64,000 nucleotides of DNA, taken from Spinacia oleracea (taxonomy: Eukaryota > Streptophyta > Magnoliopsida > Caryophyllales > Amaranthaceae). Of this stretch, positions 1-64,000 are shown in pieces. Within the stretch, counting starts at the first letter, position 1. Each line of letters starts with the position of its first letter. The notes beneath the pieces are model-generated. The model searched no databases, was not told the origin of the DNA, and worked only from the letters and a program-made list of their open reading frames with translations. Location: positions 105,063,157-105,127,156 of the forward strand of contig NC_079492.1 in the NCBI RefSeq assembly GCF_020520425.1, written 5' to 3'. The position numbers and the translations under genes are program-made.

Positions 1-830
1 GGATTATTTAACTATTTAACCATCTTCCATGAAACTTGAAGTTCTCAAAGTAACTTGTTTCCTTTGAAACTCTGGAAGTATCTTATACCCTTACCAACTG
101 GGTAAGTTGCATTAACATAGATCATCTATTATCTAAGATACTTTTTTCCGATAGGAGTGTTAGCGGAATTAACATTGTCTTTTTAGGAGTCTTATTTTAA
201 CCAACCAGAAAAAAATAGATCAGGGTTAGCTTACGATTCCGTGAAACCTACTTCTAAGGAACTAATACTTGTGCAGGAAATCCAGACTTAGCAACCAAAC
301 AGTATTTGTTTAAATCTTCTACACCATCAGAAATATTTTGTCAATGGTAGATGCAGAAACTGAAAGACTAACTGATTAATAAAACTACACATTCAAATTC
401 TCCTTCGTCAACTCGGTTCCTAAATATACATAGTACAAGCTGACATTATCCTCCATTTAAATTCTCCTTCGTCAACTAGGTCCCCAAAGTCGTAGCTTCA
501 AAATCAAAAAGACAAAAAGAGTTTATTTGAGATTGAATGATCTGTCCCTAAAATAATGGGAAACAACTACAAACAAAATTACCCCTCTTCAAGATAGGTA
601 GCATTGCAAACAATTACAAGTTCATAAAGGGTCTCCTCCAAAACACACCAGGAAAGCGGTAGAAACGATAGCATCTAACCGGTCCTTCAAGATTGCAACA
701 CAATGGACACTTAAATACACATGCAGTGATAACAAAAATAGACAATAGCTACAAAAACACAGTTAATCAGCTGAAAAACGAAAGCAATGTTGAGAGGGGT
801 AGCAGAAATCAGAAAGGATAATACTCCTAC
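1..830 (-). other. Probable downstream intron of the MPP6-like gene
   Basis: AT-rich DNA following the exon 2 donor on the minus strand. I found no exon matching the conserved C-terminal part of MPP6. A direct repeat of about 20 bases (ATTCTCCTTCGTCAACT) occurs near 400 and 460. Nothing else can be supported. Confidence 0.4.
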
Positions 831-1216
831 CATTTTCTATTAACATTACTAGGGAAAACAAATTTCCCATCTGGCTTGGGTTCTTCCACTTCCTTCTTAG
901 GTTTCTCCTCTTTCTGAGCTGCCCTTTGCATAAACTTTTACACAGCAATTTCCCAACACAACCAGCATACAAATATCCCAAAAGAAAAATCAAGAAAATT
1001 TGATGAGTTCAAATTGGATTTATAACATGAATCTTTACCACAAATCTCAACTGAAAACACTAAAACGAGAGATACCTACATGAATTTGAAACATACCGAG
1101 TTCAAATCTCAAAATTATTAACATGAATTACAAACATAAACGCACAATCACAAGAATTAACAGTATGTTTTTACCTTCAAGTTCTTCAAAATAGGCGATA
1201 TCTCTAGTTTCACCAT
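831..1216 (-). CDS. MPP6: MPP6-like (M-phase phosphoprotein 6) exosome cofactor, 5' exons only
   Basis: Two coding exons are visible on the minus strand. Exon 1 (1216-1175) starts MVKLEISPILKNLK and ends at a GT donor. Exon 2 (934-831) continues in phase with FMQRAAQKEE and later KPDGKFVFPSNVNRK, ending at a GTAGGA donor after two bases of a codon. The KNLKFMQRA junction is the hallmark of the MPP6 family; human MPP6 has a similar KNLL..KFMQRG start. MPP6 binds the nuclear RNA exosome and the MTR4 helicase in rRNA and ncRNA processing. The rest of the protein is not recognisable in 1-830 and probably lies left of the window. The start codon is the first ATG after a pyrimidine-rich leader. The gene is head to head with UFD1. 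The family call is from motif recall, not a search. Confidence 0.68.
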
Positions 1217-1976
1217 ACTTTCTCTCTCCTCTTTCTTAAAGATGCAATCTTTCTCCCAAATATTCGCTGGTTTTCTCTGGGTTACCAACAAGGGTTTGTG
1301 GTTTTAGAATTGCAGAGCGAAAAAACAAGGGTTTGGTTTGGTTTGGTTCCGAAACAAAAACACTTAAAAAATTGTGTATTTACTAAAACACCCCTATATT
1401 TATCTTCTGTTACGCGGTCTACAATAAGTAAACTTAAAAACACAAAATTATTGGTGGATGTGGAATCCTAAGGTCCAAAACATAAGATGTACGCCTAATA
1501 ACACCTGCTTATGCTGGTTCACTAACTCTTTGAGAAACACACGATAAAATTTTGAGAAACTATAAAATCAAAAATACCTTATTTTTCTCTCTCCACCTCT
1601 CATATAAAGGGATCTCTACTTAAAATCCTCTTCCCATCGTCTTCTTCATCTTCAGATGATAAAAAACCCTTACTTTCCTACAATTTCTCGAACCCAGAAT
1701 TATAAATAAATAAATTATAAATTAAATTGTGGTAATTCTTTATCTCCCCCGTTCTTATTAACTTAAAAAGTTTGTTTTTTATTGTCATTTTGTTTGATCG
1801 ATTTTTTAGGTATTTTTCTTGTTTATTAATACAGTAAATGATGATTGATTAATGGAATTTTTTATTCAAAGATTTGAACTTTATTTTGATTTTATATGAT
1901 TCTCATCAATAATTTGATTGATTGTTTTGTGTGTTTTCGCAGGTTATTTGGTGCTAATTTTGTGAATCTTATAATT
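1217..1976. promoter_or_regulatory. Divergent intergenic promoter region and UFD1 leader
   Basis: The MPP6-like ATG (1216, minus) and the UFD1 ATG (1977, plus) are about 760 bp apart and face away from each other. Pyrimidine-rich CT tracts of the kind found in plant leaders lie at 1205-1260 (minus-strand side) and 1585-1650 (plus side, after a CATATAAAGG TATA-like box near 1600). A UFD1 leader intron is likely: an acceptor ending CGCAG at 1942 precedes the last leader segment 1943-1976. The first leader exon probably lies around 1630-1800. Its exact ends are not determined. Confidence 0.5.
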
Positions 1977-4159
1977 ATGGTATGTGAAGGACTTATAGTA
2001 GATGATTGATTTTTCTTGCTACCTAGCTTATAAGTTAATTGATTGTGTTCACGTCGCGAAATTGGGTTTTTTGGATGAACTGGTTGTTTAATTGGAGTTG
2101 AAGAATGAGAATTTTTGATGATGAATGGAATTACATATAGGAATGTACTGAATTAGAGTTCAGTTATTGTAATTGGTTATGAACTGTGCAATCTTTGATG
2201 ACTTGTTTCAAATGATTGCATTAGTTAGTAACCAATTAGGAAGAATCGGTGAAGCTTAATTGCTCAATTTGCAGCTAAAATTCTTGTGGCTCCATCATTG
2301 ATTGGTTTGTTTTGCTTGTTCAGTCTTACAATGAAGATTATGGTCGACAGGATTCGGCATTTACTCAAAGTTATCGGTGCTACCCTGCTTCTTTTATTGA
2401 GAAGGTTTGCGGACCTTTAACTTATCTTGTTGAACAAAATTTAATCAAACAACTGATTGATTAGCCCTGTTATTGATTCATGATGTTGCCATAACTCTTC
2501 TTCTCTACCAATGCCTTGAGTTTTTGTGTTGTTTAGTGGGTGAATTCGCTTAAGTTAGAACTTAAACTTGACAAAGAAAATTGATTATCTACAAGTTTGT
2601 TTCACTTTAATTATCATGCTTGTATTTACTTTGATGTTGTTCATTATTCTTCAAGACAGTGCTTTGTATTTATCTTGATGGTGATTCAAGTCCCTTTTTT
2701 GTTTGTGCAGCCACAACTGGAGAAGGGCGATAAGAGTATGTATATACATGACAGATTTTGTGACCTGCACAATTTGCTTATTTACGTACATGTATTTATT
2801 TAGTTGCGAATGTAGCTGCTTGAATTTATTTACTTTGTGAGCTTACAGCCTTCTCTTTTGCAGTCATAATGCCTCCATCAGCTCTAGATAGACTTGGTAA
2901 AATCTGTTTTCTAGTACTTCCTTTATAAATTCATTCTTGTATTCCTTATCTGGTTGAAATAACTTTGATTACTCTGTACTCTGTAGCATCTCTGCATATC
3001 GAGTACCCAATGTTGTTTGAGTTGAGGAATCCATCCGCTAGTCGTGTGACTCATTGCGGGGTGCTGGAATTTGTCGCTGATGAAGGCCTTATATATCTTC
3101 CATACTGGGTAAAGGTCTTGTTTTTGCATAGAATTTAAATTGAAGCTATAGCATTGAATTCCTGGTTGTCTTGGTATCAGATGATGGAGAACATGCTCCT
3201 CCAGGAGGGAGACATTGTGCAAGTTAAGAATGCCAGCCTATCAAAGGGTAGATTTGTAAAACTCCAACCTCACACCAAAGACTTTCTAGATATATCGAAC
3301 CCCAAAGTCGTGTAAGCTGCTACTAGCCTGAGCTTGATAGTTGATTGGAAGACATGACTTTTAAAGCAGTATTGTTCATGTGTTGCAGCTTGGAGACAAC
3401 TTTGAGGAGCTTCTCTTGTTTAACCACAGGGGACACTATCATGGTTGCTTATAACAACAAAAAGTTTTACATTGATGTAGTGGAAACCAAACCCTCTTCG
3501 GCTGTCAGTATAATTGAGACTGACTGTGAGGTTGACTTTGCACCACCTCTTGATTATAAAGAACCTGAGAAGCCATCACGTTCAACTCCAACAAAGAAGT
3601 CAAGGCCAGAAGGTGGTTGTTCATAGAATTGGGCACCGTTGTTGTTCTTTTAATTACCTTTCGAACATGGGGCTAATAAGTATTTTATGAAAACTGTTGT
3701 TTCAGTAGCTGAAGAAGAGCCGGCTAAGAAAGTTGCCAAATTTAACCCATTTACGGGACCAGGGAGACGCTTGGATGGGAAACCTTCAACAGCTGCTGAT
3801 GAAGCAACTGTTGGTCCATCAGTCTCTACTTCTACTCTGTGCAAAGAGAATGAAACACCATCCAGCTCAAATGGTGCTAATAAAAGTTGCGGGAAGCTTG
3901 TTTTTGGGTCAAATTCAGACCAATCTTCAAATGGGAAACCAAAAGTAAGACTACATACTAAGGGCTATTTATTTTCATTTCATGCATCCATCTATGATTT
4001 GGTCTATTTGTGATTCATTTGGTTGATGCAAATGCATATCCTGTGATCCAGGGCAATCAGACAGTGAAAAACAAAGAGCCACCTGTAAAAGAAGGAGAAG
4101 AAGAAGAAGAAACAAAGTTCCAAGCATTCACCGGGAAGAAATATTCACTGAAAAACTGA
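1977..4159 (+). CDS. UFD1: UFD1, ubiquitin recognition subunit of the CDC48-UFD1-NPL4 complex
   Basis: Nine coding exons: 1977-1979, 2324-2404, 2711-2735, 2864-2896, 2987-3108, 3181-3311, 3389-3612, 3706-3944 and 4052-4159. They sum to 966 nt, 321 residues plus stop, close to the Arabidopsis UFD1 proteins (about 320). The N-terminal double-psi barrel domain runs from [11 protein letters not shown] through [19 protein letters not shown] and [17 protein letters not shown] (about residues 15-190). The C-terminal tail has an SHP-like CDC48-binding motif FTGPGRRL near residue 222 and a second FTGKKYSL at the C-terminus. With NPL4 the protein delivers polyubiquitinated clients to CDC48 for unfolding, in ER-associated and nuclear degradation. 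The start is an ATG exon of three bases, split directly after the initiator codon. An acidic (GAA)n run lies at about 4100. No disabling change was seen. Confidence 0.93.
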
Positions 4160-4537
4160 GCGTATGAAGTCCTATTTACCGACTGCTGGACTGGACCTCT
4201 TTTGTTATCATCTGGCCAGAACGCTAAATTCAACGAAATTATTATTAACCAATCATTTACATATTGTAGGTTTATGATCACGTTTGGTTGATGACTATGT
4301 AAAAAATTTCATGCATCAATGTATGATTGCAAGTTAAAGCCAGTGTATGTTTCTATGTACGTCATATATATGATTGCAAGTTAAAGCCATTATATGTATT
4401 TCATCCATCACTGGACCACTACTTCCCCGTATTCGTCCTACATATAGCTTCCAGATTTATGGCTTATTATACATGAGTTAGTTCGATTAAATCTGGCCTG
4501 CACCTAAGGAAAACCCGTTTTATGACGGTAACCTTAC
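4160..4537 (+). other. UFD1 3' UTR and downstream flank
   Basis: Non-coding AT-rich DNA between the UFD1 stop and the first transposon boundary. A short imperfect direct repeat (ATGATTGCAAGTTAAAGCCA) occurs near 4322 and 4371. No clear poly(A) signal could be chosen. Confidence 0.5.
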
Positions 4538-4542
4538 CATTC

Positions 4543-4834
4543 TGTGATAAACTGATAATTTTTAGCAGAAAATTAATGACAAAAATATATTTAATTAGCT
4601 TGATGGATGAAGAACACAAAAGGAGATAAAAGTAGTGACTTGAGGCCACCAATCTCTAGGTTTAGTGATTTGAGGTCACCACTCTCCAAAGCCTAAGCTT
4701 TATCAAATTCTCAACATGCCTTCTAAACCTAGTGTTCTCTTATTTAAAGTCTCTACTCTAACCACCTAATTTGTCTTCTAGCATTAATACTACTTGCACT
4801 ACCCATTATAACCTTTACTATTTAGTTCTTTACA
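4543..4834 (-). repeat. 3' LTR of the non-autonomous element
   Basis: A 292-bp terminal repeat matched by 16804-16991 plus 18209-18314. Minus-strand reading starts TGTAAAGAAC and ends TTATCACA. An internal short repeat (GTGACTTGAGGTCACCA-like, twice) lies near 4635 and 4665. Confidence 0.88.
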
Positions 4835-4861
4835 ATATCGACCCCCTAAACTTCCACCTTG

Positions 4862-6073
4862 TCCTCAAGGTGGGTAGTAATTCACATTGAATTGCCAGCC
4901 TTGGTAGTAATCATTTTTATCGTTCCCAGGTCTAATGCCTGGCTTCCACTTCCGCTCAAGCTCTTGGTTGATGAGGTCTCTTGGTGACTCTGGTGGCAAG
5001 GTGAAATGAACATGAACATCATGGAAGGCAGTCATGATGTGAGTGAGGTCGGGTAAACTGATTATGGGTGGAGAAAGTGGGTTTTGTGTGAGAATGGGTG
5101 GGATGGTTGGGTTTAGAATCAGCCTCTGTGGGCCGTAATTCTCCTCTTTTGCATGAGTTGTAAGTGTGAGGGTTGGGAAGTAAGAAGGGTTTTCTTTTAA
5201 AATTAAAGTGGAGTAAAATGGGTTTAGAAATTGGTTGGAAGAGGTGGGCTTTAAATTGACAATTGCTAACATGGGCCAATCCAACACATTCATGTTTGGC
5301 CTTAATATGAAAAGATTTTGCATCACAAATCTGATGTTACCTAGCTCCAACTCACCATTTTCTTTAAATTTCTCTGAAATCTTCCCCAATGATGAGTGGT
5401 GAGCAATGAGCAGCAATCATGGTCCCACCACCAACTCCCTTGTCCTCATATAATCTGTTTTGGTCAACAATAAGCCCATTTACCATATTACCCCTACTAA
5501 CAGCATCTTCTAAACTTGTCTTCTTCCCTAAGCCAATGAGCAACTCAGCAAAGCTTCTCCCACACACCACTCTTTTTGGAATATTGAGGAAATCTCCATT
5601 GATGCACTATCTTTTGCCTCCAGTCATACCTCCGGCGACACCAGAACAGTAGTGCATAGCAGCCACCCGCGGAGTAACCCGGCCCCCCACATAGAACCAC
5701 TAGCTCCTGATCCTCCCTTCGCGAATCTCTCTCCTTCCCTCTCCAGGCCACCGCAAGTGGTGGTTCCACCACCGAAATTGCACTTACCGTTAAAGGAACC
5801 ACGGCCACCACCGGATCCGCAACCTCCGTCACGTCCCCTCGCAAATAACCACTCCTTCCCTTCACCTATGAGAACATCAACCACGCCACTAGCAATTCCT
5901 TCTAGTCCCTGACCTCCGCTCATCCTGTCACCCGAATCCTTGACGGTGAAGCCTCGCCTACGTTCGCCAGGGCGACCACGTGGAAAAAAATGGGACTCAC
6001 GGCCTGAGGCGCCTTTTCCACACCCTACACCATTTGGTGCCACCGGATTTTCGCCGGCGATGAAGGGTGAATA
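4862..6073 (-). pseudogene. Internal coding relic of the non-autonomous LTR element, 3' part
   Basis: Several overlapping minus-strand open stretches read on from one another only with frameshifts. A glycine- and arginine-rich segment (about 6073-5624) is followed by one with CGRSFAELLIGLGKKTS (about 5570-5364) and a C-terminal segment ending QGWQFNVNYYPP with its stop next to the purine tract (from 5416). The first segment continues in frame, apart from one TGA, from the ORF at 16484-16738 on the far side of the Copia insertion. I recognise no enzyme domain. A gag-like role is inferred only from position. Confidence 0.5.
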
Positions 6074-7413
6074 TGTTAGGTTATGATACATATGACATTA
6101 CATAGATCATGCGGAAACAACCATTAACCCAGGAAACATATTATTTACACATAATCATTTAGCATAGTTTAGATGCATACTCTTTGTTGCGTGCCTTCCC
6201 TAGCTGCGCCCGAACCGAACAAGAACAAGTCTTTTAGGACTCCAAGTGTCGTCCCTCCGTAGAAAGTCCACAGCACGTCCGGATCCGCCTTAAGATTGAC
6301 CAACTAGAATCGCCCTTAAGGTACTCAGAAAATTCGGCACTTTTGGGGCAAGATGGGTGTTTGAATTTTCTCTCAAAAAACTCACTTTTGAATACTTTGA
6401 AACTTATGTATAAATTATGACCCCTAGGCCTTTATTTATAGAGTTATGGAAAAGGAATCGTAATCCTAGTAGGATGCGAATTAATTGGAATTAGAATTCT
6501 ACATGAATTCTACTTAATCAATTTATCCAATAGGAATAGACATTTAATCATACACTGACTCTTGCAGATTCAGGAATCTCGCATGAGCTCAAACTCACAC
6601 ACACACGGCAGCCACAAGGGCTGCCCACGCATGCGAGCAGCAGCCCACGCAGCGCGGCCCACGCATGCGTGGCCTTGTGCGCGCTGGGCTGTGGCGTGCG
6701 TGCTTGCTGGGCGATGGCCTGGCTTCGTGCTGGGCCTTCGTCCGGCAGGCCTCGTCCGATGCTAATTCGTACGATACGCTTCCGATTAAAATTCCATTTC
6801 CGGAATCTATTTCCGATACGAACAATATTCAATATTTCCGATTCCGGAATTAATTTCCGTTTCGAACAAATATTTAATATTTCCGTTTCCGGAATTATTT
6901 TCCGATTCCGGTAATATTTCCGATTCTGACAATATTTCCGTTTCCGGCAATATTTCCGATTCTGGTAATATTTCCATTTCCAACAATATTTTCCGATACG
7001 TACCATGTTTCCGTTTCCGGCAACATCTACGACTTGGATAATATTCATATTTCCGATACGATCCATATTTCCGTTTCCGGCAATATCATCGTTTCCGGAG
7101 TATTCATTTCTTGCCTGTGACGATCTTAGCTCCCACTGAAACCAAGATCCGTCGGTTCCGAATATTCATAGATGGAGTATTTAATGCCATTAAATACTTG
7201 ATCCGTTTACGTACTATTTGTGTGACCCTACGGGTTCAGTCAAGAGTAAGCTGTGGATTAATATCATTAATTCCACTTGAACTGAAGCGGCCTCTAGCTA
7301 GGCATTCAGCTCACTTGATCTCACTGAATTATTAACTTGTTAATTAATACTGAACCGCATTTATTAGACTTAACATAGAATGCATACTTGGACCAAGGGC
7401 ATTATTTCCTTCA
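6074..7413 (-). repeat. 3' LTR of Copia copy 1
   Basis: 1340-bp LTR. It contains a TATA-like box (CTCTATAAATAAAGG on the minus strand, 6429-6443), a GC-rich tract (about 6590-6760) and an array of 18-bp CCGGAAACGGAAATATT-type units (about 6775-7110). Short ORFs here are repeated identically in the other LTR and are not genes. Confidence 0.96.
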
Positions 7414-8277
7414 GTCTCCCACTTGTCCTTAGGGACAAGTGTGCATTTCCTAATTCCTTTGTCGCTCGATGCTTGCTCTTGAACATAAGGTAAGAGTTGT
7501 CATCCTTATTATGTCCAGAGGTGTTCCTCGGTTTCAGAGTTCAACTGATCAAATAAACAGATAATCATAGCCTATGATTCATCCGAGCACGGCCATGCAT
7601 TTCACAGTTTCTAGCTCTCCGAGTGGCCTTGTACAACTTTTAAGCATCTCATCCCGATTTATGGGAGGACAATCCCAATCTTGCGATCTTGAGATTAGAC
7701 TTCGTTTGATAGGTGATTACCTGAGCGTTGCCTTTATAGCCTCCTTTTACGGTGCGACGGTTGGTCAACGTCAAAGCAACCAGTTCTCAAACAAGTAATC
7801 TCAAATCACTCAGGTATTGAGGATTTAGTGTCTAATAATTTAATGAAATTTACTTATGACAGACTTTCATCTCTTACAGTAAAGTTTCATAGGTCTTGTC
7901 CGATACTAGTCTTCCCAAAGTAAGTATCTATGCAAATGATTATGACATTGCCATGTCCACATAGTTCAAGAAACAGAACTACTAGTCATCTTGCATTCTA
8001 ATCGTCTAACGTTTTCTATGCGTCCAATTTTATAGAAAACTCCGACTAGGGACCATTTTCAACCTTTGACATTTAAGTTCACTTGATAGACATTTCTTAG
8101 TCACAGGACTGGTCCTGACAGTCTATCTTGAATATATCGTCAAGTTGAAGGGACTCATCATTTAATAAACCACAAATTAAATGGAAAAATGAATTCCTTT
8201 CATTTATTGTGAATGATTAACCAATAATGTTTTACAAAGATTTAAACTCTAAAACTTTAAAACATTAAACAGAGACA
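7414..8277 (-). other. 3' untranslated region and purine tract of Copia copy 1
   Basis: About 860 bp between the gag-pol stop and the 3' LTR, non-coding, ending in an ACAAGTGGGAGAC purine tract. The stretch CACTTGTCCCTAAGGACAAGTG next to it is an inverted repeat that could form a hairpin. Copia copy 2 has the same region at 59002-59864. Confidence 0.8.
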
Positions 8278-11200
8278 TCAAAGCCATTCTCCAATATGCT
8301 TGATTCCCATAGCTGCAGTGTGCGAGTTGTGCTTCGCTTGCGGCAGAGGTTTAGTTAATGGATCTGATATGTTGTCATCAGTTCCAATTTTGCTTATCTC
8401 GACTTCTTTTCTTTCAACGAACTCTCGTAGAAGGTGAAATCTACGAAGTACATGCTTGACTCTCTGGTGGTGTCTAGGCTCTTTTGCCTGTGCAATAGCT
8501 CCGTTATTATCACAATACAGGGCTATTGGTCCTTTAATGGAGGGGACTACACCAAGTTCTCCTATGAACTTCCTTAGCCATATAGCTTCCTTTGCTGCTT
8601 CATGTGCAGCAATGTACTCCGCTTCAGTTGTAGAATCCGCAATGGTGCTTTGCTTAGCACTTTTCCAGCTTACTGCTCCTCCGTTGAGGCAGAAGACAAA
8701 CCCAGACTGTGATCTGAAATCATCTTTGTCGGTTTGGAAACTTGCGTCCGTATAGCCTTTAACAATTAATTCATCATCTCCACCATAGACCAGGAAGTCA
8801 TCTTTGTGCCTTTTCAGGTACTTCAGAATATTCTTGGCAGCAGTCCAATGCGCCTCTCCTGGGTCTGACTGGTATCTGCTCGTAGCACTGAGTGCGTACG
8901 CAACATCCGGGCGTGTACATATCATAGCATACATTATTGAACCAATCAATGATGCATATGGAATCCCATTCATTCGTCTACGCTCATCAAGTGTTTTTGG
9001 GCACTGAGTCTTGCTTAGAGTCATTCCATGAGACATGGGTAGGTAGCCTCGCTTGGAGTCCGCCATCTTGAACCTATCAAGCACCTTATTGATATAAGTG
9101 CTTTGACTAAGTCCAATCATCTTTTTAGATCTATCTCTGTAAATCTTGATGCCCAATATGTACTGTGCTTCTCCTAGATCCTTCATCGAAAAACATTTCC
9201 CAAGCCAAATCTTGACAGAGTTCAACATAGGAATGTCATTTCCGATAAGCAATATGTCGTCGACATATAATACTAGGAAAGCAATTTTGCTCCCACTGAC
9301 CTTCTTGTATACACAAGATTCGTCCGCGTTCTTGATGAAACCAAAGTCACTGACTGCTTCATCAAAACGTATATTCCAGCTCCTGGATGCCTGCTTCAAT
9401 CCGTAGATTGACTTCTTTAGCTTGCATACCTTTTTAGCATTCTTTGGATCCTCAAAACCTTCAGGCTGTGTCATAAACACAGTTTCTGTTAAAACGCCGT
9501 TTAAGAAAGCAGTTTTGACATCCATCTGCCATATTTCGTAATCGTAATATGCAGCGATTGCTAACATTATTCGAATAGACTTTAGCATTGCAACTGGTGA
9601 AAAGGTTTCATCGTAATCCACACCGTGGACTTGCCTGTAACCTTTCGCAACCAATCTAGCTTTGAAAACTTCAAGTTTCCCATCCTTGTCCTTTTTCAGT
9701 TTGAAAACCCATTTGCTTCCAATGGCTTGGTAGCCATCTGGCAAATCGACCAAATCCCATACTTGGTTTTCAGACATGGAGTCTAATTCAGATTGCATGG
9801 CTTCTTGCCATTGCTTGGAGCTAGGGCTCGTCATAGCTTGCTTGTAAGTCGCAGGTTCATCACTTTCAAGTAATAGAACGTCATAGCTCTCGTTCGTCAA
9901 AATACCTAAGTACCTTTCCGGTTGAGATCTATATCTTTGCGATCTACGCGGGGTAACATTTCTAGATTGACCATGATTCTCACCAGATTCTTCTAAAGAT
10001 CTCTGAGTTTCATCCTGAATGTCATCTTGAGCATTCTCTAGAGTTTGTTGTTCGACTCGAATTTCTTCGAGGTCTACTTTTCTCCCACTTGTCATTTTGG
10101 AAATGTGATCTTTCTCCAAAAAGACACCATCTCGAGCAACAAACACTTTGTTCTCAGATGTATTGTAGAAGTAATACCCCTTTGTTTCCTTTGGATAGCC
10201 CACAAGGATACATTTGTCAGATTTTGGATGAAGTTTGTCTGAAATTAATCGTTTGACGTATACTTCACATCCCCAAATCTTAAGAAAAGACACATTTGGA
10301 GGCTTTCCAAACCATAATTCGTATGGAGTCTTTTCGACAGCTTTAGACGGAGCTCTGTTTATAGTGAGTGTAGCTGTATTTAGTGCATGTCCCCAAAATT
10401 CTAATGGAAGTTCGGCCTGACCCATCATTGACCTGACCATGTCTAGCAAGGTTCTGTTCCTCCGTTCTGACACACCGTTCCATTGTGGTGTTCCAGGAGG
10501 AGTCAATTCTGATAGAATTCCACATTCTTTCAGATGGTCATCAAATTCATAGCTCAGATATTCACCGCCTCTATCAGACCGCAGTGCCTTGATCTTCTTG
10601 CCTAATTGATTCTCTACTTCACTCTGAAATTCCTTGAATTTGTCAAAGGATTCAGACTTATGCTTCATTAGGTAGACATAACCATACCTACTGAAGTCAT
10701 CAGTGAAAGTGATAAAGTAGCTGAAACCACCTCTAGCATTTGTACTCATTGGTCCACATACATCTGTATGGATTAAACCCAATAGTTCATTTGCTCTTTC
10801 TCCAACTTTAGAGAAAGGTTGCTTTGTCATTTTGCCAAGTAAACATGATTCGCATTTACCATAATCCTCTAAGTCAAATGGTTCTAGAATTCCTTCCCTT
10901 TGAAGTCTTTCTAAGCGTTTCAAGTTTATATGGCCTAATCGACAATGCCACAGATAGGTGAGATCTGAATCATCCTTTTTGGCCTTTTTGGTATTTATGT
11001 TATATACTTGTTTGTCGTGATCTAATAAATAAAGTCCATTGACTAATCTAGCAGATCCATAAAACATCTCTTTAAAATAAAACGAACAACTATTGTCTTT
11101 TATTATAAAGGAAAATCCCTTAGCATCTAAGCAAGAAACTGAAATGATGTTTTTAGTAAGACTTGGAACATGGAAACATTCTTCCAGTTCCAAAACTAGC

Positions 11201-12243
11201 CCGGAGGGCAACGACAAATAGTATGTTCCTACAGCTAATGCAGCAATCCGTGCTCCATTTCCCACTCGTAGGTCGACTTCACCCTTGCTTAACTTTCTAC
11301 TTCTTCTTAGTCCCTGTGGATTGGAACATAAGTGTGAGCCACAACCTGTATCTAATACCCAAGAAGTTGAATTAGCAAGTATACAGTCTATAACGAAAAT
11401 ACCTGAAGATGGAACGACTGTTCCGTTCTTCTGATCTTCCTTTAGCTTCAAGCAATCTCTCTTCCAATGCCCCTTCTTCTTGCAGTAGAAGCATTCGGAT
11501 TCAGAAGTGGGTTGACTGACCTTCCTCTTTGCAGATTTGGCGCCAGTTTGCTTAGTTGGGCTGGCCTTGTTGCCACCTTTCTTAGCATTCCTCTTCTTTC
11601 CAGATTTCTTGAACTTGCCCCCACGCACCATAAGCACATCCTGCTTATCACTTTTGAGCGTCTTTTCAGCGGTCTTCAGCATACCGTGAAGCTCAGTGAG
11701 CGTTTTGTCCAGACTATTCATACTGTAGTTCAGTTTGAACTGATCATACCCGCTATGAAGAGAATGGAGGATGGTGTCTATAGCCATTTCCTGAGAAAAT
11801 TGCTGATCCAGCCGACTCATATTCTCAATGAGTCCAATCATTTTGAGAACATGTGGACTTACGGGCTCGCCTTTCTTAAGCTTGGTCTCAAGAATTTGCC
11901 TATGAGTCTCGAATCTTTCGACTCGAGCCAGATCTTGGAACATGTTCTTCAACTCACTGATGATTGTGAAAGCATCTGAGTTGATGAACGTTTTCTGCAG
12001 ATCCGCACTCATGGTGGCGAGCATTAGACATTTCACATCCTTGTTGGCATCAATCCAACGATTGAGGGCTGCCTGAGTGATCCCGTCGCCTGGAGCTTCG
12101 GGCATCGCCTCATCTAGGACATACTCCTTTTCTTCCTGCATAAGAACTATTTGCAAGTTCCTTTGCCAGTCAAGGAAGTTTTTCCCGTTCAACTTCTCCT
12201 TTTCGAGAATTGATCGAATGTTGAATGAATTGTTGTTTGCCAT
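8278..12243 (-). CDS. Copia gag-pol polyprotein, intact
   Basis: A single 1321-residue frame starting MANNNSFNIRS. An in-frame ATG lies 78 nt upstream, but its extra residues are hydrophobic and leader-like, and the internal ATG is where copy 2 also starts. Order: gag; CCHC knuckle CFYCKKKGHWKRDC; protease VLDTGCGSH; GAG-pre-integrase HCRLGHINLKR with CESCLLGK; integrase core with HTDVCGP, LRSDRGGEY and NGVSERRNRT; reverse transcriptase with WVFKLKKDKDGK, AFLNG and YVDDILLIG; RNase H with GYTDASF and STTEAEYIA. The protease, integrase, RT, RNase H order is diagnostic of Ty1/Copia. No internal stop or frameshift was found. The gag differs strongly from that of copy 2 while pol is nearly identical. 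Confidence 0.96.
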   Translation of the reverse strand: MANNNSFNIRSILEKEKLNGKNFLDWQRNLQIVLMQEEKEYVLDEAMPEAPGDGITQAALNRWIDANKDVKCLMLATMSADLQKTFINSDAFTIISELKNMFQDLARVERFETHRQILETKLKKGEPVSPHVLKMIGLIENMSRLDQQFSQEMAIDTILHSLHSGYDQFKLNYSMNSLDKTLTELHGMLKTAEKTLKSDKQDVLMVRGGKFKKSGKKRNAKKGGNKASPTKQTGAKSAKRKVSQPTSESECFYCKKKGHWKRDCLKLKEDQKNGTVVPSSGIFVIDCILANSTSWVLDTGCGSHLCSNPQGLRRSRKLSKGEVDLRVGNGARIAALAVGTYYLSLPSGLVLELEECFHVPSLTKNIISVSCLDAKGFSFIIKDNSCSFYFKEMFYGSARLVNGLYLLDHDKQVYNINTKKAKKDDSDLTYLWHCRLGHINLKRLERLQREGILEPFDLEDYGKCESCLLGKMTKQPFSKVGERANELLGLIHTDVCGPMSTNARGGFSYFITFTDDFSRYGYVYLMKHKSESFDKFKEFQSEVENQLGKKIKALRSDRGGEYLSYEFDDHLKECGILSELTPPGTPQWNGVSERRNRTLLDMVRSMMGQAELPLEFWGHALNTATLTINRAPSKAVEKTPYELWFGKPPNVSFLKIWGCEVYVKRLISDKLHPKSDKCILVGYPKETKGYYFYNTSENKVFVARDGVFLEKDHISKMTSGRKVDLEEIRVEQQTLENAQDDIQDETQRSLEESGENHGQSRNVTPRRSQRYRSQPERYLGILTNESYDVLLLESDEPATYKQAMTSPSSKQWQEAMQSELDSMSENQVWDLVDLPDGYQAIGSKWVFKLKKDKDGKLEVFKARLVAKGYRQVHGVDYDETFSPVAMLKSIRIMLAIAAYYDYEIWQMDVKTAFLNGVLTETVFMTQPEGFEDPKNAKKVCKLKKSIYGLKQASRSWNIRFDEAVSDFGFIKNADESCVYKKVSGSKIAFLVLYVDDILLIGNDIPMLNSVKIWLGKCFSMKDLGEAQYILGIKIYRDRSKKMIGLSQSTYINKVLDRFKMADSKRGYLPMSHGMTLSKTQCPKTLDERRRMNGIPYASLIGSIMYAMICTRPDVAYALSATSRYQSDPGEAHWTAAKNILKYLKRHKDDFLVYGGDDELIVKGYTDASFQTDKDDFRSQSGFVFCLNGGAVSWKSAKQSTIADSTTEAEYIAAHEAAKEAIWLRKFIGELGVVPSIKGPIALYCDNNGAIAQAKEPRHHQRVKHVLRRFHLLREFVERKEVEISKIGTDDNISDPLTKPLPQAKHNSHTAAMGIKHIGEWL

Positions 12244-15129
12244 ATTAAAAACTACAATTGAAAAGAATAAACAAATAAATAACCATTCACAGTTTCTCTT
12301 AATAAACTTAAATTCTAGCATTCATGCATAATTCAATGTTTATTAAGCATTTTATTCAAGTTATGTGTTCCGGCAGGTGTGAATAAAATGATTCCAAGAT
12401 CCTAAAATCATTGAAGAACTAAGCACAGTTTGTCGACTTAATCCTAGAACATCTTAGGTAAGCAAAAGCCTTTTGCTAATAGTCTAGAAACTATTCTTGG
12501 TTGATAGGTACGTCTAAGAACTTATTAGGTAAACCTATCGAATTTGCCACGACATAAAAGGACTCCTTACTTATATCGTTGAGTTTCACCAAAACTAACA
12601 TGTACTCACAATTATTTGTGTACCTTGCCCCTTTAGGACCAATAAGTAACACCTCGCTGAGCGAAAACTATTACTAGATTGATGTAAAGGATATCCAAGC
12701 AAGTGTATATTTTGGCATGGCACCTTTTAACTCAATTTTTTAAGTTTGGAACTTAAGGCTCTTACTATGTTGGTTAGATTTTAAGTGAACTAAAATCCTT
12801 AATCATGCAACATAATCAAGCTTTTGATCTCATGCATTTTAAGACATATTTAAAGCAATAAATAACTTAAAACATGCATAAGATATTTGTGATCTAGTAT
12901 GGCCCGACTTCATCTTGAAGCTTTGACTTCAAAGTCCGTCTTGAAAATCTCCGTGGGAGGCACCATTTTCTTCAAATAGGATAAGTTATAACTAATTACA
13001 ACTATTTGATGGTACGCAGACCATATTTGAATTGAAAAACAACTTTGGTACTTTAGACCAATTACATTCAAATTAATGGTACGCAGACCATATTTTCTAT
13101 CCTATTTGGGCCATACTAGTCACTTCATAACCTGCAAAACAGTACATATACAATATATACCATTCACCCATTCATTATCATGAATGGCCCACATAGCTGG
13201 TTAGTTAAACACATTATGCATCACGTAAACATTTGCAGCAATTAATCAAGGGCACCAATAATCTACCAATTATTCAGTCCTTATTAATTCTAATCGAGTT
13301 GTTTTAACCTTAAGGATTTGTAGACCTAATCAAGAGTTTATGACTAAAAGCACTCCCACTCAAACCAATAAATTCATATGCTTTACTAATTTTAAACATA
13401 AAATTGTATTTCTAGTCTAACCGGAAACATACAAATTTAATTAAAATTTAAAGCTCATATAAATTTATAATTGAATCCAAAAATTTAATTTTAATTTCAG
13501 TCACATTTAAATTAATTTATGATTTTAATTTTAGTAAAATAATTAGAATAAATGCCATTTATTATAATTATAATATTCAAAATTAAAATCCAAGAAATTA
13601 ATTCAAATTATTAATTTTAAAATCAATTAAAAATTACGTGAACTGAAATTTTCAAATTAAACATTCAAAACGATCTAATCGTAACGCAAACACCCTACGC
13701 GTTGCACGCCCATGGGCTGTACGCACACAGCCATTGCTGGCCATGTGCGCGCAGCCCATGCGCTCGTTGCATAGCTGCTGCTGTCCCATACGCAAGCCTC
13801 CGCACAGCGCCCACCGCACGCGAGCTATCGCTCGCAGCGCGCGCGCGTTACCGCGCTCGCTGGTGCGCGAGATCGCTCGCTGGTGCGCGCGAGCCATCGC
13901 TCGCTGGGGCGCTGCATCGCTCGCTGGCGCGCGAGATCGCGCGCTGGCGCGCGAGATCGCTCGCTGGTGCGCGCGAGCCATCGCTCGCTGGGGCGCTGCA
14001 TCGCTCGCTGGCGCGCGAGATCGCGCGCTGGCGCGCGAGATCGCTCGCTGGTGCGCGCGAGTGATGCTGGGCGCAGCGCTCGTGGCACGCGAGCTTGCGC
14101 TCGCTGCGCACGAGGCTGCGCGCTGTTGTGCGAGGCAGCGCGCGCTGTGGCGCAGCTCGCTTGCTGCCCACACGCGACTGCCTTGGCTCGCCCCTCGCCC
14201 ATGCCCATACGTTCATTGCTCGTGGCACACGACACAAGGCAGGGCTGCTGCCTTGTGCTCGTGCACTACGGCCTTGCTCATTGCATTCGTGCCGCACGGG
14301 CGACGAGCTCCCTTGCTCGTCGTCGCATGCCCGCATTATACAACACCCCTTAAGGGTAACACGAAGCGTCCATTGCTTCGCGCGTGCAAGTTATTTGAAC
14401 GAATCGCATAAAATTTAAAATTTATATTTAAAATTAATGACAAATTAATAAATAATATTAATTTCATAATTTTAGGGCGAAAAATCGAAAATTTATTATC
14501 CAATTGATTTCCGATTGATATGGATTCAAGTCTAGGTCATAAAAATTTAAAATTTATCGTAAATTTACAATTTTTTATGGTGGTTTTTAATCATAGGTTT
14601 CTAATTAAATTACAATTAATTATGAAAATCAAATTAATTCTAAATTATTCTAATTTTCAACAAATTAATCATAATTACAAATTAGATTGCATAATTAACA
14701 AGACTAGGCATTCAAACTTGTTAAACATATGCAATAGGTCAATCAAAAATTCAAGATTTATCAACAAGAATCGCAAATATTTAATTTAACATCTTAAATT
14801 TACGAAATTTTGCATTCGAAAAACTAAAACCTTCGAAAAGTCATAGTTAGGCTTCGAATTTGAGAATTCTGGGTTCGGCAGAAAAACACTATTTTTGTCA
14901 AAATTTTAGAATGCCTTTTACATGCGGAATTGACACAAAAATCACTCAATTCGGATGAGTAATGAAGAAACTGCCGAAAAACTGCGTACGTATAATTAAA
15001 TAAACGCAATTTGCAACTAATTAACAATTACGAAAATTAATCACCCCTTTTAATTCTTGCAAATTTGTAATATTTAACCATGTTCATGCAATTTAGATTA
15101 TGAAAATAATAAGGGGCTCGTGATACCAC
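12244..15129 (-). other. Long 5' leader of Copia copy 1 with primer-binding site
   Basis: About 2.9 kb untranslated leader between the 5' LTR and gag-pol. The primer-binding site TGGTATCACGAGCC (minus strand, about 15115-15128) lies one base inside the LTR. The leader is AT-rich except for a GC-rich island at about 13690-14340. A GGTACGCAGACCATATTT repeat occurs twice near 13010 and 13078. Copies 2 and 3 share the leader. Confidence 0.8.
13690..14340 (-). repeat. GC-rich hypervariable island with 84-bp tandem repeats
   Basis: About 650 bp very rich in GCGC, CGCTCGCTGG and GCGCGCGAG within otherwise AT-rich DNA. An 84-bp unit is repeated in tandem: the mark TGGTGCGCGCGAG starts at 13881, 13965 and 14049. 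Shorter subrepeats of about 20-40 bp lie inside it. All six frames are fairly open only because stop codons are rare at this composition. I do not regard the ORFs here as genes. Confidence 0.85.
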
Positions 15130-16469
15130 TGTTAGGTTATGATACATATGACATTACATAGATCATGCGGAAACAACCATTAACCCAGGAAACATATTAT
15201 TTACACATAATCATTTAGCATAGTTTAGATGCATACTCTTTGTTGCGTGCCTTCCCTAGCTGCGCCCGAACCGAACAAGAACAAGTCTTTTAGGACTCCA
15301 AGTGTCGTCCCTCCGTAGAAAGTCCACAGCACGTCCGGATCCGCCTTAAGATTGACCAACTAGAATCGCCCTTAAGGTACTCAGAAAATTCGGCACTTTT
15401 GGGGCAAGATGGGTGTTTGAATTTTCTCTCAAAAAACTCACTTTTGAATACTTTGAAACTTATGTATAAATTATGACCCCTAGGCCTTTATTTATAGAGT
15501 TATGGAAAAGGAATCGTAATCCTAGTAGGATGCGAATTAATTGGAATTAGAATTCTACATGAATTCTACTTAATCAATTTATCCAATAGGAATAGACATT
15601 TAATCATACACTGACTCTTGCAGATTCAGGAATCTCGCATGAGCTCAAACTCACACACACACGGCAGCCACAAGGGCTGCCCACGCATGCGAGCAGCAAC
15701 CCACGCAGCGCGGCCCACGCATGCGTGGCCTTGTGCGCGCTGGGCTGTGGCGTGCGTGCTTGCTGGGCGATGGCCTGGCTTCGTGCTGGGCCTTCGTCCG
15801 GCAGGCCTCGTCCGATGCTAATTCGTACGATACGCTTCCGATTAAAATTCCATTTCCGGAATCTATTTCCGATACGAACAATATTCAATATTTCCGATTC
15901 CGGAATTAATTTCCGTTTCGAACAAATATTTAATATTTCCGTTTCCGGAATTATTTTCCGATTCCGGTAATATTTCCGATTCTGACAATATTTCCGTTTC
16001 CGGCAATATTTCCGATTCTGGTAATATTTCCATTTCCAACAATATTTTCCGATACGTACCATGTTTCCGTTTCCGGCAACATCTACGACTTGGATAATAT
16101 TCATATTTCCGATACGATCCATATTTCCGTTTCCGGCAATATCATCGTTTCCGGAGTATTCATTTCTTGCCTGTGACGATCTTAGCTCCCACTGAAACCA
16201 AGATCCGTCGGTTCCGAATATTCATAGATGGAGTATTTAATGCCATTAAATACTTGATCCGTTTACGTACTATTTGTGTGACCCTACGGGTTCAGTCAAG
16301 AGTAAGCTGTGGATTAATATCATTAATTCCACTTGAACTGAAGCGGCCTCTAGCTAGGCATTCAGCTCACTTGATCTCACTGAATTATTAACTTGTTAAT
16401 TAATACTGAACCGCATTTATTAGACTTAACATAGAATGCATACTTGGACCAAGGGCATTATTTCCTTCA
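15130..16469 (-). repeat. 5' LTR of Copia copy 1
   Basis: 1340-bp LTR, same length as 6074-7413, with one substitution noted at 15699. It ends CCTAACA on the minus strand, followed by the primer site. Confidence 0.96.
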
Positions 16470-16483
16470 GAATATTCTCCAGA

Positions 16484-16738
16484 TCAACTTTTCTGCAGAT
16501 CTTCATGTTCCATCACTTCCGCTTCAACCACCTTCGAATCTACTTGGTTCTCCAGAGCAATCGCTTCTTTCTCTTCCTCTTCAAGTATCTCTTCTCTAAT
16601 TTCAGTAAACTTTTCTGCAATTTCCTTCAATTCTTGCCGGAACAAAGAAAAGATCAGAGAAAGACCTTCCATATCACATTTTTGGAAAATCTCATCCCAC
16701 TTCTCCTGGGATTTCTGATCAGATCCTGCAAACACCAT
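16484..16738 (-). pseudogene. N-terminal coding relic of the non-autonomous LTR element
   Basis: A 84-residue minus-strand frame starts MVFAGSDQKSQEKWDEIF about 50 bp inside the primer site. It is rich in Glu and Lys (EIREEILEEEEKEAIALE), suggesting a coiled coil. A TGA at 16484 ends it, but the same frame continues across the Copia insertion site into SGEYSPFIAGENPV at about 6073. The stop is probably a later point mutation in one longer ORF. Position right after the primer site suggests a gag-like protein. No domain was recognised. Confidence 0.5.
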
Positions 16739-16787
16739 CTTTTTTTTTCCCCAGAAAATCAGATGAGGTACCCCTCTCAGAATTGTA

Positions 16788-16801
16788 CCGCTCTGATACC
16801 A
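16788..16801 (-). promoter_or_regulatory. Primer-binding site (tRNA-iMet type)
   Basis: Minus-strand TGGTATCAGAGCGG lies two bases inside the LTR end TATCACA. TGGTATCAGAGC is the standard complement of the initiator methionine tRNA 3' end used by plant LTR retrotransposons. This fixes the element's orientation as minus. Confidence 0.9.
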
Positions 16802-16974
16802 AGTGTGATAAACTGATAATTTTGAGCAGAAAATTAATGACAAAATTATATTTAATTAGCTTGATGGATGAAGAACACAAAAGGGGATAAAAGTAGTGAC
16901 TTGAGGTCACCAATCTCTAGGTTTAGTGACTTGAGGTCACCACTCTCCAAAGCCTAAGCTTTACCAAATTCTCA

Positions 16975-18208
16975 ACATGCCTTCTAAACCTTTTTTTTTT
17001 TTGTACCAAAGAGTAACTAGATTAAAAGCTTAACAAACCATCATACAGCATATTCTAGTTGTTATGTTTCTTCACTCTAGTGGGTGAAATACTACAGCCA
17101 CAAATGGCCCAAAAACTACGAAGCAAACATGCTTCCAAAAAATTAGTTTCATTGTTTTCTGAGATATCATCAAAGAGACAAGGGGGGGCAATGTTAATGC
17201 ACTGATCCAACAGACTCAGCTGGCTCCTGGCTTTTCTTGCTATGTAGTCCACCTCCACGAGCTGTTGTCTTCTTCTGGACTTCAACCATAGGTGCTCTTG
17301 GCTTTTTAGCAATTCCCTGCATTTGCCATACAAATTTGTGAGTAGTGAAACTGGTGCTTGGTCATTGTTGATGTTATCAACTGCTTCTTTGCAATCAGAG
17401 ATTATTGTAGTGTTCTGCCAATCCTTAGCTATGGTCCATGAGGTGGCCATTAGGATAGCTTGTGCTTCTGCTGCAGTAGCTGTAATGGTAGTGAAGGTTT
17501 CAGCTATTCCAGCAAGAAACTTATGGTCTTCATTTCTGCAGACAATGGCATAGGAGGCAAGAAGAGTAGAAGCACAGAAGGAAGCATCACATTTAACAAT
17601 AAACTTGGTTAGGATTGGGGTTTCTATATGCATTGGTTTACCCTGTTTTATGATGGAATTGTCTCTGTTTTCAAACTCATTTGCCAACCATATAGTTTGA
17701 TTACACCAAGGACCAATGGACTTATTTTCTTTTTGAAAAACCCAAAGATTTCTTCTATTCCACAACCTCCAAAGACAAAAGGCAAATACAGTTTGGTTGG
17801 GAATTTCCTGGTTAGAGGGATCATTGCATTTTAGATTTTCCAAAATCCATTTTTCAAAATCATTGTGCAGATATTTAAATTTGTCAGTAAACTCAATGTT
17901 ATTCCAGAACTCAGTACCTCTAGGGCAGTGGAGGAACATGTGTTCAATATCTTCCTGAGTGTGAGGGCAGAATTGACAATTGCCACTTGGGATTACATGT
18001 CTGCTGGCTAAATGGGAAGCAGTTGGGAGCCTACCCCAAATGATTAGCCAAAGAAAGAACTGGATCTTTGGAGGGCATCTGGCTTTCCAAACACAACTCT
18101 ATTTTTCATTTGGGGTAGTTTCTGAGAACTTGTTGTTCCAAACTTCATTATAGGCACTTTTTAGGTTGAATTTAAGACCTTTGAACAGGTTACATGCCTT
18201 CTAAACCT
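16975..18208 (-). mobile_element. 5'-truncated LINE fragment with 17-bp target duplication
   Basis: The body is about 16992-18191. The minus-strand 3' end is an A tail (seen as T's at about 16991-17003). The insertion is flanked by the 17-bp duplication ACATGCCTTCTAAACCT at 16975-16991 and 18192-18208. It holds only the C-terminal part of ORF2. Target-primed reverse transcription with 5' truncation explains all of this. Confidence 0.93.
17055..18110 (-). pseudogene. LINE ORF2 C-terminal fragment: zinc-finger region and RNase H
   Basis: A minus-strand frame, open from about 18110 to a stop at 17055, covers the reverse-transcriptase-associated zinc-binding motif (CQFCPHTQEDIEHMFLHC) and then a plant-type RNase H domain (KCDASFCAS, AEAQAILMA, IISDCKEAVD, VDYIARKARS). 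The endonuclease and reverse transcriptase are missing because of 5' truncation. It is not closely similar to the LINE at 18378-23940. Confidence 0.85.
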
Positions 18209-18532
18209 AGTGTTCCCTTATTTAAAGTCTCTCTACTCTAACCACCTAATTTGTCTTCTAGCATTAATACTACTTGCACTACCCATTATAACCTTTACTA
18301 TTTAGTTCATTACACATTCAAGCTGGGAATTGTTTTAGAATGTACAGCTTATTATTCAACGATTTTCATATGAAGCCCCGTTGTCTTTGTTAGGTATAAA
18401 ATTCAATTATCAAGCTCCCTCGAAAGAAAGGGTTTCCTCTCTACGTGAGAACGATAGAAAAACCCTACCGCAAGTTCGGCCAATCTGCCAAATTTCCGGC
18501 AATCCTGATAACTCGAATCGCGGCGCTTGGCC

Positions 18533-19894
18533 ATGGCTGAGGAAATTGCACAAATCTGCTCTAAGCTGAGTATAGAGGACGTAGGGGGAGACATTATTGA
18601 CCTAGGAGCCATAACCGCAGATGAAGAGGATGAGAAACTAACCCTAATGCTTGTGGGGAGATTGCTAACGGAGAGATCGTATAATGTGGAAGATTTTAAG
18701 CGTACTATGATGAGTGTCTGGAGTCCTGCTCATGGCATGGTGATTAGGGTTTTGAGCCCTAATTTGTATGCCTTCCAATTTTTCCACTGGCGAGACAAGG
18801 AGAGGGTGCTAGAAGGAAGACCGTGGTGCTTTGACAATATGTTGATTCTGTTGAAGGAGATGGACGGAGACGAACAGCCTGAGAAGGTCACAATTACTCA
18901 CTCTCCTTTCTGGGTTCGGGTCAAAAATCTACCGTTCAATTGTAGGTCGGATGCTTATGTAAGGGCATTAGCTGGAGGAATGGGGGAGGTGATCAAATTG
19001 GAGGAAGACTCGTTGGGGGTAGGTCGTTACCGCCGGGTGAAAATCATGCTTAACACTCGGCTGCCCTTAAAACAGGAGCAGAGAATCAAAGACAAGAAGG
19101 GGAGGGAGGTGAAGGTGGAGTACGTGTATGAGAGGCTACCATACTTCTGTTTCGCGTGCGGTGTAATGGGCCATTCGGAGAGGGAATGCCATGCAGTATT
19201 GGAGGAGGATAAGAAAAAGAAACTGGGTTGGGGACCGGGACTAAAGGCGACACCGAGGAAAGGGAGGGCTAAGGAGGTGGAGGAAATAGAGAGCATTGTC
19301 TCGGCCAAGAAGGCGTTGTTTGTGACGAAAGGCAGTGGGGACAAAGAAAAGGGCGAGACAGTGGAGAAGGAGACATCGAACAACACTAGTGTGGAAGCTC
19401 TCTTAGAGGGGAGGATCGAGAAGGGGAAGCATGAGGAGAAGACAAAGGCCAAGTTACTGACCCTGACTGTGAGTGAAAACATCCCCCCAGGAACTAACAA
19501 GCCAAATGAGGTGGAGATACCCCAAGAGGACTCTACGGGAACCTTTGAACAAGTAAACCAAACCACTACCTTGTCCTTTGTAATGGGGACGACTGGAGGC
19601 AAGGAGAAGAAAGGAGGTGGGAGGTCATGGAAGAGACAAGCAAGGGACACGGGGAGAGTGCAGCAGGTGGGACACACAACCACTGGCATGCAGAAACGTA
19701 ACCTGGAGAATGTAGACATGGAGATTGAGAACGATGATGGGTTTGGGAAGCGAGCAAAGCAGGGCTCCCTCTCAGAAGTACTTCTCACTAATCCGGCGGA
19801 GGTTGGGGCAGACCAACCCGCCACGCCCAATGAATCTTTTATGCTGGAACTGTCGGGGTATGGGCAATCCCCGATCAGTTCGCCAGCTCCGTAA
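18533..19894 (+). CDS. LINE ORF1: DUF4283 and CCHC zinc-knuckle protein
   Basis: 453 residues from ATG 18533 (MAEEIAQICSKLS), uninterrupted. The N-terminal half looks like the DUF4283 domain of plant LINE/gag-like proteins (FHWRDKERVLEGRPWCFDN, NLPFNCRSDAYVRALAG). A zinc knuckle CFACGVMGHSEREC lies near residue 205. The C-terminal half is a charged Lys/Glu linker. ORF1 proteins of this kind bind element RNA. The frame overlaps the start of ORF2 by about 65 bp. A 267-codon open frame on the opposite strand is an antisense shadow. Confidence 0.88.
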   Translation: MAEEIAQICSKLSIEDVGGDIIDLGAITADEEDEKLTLMLVGRLLTERSYNVEDFKRTMMSVWSPAHGMVIRVLSPNLYAFQFFHWRDKERVLEGRPWCFDNMLILLKEMDGDEQPEKVTITHSPFWVRVKNLPFNCRSDAYVRALAGGMGEVIKLEEDSLGVGRYRRVKIMLNTRLPLKQEQRIKDKKGREVKVEYVYERLPYFCFACGVMGHSERECHAVLEEDKKKKLGWGPGLKATPRKGRAKEVEEIESIVSAKKALFVTKGSGDKEKGETVEKETSNNTSVEALLEGRIEKGKHEEKTKAKLLTLTVSENIPPGTNKPNEVEIPQEDSTGTFEQVNQTTTLSFVMGTTGGKEKKGGGRSWKRQARDTGRVQQVGHTTTGMQKRNLENVDMEIENDDGFGKRAKQGSLSEVLLTNPAEVGADQPATPNESFMLELSGYGQSPISSPAP

Positions 19895-22800
19895 GTGGAG
19901 CACTCTCTATGCCCCCGGCATTATCTTTTTGTCGGAGACTATGGTGAAAAAGAACGAGGTGGAGCAGTTGAAAGAGCGCTTTGGGTGTTCGAACGCCTTC
20001 GGTGTGTCGAGTAGAGGTAAAGATGGAGGCCTCTGTATGTATTGGAGGGAGGAGGTGGAGGTGACGATTATCTCTTTCTCGCAAAACCATATCTGTGGCG
20101 ACATCAGCTATAATGGGGCGCGAGCATGGAGGTTTGTGGGAGTGTATGGGTGGCCGAAAGAAGAGGACAAACATAGAACTTGGAGTCTCCTTAGGTATCT
20201 TTGCGGAGAGGCGGACGTACCTGTTATTCTTGGAGGGGACTTTAATGAAATAATGAGTTACGAGGAGAAGGAGGGAGGGTCGAATAGGGAAAGAAGAGAG
20301 ATGGTGAAATTTAGGGAGGTAGCAGATGACTGCAATCTTAAGGACCTTGGCTATGGGGGTCTGTGGTACACGTGGGAGAGGGGCACGTCAGTAGAAACGC
20401 GAATTAGAGAGCGCCTGGACCGATTCCTAGCTTCGCACTCATGGGAGATCATGTTTTCAAATGCCAGAGTTGAACACCTGATGAGATATAAATCGGACCA
20501 CACTGCGCTCCTTTTGAGACACGAAGGGAAGGAGAGAAAGAAGAGCAGGAAGAAGGAGTTTAAATTTGAAACAAGATGGCTCTTAGACGATAGTTGCGAG
20601 CATGCAGTAAAGGGGGCTTGGGACTCTTCGGTTGGGTGTTCTATTCTGGACAAGCTAGCTGCGGTTAGTAGGGAACTGGTGGTGTGGAGTGGTGAGAAGT
20701 ATGATAAGCTTGGGAAGAAAATATCAAAGATAGAGAAGGAGCTTTATGCGGCACAAAAACAACCTATCACGATGAAAAGTTGTGTTGAGTGTACGAGACT
20801 GGAGAAAGAACTTGACGAGCTTAATGATAAATTTGAAGCGTATTGGTACATCCGATCGCTAGTCTCGGAGGTGAGGGACGGAGACCGAAACACAAAATAT
20901 TTTCATCACAAGGCCTCTCAAAGGAAGAAACGGAACAGGATCAAGGGGTTGTTTGACAATGAGAATAACTAGCACACGGAGGCAGACAACATTGAAAATA
21001 TTGTCTCAAATTATTATGATGGGTTGTTTACTTCTGCAAATCCCACGCAAAGTGCCACTGAGGAGGTGTTAAAGCTGGTACCTGCTTCTATCACGCAGGA
21101 GGTCAATCAGGAGCTACTAAGGCCGTATACCAAAAAAAGAAATTCACGAAGCACTCCAACAAATGCACCCTTGCAAGGCACCGGGCCCGGATGGTATGCA
21201 TGCTATTTTCTACCAACGGTTCTGGCATATTGTAGGGGATGATGTGTTTGCCTTTGTCAGTGATATTTTACATGGTATTACTTCTCCTAGCCGTGTCAAC
21301 AACACTAACATTGTTCTAATCCCTAAGGTCAAGACTCCCACTAAAATGGCGGAGTTTAGACCCATAGCTTTATGTAATGTGTTGTACAAGTTGGTGTCAA
21401 AAGTGATTGTTCTTAGGCTCAAGAATGTCTTACCAGACGTTATCACAGAAAATCAAAGTGCCTTTGTTCCGGGGCGCCTGATTACGGACAATGCGCTTAT
21501 TGCAATGGTGGTTTTCCATACCATGAAAAAGAGGAGTAACGGGAGGAGGGGTTTGGTGGCGATGAAGCTTGACATGAGTAAGGCTTACGACAGAGTAGAA
21601 TGGGGGTTCTTACGGAAGTTGTTACTCACTATGGGCTTTGATGGTAGGTGGGTAAACCTGATTATGGATTGTGTATCGAATGTTTCCTACTCCTTCGTAA
21701 TTAATGGAGGAGTTTGTGGAGCAGTAAGACCGTCTAGAGGGCTCCGTCAAGGGGACCCTCTGTCCCCGTATCTCTTTATTATTGTTGCAGATGCTTTTTC
21801 CAGAATGATACAAAATAAAGTGCAGGAAAAGAAGTTGCACGGGGCGAAAGCAAGCCGGAACGGACCAGTTATCTCACATATTTTATTTGCAGACGATAGC
21901 CTTTTATTTGCTAGGGCCAACCGACAGGAATGCTCAATTGTCGTTGACATCCTCAACTAGTATGAAGTAGCTTCCGGACAGAAAATTAACTATGACAAGT
22001 CGGAGGTCTCTTTTAGCAAAGGGGTGAGCGAGTTGCAGAAACAAGATTTGATGACAGTCCTAAACATGAGGCAGGTTGATAGACATGAGAAGTATCTTGG
22101 AATACCAACTATTTTGGGGAGATAAAAAAAGGCTGTGTTCGGAGCACTACTTGACATAATATGGAAGAAACTACAAGGGTGGAAGGAGAAGCTGTTATCA
22201 AGGGCGGGGAAGGAGATTTTGTTAAAGTCGGTAGTGCAAGCTATCCCGACTTATCTGATGGGAGTTTATAAGTTACTGGTCACCGTGATTGAGTGTATAC
22301 AAGCAGCCATGGCTCGTTTCTGGTGGGGAAGTGATGGTACAAAACGCAAGACGCATTGGAAGAAATGGGAGGTCATGTGCACTCCCAAGTGTCTAGGGGG
22401 AATGGGCTTTAAAGACCTATCATGCTTCAATGATACCCTTCTAGGGCGCCAGGCGTGGAGATTGATTAGAGCCCCTGAATCACTGCTAGGAAGGGTCATG
22501 AAAGGAAAGTATTACCCCAACAGTACGTTCCTTGAGGCATCGCTGGGGTACTCCTGTAGCTTCTCGTGGAAGGGTATTTGGAGCTCTAAGGCACTAGTGA
22601 TGGAGGGTCTGATTTGGAGAGTGGGCACTGGTTCAAATATTAATATATGGCACGCCCCATGGCTCACAGACGAGGGTGGCAGGTTTGTAACAAGTGAGGA
22701 AGTGGAGGGGCTTCAAAGCGTTAGTGACTTAATAGACATGGAGCGTATGGAGTGGAATGTGGAACTTATAGAAGGGAACTTCAATGAACGGGACCAACGC

Positions 22801-23901
22801 TGCATCTTGGCCATCCCCACGAGTTGGCAAGGACAGAGAGACGAACTCACTTGGGCGTACTCGAATGACGGTAATTACTCAGTCAAAACCTCATATATGT
22901 TGGGAAAGGGGTGTAATCTTGATGATTTCCACCAATCCTTTGTCGATATTTGGAGAATGGAAGCTAGCCCGAAGGTACGCCATTTCTTCTGGAAGGTATG
23001 TACCAACACTCTACCCACTAAAAGCCTACTTCATTCACGCCACATGATTGACGATGCAATGTACCCCTGGTGCTTAGTGGAAGAGGAAACGGTAGACCAC
23101 GCCCTTTTTGATTGCGTCCGAGTTCGGGATTTATGGGACGAGTGTGACTGCAGTGCCATGTTAGGAAATCGTGCTGTGAGTAGTATGAGGACACAAATAG
23201 AAAACTGGAAGGCAGTGGATGCAAGAACAAAGCAGCGTGGGCTGTACCTCTCTTGGTGCATATGGGGGGAAAGAAACCAAAAAGTTTTCAACAACAAGTT
23301 CACTCCGAATGCAGTGTTAATTGAGCGAGTTCGCCGGTATGTGGAGAAGTATGGAAAATACACAGCCAAGGTTTATGGGGCAGCGAGGCCAAGGGTCCAC
23401 AGGAGCCCGAAAGTGTGGACAACACCACCACCAGGCGCGATAAAGATCAACGGTGACGCCTTGCTAGGGGTAGAAGGGTGGGTTGGCTTAGGAGCAGTGG
23501 CTCGTGACAGCACTGGTAAAGTCGTCTTTGCGGGCACGAGACATATGAGAGCCCATTGGCCCCCAGAGATTGCTGAAGCCAAAGCGTTGGCCATGGCAGT
23601 GCGGCTAGGCGCTAAGTATGGGGTGAGAGACGCAATCATCGAATCAGACTGCCAAGGTCTGATCACGAGACTGTCGAAGGGTGCAACGTACTTCTCGGAC
23701 CTTGACTCTGTCTTGAGTGACATTATGGCTTTGTGTGTTAAGTTTAATTCCGTCAATTGGTCTCACGTTAAGAGAGAAGGCAATTTCGTAGCCCATCATC
23801 TTGCTAAGCTAGTTCCTTTTGGTGTCGAACAAGTTTGGGAAAACCATTGCCCCCAAGAAATCGACCCGTATGTAACAATGGACATTTTGTCATTGAAGTA
23901 A
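19830..23901 (+). pseudogene. LINE ORF2: endonuclease, reverse transcriptase, RNase H (broken)
   Basis: It begins MNLLCWNCRGMGNP at ATG 19830, overlapping ORF1. Domains: AP-type endonuclease (LSET, GGDFNEI, YKSDHTAL; 19830-20500); reverse transcriptase (FRPIALCNVLYK, LDMSKAYDRVEW, GLRQGDPLSPYLF, ILFADDSLLFA; about 21160-22100); zinc-binding region (about 22900-23150); RNase H (INGDALLGVEGW, AEAKALAMAV, ESDCQGLI; about 23430-23800). It is disabled by TAG at 20970, a frameshift in an A-run near 21133, TAG at 21958 and TAA at 22123. Both TAGs stand where Gln would fit, consistent with C-to-T change in methylated DNA. Confidence 0.92.
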
Positions 23902-23953
23902 TATACTAGCTTACATTTCCTTTCAAAAAAAAAAAAAAAATTCATATGAAGCC

Positions 23954-24563
23954 AAAAAGTTTGAGAATGATTAGCTTGAAGATGTAAACAACAAGACATC
24001 ACAGTGGCCGTGGCATTGAATCTCCAATTTTCATTATAAGTACCTAAGAACTCTACACCAATGAAAGTGGAATAAGAGAATGTCAACCAAATCTTTTCAA
24101 CTTTACAATACAAGTCATCCTACATTCCTACATTCCTACATTCCTACCCCATATCAAAATTCAACTTGCAAAATCAAGTGAACGTCGCTGTCAAATGCAT
24201 CTCTGAACTCATGTCCTATTTCGCATTCATCTTGTGTTCATCAATTCGAAGATAAAACATTTGATTGAATGAATTTGGGTGAGATGGTACACTCGATTCA
24301 TAAACCGTTACTTGATTCATAAACCGTTACTTGTTTAGACCTTGGTAAGTAATATAAAGATATGTTACAAAATTGAATGAGATGCAAAATGTGACAAATA
24401 TACAATTCCAATAAACTAGGATAAAACATTCAGCCAAAAGGCTTACATTGACATCAAATTCGAAACTATTCTACATCCACACATTATTTCCTATTTTTTT
24501 TGGGGACATTTCAATTAGTTAAATCAGAAACAAGGGAGATCATCTTTAATTCTAAAAGTTAGA
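23954..24563. other. 3' flank of the HAD gene
   Basis: AT-rich non-coding DNA with a small tandem repeat CTACATTC (three and a half copies, about 24118-24147) and a duplicated TTGATTCATAAACCGTTACT near 24293 and 24312. It likely contains the HAD gene 3' UTR. Confidence 0.45.
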
Positions 24564-26071
24564 TTAAGCCTCCACTGCAATCTTCTGAGCATAACCGACA
24601 TTCTCCAATCTCTCTTCAGCATCCAACAGCTCCGGAAAGGCCTCTTTGATATTATGAATACTTTCTAAGGCATAATCTGCTCCTGCTGATCTTTCAGACT
24701 TACCGACCTGCGTAAGTTATAGTTATAAACAACAAACATAAATTAGTTTAACTTTAAATAAGAAAGTAGTTAGCCACATTTGCCATATTTGCCATATTCA
24801 GATGGAAAACAAGGTTAGCTTACCAAAACAGTATGAAGACCCAGATTTTTACCAGCACTGACATTGCGAACACTGTCATCAAAGAACAACTGCGACACCC
24901 AGCAATAACATCATTATTGTTATTCAAACAACACAAAAGGAATAAGATAAAAGAAGGGCAACTTACAGTTCTTTTAGGGTCAATTTCTGCTATCTTAAAG
25001 GATTGTTCAAATGCTGTTTCAAAGGGTTTACAGACAACTGGTGTTGGTGGAAGAGTCACACCAGAACTAGGTTGATATTCCATGATGTCGAAAATTTCAT
25101 CAGGAGCATTCTCTTCATCCCCACTCACTGCCACTTTACCCTTCTCACTAGGATTAAGCGTCTCAAAACAGATTATCCTTTCGAAACAATCCTCCAAACC
25201 TAGCCTACGTAGAACCTCCGCAGCATGACGTTCATCAGAATTTGTGAAAATCTGTACACACACCATATTTAAAACATCTCAACAATAATATAATGCTCCA
25301 TATTCCTATTTCTTCAGCTACAAGAAATTACCATTTTGCGAATAGGGAGGCTGAGTAATAAGTTCCTCAAAACTGGATCAGGTTTTAGAAAATCATAAGG
25401 TAACTTTCCATGAACCAACCTGAAAACCACAAAATTAACTTATTTTCAGACAATCAGTCTTATAAAATAATTGCAATATATTACAACACTAGTCAAGTTG
25501 TACCTGTGGTAGTGATCATAGTCGAAGTTATACCCGATCGCCTGATGATACGAAAATTTCAATTTAATGCTATTAAAATGGCAAAAGATAAACTCAAAAC
25601 TAAAAAAAAAACTTTAATAAACAAAGGTATTTTACCATACCCTAAGACCAGCCATTGTGGTTCCATAATACTTGTAAAGAACATAGCACATGTCAGGAAC
25701 TTTACTTTCCTCTATTCCTAGCTGATGAATCATGTACTCTGGAAATATTATTATAAAACAGATAATGTTATTATTTACTTTTTAATTTTAGCATTAATAA
25801 ATGACTAATATAAACAATTGGTGAAAATCAATTAAACGATAATTCATGAAAAGAGTACCTTGAATATTTTTGGAACAATGAGAAGCAATCCCAGAACTTA
25901 GGGGATAAAGGGTATCATCAAGATCTGAAAAATCAATCAAAACTTCAATTAGCATTCATTTATTAATTCAAGAAAGCAATTGAATATTGATGATTGAATA
26001 AAAAAAATGTTACCAAATAAAAGGCAGTCATATTTGGCAGGCTGGTGTCTGTTGTCTAATTCGTATTCCAT
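24564..26071 (-). CDS. HAD-superfamily phosphatase (pyrimidine 5'-nucleotidase type)
   Basis: Eight coding exons on the minus strand: 26071-26014, 25924-25859, 25738-25641, 25541-25504, 25419-25332, 25251-24967, 24889-24824 and 24707-24564. They sum to 843 nt (280 residues plus stop) with GT/AG borders and continuous phase. HAD motif I is DLDDTLY (nucleophile Asp20, acid/base Asp22), motif II FTNSDE (near 118), motif III the Lys of VCKPFE, and motif IV LFFDDSVRN (Asp215, Asp216). This is the SDT1/PHM8-like subgroup, annotated in plants as haloacid dehalogenase-like or pyrimidine 5'-nucleotidase, predicted to dephosphorylate nucleoside monophosphates in the cytosol. Substrate is inferred from family only. 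A leader intron (26561-26085) precedes the start. All catalytic residues are present. Confidence 0.92.
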
Positions 26072-27555
26072 TCTTCCTTAAAATCTGCAAATGTACCAAA
26101 AATTTCCAACTTCAACATAGTTTCTGGGAAAAAGCAGGAAAATGGTGTCTTTTCTCAAAGAAACATCAGCAAAAGGCAGCAAATAATTAATGGAACATGA
26201 ACAAACAAAGCAACGCATTTTCCTATCCGGTAGTAACATAAGTTAACACCATTCACGACATGTTGTATACAAGTTTTTGCCTTCGAATGAGGCTTTTTAG
26301 ACACACACACACACACAAAAAATACAACAAATATGACTTCTAAAACTTAAACGCTCAATAGCAACAACAAAAACTTCCCAGATCCAACATACATTTATGA
26401 AAGACTAATTTATAATCTCAAACAACAATTGAAATGAAATCCCAATAAAGAAACCCCTTATGTTATGATCCCATATACTATAATCATGGCAAAAAAATTG
26501 GTAAAGAATTTAGACAAACAAAAACATTACGGCAAAGAATTCAAGAATGAGAAACACGTACCAGATCTGAAATGTCGGCAACGAAAAGGCAGAGACAAGG
26601 AGAGAGAAGATGGGAGGAAAATGAGTAATGAAAGAGAGAAATCGGGAATTCAATGTTTGTGAAAAGAATGAGGTTTAAATAGAGAAAATGTAGAGAATTG
26701 GGTTTAGCCGTTAACTGCTACTCCTATCATCCTATGTTAGAAAAGGATGGAAGTTTCACGGATAGTATAAATTTGTGTTCCCTCCCTTTTTCTTTCTTTT
26801 GCCCATTTTATTGGAAATTTTTGTACTACCCAAAATTAAAGAGGAATAAACAAATGGGTATCTTACGCGTGTCGCGGTCAAAGAATGAGTACCTTACACG
26901 TGTATTAATGTAGGTGGATAATTTAATTCAGATTTGGAATTGGAATTAGAATGTGATGACTGATGAATTTGTTAACAACTCATGTTTAGATGAGTATTAT
27001 ATTCAAGTTTTAGATTACGAAGGCTTGATAATCAAAGTGTAAGCATGGGAGGTTTGGACGGTGAATACAATAAGTGTTAAAAAAATAAGTGTTGGTACAC
27101 ATGATTCCCATACTTTTTCGTATTTGTACATTTAATTAATCATACATATTAATTACATCCGAAAGATGATCCGATTATTCCGTCCGTCCTAGATGATTGA
27201 ACAAAAGCATAAGAGTGAACAAGATATAAGAAATTCCAGATACACGCCAAGAAGATGCACCAGTACCATATATAAAAAAAAAACAGAACAGTTGGTTAAT
27301 TACACGGCAGCCATTATTTCTTCTTCGTAAAATTTCAGACTTTCTATCAGGAAAACATGAAGAAAGCAAAGAGGATAGCCAGTTGTAAACATCAAATTTA
27401 TCTCATTGAAGAAATAAGATATTAAAGAGCATACAATGCGTAAAAATTTCATTATACACCTTTTCACTAAAGAAGGAGAAGGAGAAGGAGAAGGAGAGAA
27501 ACAAGAACCATGTACAACACAAATGAAAGAGCCTTTGTTTAGTGTTTACTACTAT
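26072..27555. promoter_or_regulatory. HAD gene leader and promoter; FTSH 3' flank
   Basis: HAD leader: splice donor GTACGTG at 26561 (minus) and acceptor TTTGCAG at 26085-26087. The first leader exon lies right of 26562 and a TTTAAATAGAG TATA-like box is near 26672-26684. The rest, about 26750-27555, is intergenic and includes the FTSH 3' UTR with a GGAGAA microsatellite at 27473-27497. An (AC)n run is at 26301-26317. The boundary between the two genes' DNA was not resolved. Confidence 0.5.
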
Positions 27556-30500
27556 CTATGTGGGGACCACATCTGGTATCAAAGGCGATGAACCATCGTC
27601 CTCTGACGTCTGGTTCTCAGTGACCTCATTAGTCTTATCACTTTCTTTTTGGAAACCTAGCTTGAACCTATCATAGTTTGTGAGCTCCGCAGATTTGAAA
27701 GGTCGTTCACCTAGAACTTTAAGCAAGTCTTCTTGATGGAGGACTTCTTTTTCAAGCAATAGTTCTGCAATTTTAGCAACAGATTCCTTGTGTTCCTCTA
27801 TCAATTCAACCGTCCGCTTGTATGCCTTTGAAACCCATTCTCTCACCTCTTCGTCTATGATTGCACCAGTCTTATTGCTGTACGGCTTTGACATTTCAAA
27901 ACCATCCTCCCTTTGGGGGAACGACAGCAGGCCCACTTTGTCACTGAAACCATAGATTGCTACTTGGGCATATGTCATTTTCGTCACCTTTTCCAGGTCA
28001 TTCTGAGCTCCCGTCGAGATTCTCCCTATCAGAACCTAAGAAACCAGATTTTCATCTCACGTCAGCAAAATCTTCTCATGCCTTTATTTTCTCTGTTCCT
28101 CTTGACTAGGGGGGTTTAACAGGGTTTATATCAAGTTCAGTTATCATGGTAAACCCTTTGTCAGGAATTAATAGTAAGTCACGTATATTATTCTAGGAAG
28201 AATACGAATAAGTTTGAATAAAGTGTTTTGAGAGGATAAAAACGAGAACCTGTTTCAAGGATATTTCTATTAATAAAATTTTGCCAAAATCTAATTTATA
28301 CTACCTCCGTTTCAAAAAAATCTTTACAGTTACTATTTGCACGGATTCCAATGCAATATTTAACTACTAATATATCCAATTTCGTATGTGAAAAAATTAT
28401 AAAAATTTGATATTCTGAAAATACATCCCGACACCAATCTAACAAGATCTTGCATGTAACGTTTTAATGTATATAATGGTGACTTGGTGAGAATTTACGG
28501 TCAAAGTTTTTATACTTTGAACACATTTTCCAAAGCGTAAAGAACTTTCTGAAACGGAGGAAGTAAGTGGTAGGGACAATGTGACAACAAATTCCAGTAA
28601 TAATTAATTAATTGTTAATTAGGACGAGGGAAGGAGATCCATGTATGTACCTGTTCAGCTGCTCGGCCACCAAGGGTCATGCAAGTCATGTCAAAAAGCT
28701 GCTCTTTGGTCATAAGAAGATTTTCATTTGGAACATATTGTGCAAATCCTAAAGCAGCTGTTCCACGGGGAACTATTGTAACTTTCAAAAGCGGCTCTGC
28801 ATGTTCCAGAAACCACCCAGCAACAGCATGACCTGATTCATGGTAAGCAACAGTGCGTCTTTCCAACTTACTTATTACCTGCACCATCAAATACAAAGTT
28901 AGGGATTCCTTACCTATTCTCTTCTGAAGTAAGTAAAACTGTGCTTCAGAAAAACTCAAAACTTTACCCTGTTTCTCTTCTCCAGGCCACCGATAACTCT
29001 ATCTATAGCAGATTCAAAATGATCCATTGTAACAACTGTCCCCTCATGCCTGGCAGCAATTAATGCAGCTTCATTAACAACATTTGCTATGTCTGCTCCA
29101 GCAAACCCAGGTGTGAGTGCTGCAAGTCTCTCTGAGTAGTATGAAGGTTCATGATCCAGCTTGATCTTTTGCAAATAAATCTGAAATATTTGTTCCCGGC
29201 CTTTAATATCAGGCTTGTCAATGGAGATCTGGCGATCAAATCGACCGGGTCTTAACAAAGCTTTATCCAATATATCTGGCCTATTTGTGCCAGCAAGTAC
29301 CACTACTCCAGTGGTAGTTCCAAAACCATCCATCTCAACAAGCAGCTGGTTAAGAGTGCTTTCCCGCTCATCATTTGAACCAGAAAGCCCTCCACGTCCT
29401 CTAGCCCGTCCAATTGCATCAATCTCATCAATGAAAATAATACTAGGTGCACATTGTCTTGCTTCCTGGAATAAGTTTCTTACTCTAGATGGCCCAACAC
29501 CAACAAACATCTCCATAAAATCTGAACCAGATATAGAAAGAAAGGGTACACCAGATTCCCCAGCAGTTGCCTTAGCTAGTAGCGTCTTTCCTGTCCCTGG
29601 CGGCCCAACCAACAGAGCACCTTTGGGAATTTTTGCACCCAAATCTTCATACTTCTTTGGATTCTTAAGGAAGTGCACAAACTCCATGATTTCTTGCTTT
29701 GCTTCATCACAGCCAGCAACATCCTTGAAGTACACCTGAATAATGGCTCATAACTTGTAAGCTTTGATAAAAACATGCCATCATATAAAGTATTAAAAAA
29801 TTATCAACAATACCAATTCCCCCATCAGTATGGATAGTGCTTATAATATATCACACATTTTTAGTATGACATAGCTAAAGGAATTGAATGAACTTAATTA
29901 AGCAAGAAAATTCGAAAAAGTATAAGAGTATCTGACCTTATTCTTGGCATTCTTATCCACCTTCGTAATTTGAGCTTTTCCAATGTTGAAAATTCCACGA
30001 GCTCCTCTTCCACCAGTGCCGCCAACACCAAGCCCACCTTGCATCCTCCTACCCATGTATAAAAGTGATCCGAGAATCAAAAGTGTGGGTGCAAATCTCA
30101 TCAGTTCCTGATACCAGACCACTTCATCAGTATATGTTACAGGAACATAATTATGGGGATCAATCCCCAAGGTCTCCTGGGCTTCCTCCAACTTTTCTTC
30201 AAAGTTTTCAACACTTCCAATGGTGAAATAGTACTTGTACTGGCCTGATTGACCTCTCGAAGGTGCACCACTGCCAGGCCCTTGCAAATCATCATTGTTA
30301 ATCTGATCCCGTGCTGTACTCCTCACATAAACTTTAGCAACTGATTTATTTGAAATGACAATATGATCAACTAGACCAGGTTCCAGAACCTTATTTTTAA
30401 ATTCTTGGAAACTAATCTGCAAGAAACAAACCAGACCATCAATCACGCAAGAGTAGATTGAGAAAATATTCTACTGAACTAAAGCAAACACAAAACATGA

Positions 30501-33500
30501 TGTAGGGAATTAGGGATGAAAGCAAAATAAGATAGATAACCATTCAGATGAAAATGAAGCAGAGTTTAAATCACCCAGTGTCGGCATTTAACAAATAAAA
30601 TAACCAACCAAGCAATAACATAAGACACACTTTACGAGGTAAAACACAGAATAAACAAAGTGATGAAATCAACAGCCAGAACAGTCACAAAACTAACACT
30701 TCCATATAGTACTACCCTCATGTAAAATGTTCTATACAGGATGCTCAAGGAACACCCAGAATGACCGAAAAATATTTAACACAACCTGTAATCTATACAA
30801 GCAGTGGTGCTGGAAGAGCACTGTGCTCAAAGCCTCAAACCAAAGTAATCAGGGTAAGAGAAGGAAATTGCACAAGAGGAGCATACGAGGTCTTAGCTCC
30901 AACAATACATCAATGTTTCTCAAGCAGGTTTTGCTGCCAATTAGTCCACCAGCAGGACAGTCATTTGGGTAAAGAACAGCCAAAAGTGAATTCATTGGGG
31001 TTAAAGATTATAATGTTCGGATACTATACACAGATGCCAGTGTGTCTTAGTTCAACTGAGTCATTTGACAAGAAAAAACTGTTCTAGCTTCTAGCACTGG
31101 ACAAAGTCATATAATAAAAATGTTTTAGCGTCATTCGGGTTAAAGATTATAATTTCCGGATTCTATACACAGATGCCAGTGTGTCTTAGTTCAAATGAGT
31201 CATTTGACAAGAAAAACTATTCTAGCTTCTAGCACTGAACAGAGTCATATAATAAAAATGTTTTAGTATCAAGCACAAACAATTAAAAGAGAACTGCTCG
31301 ACATCATCATATGCAAAAATTTAAACAGTCATTCAAAAATTCTTACCTGCTGCTGATCACGAGAACCAAAAGAGAACGTTGAGAGGAAAAGCCCAATCAT
31401 TAGGAGAGGAGTCAACAAACTCTGAAACTGCTTCATAAATGTTTCTTGAAAATTTCCTTGATCCTCGGTGTTTGAGTTTGATTCCTCTGAAAATTTGAAA
31501 TAATAGAGAAGCTAAAATAGCATATATTGGCATGCCGTACGCAGTGTATGAAAAAGTGCACATAAGCGTTGAAGCCCTAAGCGTTAGGATAAAGAGCTTA
31601 ATTAGTCATAGGCGAAGCGCTTTGGAAGAAGCGCATCGAAGCACATGAAGCCTATGTTACTCAGACACGGGTGTCGGTGTCGTGTCCGACACGGGTGTCG
31701 GGGTGTCGGACACTCCGATCCAAATATTTGTAGACACTCCGACACGGTCAAAGGAGTGTCTTGACCAGGAATTCTGACACGGCTCCCATACAAAGTGTCG
31801 GATAAAAAAAGCGACACTTTTTATTAAAAATACATAAATAGTTTAAATTAAAAAAATCAAAATATAAAAGTTACTCATAATATCCAAATTCAAAAATATA
31901 ACCCCTTAAACATAAAATAGATTGTCTGGAGAAACTGAAAATGCAAAAATACAGAATTAAAAAGTCAGCTAATTAATTAAAACTTTAAAAGGAAAAAAAA
32001 AAGAATAATGAATTTTTTTTCACGAAAAGACAGCTTACTTGATCAATAGAGTCTCCCTCAAAAAAAATAATAAAAAAAAAATCAATAGAGTCAATAGAAA
32101 TCTTATGATTAATTATGAGACTTTTTGAATTCTGGGAAGATAATCACGTGGGATTGTTCCACTTCCCCCACCTAATTAATTAAAGAAAAAATGTTTAAAA
32201 TAAAAAGGGTAAAGTTTTAAAGCCCACTAGGCAGTCAGACACCAAACCACCAACTAAATAAGGCACCGAACAAACAGAACAAAACGACGGGAAGGAAAGA
32301 ACGCCGGAAACAATGGCTATGGCTGATTCTCAAGATTTAATTTCAACAAAAACAAGAATTAAAGAGTGCATTCAACTCGGATTTTCTACCACAACAAAAG
32401 CCCTAACAATATTTTTGCTCTTTCGCCTTCCCCCACCTTCAATTGCTAGAGTTAGGGTTTCGAATTCTTCAAGATCTAATGCTTAAGGTTTCGGCTAAGA
32501 CGAGTTAGGGTCACCACCTACGAGGTATATTTTGCAAATTTTGAATTTTTTTTTCTACCTTTTTTCCTCCTCCCGATTCCGACACTTTATTGCGGACACT
32601 TTTCCGACATCGGTGTTGACACCTCCCCGGACACGTGTCGAGCGTCGTGTCGCGGATCGGGTCGTGTCGACACCGACACCAGCCGTCCGGGGGAGTGTCG
32701 GAGTAACATAGCATGAAGCTATGTTACTTGGACTCTTCATTTCTCCTCAAGTACCCGTGTCAGATCTTCGACACTCAGACATGGGTGCGAAAATTGGACA
32801 CTTCATTTTAGACTAAAACCATGGAATTTTTTTCACAAAATAGCAAGTGGCACACTTGAACACGTACCCTTGTCCGACATGAGTACCCAAGTCCGAGTAA
32901 CATAGATGAAGCGTGCCTTTGTGGGATTCATTAAAATAAGTTTTCTGTTTTTATTTTATGTTGGAAACTTCTCTTTTTTATGTTGTTCACTGTGTTCTGG
33001 ATAACACCATATAAATTCTTAACAATAGAAAGTGGCCAAGAGTCCAAAAGAAAAGGAAAAAGAAGAAAAGAAGAAGACAGAGTCACAAAGATAAATGATC
33101 AGCCGGCCTAGATAGTGCATGATAAGCACTATGTTATATGCTATATTTTTGTTAAAACAAAGAAATTGGTAAGCAAATCTGATGTTTATATATTTCTCTG
33201 GTTTAATACTCTATTTTAGTCGGATATATATGCATAATAGTAAAGAAACCTGTAACTTTAAAAAGTGTGCTTCACTTCAAGGAGGCGCGCGTCTTGAAAT
33301 TGCGCCTTACGTTTAGGCTCTAGGACGCTTATCATTTTGGCGCCTTGCATTTACTATCCAAATGGACACAAGGGAAATCAAATCTCAGCCGCTCGCTCAT
33401 CTAATCTTTTACATCCCCCCTTCCTCCTCAACACGACCATGTTTTCAATTGTTTTCTTCACTTTGCTTCCACTTTGAATCATTATCCTTATCCCAATAAC

Positions 33501-36078
33501 AATCAATGGGCATGGGAGTTATGAATCTTACATGCCCGGGCTAGCTACATGATTTTAATTGTATGGCGTACACACAAACCAAAACCACCGTCATCGTGAC
33601 ATCTATCAACCCCATATCACACCGCTTGCAAATTGAATCCAATAAAATTTTGAGAATCAGAATAGAGTACATTATACAGGCACACAGCCACCCCCATGCT
33701 AATCACTACATATAGCTTTTCCTTATCCATAGTTCTTTCTCTTTCATGTTTGAATCTTAAGCTACTAGTACAAGATGACCAAAAACTCCTTCCTTAACAG
33801 AAGCTTATCAAAGATAGCCTCAGTCAATCAACTCATCTACATACTTTACAGAGGCCACTTTTTCACAGAGACACCTGCATTTTTTGCAGCCGGCTTACAC
33901 CTTCAGACTGCAAGCATCTGATCTTTCATTTAGCTCACAGATTTAGTTAATTAGAGGTAGATCGTGAAAGATTCACTGTAAACTGATTTCTCTAGAACCG
34001 AGCGCCATACATAATAGCCTGCAGAGACTAAAGTAGACTTCATAAAACCAAAAAGGCTAAAACCCAATAGCTAAATGAAACCTGTTTAACCTAGTTCAAG
34101 TCTCCAAAGAGTGTGAAAATCCCAATTCATAGCTTCTATTTATCTTCAAAGTAAACATAGCATCATTTGAACCTAACAAACACTCCATCAGGAAGCTCTA
34201 TAACTCTATTACAACAATATCAACTAAGTGAGATCCCACCTTGATTTCCAGAGTTGGTAAAAGAAAAATCCTAACATATCTCTAACGATGGGACTTCCTA
34301 ACCACTCAATAACATTACAAGTTCATATGATAGTGGCCTATGGGGTTAAATTACAAAATTATAAAATAAAAATAAAAATAAAAATACACAAAGAATTTTA
34401 GAAGATCCAATTGTATCTTTCTTTTTCCAAATGGTATTCCATTCTAATAGCACAATCATATGAGGTATGTAAGCTAATAACTCCAAGTGAAATGAACCTG
34501 GAGCCATCCAACGCGCTAATGACACGATCTTATACTGCCATACATCTGTTAAATCTCATGCCCATGGACATTGCAGAGATAGATTACATGCAATGCACGT
34601 CTAATGCCAGACCTTCACAACTCATCAATATCAATGGCTAAAGAGAGTAGCCCAAGAACGACACTAATATTTCATATGATGAAACCTGTTTCGGAAGCTA
34701 ATAACCCAAAAGGTAATGAAACGTGTTTCACAAGCTCAAGTGCACTGCTCCAGGGCGGATCTTTGTTGTGGCTGGGGTGGGCCTGCCCCCCGGCCGAAAA
34801 ATTTTGTAGTGTATTTTTAGTTACGCCCCCCCTAAAATTTGTGTATAATTGTATAATTACATACTCCCTCCGTCCCTTAATACTCGCATCGTTTTGACTG
34901 GACACGTATGCCGATGCACAACTTTGACCACCAATATCTTTAACTACACATTATAAAAACTTATAAAAAATTTAATATTTTGAAAATATATATTAAGATG
35001 AAGCCAACAATATATTATATACTAACATTAGTTTTCATATACTAGAAATAAAATAGGTCAAAGTAAATTATGTGAATAGTGCAAAAAGTATTAAGGGACA
35101 GAGGGAGTAGTATATTGCTTAAATTTTTTCTACCGGCCCCCTCGTAAAACCGTTCAGGGTCCGCCACTGCACTGCTCTATGCCTCTATGTGAAGAATAAC
35201 TCCCCCAAATAACAATCATCAATAACAAATAAATATTTGATCTACAGCAGTTATCCTTGAGCAAGAGTTTGCTTAAATGAGAATCCAATCGATGAGTGTT
35301 AAGCTGTTAAGGATTCGATATTAACAAATTCATGAGCATCCAAACCAAACATTTCTGGCTATCTTCTACATTGCAATACTCCTAAATACAGCTTTATTTC
35401 CTAGCCTCAATCCCCAAAGACGAGAAAAATCAAACCCAACAAAGAACATTAAAGAGAAAACAAAAAAATACCTTTCGACTCGGATTTCTGCTCATCCGTT
35501 TTCGGAATTTCCTTCTTATCCTTAGGATAAAAGTTCTCATAGTCTGCAGTCAATCAATTCAAACAGAACGATCAAACTGGACTCCAACAACTACAAACTA
35601 TGAAACTTACAGGAAAACAATCAAAATTTTCCCAAATTCAAACAACAAAAGAAACTCACTCTTTTTCTTAGGAGCCTCGCTGGAGAAAAACCTACAAAGA
35701 CTAGGATTTGCAAGCATACATTTAATATCAGACAAATAGTCTTTATTCTGAGCTCCAATTGAAGCCAAATAACTCCTCAGAAACCCTGAATTAGGATCAA
35801 ATCGATTTACAGAGGAATTAACAAATGGAACTCTTAATACACTCTCATCTAGAATCGCTGGCCTCCCTTTGTAACATCCATTGATGAGATTCTGCAATCA
35901 AACCCATAAATTAAAAAAAAAAAAAAATTAATCCCAAATCAATACCCTTCAAAAAGGTTCTAAAGCTTACCTTTTTTTAAGCACAAATAAGAGTGAAAAA
36001 TCATTCAAAAGAAAAAAAAACAATTACCCTTGATCGAGAAGCACGAGAAAGAGAACGACCCAGTTTAGAAAATATCAT
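27556..36078 (-). CDS. FTSH3/10: FTSH3/FTSH10-type mitochondrial m-AAA protease
   Basis: Eight exons on the minus strand: 36078-36028, 35891-35660, 35543-35472, 31486-31347, 30416-29937, 29735-28968, 28878-28651 and 28035-27556. Total 2451 nt, 816 residues plus stop; Arabidopsis FTSH3 and FTSH10 are about 810. An N-terminal Arg/Ser-rich presequence ([17 protein letters not shown]) fits mitochondrial import. Transmembrane segments lie near 141-159 and 271-287. AAA domain: Walker A GPPGTGKT (369-376), Walker B IIFIDEID (424-431), second region of homology [19 protein letters not shown]. Zinc protease motif HESGH at 594-598. The protein assembles as a hexamer in the inner membrane facing the matrix and degrades or processes membrane proteins. 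FTSH3 versus FTSH10 cannot be decided by eye. All key residues are present. Confidence 0.95.
28301..28563. mobile_element. Stowaway-like MITE in FTSH intron 7
   Basis: 263 bp with inverted ends CTACCTCCGTTTCAA and CTTCCTCCGTTTCAG, flanked by TA on both sides (28299-28300, 28564-28565). TA target and CTCCCTCCGT-like ends are typical of Tc1/mariner-derived Stowaway MITEs. It sits in a spliced-out intron with no effect on the reading frame. Confidence 0.85.
31001..31266. repeat. Tandem duplication (period 139 bp) in FTSH intron 4
   Basis: Two direct copies, starting TTAAAGATTATAAT at 31001 and 31140 and ending near TAAAAATGTTTTAG, with a handful of differences. It lies close upstream of exon 5 in the intron and has no coding content. 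Confidence 0.88.
31652..32711. mobile_element. TIR DNA element with a gene-like insert in FTSH intron 3
   Basis: Ends CTATGTTACTC-AGACAC and its inverse GTGTCGGAGTAACATAG, followed by GTGTCGG-rich subterminal repeats on both sides (31660-31800, 32580-32700). It is flanked by CATGAAGC at 31644-31651 and 32712-32719. The interior (about 32230-32510) contains an ATG at 32313 opening [19 protein letters not shown], preceded by leader-like DNA. No transposase is present, so it is non-autonomous. The CTATGTTACTCGGACTC end type is, as I recall, widespread in eudicot MITEs. Confidence 0.72.
32719..32905. mobile_element. Short TIR MITE adjacent to the larger TIR element
   Basis: 187 bp with ends CTATGTTACTTGGACTC and its inverse GTCCGAGTAACATAG. 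It follows the larger element directly; ATGAAGC occurs before the first, between the two and after the second. Same family of ends, no coding capacity. Confidence 0.72.
34743..35177. mobile_element. hAT-type MITE (8-bp TSD CACTGCTC) in FTSH intron 3
   Basis: Body 34751-35169, ends CAGGGCGGAT and CAGTGGCGGACCC (inverse), flanked by CACTGCTC at 34743-34750 and 35170-35177. An 8-bp duplication with CAG-start ends marks hAT elements. It is split by a Stowaway-like MITE. Confidence 0.85.
34864..35107. mobile_element. Stowaway-like MITE nested in the hAT MITE
   Basis: 244 bp with ends CTCCCTCCGTCCCTTAATA and the inverse, flanked by TA (34862-34863, 35108-35109). It inserted inside the hAT MITE, so it is younger than that element. 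Confidence 0.88.
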
Positions 36079-38074
36079 AATTTATTTTAATTTTTGGATT
36101 GGGTTTGATAACTTGGGAGATACCCAGATGAAAAAATGGATAGATCTAATGAAAAAGAGGAAAAAGAGAGAGGAAAGTTGAGAAAATAATGGGTGAAGGA
36201 TATTAATACAGAAAGGCCTGAAATTTCATGAAATTATGGCCATGGAGAAGGTTTTTAAGAACGAGTAGGGTTTCATACATTCGAGCATTAGGCAGTGCTA
36301 GTTCTACGTTTATGAAGGAGGGGGTTCATGATTTTTATTTTCATTTTTATTTTCATTTTTATTTTTCAGTGGGTAAATTTATCCAATCCGTGGGAGGACA
36401 TTTTGGATACCCCAATTGTAAGGAGACTGTGTTTATCACTTTCTTTTAAATTTTGTATATGTGAAAATTAGGTGGATAAAATGTATTTTTTCTTTGATAT
36501 TAATGTCGGTTTTATTATTGGCTTTATCCGGTTGGTTTGAGATTTTTATGCACGCGATGCTTGTAAAAATGAATAAAAAGAAAATCAAAAAGCAATTAAA
36601 GAGAAAGATGATCGATTTTTTGTCGTTATTATGGAGTGATTAAGGGACTTTCCATATTTTATTGTATTTGATTGGTCTGGTAATTTAAGTGGTCAAATAT
36701 GTCTAGTTTGTCCATACGACATGTTTTTGTTCGGGATATTTTAGACTATTTTATAGGGAATACCAAAAAGTCATTTACATTTATGACCTCAAGAGTTTCT
36801 TTATAGAATAGAGATGAAGGAAAATATTTCATAGAAAACAACAGGAGTTCTCCTCACAAAAGAAACACATATTACAAAAAATGAAAGACTCATTCATATA
36901 GGCTTTATTTGGTAGGTTTGGCATATACAATCCGTGAGACATTTTGGATACCCAAATGAGGTTGTTTTTATCCTTTTCTTTTAAAGTTCTTATATTTGAA
37001 AATCAAGTTAATAGAATGTATTGTACTTCAAACTTTGTATTCTTAGTGTTGGAACATCGATACAAATGCTATGAGAACCTCCTCACAAGGGGAATATAAA
37101 TATCTAACACGAAAACAAAGGACTCCTTAATGTAGGCTTTATTTGGTTCGGGATATGCCTATTTGAAAATATTGTGTATAGTACTAAGGAAGTTATGCGG
37201 AACAATATTCATTTATATACTCCAATAACTTTTACGTAGTACAACTTTACTTAGTGTTTTGTAGCTATCTTGACTTTATTTTACTTTTTGAATTAATGTT
37301 GAGACCCTATATCAAAATATTCACATGTTGAGTTGTTTCACATTAGAGAAAAAAAAGAGATAATATCAACTTATAAGCTTAAGGACCTACTCCTCTCCTT
37401 GCCAATTGGTTTGGAGATGAAACTTTTCACGGAGTATATACTTCGTATTAGGCTCAAAGTGGATAAACCTCTCCTTATAGTGCACGGGCTAGGTTCAAGT
37501 AGAGTATTACAAGTGGGCTTTTATCATTCACAAATTCTTATTTACAAGGGTTGTACAATAAATATTGTACACTAGAGTAAAAGTTAACTCAAAATGCTTA
37601 AAAGTCAAGCTTATATATGTAAAAGTTATTTATTTTTTAGTGATTTTTTTTTTTCATTTTAATAAAATTTATTTCTTCAAAATCACTATTAATGTATAAA
37701 ATTAATCATATAATCCTTTAAAATGTTTATCTATCAACTTTTTTTTACTAATATAAAAGTTAATCAAAACTAGGTTAAAGTTACAAGAAAATGAGTAAAA
37801 GTTATATTTGTGTACAATAAATTTATTGTGCACCTTGTGCACGCAAGACCTTTTGTTTATCATTTATCCTTGTTATTACTGAGCTCATTTAATTTTCGAG
37901 ATATAATGGTTCCCTTGTTAAAAACGAAATTAGAAAAGTTAATTTCTTTTTAAATCGGAAGGTTGATTTTTTTTATTAGGGAAAATAGGAAGGTAGATTA
38001 GGAGCTTTAGTGTGTGGTTTTTTTCACATGCACGTATATGGTCTATTTTTTTAAGTGCGCAATTTCTCCATCTA

Positions 38075-38400
38075 TCTATACTAATATATTAAAAGGCGTT
38101 GTGAAAAACGTCAATGTGGCATGTAGTAATCTTCCCTTTACGCCACATCATCCACTCACCAAGTGTTATAACATGTCATAGACAACAAAAGACTAATACA
38201 ATGAGATTCGAACACAAGACCTCATGTATAGATGATAAGTTTCATTTTCACCTTAACCATTGTGGTTATCTCTTCATATAAATAATTTATAAATAAATGG
38301 TAACATAAGTCCAAACACAACTAAATTTTTATATGACATTTTATTTTCTTTGGACTACTTTGAAAAATTATAATAAATAATAATAATAATAATTATTATT
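38075..38400 (+). mobile_element. Possible Helitron 5' terminus
   Basis: An A followed by TCTATACTAATATATTAAAAGG at 38075 matches the usual plant Helitron left end. A CTAG followed by T at 38802-38806 could be a right end, but I see no convincing hairpin just before it. The 3' limit given here is arbitrary. Confidence 0.35.
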
Positions 38401-38697
38401 ATTATTAGTATTATTAAAGAATTAAAACATGAAAATATGTTGAAATAAATGTCATAATATATAATTTGGTGTTTAATAATTTGAAGCACTTAGTTCCACT
38501 AGAAAACAAATTATACAAATGGTAAAATGATCTAATTAAAAAATTACTTGGCATGATAAATGACGTAGTGTGTTTGTGTAGTTGACGAATTTAATGGATA
38601 TTTTCACTTTATGAAATACATGTATTTTAGTCAAATATTGAGCTCAAGAAAAATTTAAAAGTTTAACTATTAAATGTAGCAACCAGGGCATCGTTAT

Positions 38698-38782
38698 TTT
38701 TTATTTAATTATTTCTTGGGACTAAAAACTTAATTTAATTATTTCTTGGGAATAAAAAACTTAATTTAATTATTTCTTGTTG
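38698..38782. repeat. Short tandem repeat, about 32-bp unit, three copies
   Basis: Repeats of TTAATTTAATTATTTCTTG followed by GGRAYWAAAAAC. The third copy diverges after TTCTTG. No function is apparent. Confidence 0.75.
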
Positions 38783-39997
38783 CTCAAGTCAGGGGAAGTG
38801 GCTAGTTGAGCTGACGTTTGGCACTTCGTAGTACCTGTAATTAAGATCAATATTTCAACGTCTAACAAAAGTCAACAAACATGTGCACAAATTTCCTTTT
38901 GGCCAATGTCCAGAAAAAAAAGGCCTTTTGGTCATCATATAATTAACATAAGTAATGGATTGGGCCACTTGGGTCACAATTTTGCCCCATGTTGGCCAGG
39001 CCACATCAACTCTTTAAGTATTTAACTACTCCAATTCTAATTTTTCTTAGTACAATCTAGATTAGGTCTCGTGCATACACGTATATTATAAAAGTAATTG
39101 ATTGAAGTATTTCTCTTCCTAAAGTTATTGTATAATTAATAAATCTTGAACGTACTAACTTATTATTTTATAAGGAGTATGTAATTTCCGTCATACTACG
39201 TATTACATACTTCCTCCGTTTAGAAATACTTGCAACGTTTCACTTTTTACACTATTTACATTTTCTAATTTGAATGTATATTAATATGTAATTTGACCAA
39301 ATTATTGAGTAAATTTTGGAATGTACTAAGTTACTAACTCATATTTTCGATTACTAATGTAACAATTTATTACCGGAAATCATTTTAGAAAATTATTATT
39401 ATTTGACATATATTATTTTCATAATCTATAAAAAAATATTTTAATTAAATAAAAGTCTCCTTACAATTTGGAACCATAAAATTGACCCTAATAACGGCCG
39501 AACATACTTTAAATCCAATTACAATAACCCAACATAATTCAAACCACTTATTAAAATAAGGAAAATTTGGTAATATTAATCCAACCTTTGGCCGGTTTTC
39601 TTTTATTAATCCCACCTATGACATATTTTTTAATAATCTCACCTTTACTACCCAACGACTTTTATTGTATCATAGTAGAAGCCACGAGATACAACCGTGT
39701 ACTCTCTCCATATGTTCATACTCAAGTTGCATACATTCCTCTTATACTTTACGTATTTATTATTTTATTTGAATACCAACTCAGCAATAAGAAAAAAACA
39801 AACCAAGATTTAAACAAATTTCCTTTTACTTCCTTTAGGACTTATGATCAAAGACACAAATAAACTTCTCCCTTTTAATCTTCCTTGGATCTACATTCCC
39901 TTAACATGAGAGTTATGTCCCCTAAGCATATTGAGAGTTATATATGGCCCTTGAGCATATTGAGAGTTATGCCCCAAGGCATATTCTAATTTTTCCT

Positions 39998-40640
39998 TGT
40001 TAGGTTAAGAAACAATCTTATTGACATATGAAAAAACTATAATTTTCATAATCCAAGTAAAACTCACATAATCAATTAGCGTAATTGAGTATACATATAA
40101 TTAACGATGTATGCCTTCTCTGGCTACTCCCGAACCGAACAAGAACTAGTTTAGGGCTCCAAATGTCGCCCCTCTGAAGATAGTCCACAACACGTTTGGT
40201 TCCGCGTTAAATTCGACCAACATAACTAGAATCTCAGTATTGGTTTTAGGATTATTGGGATCTCACTTTTAGGTGATAGCCAAAATTATAATTCTCTCTT
40301 GAATTATAATCCACATGCATGTTTTGCGTGTTGAGTAATAATGTGTAATTTTGGTCAAGGCATTTATAGTGATTGGAATATTCTAGAATTTTCTCAAATC
40401 CTAAGACACTATGATTAGGAAACTAGAATTAGGGTAGAATTAGGAAACGAGCCCTATAGTCCATCAAGGACTCAACCGGCCGTGAGCAAGACTTGTGGCC
40501 CAAGTAACTTGCCTAGCAAGTTTACTTGGTTCCCAAGCCAAGCCTACAACCAGCAAGTGCTAGGCTGGCCCATGCGGGCTTGCTTGCGGGTTGGCGCTGT
40601 GCGCTGGCCTTTGGCGTTGGCCCATGGGCGCTGGTGTAGA
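39998..40640 (-). repeat. Diverged LTR relic related to the Copia family
   Basis: It starts TGTTAGGTTA like the complement of the Copia LTRs here. It shares the block around CCGAACCGAACAAGAACTAG (near 40130) and TCCACAACACG with the corresponding part of 6074-7413. It is too diverged to belong to the same burst. The right limit is approximate, at the end of the GC-rich tract. No internal region is attached, so it is a solo or truncated LTR. Confidence 0.6.
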
Positions 40641-43091
40641 ACCCCATATTTAGGTATATTAATTAATCATTTTATGTATTTACAATATGTATTTTATATA
40701 AATTGTTTGGGAGTGAAAGATATTAAAAAAAAATCGAGGGAAAATATTAAAATACTTTTGGAGGAAATATTATTTTCAAAAACTATATGGGGTATTTATT
40801 ATTTATTTTCAGATTTTATTTAATTTTAAAGAGGTATTAAATTCCCAAATTCTATTAGGATTTTAAAGAAAAGAGTTTACTCAACTTTAAATTCCAGAAG
40901 AAATAAAAGAGTCAATAAGTGGTAAATACCACAAGTCATTGGGAAACTGGGTTAGTTTAGATGATTGAGTGGGAGCTTGAAAATTTATTAAGTAAAGTTT
41001 TCCCTAGTGATGATGAATGTCATTGCGGCTCAAAATTCGAGACTCTAGATCCCTTAGTCAAATTTCTTGATCTTACAATCCAAGATTCTCTTCGCATAAG
41101 TCAATTTTGGGGGAAGTCAATGTGCATTTTAGGTGGTCGTAATCATATTTATCCATTTGAGAACAATTTTTTTTTTTACTTTTGGATGCCTTAGTGAACC
41201 TAATTCATGGTTCTATGCTTTGATTGTGTTTCTCTTGCACCTTAGATTAGTTTATCCCCTATATTCTTAATTCATGGATGCACCTTGATGATGGTTAATT
41301 ATGCTTTGAAAGCTTGTTTGAATTGATCTTGTTTTGTGAACCATGCTTGATAAGATGACTTTGGGCGGATTTTCTCAATTGTGTTTAATAAGAGTTATGA
41401 GTTTAACTTGTTGGAAACCCCTGCGAGATCTCACTCGCCCTCATGAGCGATCTTGGGGTTTAAAGAGCTTATTGCATGTGCTTAAATGCAATCGAGATTT
41501 CTACGACAGTGAGTTAGTGTTTATTCCTCCTAGTTCTTGTCTTTCTTAGATTTTGTTTTGCTTTAATGAAAATCATTCTCGTTCCCGTTTTTCATCTTGT
41601 TTTGCTTGAGGACAAGCAAAAGCTTAGCTTGGGGAAGTTTGATGAGTGACATTTATGTCAGGGTAGTTTTTATCTTATTTTCTACTTTATTTTCCTATAA
41701 TTTTATTCTTTTTCTCTTTGTTTCTATTTTATATTTTATAGATTACTTTATGTAATTAGAAATTTTTATTAGTTTTTAGATCTTAATTTTAATTGTAATT
41801 TAATAATTTAATATTTATTTATAGCTTCGTTATTATTTTTCTATTCTATTATTGTTGTTATTATTATTATTAATACTATTATTGTTATTATTATTATTAC
41901 TATTTTTATTTTTTGTTTAATTTCTTTATTTCGCGTTTCTCCCCTCGTGTTTTATTTTATGTGTGTAGGTGGTCTGGTGTTTTAAGATTCGAGAACGAGT
42001 TCAACAATCGAGTCAATTGTTTTAACTTGTCAAGGAATGAAAGGAATAGCTTGGGCGCTGTCTATGTGGGCCTCGAAGCCTCAATCATGCTGCCAAAACT
42101 AACCTACACCACCTCCTATCCTACACCACCACCTAGCAACACCCTACTCCTCATCGCCAATCAGCCACATTCTCCCTTCTCTGCGTCCAACCCACGCCAG
42201 GAACCGCGCGCTCAACTCCATCCTCTCCTACCCCACCAATGCCCTAGCCACCAACCAATGCACCTCGCAGCAGCAACAACCGAGCACCACTGTGCACCAC
42301 CGCCAATAATAAATCAACCATCGCCACACAACAACATCATCAACAAAAACACCAATCACGAAGCAGAAAGCAAAACAAGAGTCGTGCGCCTGTCATAATT
42401 TCGGGCGCCTGCACCCTCACGGAAATCTCCTTTTAAAAAACATTGTGTCTGTGCGATATTTGATGTTTCCAGAGTTGTGCGCCCACACGACAGAATTGTG
42501 CGCCAGCACGAGTGGGTGTACGGAATTAATGAAGGTCACATGATTACCTTGGTGGTTCGTTGTTGGTGGCTTCGATTTAATGCCAGAGTTGAAGGGATGG
42601 GATTTTAGATAAACGATAGACGGTGATGATTGATGAGGATGGACGGCGAGATAAAGGCCACGATGATCGATTGATGATGATGGATGATGATGATGCGTTG
42701 ATTTGAGGATGGGGAATGAGCAGCCACAACAACGAAATACGGAGGGAGAGTGAAGAGCGAAGACAAAGAAGAAAGTAGCATCTGATATTTCAAAAAAAGG
42801 AGGGGGTCTGACTATTTTGGTTTTTGAGCCTTGTCCTTTTTTTTTCTCCGTTTTTTGGGAATTATTTTCTTGTCTTATATTATTCTCTTTTTAGTTTATT
42901 TTTCTTCTTTTATTAGCCTAGTATAAATAGAAAATTTTAGGCCATTTTGAGGGGAATTACCATGTAAATAATTAGATTAAACTTTATGGTTGTTGTTCTT
43001 AGTTTTTGAGAGAGAAAGTGAGAAATCAAAGGGGGGTTTTGGGATTTAACGTACAAGGTGACAACTTGGCTTGAGGATTTCCATCATCAAC
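40641..43091 (+). mobile_element. Relic of an Athila/Ogre-like LTR retrotransposon, 3' end
   Basis: The plus-strand end of an internal region with the typical tail GAGGACAAGCAAAAGC, then a purine tract GCTTGGGGAAGTT next to a candidate LTR start TGATGAGTGACATTTATG at 41640. The LTR-like DNA runs to 43091 with a TATA-like box GTATAAATAG at about 42923. Its end is not found, probably because the minus-strand element begins at 43092. Only short relic frames remain (for example CWKPLRDLTRPHERSWGL at about 41400-41460). The first part, 40641-40960, is unassigned. Confidence 0.55.
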
Positions 43092-43728
43092 TGATAGAGG
43101 TATTTTTCGTGTTGAATGAACACACCTTTATCAAACAAAATTTATAAACTCCTAACTAACCGGCTATATTGACTATAGCGGCAAGCATAGGGATCGTCCC
43201 ATAGAAACGGAGTGAAGTGAGTTTGCTAGTTAAGCTAGTTTAGGACGAAGTTTGAAATTGAGTTATCGACTACAATTCTAAGCTATCAAATAAGTTTTGC
43301 AAATAAAGGAAAGCGTTAGAGAATTGAGGCTAGGCTTGGGTAATCGGGGAAGGACAAAGGCTAATCACACAATTACGATGCAATGACATGACACATAGGG
43401 GAAAGGCAACTAATGACACACTCGCCACCTCTCGGATAGAGAGTGCTAAGTCCTCTAGTCTAGGAAAAGCTCTCGCATAATCCTAAAACTAGACAACTCG
43501 CAATTGAGACCTACTTTTCACATGCATCATAGAGATTCACAATGTCTTGCCAAATCAAAATGAAACACTCCAATCTAACTTAGTTGAACTAGCATTTGCA
43601 ACTACTAATTCACTAATCATGGAATTCCTAGCATCAAATCAAATTTAATCACATCAATAATCAACAATCATCCTTCAATTTCCCCCAATTTAGCCCTAGA
43701 TTCACCCCTATCCCTAACTAGAAACTAC

Positions 43729-44003
43729 TCACACTACAAGAATTTGTATCTTTAACGACAACCGAATTACGACGGGTCAAAAATCCCGTCGCAAAAGCCT
43801 TTTGTGACGGTGCTAACAACCAAACAAAGACGGGAACAACAGTCGTAAATGTCTTTTACGACGGGTTAACGACGAGATTTTCCATTAACGACGGCCCCCT
43901 TTTATGACGGGTTCGCGACAGGAAATTTCGTCATTAATCAATGATTATTGGCCTTTAGCGACGGGATTTTCCGTCGTTAATGGTACAATTTTTTGTAGTG
44001 TCA
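43729..44003. mobile_element. CACTA-type MITE (TSD TCA)
   Basis: Body 43732-44000, ends CACTACAAGAATTTGTA and the inverse ACAATTTTTTGTAGTG, flanked by TCA (43729-43731, 44001-44003). Three-base duplication and CACTACAA ends are diagnostic of CACTA (En/Spm). The interior is built from repeats of CGACGGGATTTTCCGTCG-like units, as in other CACTA derivatives. Confidence 0.93.
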
Positions 44004-44419
44004 CTACTCATGATTTTAACTAAGAAAATCAAGTATTCAAAGCTACTAGACATTGAATTGAAAGATTTTATGCAAAGAATCAAGAAACTAGGAATTCAAT
44101 TGAGAATCAATGGAAAATAAGCATCAACAAAAACTAACATCAACGCAATTAAGCAATCAAAACTTCAAGAAGAATAACAAAGCATTAAAGATTGAATTAA
44201 AATTGCAAAAAGAATTAAAGAGTTGAAAGAGATTTACAACTTGAAGCTTCCTCCATTGGAGTTTCTCTCTCCTAAAACCAAAGCTTGTAAACTAAGAATT
44301 CTCTCTAATATTCTGAAAAGTCTAATTATGAAGTTCTAAAATTGAATGATTAATGAAAAATAATCGAAAAAGCTATTTATAAGTTTCCCCAAATAGAAGC
44401 CAAAATTCAAATAAGCACA

Positions 44420-44860
44420 GCCCGCGTCGACGTTCGATCGCACATACCCTCTGTGCGATCGAACGGGAAAAGCTCATGCGAGTACACATAATTTTTGTGC
44501 GAGCAAATGGAGCGAAGACCAACTTCCTTCGTCATGTTCGACCGCACAAAATATCTGTGCGATCGAACAGACCTGACTTAGCCAAATTTCCCAAAATCTT
44601 CAATGTGGTCGCACAGTCAACCTTGTGCGGGCGCACGAATCTTTGTGCGAGCGAGTGTTATGCCGTGCGATCGAACACCAAAATTGGGGACATTCTGTCT
44701 AGAAAATCAATTATGTGCGGTCGTGGTACAGAACACGTCCGCACAAGAGCACCTCTGTGCGATCGCACAAGATAGCTATTCAACCTCACAATTCTGCATC
44801 TTGCTTGAGTCCACCATTTCTTCACTGTTCGGGCGCACATGATCATGTTCGGTCGCACAA
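44420..44860. repeat. Dispersed palindromic repeats, TGTGCGATCGCACA type
   Basis: At least a dozen degenerate copies of (T)GTGCG-ATCG-CAC(A) or half copies (TTCGATCGCAC, TGTGCGGTCG, GTGCGAGCG) within about 440 bp of the LTR, spaced irregularly, mostly 15-60 bp apart. Many are perfect or near-perfect palindromes around CGATCG. No coding sense. Confidence 0.75.
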
Positions 44861-45035
44861 CCCCTGTTTTTGTTCCAATCTACTTGGTTTTCCACCATTT
44901 TCCACAAGATTCACATATAATGCACAAGATGGAAAGGAAACATAAAAATGCTATAAAAAACTATAAAAACTACGAAAATCATAACAAAACTGACACGAAA
45001 ACCTAAGCTAGGAGCGACATAAATGCCGCTCATCA

Positions 45036-45795
45036 AACTCCCCCAAGCTAGGCGTTTGCTAGTCTCTAGCAAACTAAGCATGAAATAGGGAAGAATGAGC
45101 ATATTATTCAGATTCTAAAAACTACAAAAACGAGAATTACAAGAATATACAACCTAAATCACTTTCATAGGAATCACGGTTGCATTTAAGCGCATGCAAC
45201 AAGCTCTTTAAACCCCACAATCGCTCATGAGGGCGAGTGAGATCTCGCAAGGGTTTCCAAAGAGAACAACCCATAACTCTTCCAAAAACACAATCAAGGC
45301 AAGACCTAAAAGGAAAAACAAACCAAGAAAAAGGGAAGAAAAGAAAAAGAAAGAAAAGAAAAAGAAAAGAAAGGAAAAGAAAAGAAAGTAAAACAAAACT
45401 ACAAAATTCAAGAAAAGGGCTTTTATTATGGAACGAGCACAAAAGAATGCTAATATTACTAACCAATAAACGAATGCACGCTAACCAATTTCCTAAGTCG
45501 AGTGAAGGATTCAAATGGCAAGCAAAGAGAACTAAGGATTTGCACTTATCTATCCCCTTCAACCGATCTTACCGCGTCAACTCTCTAGATCCTATTCACC
45601 CTCAAAGATAGCTTCTCGTGACGCCTCGAAGGCGCCGGAAAAGACAAGAATTGCAAGAGACGAGAGAAGGTTACTCGACATCTTGGCATGAGAATCCCAT
45701 TCCATAAATTTGACCAAATCCTCCCTCCACCGACAATGACTCAACTCAAAAGGGTCAAGAGGGCTTTTATGGTGAAACGTATAGGCTAGGGGTAG
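45036..45795 (-). other. 3' internal region of the Athila/Ogre-like element
   Basis: A purine-rich tract, then a block (about 45150-45260) that repeats 41400-41525 in inverted orientation, then A/G-rich DNA (45310-45400). The relic frame LWKPLRDLTRPHERLWGL on the minus strand parallels the one in the plus-strand relic. Confidence 0.55.
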
Positions 45796-48716
45796 TGTAA
45801 TACCTCGTATTTTTCTATAATTATAAATATATTTTATTATATTTATAAAGCATTTCGTTGTATTTATAAAGTATTTTTATAAATTAATTCCATTTAATGA
45901 GAATTAAATGCACTTTTATTTTTAATTAATTTAATTATTAATTACGAAAATCGTATTTTTATTAAATAAATTCAATGAATTTATTTAATCGGGATTTGTT
46001 GGGTCGTATTTCGAAAACGAATTTAATTTAATTAAAACCCAGTCGTTTGTCATGATCAAACCCAACAAAGCTTGCAAGGAGTAAACTTAAATGAGCCCGG
46101 TAATAAGCCCAACTCAAAATTACCTTAACCTAGCCCACATGGGAGAGAAAACCTATAAATAGACCTCATATCAAACCCTCACTAGAAAATTCAGCACTCT
46201 CTCTCTCTCTCCTCTCTTTTCTCTCCTTGCGGCACACTCCACGCCCCACACCCCTCTCCTTCGTCCGTCTTTGCTTGCAGCCCAAGGCAGCCGTGCGCGC
46301 CCAGCCTCGTGCTCGCCCAGCTCGCCCGCCTCGCAACCGCAGCGTAGCACGAGTGTGCCTGCGTGCTGTGTGGCCGTGCGCCCTCGCCTGCTCGCTCTCC
46401 TTGCCTCGTCCCGCGTCGCGTCGCAGAACAACATCCTTGCTGTGTGCGTGTGTGCCTCGCCCACTCGTCCCTTTGCGCGCGCCCACTACTTCTCGCGGTG
46501 TGTGTTGCGTGCATTGTTGTTGCTTGTTGTTGTTGCGTTAATCGGCGCACACACACACACAATTAATCGTTGTGTGTGTGTGTGTGTGTTGTTCAATTGT
46601 TTCAATCAAATTATATTTTCAAAAACATTAAATTTCAGTTTTGAATTGTTTTAATTGTTGTGATTATTTTAAATATTTGGGTTATTTAAATCGATTAGAA
46701 CGGTTATGAACACCGTATTGGGTTAGAGTTGTATTTTAATTAAAGAGATTAGTTTTGATGATTGAAATTATTATTTTCAGATTTAATAAGTTTATATAGT
46801 GTTGATTTTTGAAGTCAAAACATGTTTTTATGATAAGCTATTATTAGGGTTTTGATTTCAATTAATTAAGCGATTGATCCACATAATTTAACGACAATTT
46901 AAATTATGGGAATCAACTTAAATTTTCAGATTGTTTATAAGCTTTAAAAGTTGGTTTTTAATGGTTTTAAAGCTAAAAAGTCAATGTTTTTATGTTAGGG
47001 CTTGAGTTGACTATTTGAGACTATTAAATTAATGATTAATGAATGATTTCTAATTAAACTAAGAGTTTTAGAATCTTAAATAGTTGCTGAAAATTTAGAA
47101 AACATGGATAATAATTTAGTTTCCCCTTTTGTGTTTATAGGAGTTGATTTCTAGTGAGTCGTGATTCGCACAGTGGCCCCCGTACTTAGGTATTCCAGGT
47201 ACGTACAAGACTAGGGTGACCACCCATCCCTTGAGGACTTTGTGAAGTGTATTGAATGCGAATCATGTGAACTTATATGTTATTATGAATTCATGTTTAA
47301 TATTAAGAACGAGCATGTGATTATTATTATTGAATCTATGTGAACGAGCATGTTATGAATTGAATTATGCTTTATAGATTCTATTGAACTATCATGTTAT
47401 GGACTTTTATAATCGTTGAATTATGTCAAGCATGTTGTTCAAGTTGGTTTGCATGTATGAGTAGTGCTCATGCAAGTTGTTATTATTATTATGCTATAGT
47501 ACAAGATGTCTAGCATAATTATTGAGCCAGTCGAATATTGCCAGTGAGAAATATATATTCTACCAAGGGGTAGAATATGTTAGAGAGTCTATGCGAATTG
47601 AATTAAGGACAATTCGTGCTAAGGGCACACCCCGCTTGTTAATAGGCAATGTCGGGTTATCTCAAACAGTGTTTTGAGAAGGAACAATGGGAGTAATTTC
47701 ACTTGAATCTATGTTTGATCACAAGTCCTAAAGAAGTAAAATAATGAAGAGTCATTGTTGAATTGTTTAATTGTGTGCAAGTTATGTCTTGTGTAGATTC
47801 TTGAGTCGCCTTGAACATAACATACTAATTAACGTAAAGTGTAACCCAAAAGAGCTTCAAAACTCTTGGAACGTATATACCTTGAGTATGAACAATGGGG
47901 GGAGTCTTGCTGGAAAACTTGTACTCCTAGAATGATACAAGACGTTGTTTCATTCTTCTTTTATGCCGTTGTGCATTGGAATTCCTGTCGGTATGGCCCG
48001 ACTGTCGGTAGTAGCCCGACTTATTTTGGTGTATGGTTGGCTCCCATCACCCTTTTCTTTCCTTTTGAGGATACTTTACTTTACCCGTTCGAAGCTACTT
48101 TTTATTAAATTGTGAGTCAAGAGTCGTGTCAAGTGTCGAGTCTTGTCTCCATGTTTATCTGTTTATTATATGGCTTTTGCATGTGGATTATCTAATTTGT
48201 CGAGTGAAGCATGTTAGGATACAATGTTATTCTAGCTTTTTCGTACTCAGCTTTTGCTAAATTCGTGCTTCATGTCTTCTGGTCATGGCCTTTGCCTTAA
48301 TGACCCTATGATGACCCATCATTTGCATTTGCGTTGTTGGGGAGTAGATTTATAATAAAGCAGGTTTGTAGAGATAACTTGCGGGAGAAGTTATCATGGG
48401 ATTCGAGTGGAGAGTTTTATTCTTCCGTACTTTATAAACTCTATTTTTATTTATAGTCATGACTAATAATAATGCTTATAGTTAATGGATTTTAAATGGT
48501 TTAATACTTTGGATTTGGGCCTCAACGGTTCCAACTTGTTTTAATAACCATTAACTATTTATTTAATATGTTTTGAAAGTTAGTTAATTCCGCTGCGTAA
48601 TTCTGGTAAATAGCCTTAGCCGTTATCACGGTGGCGGTAATATCTTGGTAATTCCTGTGTTTTAAGTCGGAAAATATTTTATAAAAAGCAAGGAATTATT
48701 AGGGTGTTACAGGTAA
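45791..48716 (+). mobile_element. Probable solo LTR of a Ty3 element, about 2.9 kb
   Basis: Body 45796-48711 with ends TGTAATACCTCG and GGTGTTACA, flanked by GGTAG (45791) and GGTAA (48712), a four-of-five match. A plant TATA box CCTATAAATAG at 46152-46162 is followed by CT-rich leader DNA, a GC-rich tract (46230-46500) and (AC)n/(GT)n runs (46545-46590). TGTAATACC...GGTGTTACA ends suit chromovirus-type Ty3 LTRs. No internal region, primer site or second LTR is attached, so recombination between LTRs is the likely origin. Short ORFs inside are not genes. Confidence 0.62.
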
Positions 48717-50366
48717 GGGTGTGGAACAAATTTGGAAATTGGTGCTCAATCCTAAAGTGAAGCGCAAAATGAACTTATTCAAGCAAATCGAACCACAACA
48801 AACTCATACCACGTATTTGGGGTACCCTCAAGCTTATTCAACAAAAAAACTAAACTAAAACTCTTTTTGAACTTTTCTTGATTTGATTTTCTCTTTTTTT
48901 TTGTGTTTCAAATGAAACTTTTCTCATTGCCTTGTTTTTCTCTATTTTTGGCTTTTTTTAAAACTTTCCTTTCTCTTTTTGCTTTTGCTTCTTTATTCAC
49001 TATATACAACATATTACCCAAATTTTCCATTCAAACCAACTACAATCATTCCTCAACATTGCATAATCATTTAAAACCATCAAGCATCATAACACAAAGC
49101 TTCACTATCACTTCTAAAGGTGAAAATAAAACAAAGGCTTATAGGCTTGTAATGAGCTTATAAGAAATGAAGGGGTAAGGCTCAAATGGCTAGCAAGGGG
49201 GTAAGTGCAAACAAAAATATCAATTGAAAATAAAAATAAAGATATCCTAATCTAAAAAGAAAAATAGTCACCGAAAGAAATGCCTCTATCGTCTCCTAAA
49301 GTAGTTCGGTCGCGGTCTCGGGAAGGAAAAAGTCAAATTCAGGATATAAGAAAGTCAAGCCAAGGATCCATGTTACTCAATATATGTATACATGTGTTTG
49401 GGCTAAAATGAACATGATCCTCACAAAGGGGAGCATATACTACCCTCTCCGGTTTCAAGTCACTAGAGAGATCGACACTGTCTTACCACAAACCAAGGGT
49501 TCAAGTCTCATGCTACCCAAAGTTCTAACCGACTTTCTTAACACCCAAATCCTAGACTCGAACCAAGACATTGAAAACCGTGCACACATCTACCATTTAG
49601 GAATAAAAGCATTCTAGCCTACAAGTTCCATTTTTATTATGCCCGAATCAAGAATAATGCCTAAAAGCTAGAAAAACTTGCCTTGACAAAAAGGAAAGAA
49701 AAACAAAGAAAAAGGAAGAAAAGAAAAGGGAAAGGAAACAAAGGAAAACAAAAAGAAACTAAAATCAAACTAAAATCAAAGAAACTAAGCACTAAAGTAT
49801 ATACAAAGCTCACAAATGCATGATTTCAATGGCATGAACAACACAAAGGCAACCACACAACAAAATCTCCCCCAAGCTTGAATTAGGCCATGTCCCAAGG
49901 CCTAAAACAAAACAAGGAGTGGCACAACTACCCATCCAACCAATGCCCCACAAGAAATATGCCCATCCCAAAGAATGCATGTAAGATAGAAAGATATTAC
50001 CGGAGATGTCGTGGGAGAAAGTCCCGCAAAGAACCGGTAAAAATCGAACAAACTCACCAAAAGATCGACGAGAAATGCAATGGTGGGAGATGCGAACCCA
50101 CACCAAAGAAATCATACCAAGAAATAAAGCTCTAAAAGAATCAAGAAAATGTTAGTAGACAAGGGCCAAATGGCCAAAACAAACTAAAAACCATCATAAG
50201 CTCACCATATATATACAACTACTTAAAGTGGCAAGAAGATATCAATAACCAAACACCAACAACCATCATCAACTCCCCAAAGCAAACCCCCGCTTCTAAC
50301 TTCTCCCCCCAAGCTAAATACAAGCATACCATCACAATAGAAGATGGGGGAGAAGTGGAGTGAACC
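48712..50366 (-). other. Non-coding internal part of the Athila/Ogre-like element
   Basis: AT-rich, with A/G-rich runs (49680-49760) and repeated CTCCCCCAAGCTTG-like stretches (49868, 50303). It lies between the env-like ORF stop at 50367 and the solo LTR. I see no gene in it. Confidence 0.5.
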
Positions 50367-50957
50367 CTAAGAGGTGCTTGGGTCCTTCCCTTTACCTTTG
50401 GCATCGTAAAGCCTCCAATATTCATCCCGTTCACGACGATGAGCACGAGCTTGTTCGTCGGTGAAAGGGGTGAAATTGTAGGTGGGGTCCACATCGGGAC
50501 CCGAAGCATCGGTATAGGGAGGCCAAGCAAATTCGGGCCTAAGGGGGTAGTTGCCATGGGGAGGCTCTCCTTGGGGACCATCCCAACCTCCAACATATCT
50601 CGCGGGCCACCCGGTGAAGTCCTCGGGCCAACCACTAGGCCGATCAACCGGTGGGGGTGTGGGATACATCGAATCACCACGATAAGAACTCCCACCCATC
50701 ATGGAATAATCATAAGGGGTGTAGGAAGGGGGAGTGATACCGGGTTGGGAAGGCCCCATCCAATACGGGTAAGTGGGGTACGATCATCATTCTAACAAGG
50801 GACGAGCCCTTGTTGGGGTGGATGATAAGGATAGTTGATATAGGGTTCGAAATCCCCTTTGTCGACGTGATAATCATACACCCTCCTACCGTAGTAGGAC
50901 GAGTCAAAATCATGATGAGAATCCACCACGCGGCTCTCTTGAGGAGCAAGAGAAGTC
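50367..50957 (-). pseudogene. Env-like/plant-transposon-protein ORF relic, C-terminal part
   Basis: Minus-strand relic continuing from 61260 across Copia copy 2: SLAPQESRVVDSHHDFDSS, then (frame broken near 50760-50800) GPSQPGITPPSYTPYD and a Pro/Gly/Tyr-rich tail with RRERDEYWRLYDAKGKGKD before the stop at 50367. Position near the 3' end fits the extra ORF of Athila-type elements. No enzymatic motif. The TAG at 50792-50794 and the frame change show decay. Confidence 0.55.
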
Positions 50958-50962
50958 AAGGT

Positions 50963-52358
50963 TGAAGGAAATAATGCCCTTGGTCCAAGTATGCATTTAA
51001 TGTTAAGTCTAATAAATGCGGTTCAGTATTAATTAACAAGTTAATAATTCAGTGAGATCAAGTGAGCTGAATGCCTAGCTAGAGGCCGCTTTAGTTCAAG
51101 TGGAATTAATGATATTAATCCACAGCTTACTCTTGACTGAACCCGTAGGGTCACACAAATAGTACGTAAACGGATCAAGTATTTAATGGAATTAAATACT
51201 CCATCTATGGATATTCGGAATCGACGGATCTTGGTTTCAGTGGGAGCTGAGATCGTCAAAGGCAAGAAATGAATACTCCGGAAACGATGATATTGCCGGA
51301 AACGGAAATATGGATCGTATCGGAAATATAAATATTATCCAACTCGTAGATGTTTCCGGAAACGGAAACATGGTACGTATAGGAAAATATAATTGGAAAT
51401 GGAAATATTGCCGGAATCGGAAATATTGCCGGAAACGGAAATATTATCAGAATCGGAAATATTATCGAAATCGGAAAATAATTCCGGAAACGGAAATATT
51501 AAATATTTGTTCGAAACGGAAATTAAATCCGGAATCGGAAATATTAAATATTGTTCGTATCGGAAATGAATTCCGGAATCGAGAATTTAATCGGAAGCGT
51601 ATCGTACGAATTAGCATCGGACGAGGCCTGCCAGACGAAGGCCCAACACGAAGCCGGGCCATCGCCCAGCAAGCCAAGCGCAACAACCACACGCCAAGCA
51701 TACGACCAGGCCTAGCGCAAAAGCCAGGCCCAGCCGAAGACTTGGGCGCGTGCGCGGACAAGACTGCGACAGTGGGCCTTGCGCCGTGCGCTCGGCGTGG
51801 GCCGCAAGGCCTGCGTGCGGGCGTGCGGTGCTTGTGCGCCACTCGTGTGTGTTACTCGGAATCCTAAGGCTACCGGGATTCGTAATATGATTAAATCTAA
51901 TCCTAATAGATAAAGTTTGTTTAATTAGAGTTCTAGTAGGATTATAATTAAATAGATTTGTATTCTAATAGGATTATAATTCCTTTCCATAAACTCTATA
52001 AATAAGTGCCTAGGGTCACATATTTACATCGAGATTTGAAGTATTCAAAGGTAAGATTTTCAAGCAAAAATCAGCCACAAACACTTGCCCTATTTAGCCG
52101 AAAATCCTAGTACCTTAAGGGCGATTCTAGTTGGTCAAGCTTAAGGCGGATCCGGACGTGCTGTGGACTATCTACGGAGGGACGACACTTGGAGTCCTAA
52201 AGACTTGTTCTTGTTCGGTTCGGGCGCAGCTAGGGAGGGCACGCTACAAAGTGTATGCATCTGAATTATGCTAAATGATTATGTGTAAATAATATGTTTC
52301 CTGGCTTTATGGTTTTTCCGCATGATTTATGTTTATTAATATGTATCATAACCTAACA
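50963..52358 (+). repeat. 5' LTR of Copia copy 2
   Basis: 1396 bp, TGAAGGAAATAA...CCTAACA, with a TATA box TATAAATA at about 51997, a GC-rich tract at about 51620-51850 and the 18-bp array. It aligns with the complement of the copy 1 LTRs except for the GC-rich tract. Confidence 0.95.
51275..51600 (+). repeat. 18-bp tandem-like array in the LTR (ATTGCCGGAAACGGAAAT)
   Basis: About 12-15 units of ATTGCCGGAAWCGGAAAT and variants, some separated by ATTAAATATT. The same array is at 60170-60500 and 62100-62430 and, inverted, at 6775-7110 and 15830-16165. It is conserved in all five Copia LTRs of the window. Confidence 0.88.
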
Positions 52359-55027
52359 GTGGTATCACGAGCCTCTTATTATTTTCATAATCTAAATTGC
52401 ATGAACATGGTTAAATTTTACAAATTTGCAAAGAATTAAAGGGGTGATTAATTTTCGTAATTAATTGCAAATTGCGTTTATTTAATTATTTGTACGCAGT
52501 TTTTCGGCAGTTTCTTCGTTACTCATCCAAATCGAGTGATTTTTGTGTCAATTCCGCATGTAAAAGGCATTCTAAAATTTTGACAAAAGAGATATTTTTC
52601 GGCCGAACCCAGAATTCCCAAATTCGAAGCCTAACTATGACTTTTCGGAGGTTTTAGTTTTTCGAACGCAAAAGTTTGTAAATTTAAGATGTTAAATTGA
52701 ATATTTGCGATTCTTGTTGATAAATCTTGAGTTTTTGATTGACCTACAGCATATGTTTAACAACTTTGAATGCCTAGACTTGTTAATTATACAACCTAAT
52801 TTGTAATTATGATTAATTTGTTGAAATTCGAATTATTTAGAATTGATTTGTTTTTCATAATTAATTAATAATTTAATTAGGTATCCATGATTAAAATCCA
52901 CCATAAGAATTGTTAATTATGTTAAATTTTTAATTTTTATGACCTAGATTTGAATCCATGTTAATCGGAAATTAATTGATTAATAAATTTTTGATTTTTC
53001 GCCCTAAAATTATGAAATTAATATGATTTATTAATTTGTCATTAATTTTGAATTAAAATTTTTAAATTTTATATAGCACGCCCATAAATCTTGCACACAC
53101 AAAGCAATGGACGCTACGTGTTACCCTTAAGGGGTGTTGTATAGTGCGGGCACGCGACGACGAGCAAGGGAGCTCGTCGCCCATGCGGTACAATGCAGCG
53201 AGCAAGGGCCATGGCACACGAGCACAAGGCAGCACGCTGCCCTTGTGTCGAGTGTTGTGCGCACAGTGGGCGAGTAGGCAAGGGCGATGTGCCAAGGCGC
53301 AAGCCAGCGAGCAGACGCGTGTGGGCAGCAAGCGTGCTGCGCCACAGCGCGCGCCCTTCCGCGCCCAGCGAAGCAAGCAGACGCGAAGCAAGCAGGCGCG
53401 ACGAGTGAGCGGGCTGCGCGTAGCGTGGCCTGTGCTTGCTGCGTTGCGTGTGGCCTGCTTGCGTGGTGTTGTACGATCGGTCGAGGGGCGTTAAGCCTCG
53501 TGCACTCGACGGGGCTTGGGCGCAATCCTAAGTGCTCGTCGTGTTACGATTGAGGCGTTTTGAATTTTAATTTGAAAATTTCAGTTCGGAAATAATTTTA
53601 ATTAATTTTAAAATTAATAATTTAAATTGTTTTCTCGGATTTTAATTTTGAATATTATAACTATTATAAATTTTTATTTATACTAATTATTTTACTAAAA
53701 TTAAACCTTGAATTAATTTAAATTCATTTAATTCAACTGAAAAATAAATAAAATAAAATGGATTCAATTATAAATTTATATGAGCTTTAAATTTTAATTA
53801 AATTTGTATGTTTCCGGTTAGACTAGAAATACATTTTTATGTTTAAAATTAGTAAAGCATATGAATTTATTGGTTTAAGTGGGAGAAATTTTAGTCATAA
53901 ACTCTTGATTAGGTCTACAAATCCTTTAAGGTTAAACAACTTGATTAGAATTAATAAGGACTGAATAATTAGTAGATTATTGGTTCCCTTGATTAATTGC
54001 TGCAAATATTTATGTGATGCATACAATGTGTTTTTACTAACCAATTATGTGGGCCATTCATAATAATGAATAGGTGAATGGTATATATTAATGTATATAT
54101 ACTGTTTTGCAGGTTATGGAGTGACTAGTATGGCCCAAATAGGATAGAAAATATGGTATGCGTACCATTAATTTGAATGTAATTGGTCTAAAGCACCAAA
54201 TTTGTTTTTCAATTCAAATATGGTCTGCGTACCATCAAATAGTTGTAATTAGTTTAATTATAGCTTATCCTATTTGAAGAAAATGGCGGCTCCCATGGTG
54301 AAATTCAAAACAAAGTTTCCAACCATTTTCAAGACGGACTTTGAAGTTGAAGCTTCAAGATGAAGTCGGGCCATACTAGATCACATTTATCTTATGCATG
54401 CTTTAAGTTATTTATTGCTTTTAAATATGTCTTAAATATGCATGAGATCGAAGCTTGATTATGTTGCATGATTAAGGATTTTAGTTCACTTAAAATCTAA
54501 CCAACATAGTAAGAGCCTTAAGTTCCAAACTTAAAAATTGAGTTAAAAGGTGCCATGCCAAAATAACACTTACTTGGATATCCTTTACATCGATCTTAGT
54601 AATAGTTTTCCGCCATAGCGAGGTGTTACTTATCGATACTAAAGGGGTAAGGTACACAAATAATTGTGAGTACATGTTAGTTTTGGTGAAACTCAACGAT
54701 ATAAGTAAGGAGTCCTTTTATGTCGTGGCAAAATCGATAGGTTTACCTAATAAGTTCTTAGACGTACCTATCAACCAAGAGTAGTTTCTAGACTATTAGC
54801 AAAAGGCTTTTGCTTACCTAAAAGATTTTAGAATTGAGTCTAAATACATAATGTGCTTAATTCTTCAATGGATTTTAGGATCTTGGAATCATTTTATTCA
54901 CACCTGCCGGAACACATAACTTGAATAAAATGCTTAATGAACATTGAATTATGCATGTATGCTAGAATTTAAGAGAAACTGTGAATGGTTATTTATTTGT
55001 TTATTCTTTTCAATTGTAGTTTTAACT
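52359..55027 (+). other. 5' leader of Copia copy 2
   Basis: Untranslated leader matching the copy 1 leader (12244-15129, inverted). A GC-rich island at about 53085-53545 occupies the same place as the island in copy 1 but has different repeats. No gene. Confidence 0.8.
53085..53545 (+). repeat. GC-rich island in the Copia copy 2 leader
   Basis: About 460 bp rich in GCGCG, GCAAGC and AGCAGGCG between AT-rich flanks. The left flank (AAGGGGTGTTGTATAGTGCG) is shared with copy 1 (complement at 14330-14352) and copy 3 (63963-63982). The interior lacks the 84-bp unit of copy 1. ORFs here are compositional. Confidence 0.75.
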
Positions 55028-58000
55028 ATGGAAAACAACAATCAAAACATCATCATGGGTTCTGAGCTTATGGTCAAGCTGAACCTAAAAAATTTTCTTG
55101 AATGGGAAGCTAAGCTAGTTGAAATAGTCAGACTCAATGGACTTGAGTATGTACTGTTACATCCCATGCCAGAGACATGACCCCTGAAAGATTTGCCTCT
55201 TGGGATGCAGATCTCAAAAAGGTTATGAGTCTCATGCTGAACAATATTCCTGATGAATGGGCTAGAAGGTTTGTAGCTTACGAACCTTTTACGCTCATCA
55301 AGAATCTGAGGGATATCTGTCGTGGAAGCACGGAGGACAGGGACCTGAACGTCCATGAGTTGATTGAATCAATGTCTGGTCTAAAGGTTAGTTCCCCCAA
55401 CAGGTGTTATAGGATGGAGGTCCAAGAAACACATGTTCAGCTCCTTCGCACTAAACAAAGGGTAGGCGTCCCACTAAGGTTCCATGTGGATCTTATGCTT
55501 TCATATTTTGATCGCCTAAGTCTGCTAGGAACACCAATAAGCGAAAGGATGACAATATCTATCTTGCTCAATTCACTGCACAGTGGGTTTGGTCGCTTCA
55601 AGCAACTATACCTAAGTGAACCAAGAGAAGAAACAGTTGCAGAATTTGTTCACCTTGTCAGAAAGGCTGAGATAATACTGGACTGTGAAGCCAAAGATTT
55701 ACTCAAGGCTAAAGGGAGACCGTTCAAGAAAGGTGGAAAGTCCAAGGGCAATGCTAAATCAAAGCAGGACAAGTCCACATCAAGCTGTCTTTATTGTGAT
55801 GGAATAGGCCATTACAAAAGAGAATGTCCAAAGCTAAAGGAAGATCAGAAGAACGGAACTGTCGTTCCATCTTCACGTATTTTCGTTATAGACTGTATAC
55901 TTGCTAATTCAAATTCTTGGGTATTAGATACAGGTTGTGGCTCACACTTATGTTCTAATTCACAGGGACTAAGAAGAAGTAGGAAGTTAAGCAAGGGTGA
56001 AGTCGACCTACGAGTGGGAAATGGAGCACGGATTGCTGCATTAGCTGTAGGAACTTATTATTTGTCGTTGCCCTCTGGGCTAGTTTTGGAACTGGAAGAG
56101 TGTTTCCATGTTCCAAGTCTTACTAAAAACATCATTTTTGTTTCTTGCTTAGATGCTAAGGGATTTTCCTTTTTAATAAAAGACAATAGTTGTTCGTTTT
56201 ATTTTAAAGAGATGTTTTATGGATCTGCTAGATTAGTCAATAGACTTTATTTATTAGATCACGACAAACAAGTTTATAACATAAATACCAAAAAGGCCAA
56301 AAAGGATGATTCATATCTCACCTATCTGTGGCATTGTCGATTAGGCCATATTAACTTGAAACGCATGGAAAGACTTCAAAAGGAAGGAATTCTAGAACCA
56401 TTTGACTTAGAGGATTATGGTAAGTGCGAATCATGTTTACTTGGCAAAATGACAAAGCAACCTTTCTCTAAAGTTGGAGAAAGAGCAACTGAACTATTGG
56501 GTTTAATCCATACAGATGTATGTGAACCAATGAGTACAAATTCTAGGGGTGGTTTAAGCTACTTTATCACTTTCACTGATGACTTCAGTAGATATGGTTA
56601 TGTCTACCTAATGAAGCATAAGTCTGAATCCTTTGACAAATTCAAGGAATTTCAGAGTGAAGTAGAGAATCAATTAGGCAAGAAGATTAAGGCACTGCGG
56701 TCTGATAGAGGCGGTGAATATCTGAGCTATGAATTTGATGACCATCTGAAAGAATGTGGAATTCTATCAGAATTGACTCCTCCTGGAACACCACATTGGA
56801 ACGGTGTGTCGGAACGGAGGAACAGAACCTTGCTAGACATGGTTAGATCAATGATGGGTCAGGTCGAACTTCCAATAGAATTTTGGGGACATGTACTAAA
56901 TACAGCCGCACTCACTATAAATAGAGCTCCGTCTAAAGCTGTTGAAAAGACTCCATATGAGTTATGGTTTGGAAAGCCTCCAAAAGTGTCTTTTCTTAAG
57001 ATTTGGGGATGTGAAGTATACGTCAAACGATTAATTTCAGACAAACTTCATCCGAAATCTGACAAATGTATCCTTGTGGGCTATCCAAAGGAAACAAAGG
57101 GGTATTACTTCTACAATACATCTGAGAACAAGGTGTTTGTTGCTCGAGATGGTATCTTTTTGGAAAAGAATCACATTTCCAAAATGACAAGTGGGAGAAA
57201 AGTAGACCTCGAAGAAATTCGAGTCGAACAACAAACTCTAGAGAATGCTCAAGATGACATTCAGAATGAAACTCAGAGATCTTTAGAAGTTTCTGGTGAG
57301 AATCATGGACAATCTAGAGATGTAACCCCGAGTAGATCGCAGAGATATAGATCTCAACCGGAAAGGTACTTAGGTATTTTGACGAACGAGAGCTATGATG
57401 TTCTATTACTTGAAAGTGATGAACCTGCGACTTACAAACAAGCTATGACGAGCCCTAGCTCCAAGAAATGGCAAGAAGCCATGCAATCTGAATTAGACTC
57501 CATGTCAGAAAACCAAGTATGGGATTTGGTCGATTTGCCAGATGGCTACCAAGCCATACGAAGCAAATGGGTTTTCAAACTGAAAAAGGACAAGGATTGG
57601 AAACTTGAAGTTTTCAAAGCTAGATTGATTGCAAAAGGTTACAGGCAAGTCCACGGTGTGGATTACGATGAAACCTTTTCACCAGTTGCAATGCTAAAAT
57701 CTATTCGGATAATGTTAGCAATCGCTGCATATTATGATTACGAAATATGGCAGATGGATGTCAAAACCGCTTTCTTAAACGGCGTTTTAACATAAACTAT
57801 GTTTATGACACAGCCTGAGGGTTTTGAGGATCCAAAGAATGCTAAAAAGGTATGCAAGCTAAAGAAATCAATCTACGGATTGAAGCAGGCATCAAGGAGC
57901 TCGAATACACGTTTTGATGAAGCAGTCAGTGACTTTGGTTTCATCAAGAACGCAGACGAATCTTGTGTATACAAGAAAGTCAGTGGGAGCAAAATTTCTT

Positions 58001-59001
58001 TTCTAGTATTATATTTCGACGACATATTGCTTATCGGAAATGACATTCCTATGTTGAACTCTGTCAAGATTTGGCTTGGGAAATGTTTTCCGATGAAGGA
58101 TCTAGGAGAAGCACAGTACATATTGGGCATCAAGATTTACAGAAATAGATCTAAAAAGATGATTGGACTTAGTCAAAGCACTTATATCAATAAGGTGCTT
58201 GATAGGTTCAAGATGGCAGACTCCAAGCGAGGCTACCTACCCATGTCTCATGGAATGACTCTAAGCAAGACTCAGTGCTCAAAAACACTTGATGAGCGTA
58301 GACGAATGAATGAGATTCCATATGCATCATTGATTGGTTCAATAATGTATGCTATGATATGTACACGCCCGGATGTTGCGTACGTACTCAGTGCTACGAG
58401 CAGATACCAGTCAGACCCAGGAGAGGCACATTGGACTGCTGCCAAGAATATTCTGAAGTACCTGAAAAGGCACAAAGATGACTTCCTGGTCTATGGTGGA
58501 GATGATGAATTAATTGTTAAAGGCTATACGGACGTAAGTTTCCAAACCGACAAAGATGATTTCAGATCACAGTCTGGGTTTGTCTTCTGCCTCAACGGAG
58601 GTGCAGTAAGCTGGAAAAGTGCTAAGCAAAGCACCATTGCGGATTCTACAACTGAAGCGGAGTACATTGCTGCACATGAAGCAGCAAAGGAAGCTATATG
58701 GCTAAGGAAGTTCATAGGTGAACTTGGTGTAGTCCCCTCCATTAAAGGACCAATAGCCCTATATTGTGATAATAACGGAGCTATTTCATAGGCAAAGGAG
58801 CCTAGACACCACCAAAGAGTCAAGCATGTACTTCGTAGATTTCACCTTCTACGAGAGTTCGTTGAAAGAAAAGAAGTCGAGATAAGCAAGATTGGAACTG
58901 ATGAAAACATATCAGATCCATTTACTAAACCTCTGCCGTAGGCGAAGCACAACTCGCACACTGCGGCTATGGGAATCAAGCATATTGGAGAATGGCTTTG
59001 A
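55028..59001 (+). pseudogene. Copia gag-pol, disabled copy with a divergent gag
   Basis: Start MENNNQNIIMGSELM at 55028. A one-base frameshift lies just before 55177, then the frame is open through gag, knuckle CLYCDGIGHYKREC, protease VLDTGCGSHLC, integrase and most of RT to TAA at 57793. It resumes to TAG at 58789 and TAG at 58939, with the natural stop at 58999. The RT box reads YFDDILLIG, where copy 1 has YVDD. From KLKEDQKNGTVV onward it is nearly identical to copy 1, but the preceding gag (about 800 bp) is only remotely similar. Not functional by itself. Confidence 0.95.
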
Positions 59002-59864
59002 TATCCTTGTTTAATGTTTTAAAGTTTTAGAGTTTAATACTTTGTAAAACATTATTGGTTAATCATTCACAATAAATGAATAGAATTCATTTTCCATTTA
59101 ATTTGTGGTTTATTAAATGATGAGTCCCTTCAAATTGACGATATATTCAAGATAGACTGTCAGGACCAGTCCTGTGACTAAGAAATGTCTATCAAGTGAA
59201 CTTGAATGTCAAAAGTTGAAAATGGTCCCTTGTCGAAGTTTTCTATAAAGATGGACGCATAGAAAACGTTAGACGACTAGAATGCAAGATGACTAGTAGT
59301 TCTGTTTCTTGAACTATGTGGACATGGCAATGTCATAATCATTTGCATAGATACTTACTTTGGGAAGACTAGTATCGGACAGACCTATGAAACTTTACTG
59401 TAAGAGATGAAAATCTGTCATAAGTAAATTTCATTAAAATTATTAGACACTAAATCCTCAATACTTGAGTGATTTGAGATTACTTGTTTGAGAACTGGTT
59501 ACTTTGACGTTGACCAACCGTCGCACCGTAAAAGGAGGCTATAAAGGCAACGCTCAGGTAATCACCTATCAAACGAAGTCTAATCTCAAGATCGCAAGAT
59601 TGGGATTGTCCTCCCATAAATCAGGATGAGATGCTTAAAAGTTGTACAAGGCCACTCGGAGAGCTAGAAACTGTAAAATGCATGGCCGTGCTCAGATGAA
59701 TCATAGGCTATGATTATCTGTTTATTTGATCAGTTGAACTCTGAAACCGAGAAACACCTCTGGACGTAATAAGGATGACAACTCTTACCTTATGTTTAAG
59801 AGCAAGCATCGAGCGACAAAGGAATTAGGAAATGCACACTTATCCCTAAGGACAAGTGGGAGAC
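59002..59864 (+). other. 3' untranslated region and purine tract of Copia copy 2
   Basis: The counterpart of 7414-8277 in copy 1, ending in ACAAGTGGGAGAC directly before the LTR. No gene. Confidence 0.8.
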
Positions 59865-61259
59865 TGAAGGAAATAATGCCCTTGGTCCAAGTATGCATTT
59901 AATGTTAAGTCAAATAAATGCGGTTCTGTATTAATTAACAAGTTAATAATTCAGTGAGATCAAGTGAGCTGAATGCCTAGCTAGAGGCCGCTTCAGTTCA
60001 AGTGGAATTAATGATATTAGTCCACAACTTACTCTTGACTGAACCCTTAGGGTCACACAAATAGTACGTAAACGGATCAAGTATTTAATGGAATTAAATA
60101 CTCCATCTATGGATATTCGGATTTGACGGATCTTGGTTTCAGTGGGAGCTGAGATCGTCAAAGGCAAGAAATGAATACTCCGGAAACGATGATATTGCCG
60201 GAAACGGAAATATGGATCGTATCAGAAATATAAATATTATCCAACTCGTAGATTTTGCCGGAAACGGAAACATGGTACGTATCGGAAAATATTATTGGAA
60301 ATGGAAATATTGTCGGAATCGGAAATATTGCCGGAAACGGAAATATTATCAGAATCGGAAATATTATCGAAATCGGAAAATAATTCTGGAAACGGAAATA
60401 TTAAATATTTGTTCGAAACGGAAAATAAATCCGGAATCGGAAATATTAAATATTGTTCGTATCGGAAATGAATTCCGGAATCTAGAATTTAATCGGAAGC
60501 GTATCGTACGAATTAGCATCGGACGAGGCCTGCCAGATGAAGGCCCAACACGAAGTCGGGCCTTCGCCCAGCAAGCCAAGCGAACAACCACACGCCAAGC
60601 ATACGACCAGGCCCAGAGCAAAAGCCAGGCCCAGCCGAAGACTTGGGCGCTCGCGCGGACAAAGCTGCGACAGTGGGCCTTGCGCTGTGCGCTCGGCGTG
60701 GGCCGCAAGGCCTGCGTGCGGGCGTGCGGTGCTTGTGCGCCACTCGTGTGTGTTACTCGGAATCCTAAGGCTACCGGGATTCGTAATATGATTAAATATA
60801 ATCCTAATAGATAAAGTTTGTTTAATTAGAGTCCTAGTAGGATTATAATTAAATAGATTTGTATTCTAATAGGATTATAATTCCTTTCCATAAACTCTAT
60901 AAATAAGTGCCTAGGGTCACATATTTACATCGAGATTTGAAGTATTCAAAGGTAAGATTTTCAAGCAAAAATCAGCCACAAACACTTGCCCTATTTAGCC
61001 GAAAATCCTAGTACCTTAAGGGCAATTCTAGTTGGTCAAGCTTAAGGCGGATCCGGACGTGCTGTGGACTATCTACGGAGGGACGACACTTGGAGTCCTA
61101 AAGAATTGTTCTTGTTCGGTTCGGGTGCAGCTAGGGAGGGCACTCTATAAAGTGTATGCATCTGAATTATACTAAATGATTATGTGTAAATAATATGTTT
61201 CCTGGCTTTATGGTTTTTCCGCATGATTTATGTTTATTCATATATATCATAACCTAACA
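59865..61259 (+). repeat. 3' LTR of Copia copy 2
   Basis: 1395 bp. It begins TGAAGGAAATAATGCCC and ends CCTAACA. Scattered substitutions relative to 50963-52358. Confidence 0.95.
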
Positions 61260-61264
61260 AAGGT

Positions 61265-61786
61265 ACGAGCTTGGTCCTCTTGCCCTTGCCAGATAGCCGC
61301 AAGGGTGGATTGCAAACTAGTCAAATCTAAAGGAGGAAAGGAAGAGGACGTACCACCCTCATGAGGGGAAGGCTCCATGGTCGATGTAGGAGGTCGAGGA
61401 GGAGCCAAGGGACCACGGAAGGGTCGATGGTGGTGGTTGTGAAGCCGGGGTTCCGGGGTATCAAGTATCGGACATTAGGAGTCCAAGAAGTGAGAGGTTG
61501 ATCGGGAAGACTACACCAATCAACCGTCTTCACAATCCAAATAAAGCGCGACTCATTGTCCGTATACGAGAGCCCTTTGGCATTGTACATCGCCCGGATG
61601 TTCAAGAACTCGCCACCGGGGACGGGTTGCAACGCTTTGAGATCATTAGCATAGGGGTCGCCCAGAAGAGCTCGAACAAGTAGAGTAAGCATGCCCCCAA
61701 GTACGATGTCTCCGCGATTGGAGTGGCAATTGCGCACCTCGATGATCCGGGAAATGAGCAATTGGCCAAAATCTAGGATTCCCTTA
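61265..61786 (-). pseudogene. Env-like/plant-transposon-protein ORF relic, upstream part
   Basis: Minus-strand frame with NYFLHKGILDFGQLLISRI, GDIVLGGMLTLLVRALLGD and FIWIVKTVDWCSLPD resembles the plant-transposon-protein domain found in Athila-type ORFs (by recall). A frameshift near 61430-61450 moves into a frame with TSLQSTLAAIWQGQEDQART, which continues across the Copia copy 2 insertion at 50957. Copia copy 3 interrupts the N-terminal side at 61787. Confidence 0.55.
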
Positions 61787-63189
61787 TGAAGGAAATAATT
61801 CCCTTGGTCCAAGTATGCATTTAATGATAATTCTAATAAATGCGGTTCAGTATTAATTATGCAAGTTAATAATTCAGTGAGATCAAGTGAACTGAATGCC
61901 TAGCTAGAGGCCGCTTCAGTTCAAGTGGATTAATGATATTAATCCACAACTTTCTCTTGACTGAACCCGTTGGGTCACACAAATAGTACGTAAACGGATC
62001 AAGTATTTAATGGCATTAAATACTCTATCTAATCAATATTCGGAATCGACGGATCTTGGTTTCAGTGGGAGCTGAGATCGTCAAAGGCAAATAAATGAAT
62101 ACTCCGGAAACGATGATATTGTCGGAAACGGAAATATGGATCGTATCGAAAATATAAATATTATCCAAGTTGTAGATTTGCCGGAAACGGAAACATGGTA
62201 CGTATCGGAAAATATTATCGGAAATGGAAATATTGCCGGAATCGGAAATATTGCCGGAAACAGAAATATTATCAGAATCGGAAATATTATCGGAATCGGA
62301 AAATAATTCCAGAAACGGAAATATTAAATATTTGTTCGAGACGGAAATTAATTCCGGAATCGGAAATGTTAAATATTGTTCGTATCGGAAATGAATTCCG
62401 GAATCGGGAAATTAATCGGAAGCGCATCGTACGAATTAGCATCGGACGAGCTTGCTAGACGAAGGCCTAGCACGAAGCCAGGCCCACGTCCAGCAAGGGA
62501 ACCGCGCGCCACAAACACGCCCAGCCCAAGGCTGCGCTAGGCCCACCGCAAGGCAGGCCCAGCGCGCACCCAAGGTTGCGGCAACTCGTGGGCTTCGTGG
62601 CGATTGGGATGCGTTGCTCGGGCTGCGCGCGCGCGCATGGCGCCACTCGTGGGCTACTGTGCGTGCTTGTGTGTTTGTGTTCACTTACGAAACCTAAAAC
62701 GTATAGGATTCGATTGATGATTAAATTTCTAATCCTAAAAGATAAATTAATTAAATAAGAGTTCTACTAGGATTCTAATTTAATTAATTCGTATCCTAGT
62801 AGGATTCGATTACTTATTCCATGGCCTATAAATATGAGTTCAAGGCTCATAATTTACAACGAGTTTGAAGTATTCAAAGGTAAGAATTTGAGCAAAAATG
62901 CAGCTATACACTTGCCCACAAATAGCCGAATAAATTAGTACCTTTAAGGGCGATTCTAGTTGGTCAATCTTAAGGCGGATCCGGACGTGCTGTGGACTTC
63001 CTACGGAGGGACGACACTTGGAGTCCTAAAGACTTGTTCTTGTTCAGTTCGGGCGCAACAAGGGAGGGCACGCTAAAAAGAGTATGCATCCTAATTATGC
63101 TAATTGTTATGTGGCAATTAATTTGGAATCCTGGCATTTATGGTTTTTCCGCATGATTTATATTCGTTTATATGTATCATAACCTAACA
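61787..63189 (+). repeat. 5' LTR of Copia copy 3
   Basis: 1403 bp with the 18-bp array at about 62100-62430, a GC-rich tract at about 62450-62660 that differs from those of copies 1 and 2, and a TATA-like CCTATAAATATG at about 62825-62836. Confidence 0.92.
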
Positions 63190-64000
63190 GTGGTATCACG
63201 AGCCTCTAATTAATTCCATAATAATTTCTTAACATGGTTAAATTTTACAAATTTGTAAATAATTAAAAAGGGTGATTAATTTTCGTAATTGTTAATTAAT
63301 TGCAAATTGCGTTTATTTAATTATATGTACGCAGTTTTTCGGCATTTTCTTCGTTACTCAACGATATCGAGTGATTTTTGTGTCAATTCCGCATGTAAAA
63401 GGCATTCTAAAATTTTGACAATATACTCTTTTTCGGCCGAACCCAGAATTCCCAAATTCGAAGCCTAACTATGACTTTTCGGAGGTTTTAGTTTTTTGAA
63501 CGCAAAAGTTTGTAATTTTAAGATGTTAAATTGAATATTTGCGATTCTTGTTGTTAAATCTTGAATTTTTGATTGACCTACTGTATATGTTTAACAAATT
63601 TGAATGCCTAGGCTTGTTAAATATACAACCTAATTTGTAATTGTAATTAATTTGTTGAAATTCGAATAATTTAGAATTAATTTGATTTTCATAATTAATT
63701 GACGATTTAATTAGGTATCCATGATTAAAAACCACCATAAAAATTGTTAATTTATGATAAATTTTAGATTTTTATGACCTAGATTTGAATCCATGATAAT
63801 CGGAAATTAATTGATTAATAAATTTTCAATTTTTCGCCCTAAAATTATGAAATTAATATGATTTATTAATTTTTCATTAATTTTAAATAAAAGTTTTAAT
63901 TTTTATGCAATTCGCTCAAAAAACCTGCAAGCACAAAGCAATGGACTCTACGTGTTACCCTCAAGGGGTGTTGTATAGTGCGGGCATGCGACGACGAGCA
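61787..64000 (+). mobile_element. Copia-family retrotransposon copy 3, 5' end only
   Basis: 5' LTR 61787-63189 (TGAAGGAAATAATT...CCTAACA), then primer site TGGTATCACGAGCC from 63191, then leader to the window end, where the GC-rich island begins (from about 63960). Same family and orientation as copy 2. The five bases before it are CCTTA; the matching duplication would lie beyond the window. Its LTR has several indels relative to copies 1 and 2. Confidence 0.92.

What the first reader, a model, noticed from the sequence alone, without database searches (positions are those of the whole stretch)
11451..12243. Gag module swapped between two copies of one Copia family
Copies 1 and 2 are nearly identical in pol, in the last leader bases before the start codon and in the 3' region, yet the gag segment (11451-12243 in copy 1; 55028-55830 in copy 2) shares only short motifs. 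The change begins at the start codon and ends just after the CCHC knuckle, at KLKEDQKNGTVV. Seen directly: the two sharp boundaries. Inferred: one lineage acquired a foreign gag by template switching during reverse transcription, giving a capsid with a different packaging range.
Basis: partly seen in the sequence, partly recalled or inferred. Interest (0 to 1): 0.75.

Follow-up and report, generated by a model that had tools for sequence, protein, structure and literature searches.

The report
Two capsid genes, one jumping-gene family
A plant retrotransposon family carries either of two very different capsid (gag) genes in an otherwise near-identical body, and the two capsid genes appear to be shuffled among bodies by recombination, so this looks like a standing two-version polymorphism rather than one odd swap.

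Summary
Copies 1 and 2 are about 96% identical in pol, but their gags share 52% of DNA and about 30% of protein, with sharp edges at the first gag codons and just after the CCHC knuckle. The host genome (894 Mb, unnamed) shows that it is not one swap. A gag-1 junction 30-mer occurs at 5687 exact places and the gag-2 one at 2465, together 97.8% of 8334 places with the common pol start. In map-order samples of 20 + 20 sites all carried the expected gag, 0 of 40 were hybrids, and 12/20 and 14/20 gag frames were uninterrupted. Pol trees mix the types (one clade rejected, AU p 5e-12 to 0.013); in the map-order samples common pol SNPs are nearly independent of gag type. One gag-1 and one gag-2 copy share 99.68% of 1550 nt of pol. 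Best reading: two old gag alleles in one recombining pool, exchanged as blocks because homology ends at gag. Known relatives: yeast Ty1/Ty1', wheat RLG_Quinta A/B. New: a Copia family with pol, deeper gag divergence, thousands of copies, near-free assortment. Packaging range untested.

The parts
6074..16469 (-). Copy 1: complete LTR retrotransposon, LTRs 6074-7413 and 15130-16469, 5-bp target duplication TATTC
   Evidence: LTRs differ at 1 of 1341 aligned positions (K2P 0.0007)
11449..12243 (-). gag type 1 (265 codons; Retrotran_gag_2 and CCHC)
   Evidence: 40 of 40 scored genome places at 100% identity (876 first-look candidates)
8281..11448 (-). pol of copy 1 (Pol_BBD, gag_pre-integrs, integrase, RVT_2), uninterrupted
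50963..61259 (+). Copy 2: LTRs about 50963-52358 and 59865-61259, 5-bp target duplication AAGGT
   Evidence: LTR K2P 0.028
55028..55830 (+). gag type 2; broken in this copy (first stop at codon 51; reading frame shifts near 55171-55177)
   Evidence: unbroken relatives P0065/P0066
55831..58998 (+). pol of copy 2, three premature stops
   Evidence: 95.6% protein identity to copy 1 pol over 1056 aa
12244..12320 (-). last leader bases before gag, common to both types (T-rich tract, TTGTAG)
15375..15758 (-). middle of the LTR (TATA region) of copy 1, approximate limits: hypervariable block; counterpart in copy 2 about 51674-52115
61787..64000 (+). Copy 3, cut by the window end: LTR 61787-63189 and start of leader; no gag inside the window

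Best explanation
One Copia family (probably Angela lineage) exists in the host as a recombining pool with two old gag alleles. Copies of both types share LTR ends, the end of the leader and pol because those parts recombine. The two gags are too different for homologous strand transfer, so gag moves as one block whose edges are the first homologous bases on either side. The likeliest route is template switching by reverse transcriptase between gag-1 and gag-2 RNAs packaged in one particle, followed by integration of the recombinant as a complete element. Shown: the two types, their edges, their abundance, the mixing with pol in the sampled copies. Inferred: that the switch happens during reverse transcription, that RNAs of both types are co-packaged, and why both alleles persist.
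For: Exact whole-genome counts of junction 30-mers: gag 1 5687, gag 2 2465, of 8334 places with the common 27-mer; backwards controls 0. Map-order samples: 20 of 20 and 20 of 20 carry the expected gag; 0 of 40 are gag-1/gag-2 hybrids at 100-nt resolution, and 2 of 40 have a first part of gag matching neither. Pol tree, 1550 nt, 48 rows (27 gag 1, 21 gag 2): 6 label changes, at least 3 forced by well-supported branches, gag 1 as one clade rejected p 2.65e-6; map-order rows only (18 + 6): 6 changes against 5.6 in shuffles, gag 2 as one clade rejected p 5e-12. First 400 nt, 40 rows: 11 changes against about 13.6 shuffled, p 0.013. Six common SNPs in the first 400 nt (38 rows) have r2 of at most 0.04 with gag type. 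Of 14 transversion sites among 48 rows 11 show all four combinations at least twice; in the 24 map-order rows all 10 transversion sites show all four at least once, r2 at most 0.07. Closest pair: pol 99.68% over 1550 nt, gag 50.3%. Intact ends and target duplications of copies 1 and 2 show whole-element insertion.
Against: Assortment is not complete everywhere: in the 48-row set, which holds similarity-ranked copies, labels are clustered (6 changes against 15.8 in shuffles, 0 of 500 as low; transversion r2 0 to 0.56), and in the ranked set gag 1 formed one pol clade (100/100), so bursts are clonal. The bootstrap had not settled. Gene conversion between integrated copies would leave similar patterns.
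Confidence: 0.82

Rival explanations
1. One lineage acquired a foreign gag in a single event; afterwards the two lineages evolved apart.
For: Sharp edges; the gag-1 copies most like copy 1 form one pol clade and labels are clustered in the ranked set; gag 1 is the type found in other plants.
Against: Both types occur in the same supported pol clades; one-clade trees rejected; four combinations at transversion sites.
Confidence: 0.06
2. The mixing is made by gene conversion between integrated DNA copies, not during reverse transcription.
For: Thousands of similar copies lie in one genome; conversion would also stop at non-homologous gag.
Against: Copy 1 is a very recent insertion (1 LTR difference), which leaves little time for conversion in place, though conversion in an ancestor is not excluded. 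Recombination during transposition bursts is reported for ONSEN (PMC5668417, title and passages).
Confidence: 0.15
3. Gag 2 is gag 1 after very fast evolution (relaxed or positive selection).
For: The gag tree places gag 2 beside gag 1 (96/97), and copy 1 is its nearest relative in 4 of 4 column sets.
Against: Branch of 3.84 changes per site against 0.04 between the pols; gag-pol residual -41.5 points, z -8.4, against 595 other pairs; no graded intermediates in 40 sampled copies; the placement is not decisive: 24 of 63 positions not rejected on all columns, 40 of 63 on the capsid part.
Confidence: 0.02
4. Assembly or nesting artefact.
For: High-copy repeats are prone to misassembly.
Against: Thousands of places per type, and database proteins with gag 2 joined to the same pol start (P0065) and to the same leader (P0066).
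Confidence: 0.01

Closest known systems
Saccharomyces Ty1 and Ty1' (PMC7055915; abstract and passages read)
   Same: A Copia-type family with two gag types on a shared, recombining body; gag and pol trees disagree.
   Different: The paper reports 93 amino-acid differences and three indels between the reconstructed ancestral Ty1 and Ty1' Gags; here the two share only about 30% protein identity. The Ty1 case is explained by horizontal transfer from S. paradoxus; here the donor is unknown. Thousands of copies here.
RLG_Quinta A and B of einkorn wheat (PMC11302176; passages read)
   Same: Gag DNA identity about 65% inside flanks above 90%, read by the authors as recombination involving gag.
   Different: A centromeric element described as non-autonomous (no RT or integrase); here a Copia element with pol, and assortment is tested copy by copy.
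Athila Va-rec of Arabidopsis (PMC2410132; passages read)
   Same: Recombinant LTR elements detected from disagreement of gag, pol and env trees.
   Different: Four events between families, including a gag of mixed origin; here no mixed gag in 40 sampled copies.
BARE1/BARE2 of barley (PMC3735527; abstract and passages read)
   Same: Listed under Angela (PMC6317226, passages); two subfamilies whose RNAs share a particle, which makes template switching possible.
   Different: BARE2 cannot make Gag; here both types have uninterrupted gag frames in more than half of the sampled copies (12 of 20, 14 of 20).

Membership tests
Ty1/Copia LTR retrotransposon | Integrase before reverse transcriptase; LTRs, 5-bp target duplication | tested here: met
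   Integrase core 515-612, RVT_2 852-1096 in P0001; LTRs and TATTC / AAGGT duplications
Angela lineage | RT/integrase phylogeny with Angela reference elements | not tested
   No labelled references at hand; the name rests on recalled resemblance of LTR start, long LTR and leader. Angela is reported as the dominant Copia lineage of spinach (PMC6337768, passages), and the host is only inferred to be spinach
Gag dimorphism of the Ty1/Ty1' kind | Near-identical pol with divergent gag and discordant trees | tested here: met
Gag dimorphism of the Ty1/Ty1' kind | Self-encoded restriction factor from gag (p22) | not testable with these tools
   No expression data
Gag dimorphism of the Ty1/Ty1' kind | Donor species identified | tested here: inconclusive
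   Gag 2 gave no relative but P0065/P0066 in word-based protein searches and none in viral contigs or in the bacterial/archaeal genome contigs; no other plant genome was searchable
RLG_Quinta-like non-autonomous partner | Lacks RT and integrase | tested here: not met
   The pol start follows gag 2 in 30 of 30 ranked loci (copy 2 is one of them); 22 of 30 keep at least 95% identity to copy 2 over 1400 nt, 8 are interrupted or diverged
Retroviral-type capsid fold | Both gags fold like known Copia/Ty1 capsids | tested here: inconclusive
   Best PDB hit for both is the Drosophila copia capsid 8vvw (E 8.8e-6 for gag 1; 1.3e-3 with low TM 0.29-0.45 for gag 2; Ty1' C-terminal domain E 0.19 for gag 2); mean pLDDT 78 and 76; the gag-2 alignment included gag-1-type rows

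The most novel reading that the evidence does not exclude
The two gags are a balanced polymorphism of the retrotransposon population: each is favoured when rare (escape from silencing aimed at the commoner gag, or from Gag-based self-restriction as in Ty1), while recombination keeps pol, leader end and LTR ends common to both. The family would behave like a sexual population with two capsid types.
Probability: 0.28. Interest if true: 0.82.

Novelty: new variant of a known kind. Interest (0 to 1): 0.6.

Why it matters
It shows, copy by copy, that a plant Copia family can keep two deeply different capsid genes on one recombining body, in several layers of its pol tree. That makes testable why capsid diversity persists in transposons (self-restriction, silencing escape or drift) and warns that families defined by pol or LTR can hide different capsids.

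Tried and rejected
Gag-2 relatives in viral contigs and genome contigs: 26 and 27 pattern hits, none confirmed; gag 1 in viral contigs: 5 pattern hits, none confirmed; pol there: no pattern hit. Gag-2 protein search at 480-1526 aa: none of 651 candidates; at 165-525 aa: 2 of 249, P0065 and P0066. Rfam at gathering scores: nothing; tRNA scan: nothing. Considered and dropped: a single recent swap; fast gag evolution; an artefact; recurrent C-to-T change as cause of the mixing (transversions show the same). My first reading, that gag 1 is a young lineage on a gag-2 body, was withdrawn after the map-order samples. A third gag type: 8152 of 8334 common 27-mers are preceded by one of the two junction codons; the other 182 were not examined. 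The gag-1 5' junction count did not complete. Print: the listings showed me no report of this dimorphism in spinach or in a plant Copia family; that covers only the held open-licence library, and I read passages of seven papers only.

Full report
What is there. Copy 1 (minus strand) and copy 2 (plus strand) are complete LTR retrotransposons with LTRs of about 1.34 and 1.40 kb, leaders of about 2.9 and 2.7 kb and gag followed by pol in one frame in copy 1; each is flanked by its own 5-bp target duplication. With a recalled rate of 1.3e-8 per site per year, LTR divergence gives about 0.03 million years for copy 1 and 1.1 for copy 2 (K2P 0.0007 and 0.028). A third copy begins at 61787 and is cut by the window end.

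The observation. Pol, 3' region and the first half of the LTR are 96.2% identical over 4773 nt. In 60-nt windows identity falls from 93% to 60% across the gag ATG, stays at 37-70% through gag and returns through 85% to 97% at KLKEDQ. Gag DNA identity is 51.6% against 41.8% (sd 1.7) in 60 codon shuffles; protein identity is 28-34% depending on the alignment. Gag 1 matches Pfam Retrotran_gag_2 (E 4e-10); the gag-2 piece only weakly (E 0.006, below the curated cut-off). Pol dN is 0.020 and dS 0.086-0.099 over 654 codons.

How odd that is. In 595 pairs of related polyproteins gag identity follows pol identity (r 0.74, residual sd 4.9 points, lowest -13.2); the copy 1/copy 2 pair lies at -41.5. That set was collected by similarity to gag 1, so it would miss pols with other gags. 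The pol tree puts copies 1 and 2 and P0002 together (100/100, branches within the clade 0.04 or less). The gag tree puts gag 2 beside gag 1 (96/97), but on a branch of 3.84; other placements are often not rejected: 24 of 63 on all columns, 40 of 63 on the capsid part. The age and source of gag 2 therefore stay open.

Not a private accident of copy 2. The protein database holds P0065 and P0066 (clusters of 17 and 18 members) with an unbroken gag 2; P0065 runs into the same pol start and P0066 is preceded by the same leader.

The host genome. It has 894,210,420 bases in 242 contigs, with the window on C6; C1 to C6 are 115-189 Mb each. That fits spinach as I recall it, which is an inference. Similarity-ranked searches first misled me: 40 of 40 scored gag-1 places were identical to copy 1, the 39 scored gag-2 places other than copy 2 were 96-97%, and in that set gag 1 looked like one young pol clade (9 of 37 loci dropped for short pol). 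Exact counts then gave 5687 gag-1 and 2465 gag-2 3' junction 30-mers among 8334 common pol starts and 2794 gag-2 5' junctions. The lists run in map order, which gave samples not chosen by similarity: 20 gag-1 and 20 gag-2 sites from the first ~5 Mb of C1, 40 of 40 with the expected gag. Gag-1 copies there are 87 to 99.9% identical to copy 1; gag-2 copies are 93 to 96% identical to copy 2 and 87.6 to 99.3% to each other.

Assortment. In the first 400 nt of pol (40 rows; L061 and L070 dropped) gag labels need 11 changes against about 13.6 in shuffles (42 to 65 of 500 shuffles as low), and one clade is rejected at p 0.013 (the bootstrap had not settled). In 1550 nt (48 rows; 9 dropped, and 8 of the 29 ranked gag-2 loci never entered because they lack the exact anchor) there are 6 changes, at least 3 forced, p 2.65e-6. 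Labels are clustered in this set (15.8 changes in shuffles, 0 of 500 as low), which contains clonal, similarity-ranked copies; in the 24 map-order rows (18 + 6) there are 6 changes against 5.6 shuffled and p 5e-12. One supported pol clade (100/99) holds 16 gag-2 and 3 gag-1 copies with longer end branches, another (100/98) 13 gag-1 and 1 gag-2 copy with short ones; I call them old and young from branch lengths, not from LTR dates. Six common SNPs in the first 400 nt have r2 of at most 0.04 with gag type, while the last leader bases before the ATG keep some association, 0.15-0.27. Because C-to-T decay could imitate mixing I repeated this with transversions: 11 of 14 sites show all four combinations at least twice in 48 rows, with r2 from 0 to 0.56 in that ranked set; in the map-order rows all 10 sites show all four at least once and r2 is at most 0.07 (transitions printed there: up to 0.17). 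One pair differs at 5 of 1550 pol positions and shares 50.3% of gag. No gag-1/gag-2 hybrid was seen in 40 copies at 100-nt resolution. Gag frames are uninterrupted in 12 of 20 gag-1 and 14 of 20 gag-2 copies.

Mechanism. Because crossovers need homology, an exchange that spans gag from leader to pol carries gag along as a block, and repeated exchange randomises the flanks while the edges stay fixed. Template switching between co-packaged RNAs fits: BARE2 RNA is packaged in BARE1 particles (PMC3735527, abstract and passages) and ONSEN copies recombine during bursts (PMC5668417, title and passages). DNA gene conversion is not excluded. Why both alleles persist is unknown; self-restriction by Gag, as described for Ty1 (PMC7055915, abstract and passages), or escape from silencing are candidates, and drift in a large pool is the plain alternative.

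Other variable blocks. The LTR middle, with the TATA region, is only 61-83% identical between ten gag-2 copies and the reference copies copy 2 and L047, although the LTR 5' part is 92-97% and the 3' part 88-100%; in seven gag-1 copies it is 95-99% to copy 1 (8 gag-1 and 12 gag-2 stretches fetched; L049 and L054 gave no LTR and L043 failed to align). The leader middle also differs between copies 1 and 2. So the family has a conserved body with variable promoter, leader segment and capsid.

Verdict. The finding is real, and wider than stated: a two-allele capsid polymorphism in a recombining Copia family. The kind is known from yeast and from wheat centromeric elements; the depth, scale and near-free assortment in a Copia family with pol are the new part.

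Noticed in passing
Copy 1 15375-15758, copy 2 51674-52115, and L047-L058: The LTR promoter region is hypervariable (61-83% between gag-2 copies and two reference copies) inside LTRs whose 5' part is 92-97% identical; origin and function unexplained.
   Followed up: partly
13854-14061 (copy 1 leader); about 53354-53543 (copy 2): Copy 1 leader holds GC-rich 84-bp tandem repeats (2.5 copies, 98% match); no such array was listed in the copy 2 leader.
   Followed up: no
12244-12290 (minus strand), 54984-55027: A T-rich tract ending in TTGTAG directly before the gag ATG resembles a plant 3' splice site (recalled motif); no transcript data.
   Followed up: no
4543-4834 and 16804-18314: A ~290-bp direct duplication flanks copy 1; its right-hand copy is split by a 1.2-kb LINE-like piece (RNase H frame 17055-17939 minus) with a 17-bp target duplication and a T run.
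   Followed up: partly
18527-23901: Broken LINE: DUF4283 and CCHC, endonuclease, reverse transcriptase and RNase H in four separate frames.
   Followed up: no
28956-30446 (minus): Probable host gene: FtsH-like AAA protease exons.
   Followed up: no
P0065, positions about 105-130: Gag 2 has an insertion of about 26 residues, absent from gag 1 and from the 5 other plant gags aligned with them, predicted to interrupt a long capsid helix with low confidence.
   Followed up: partly
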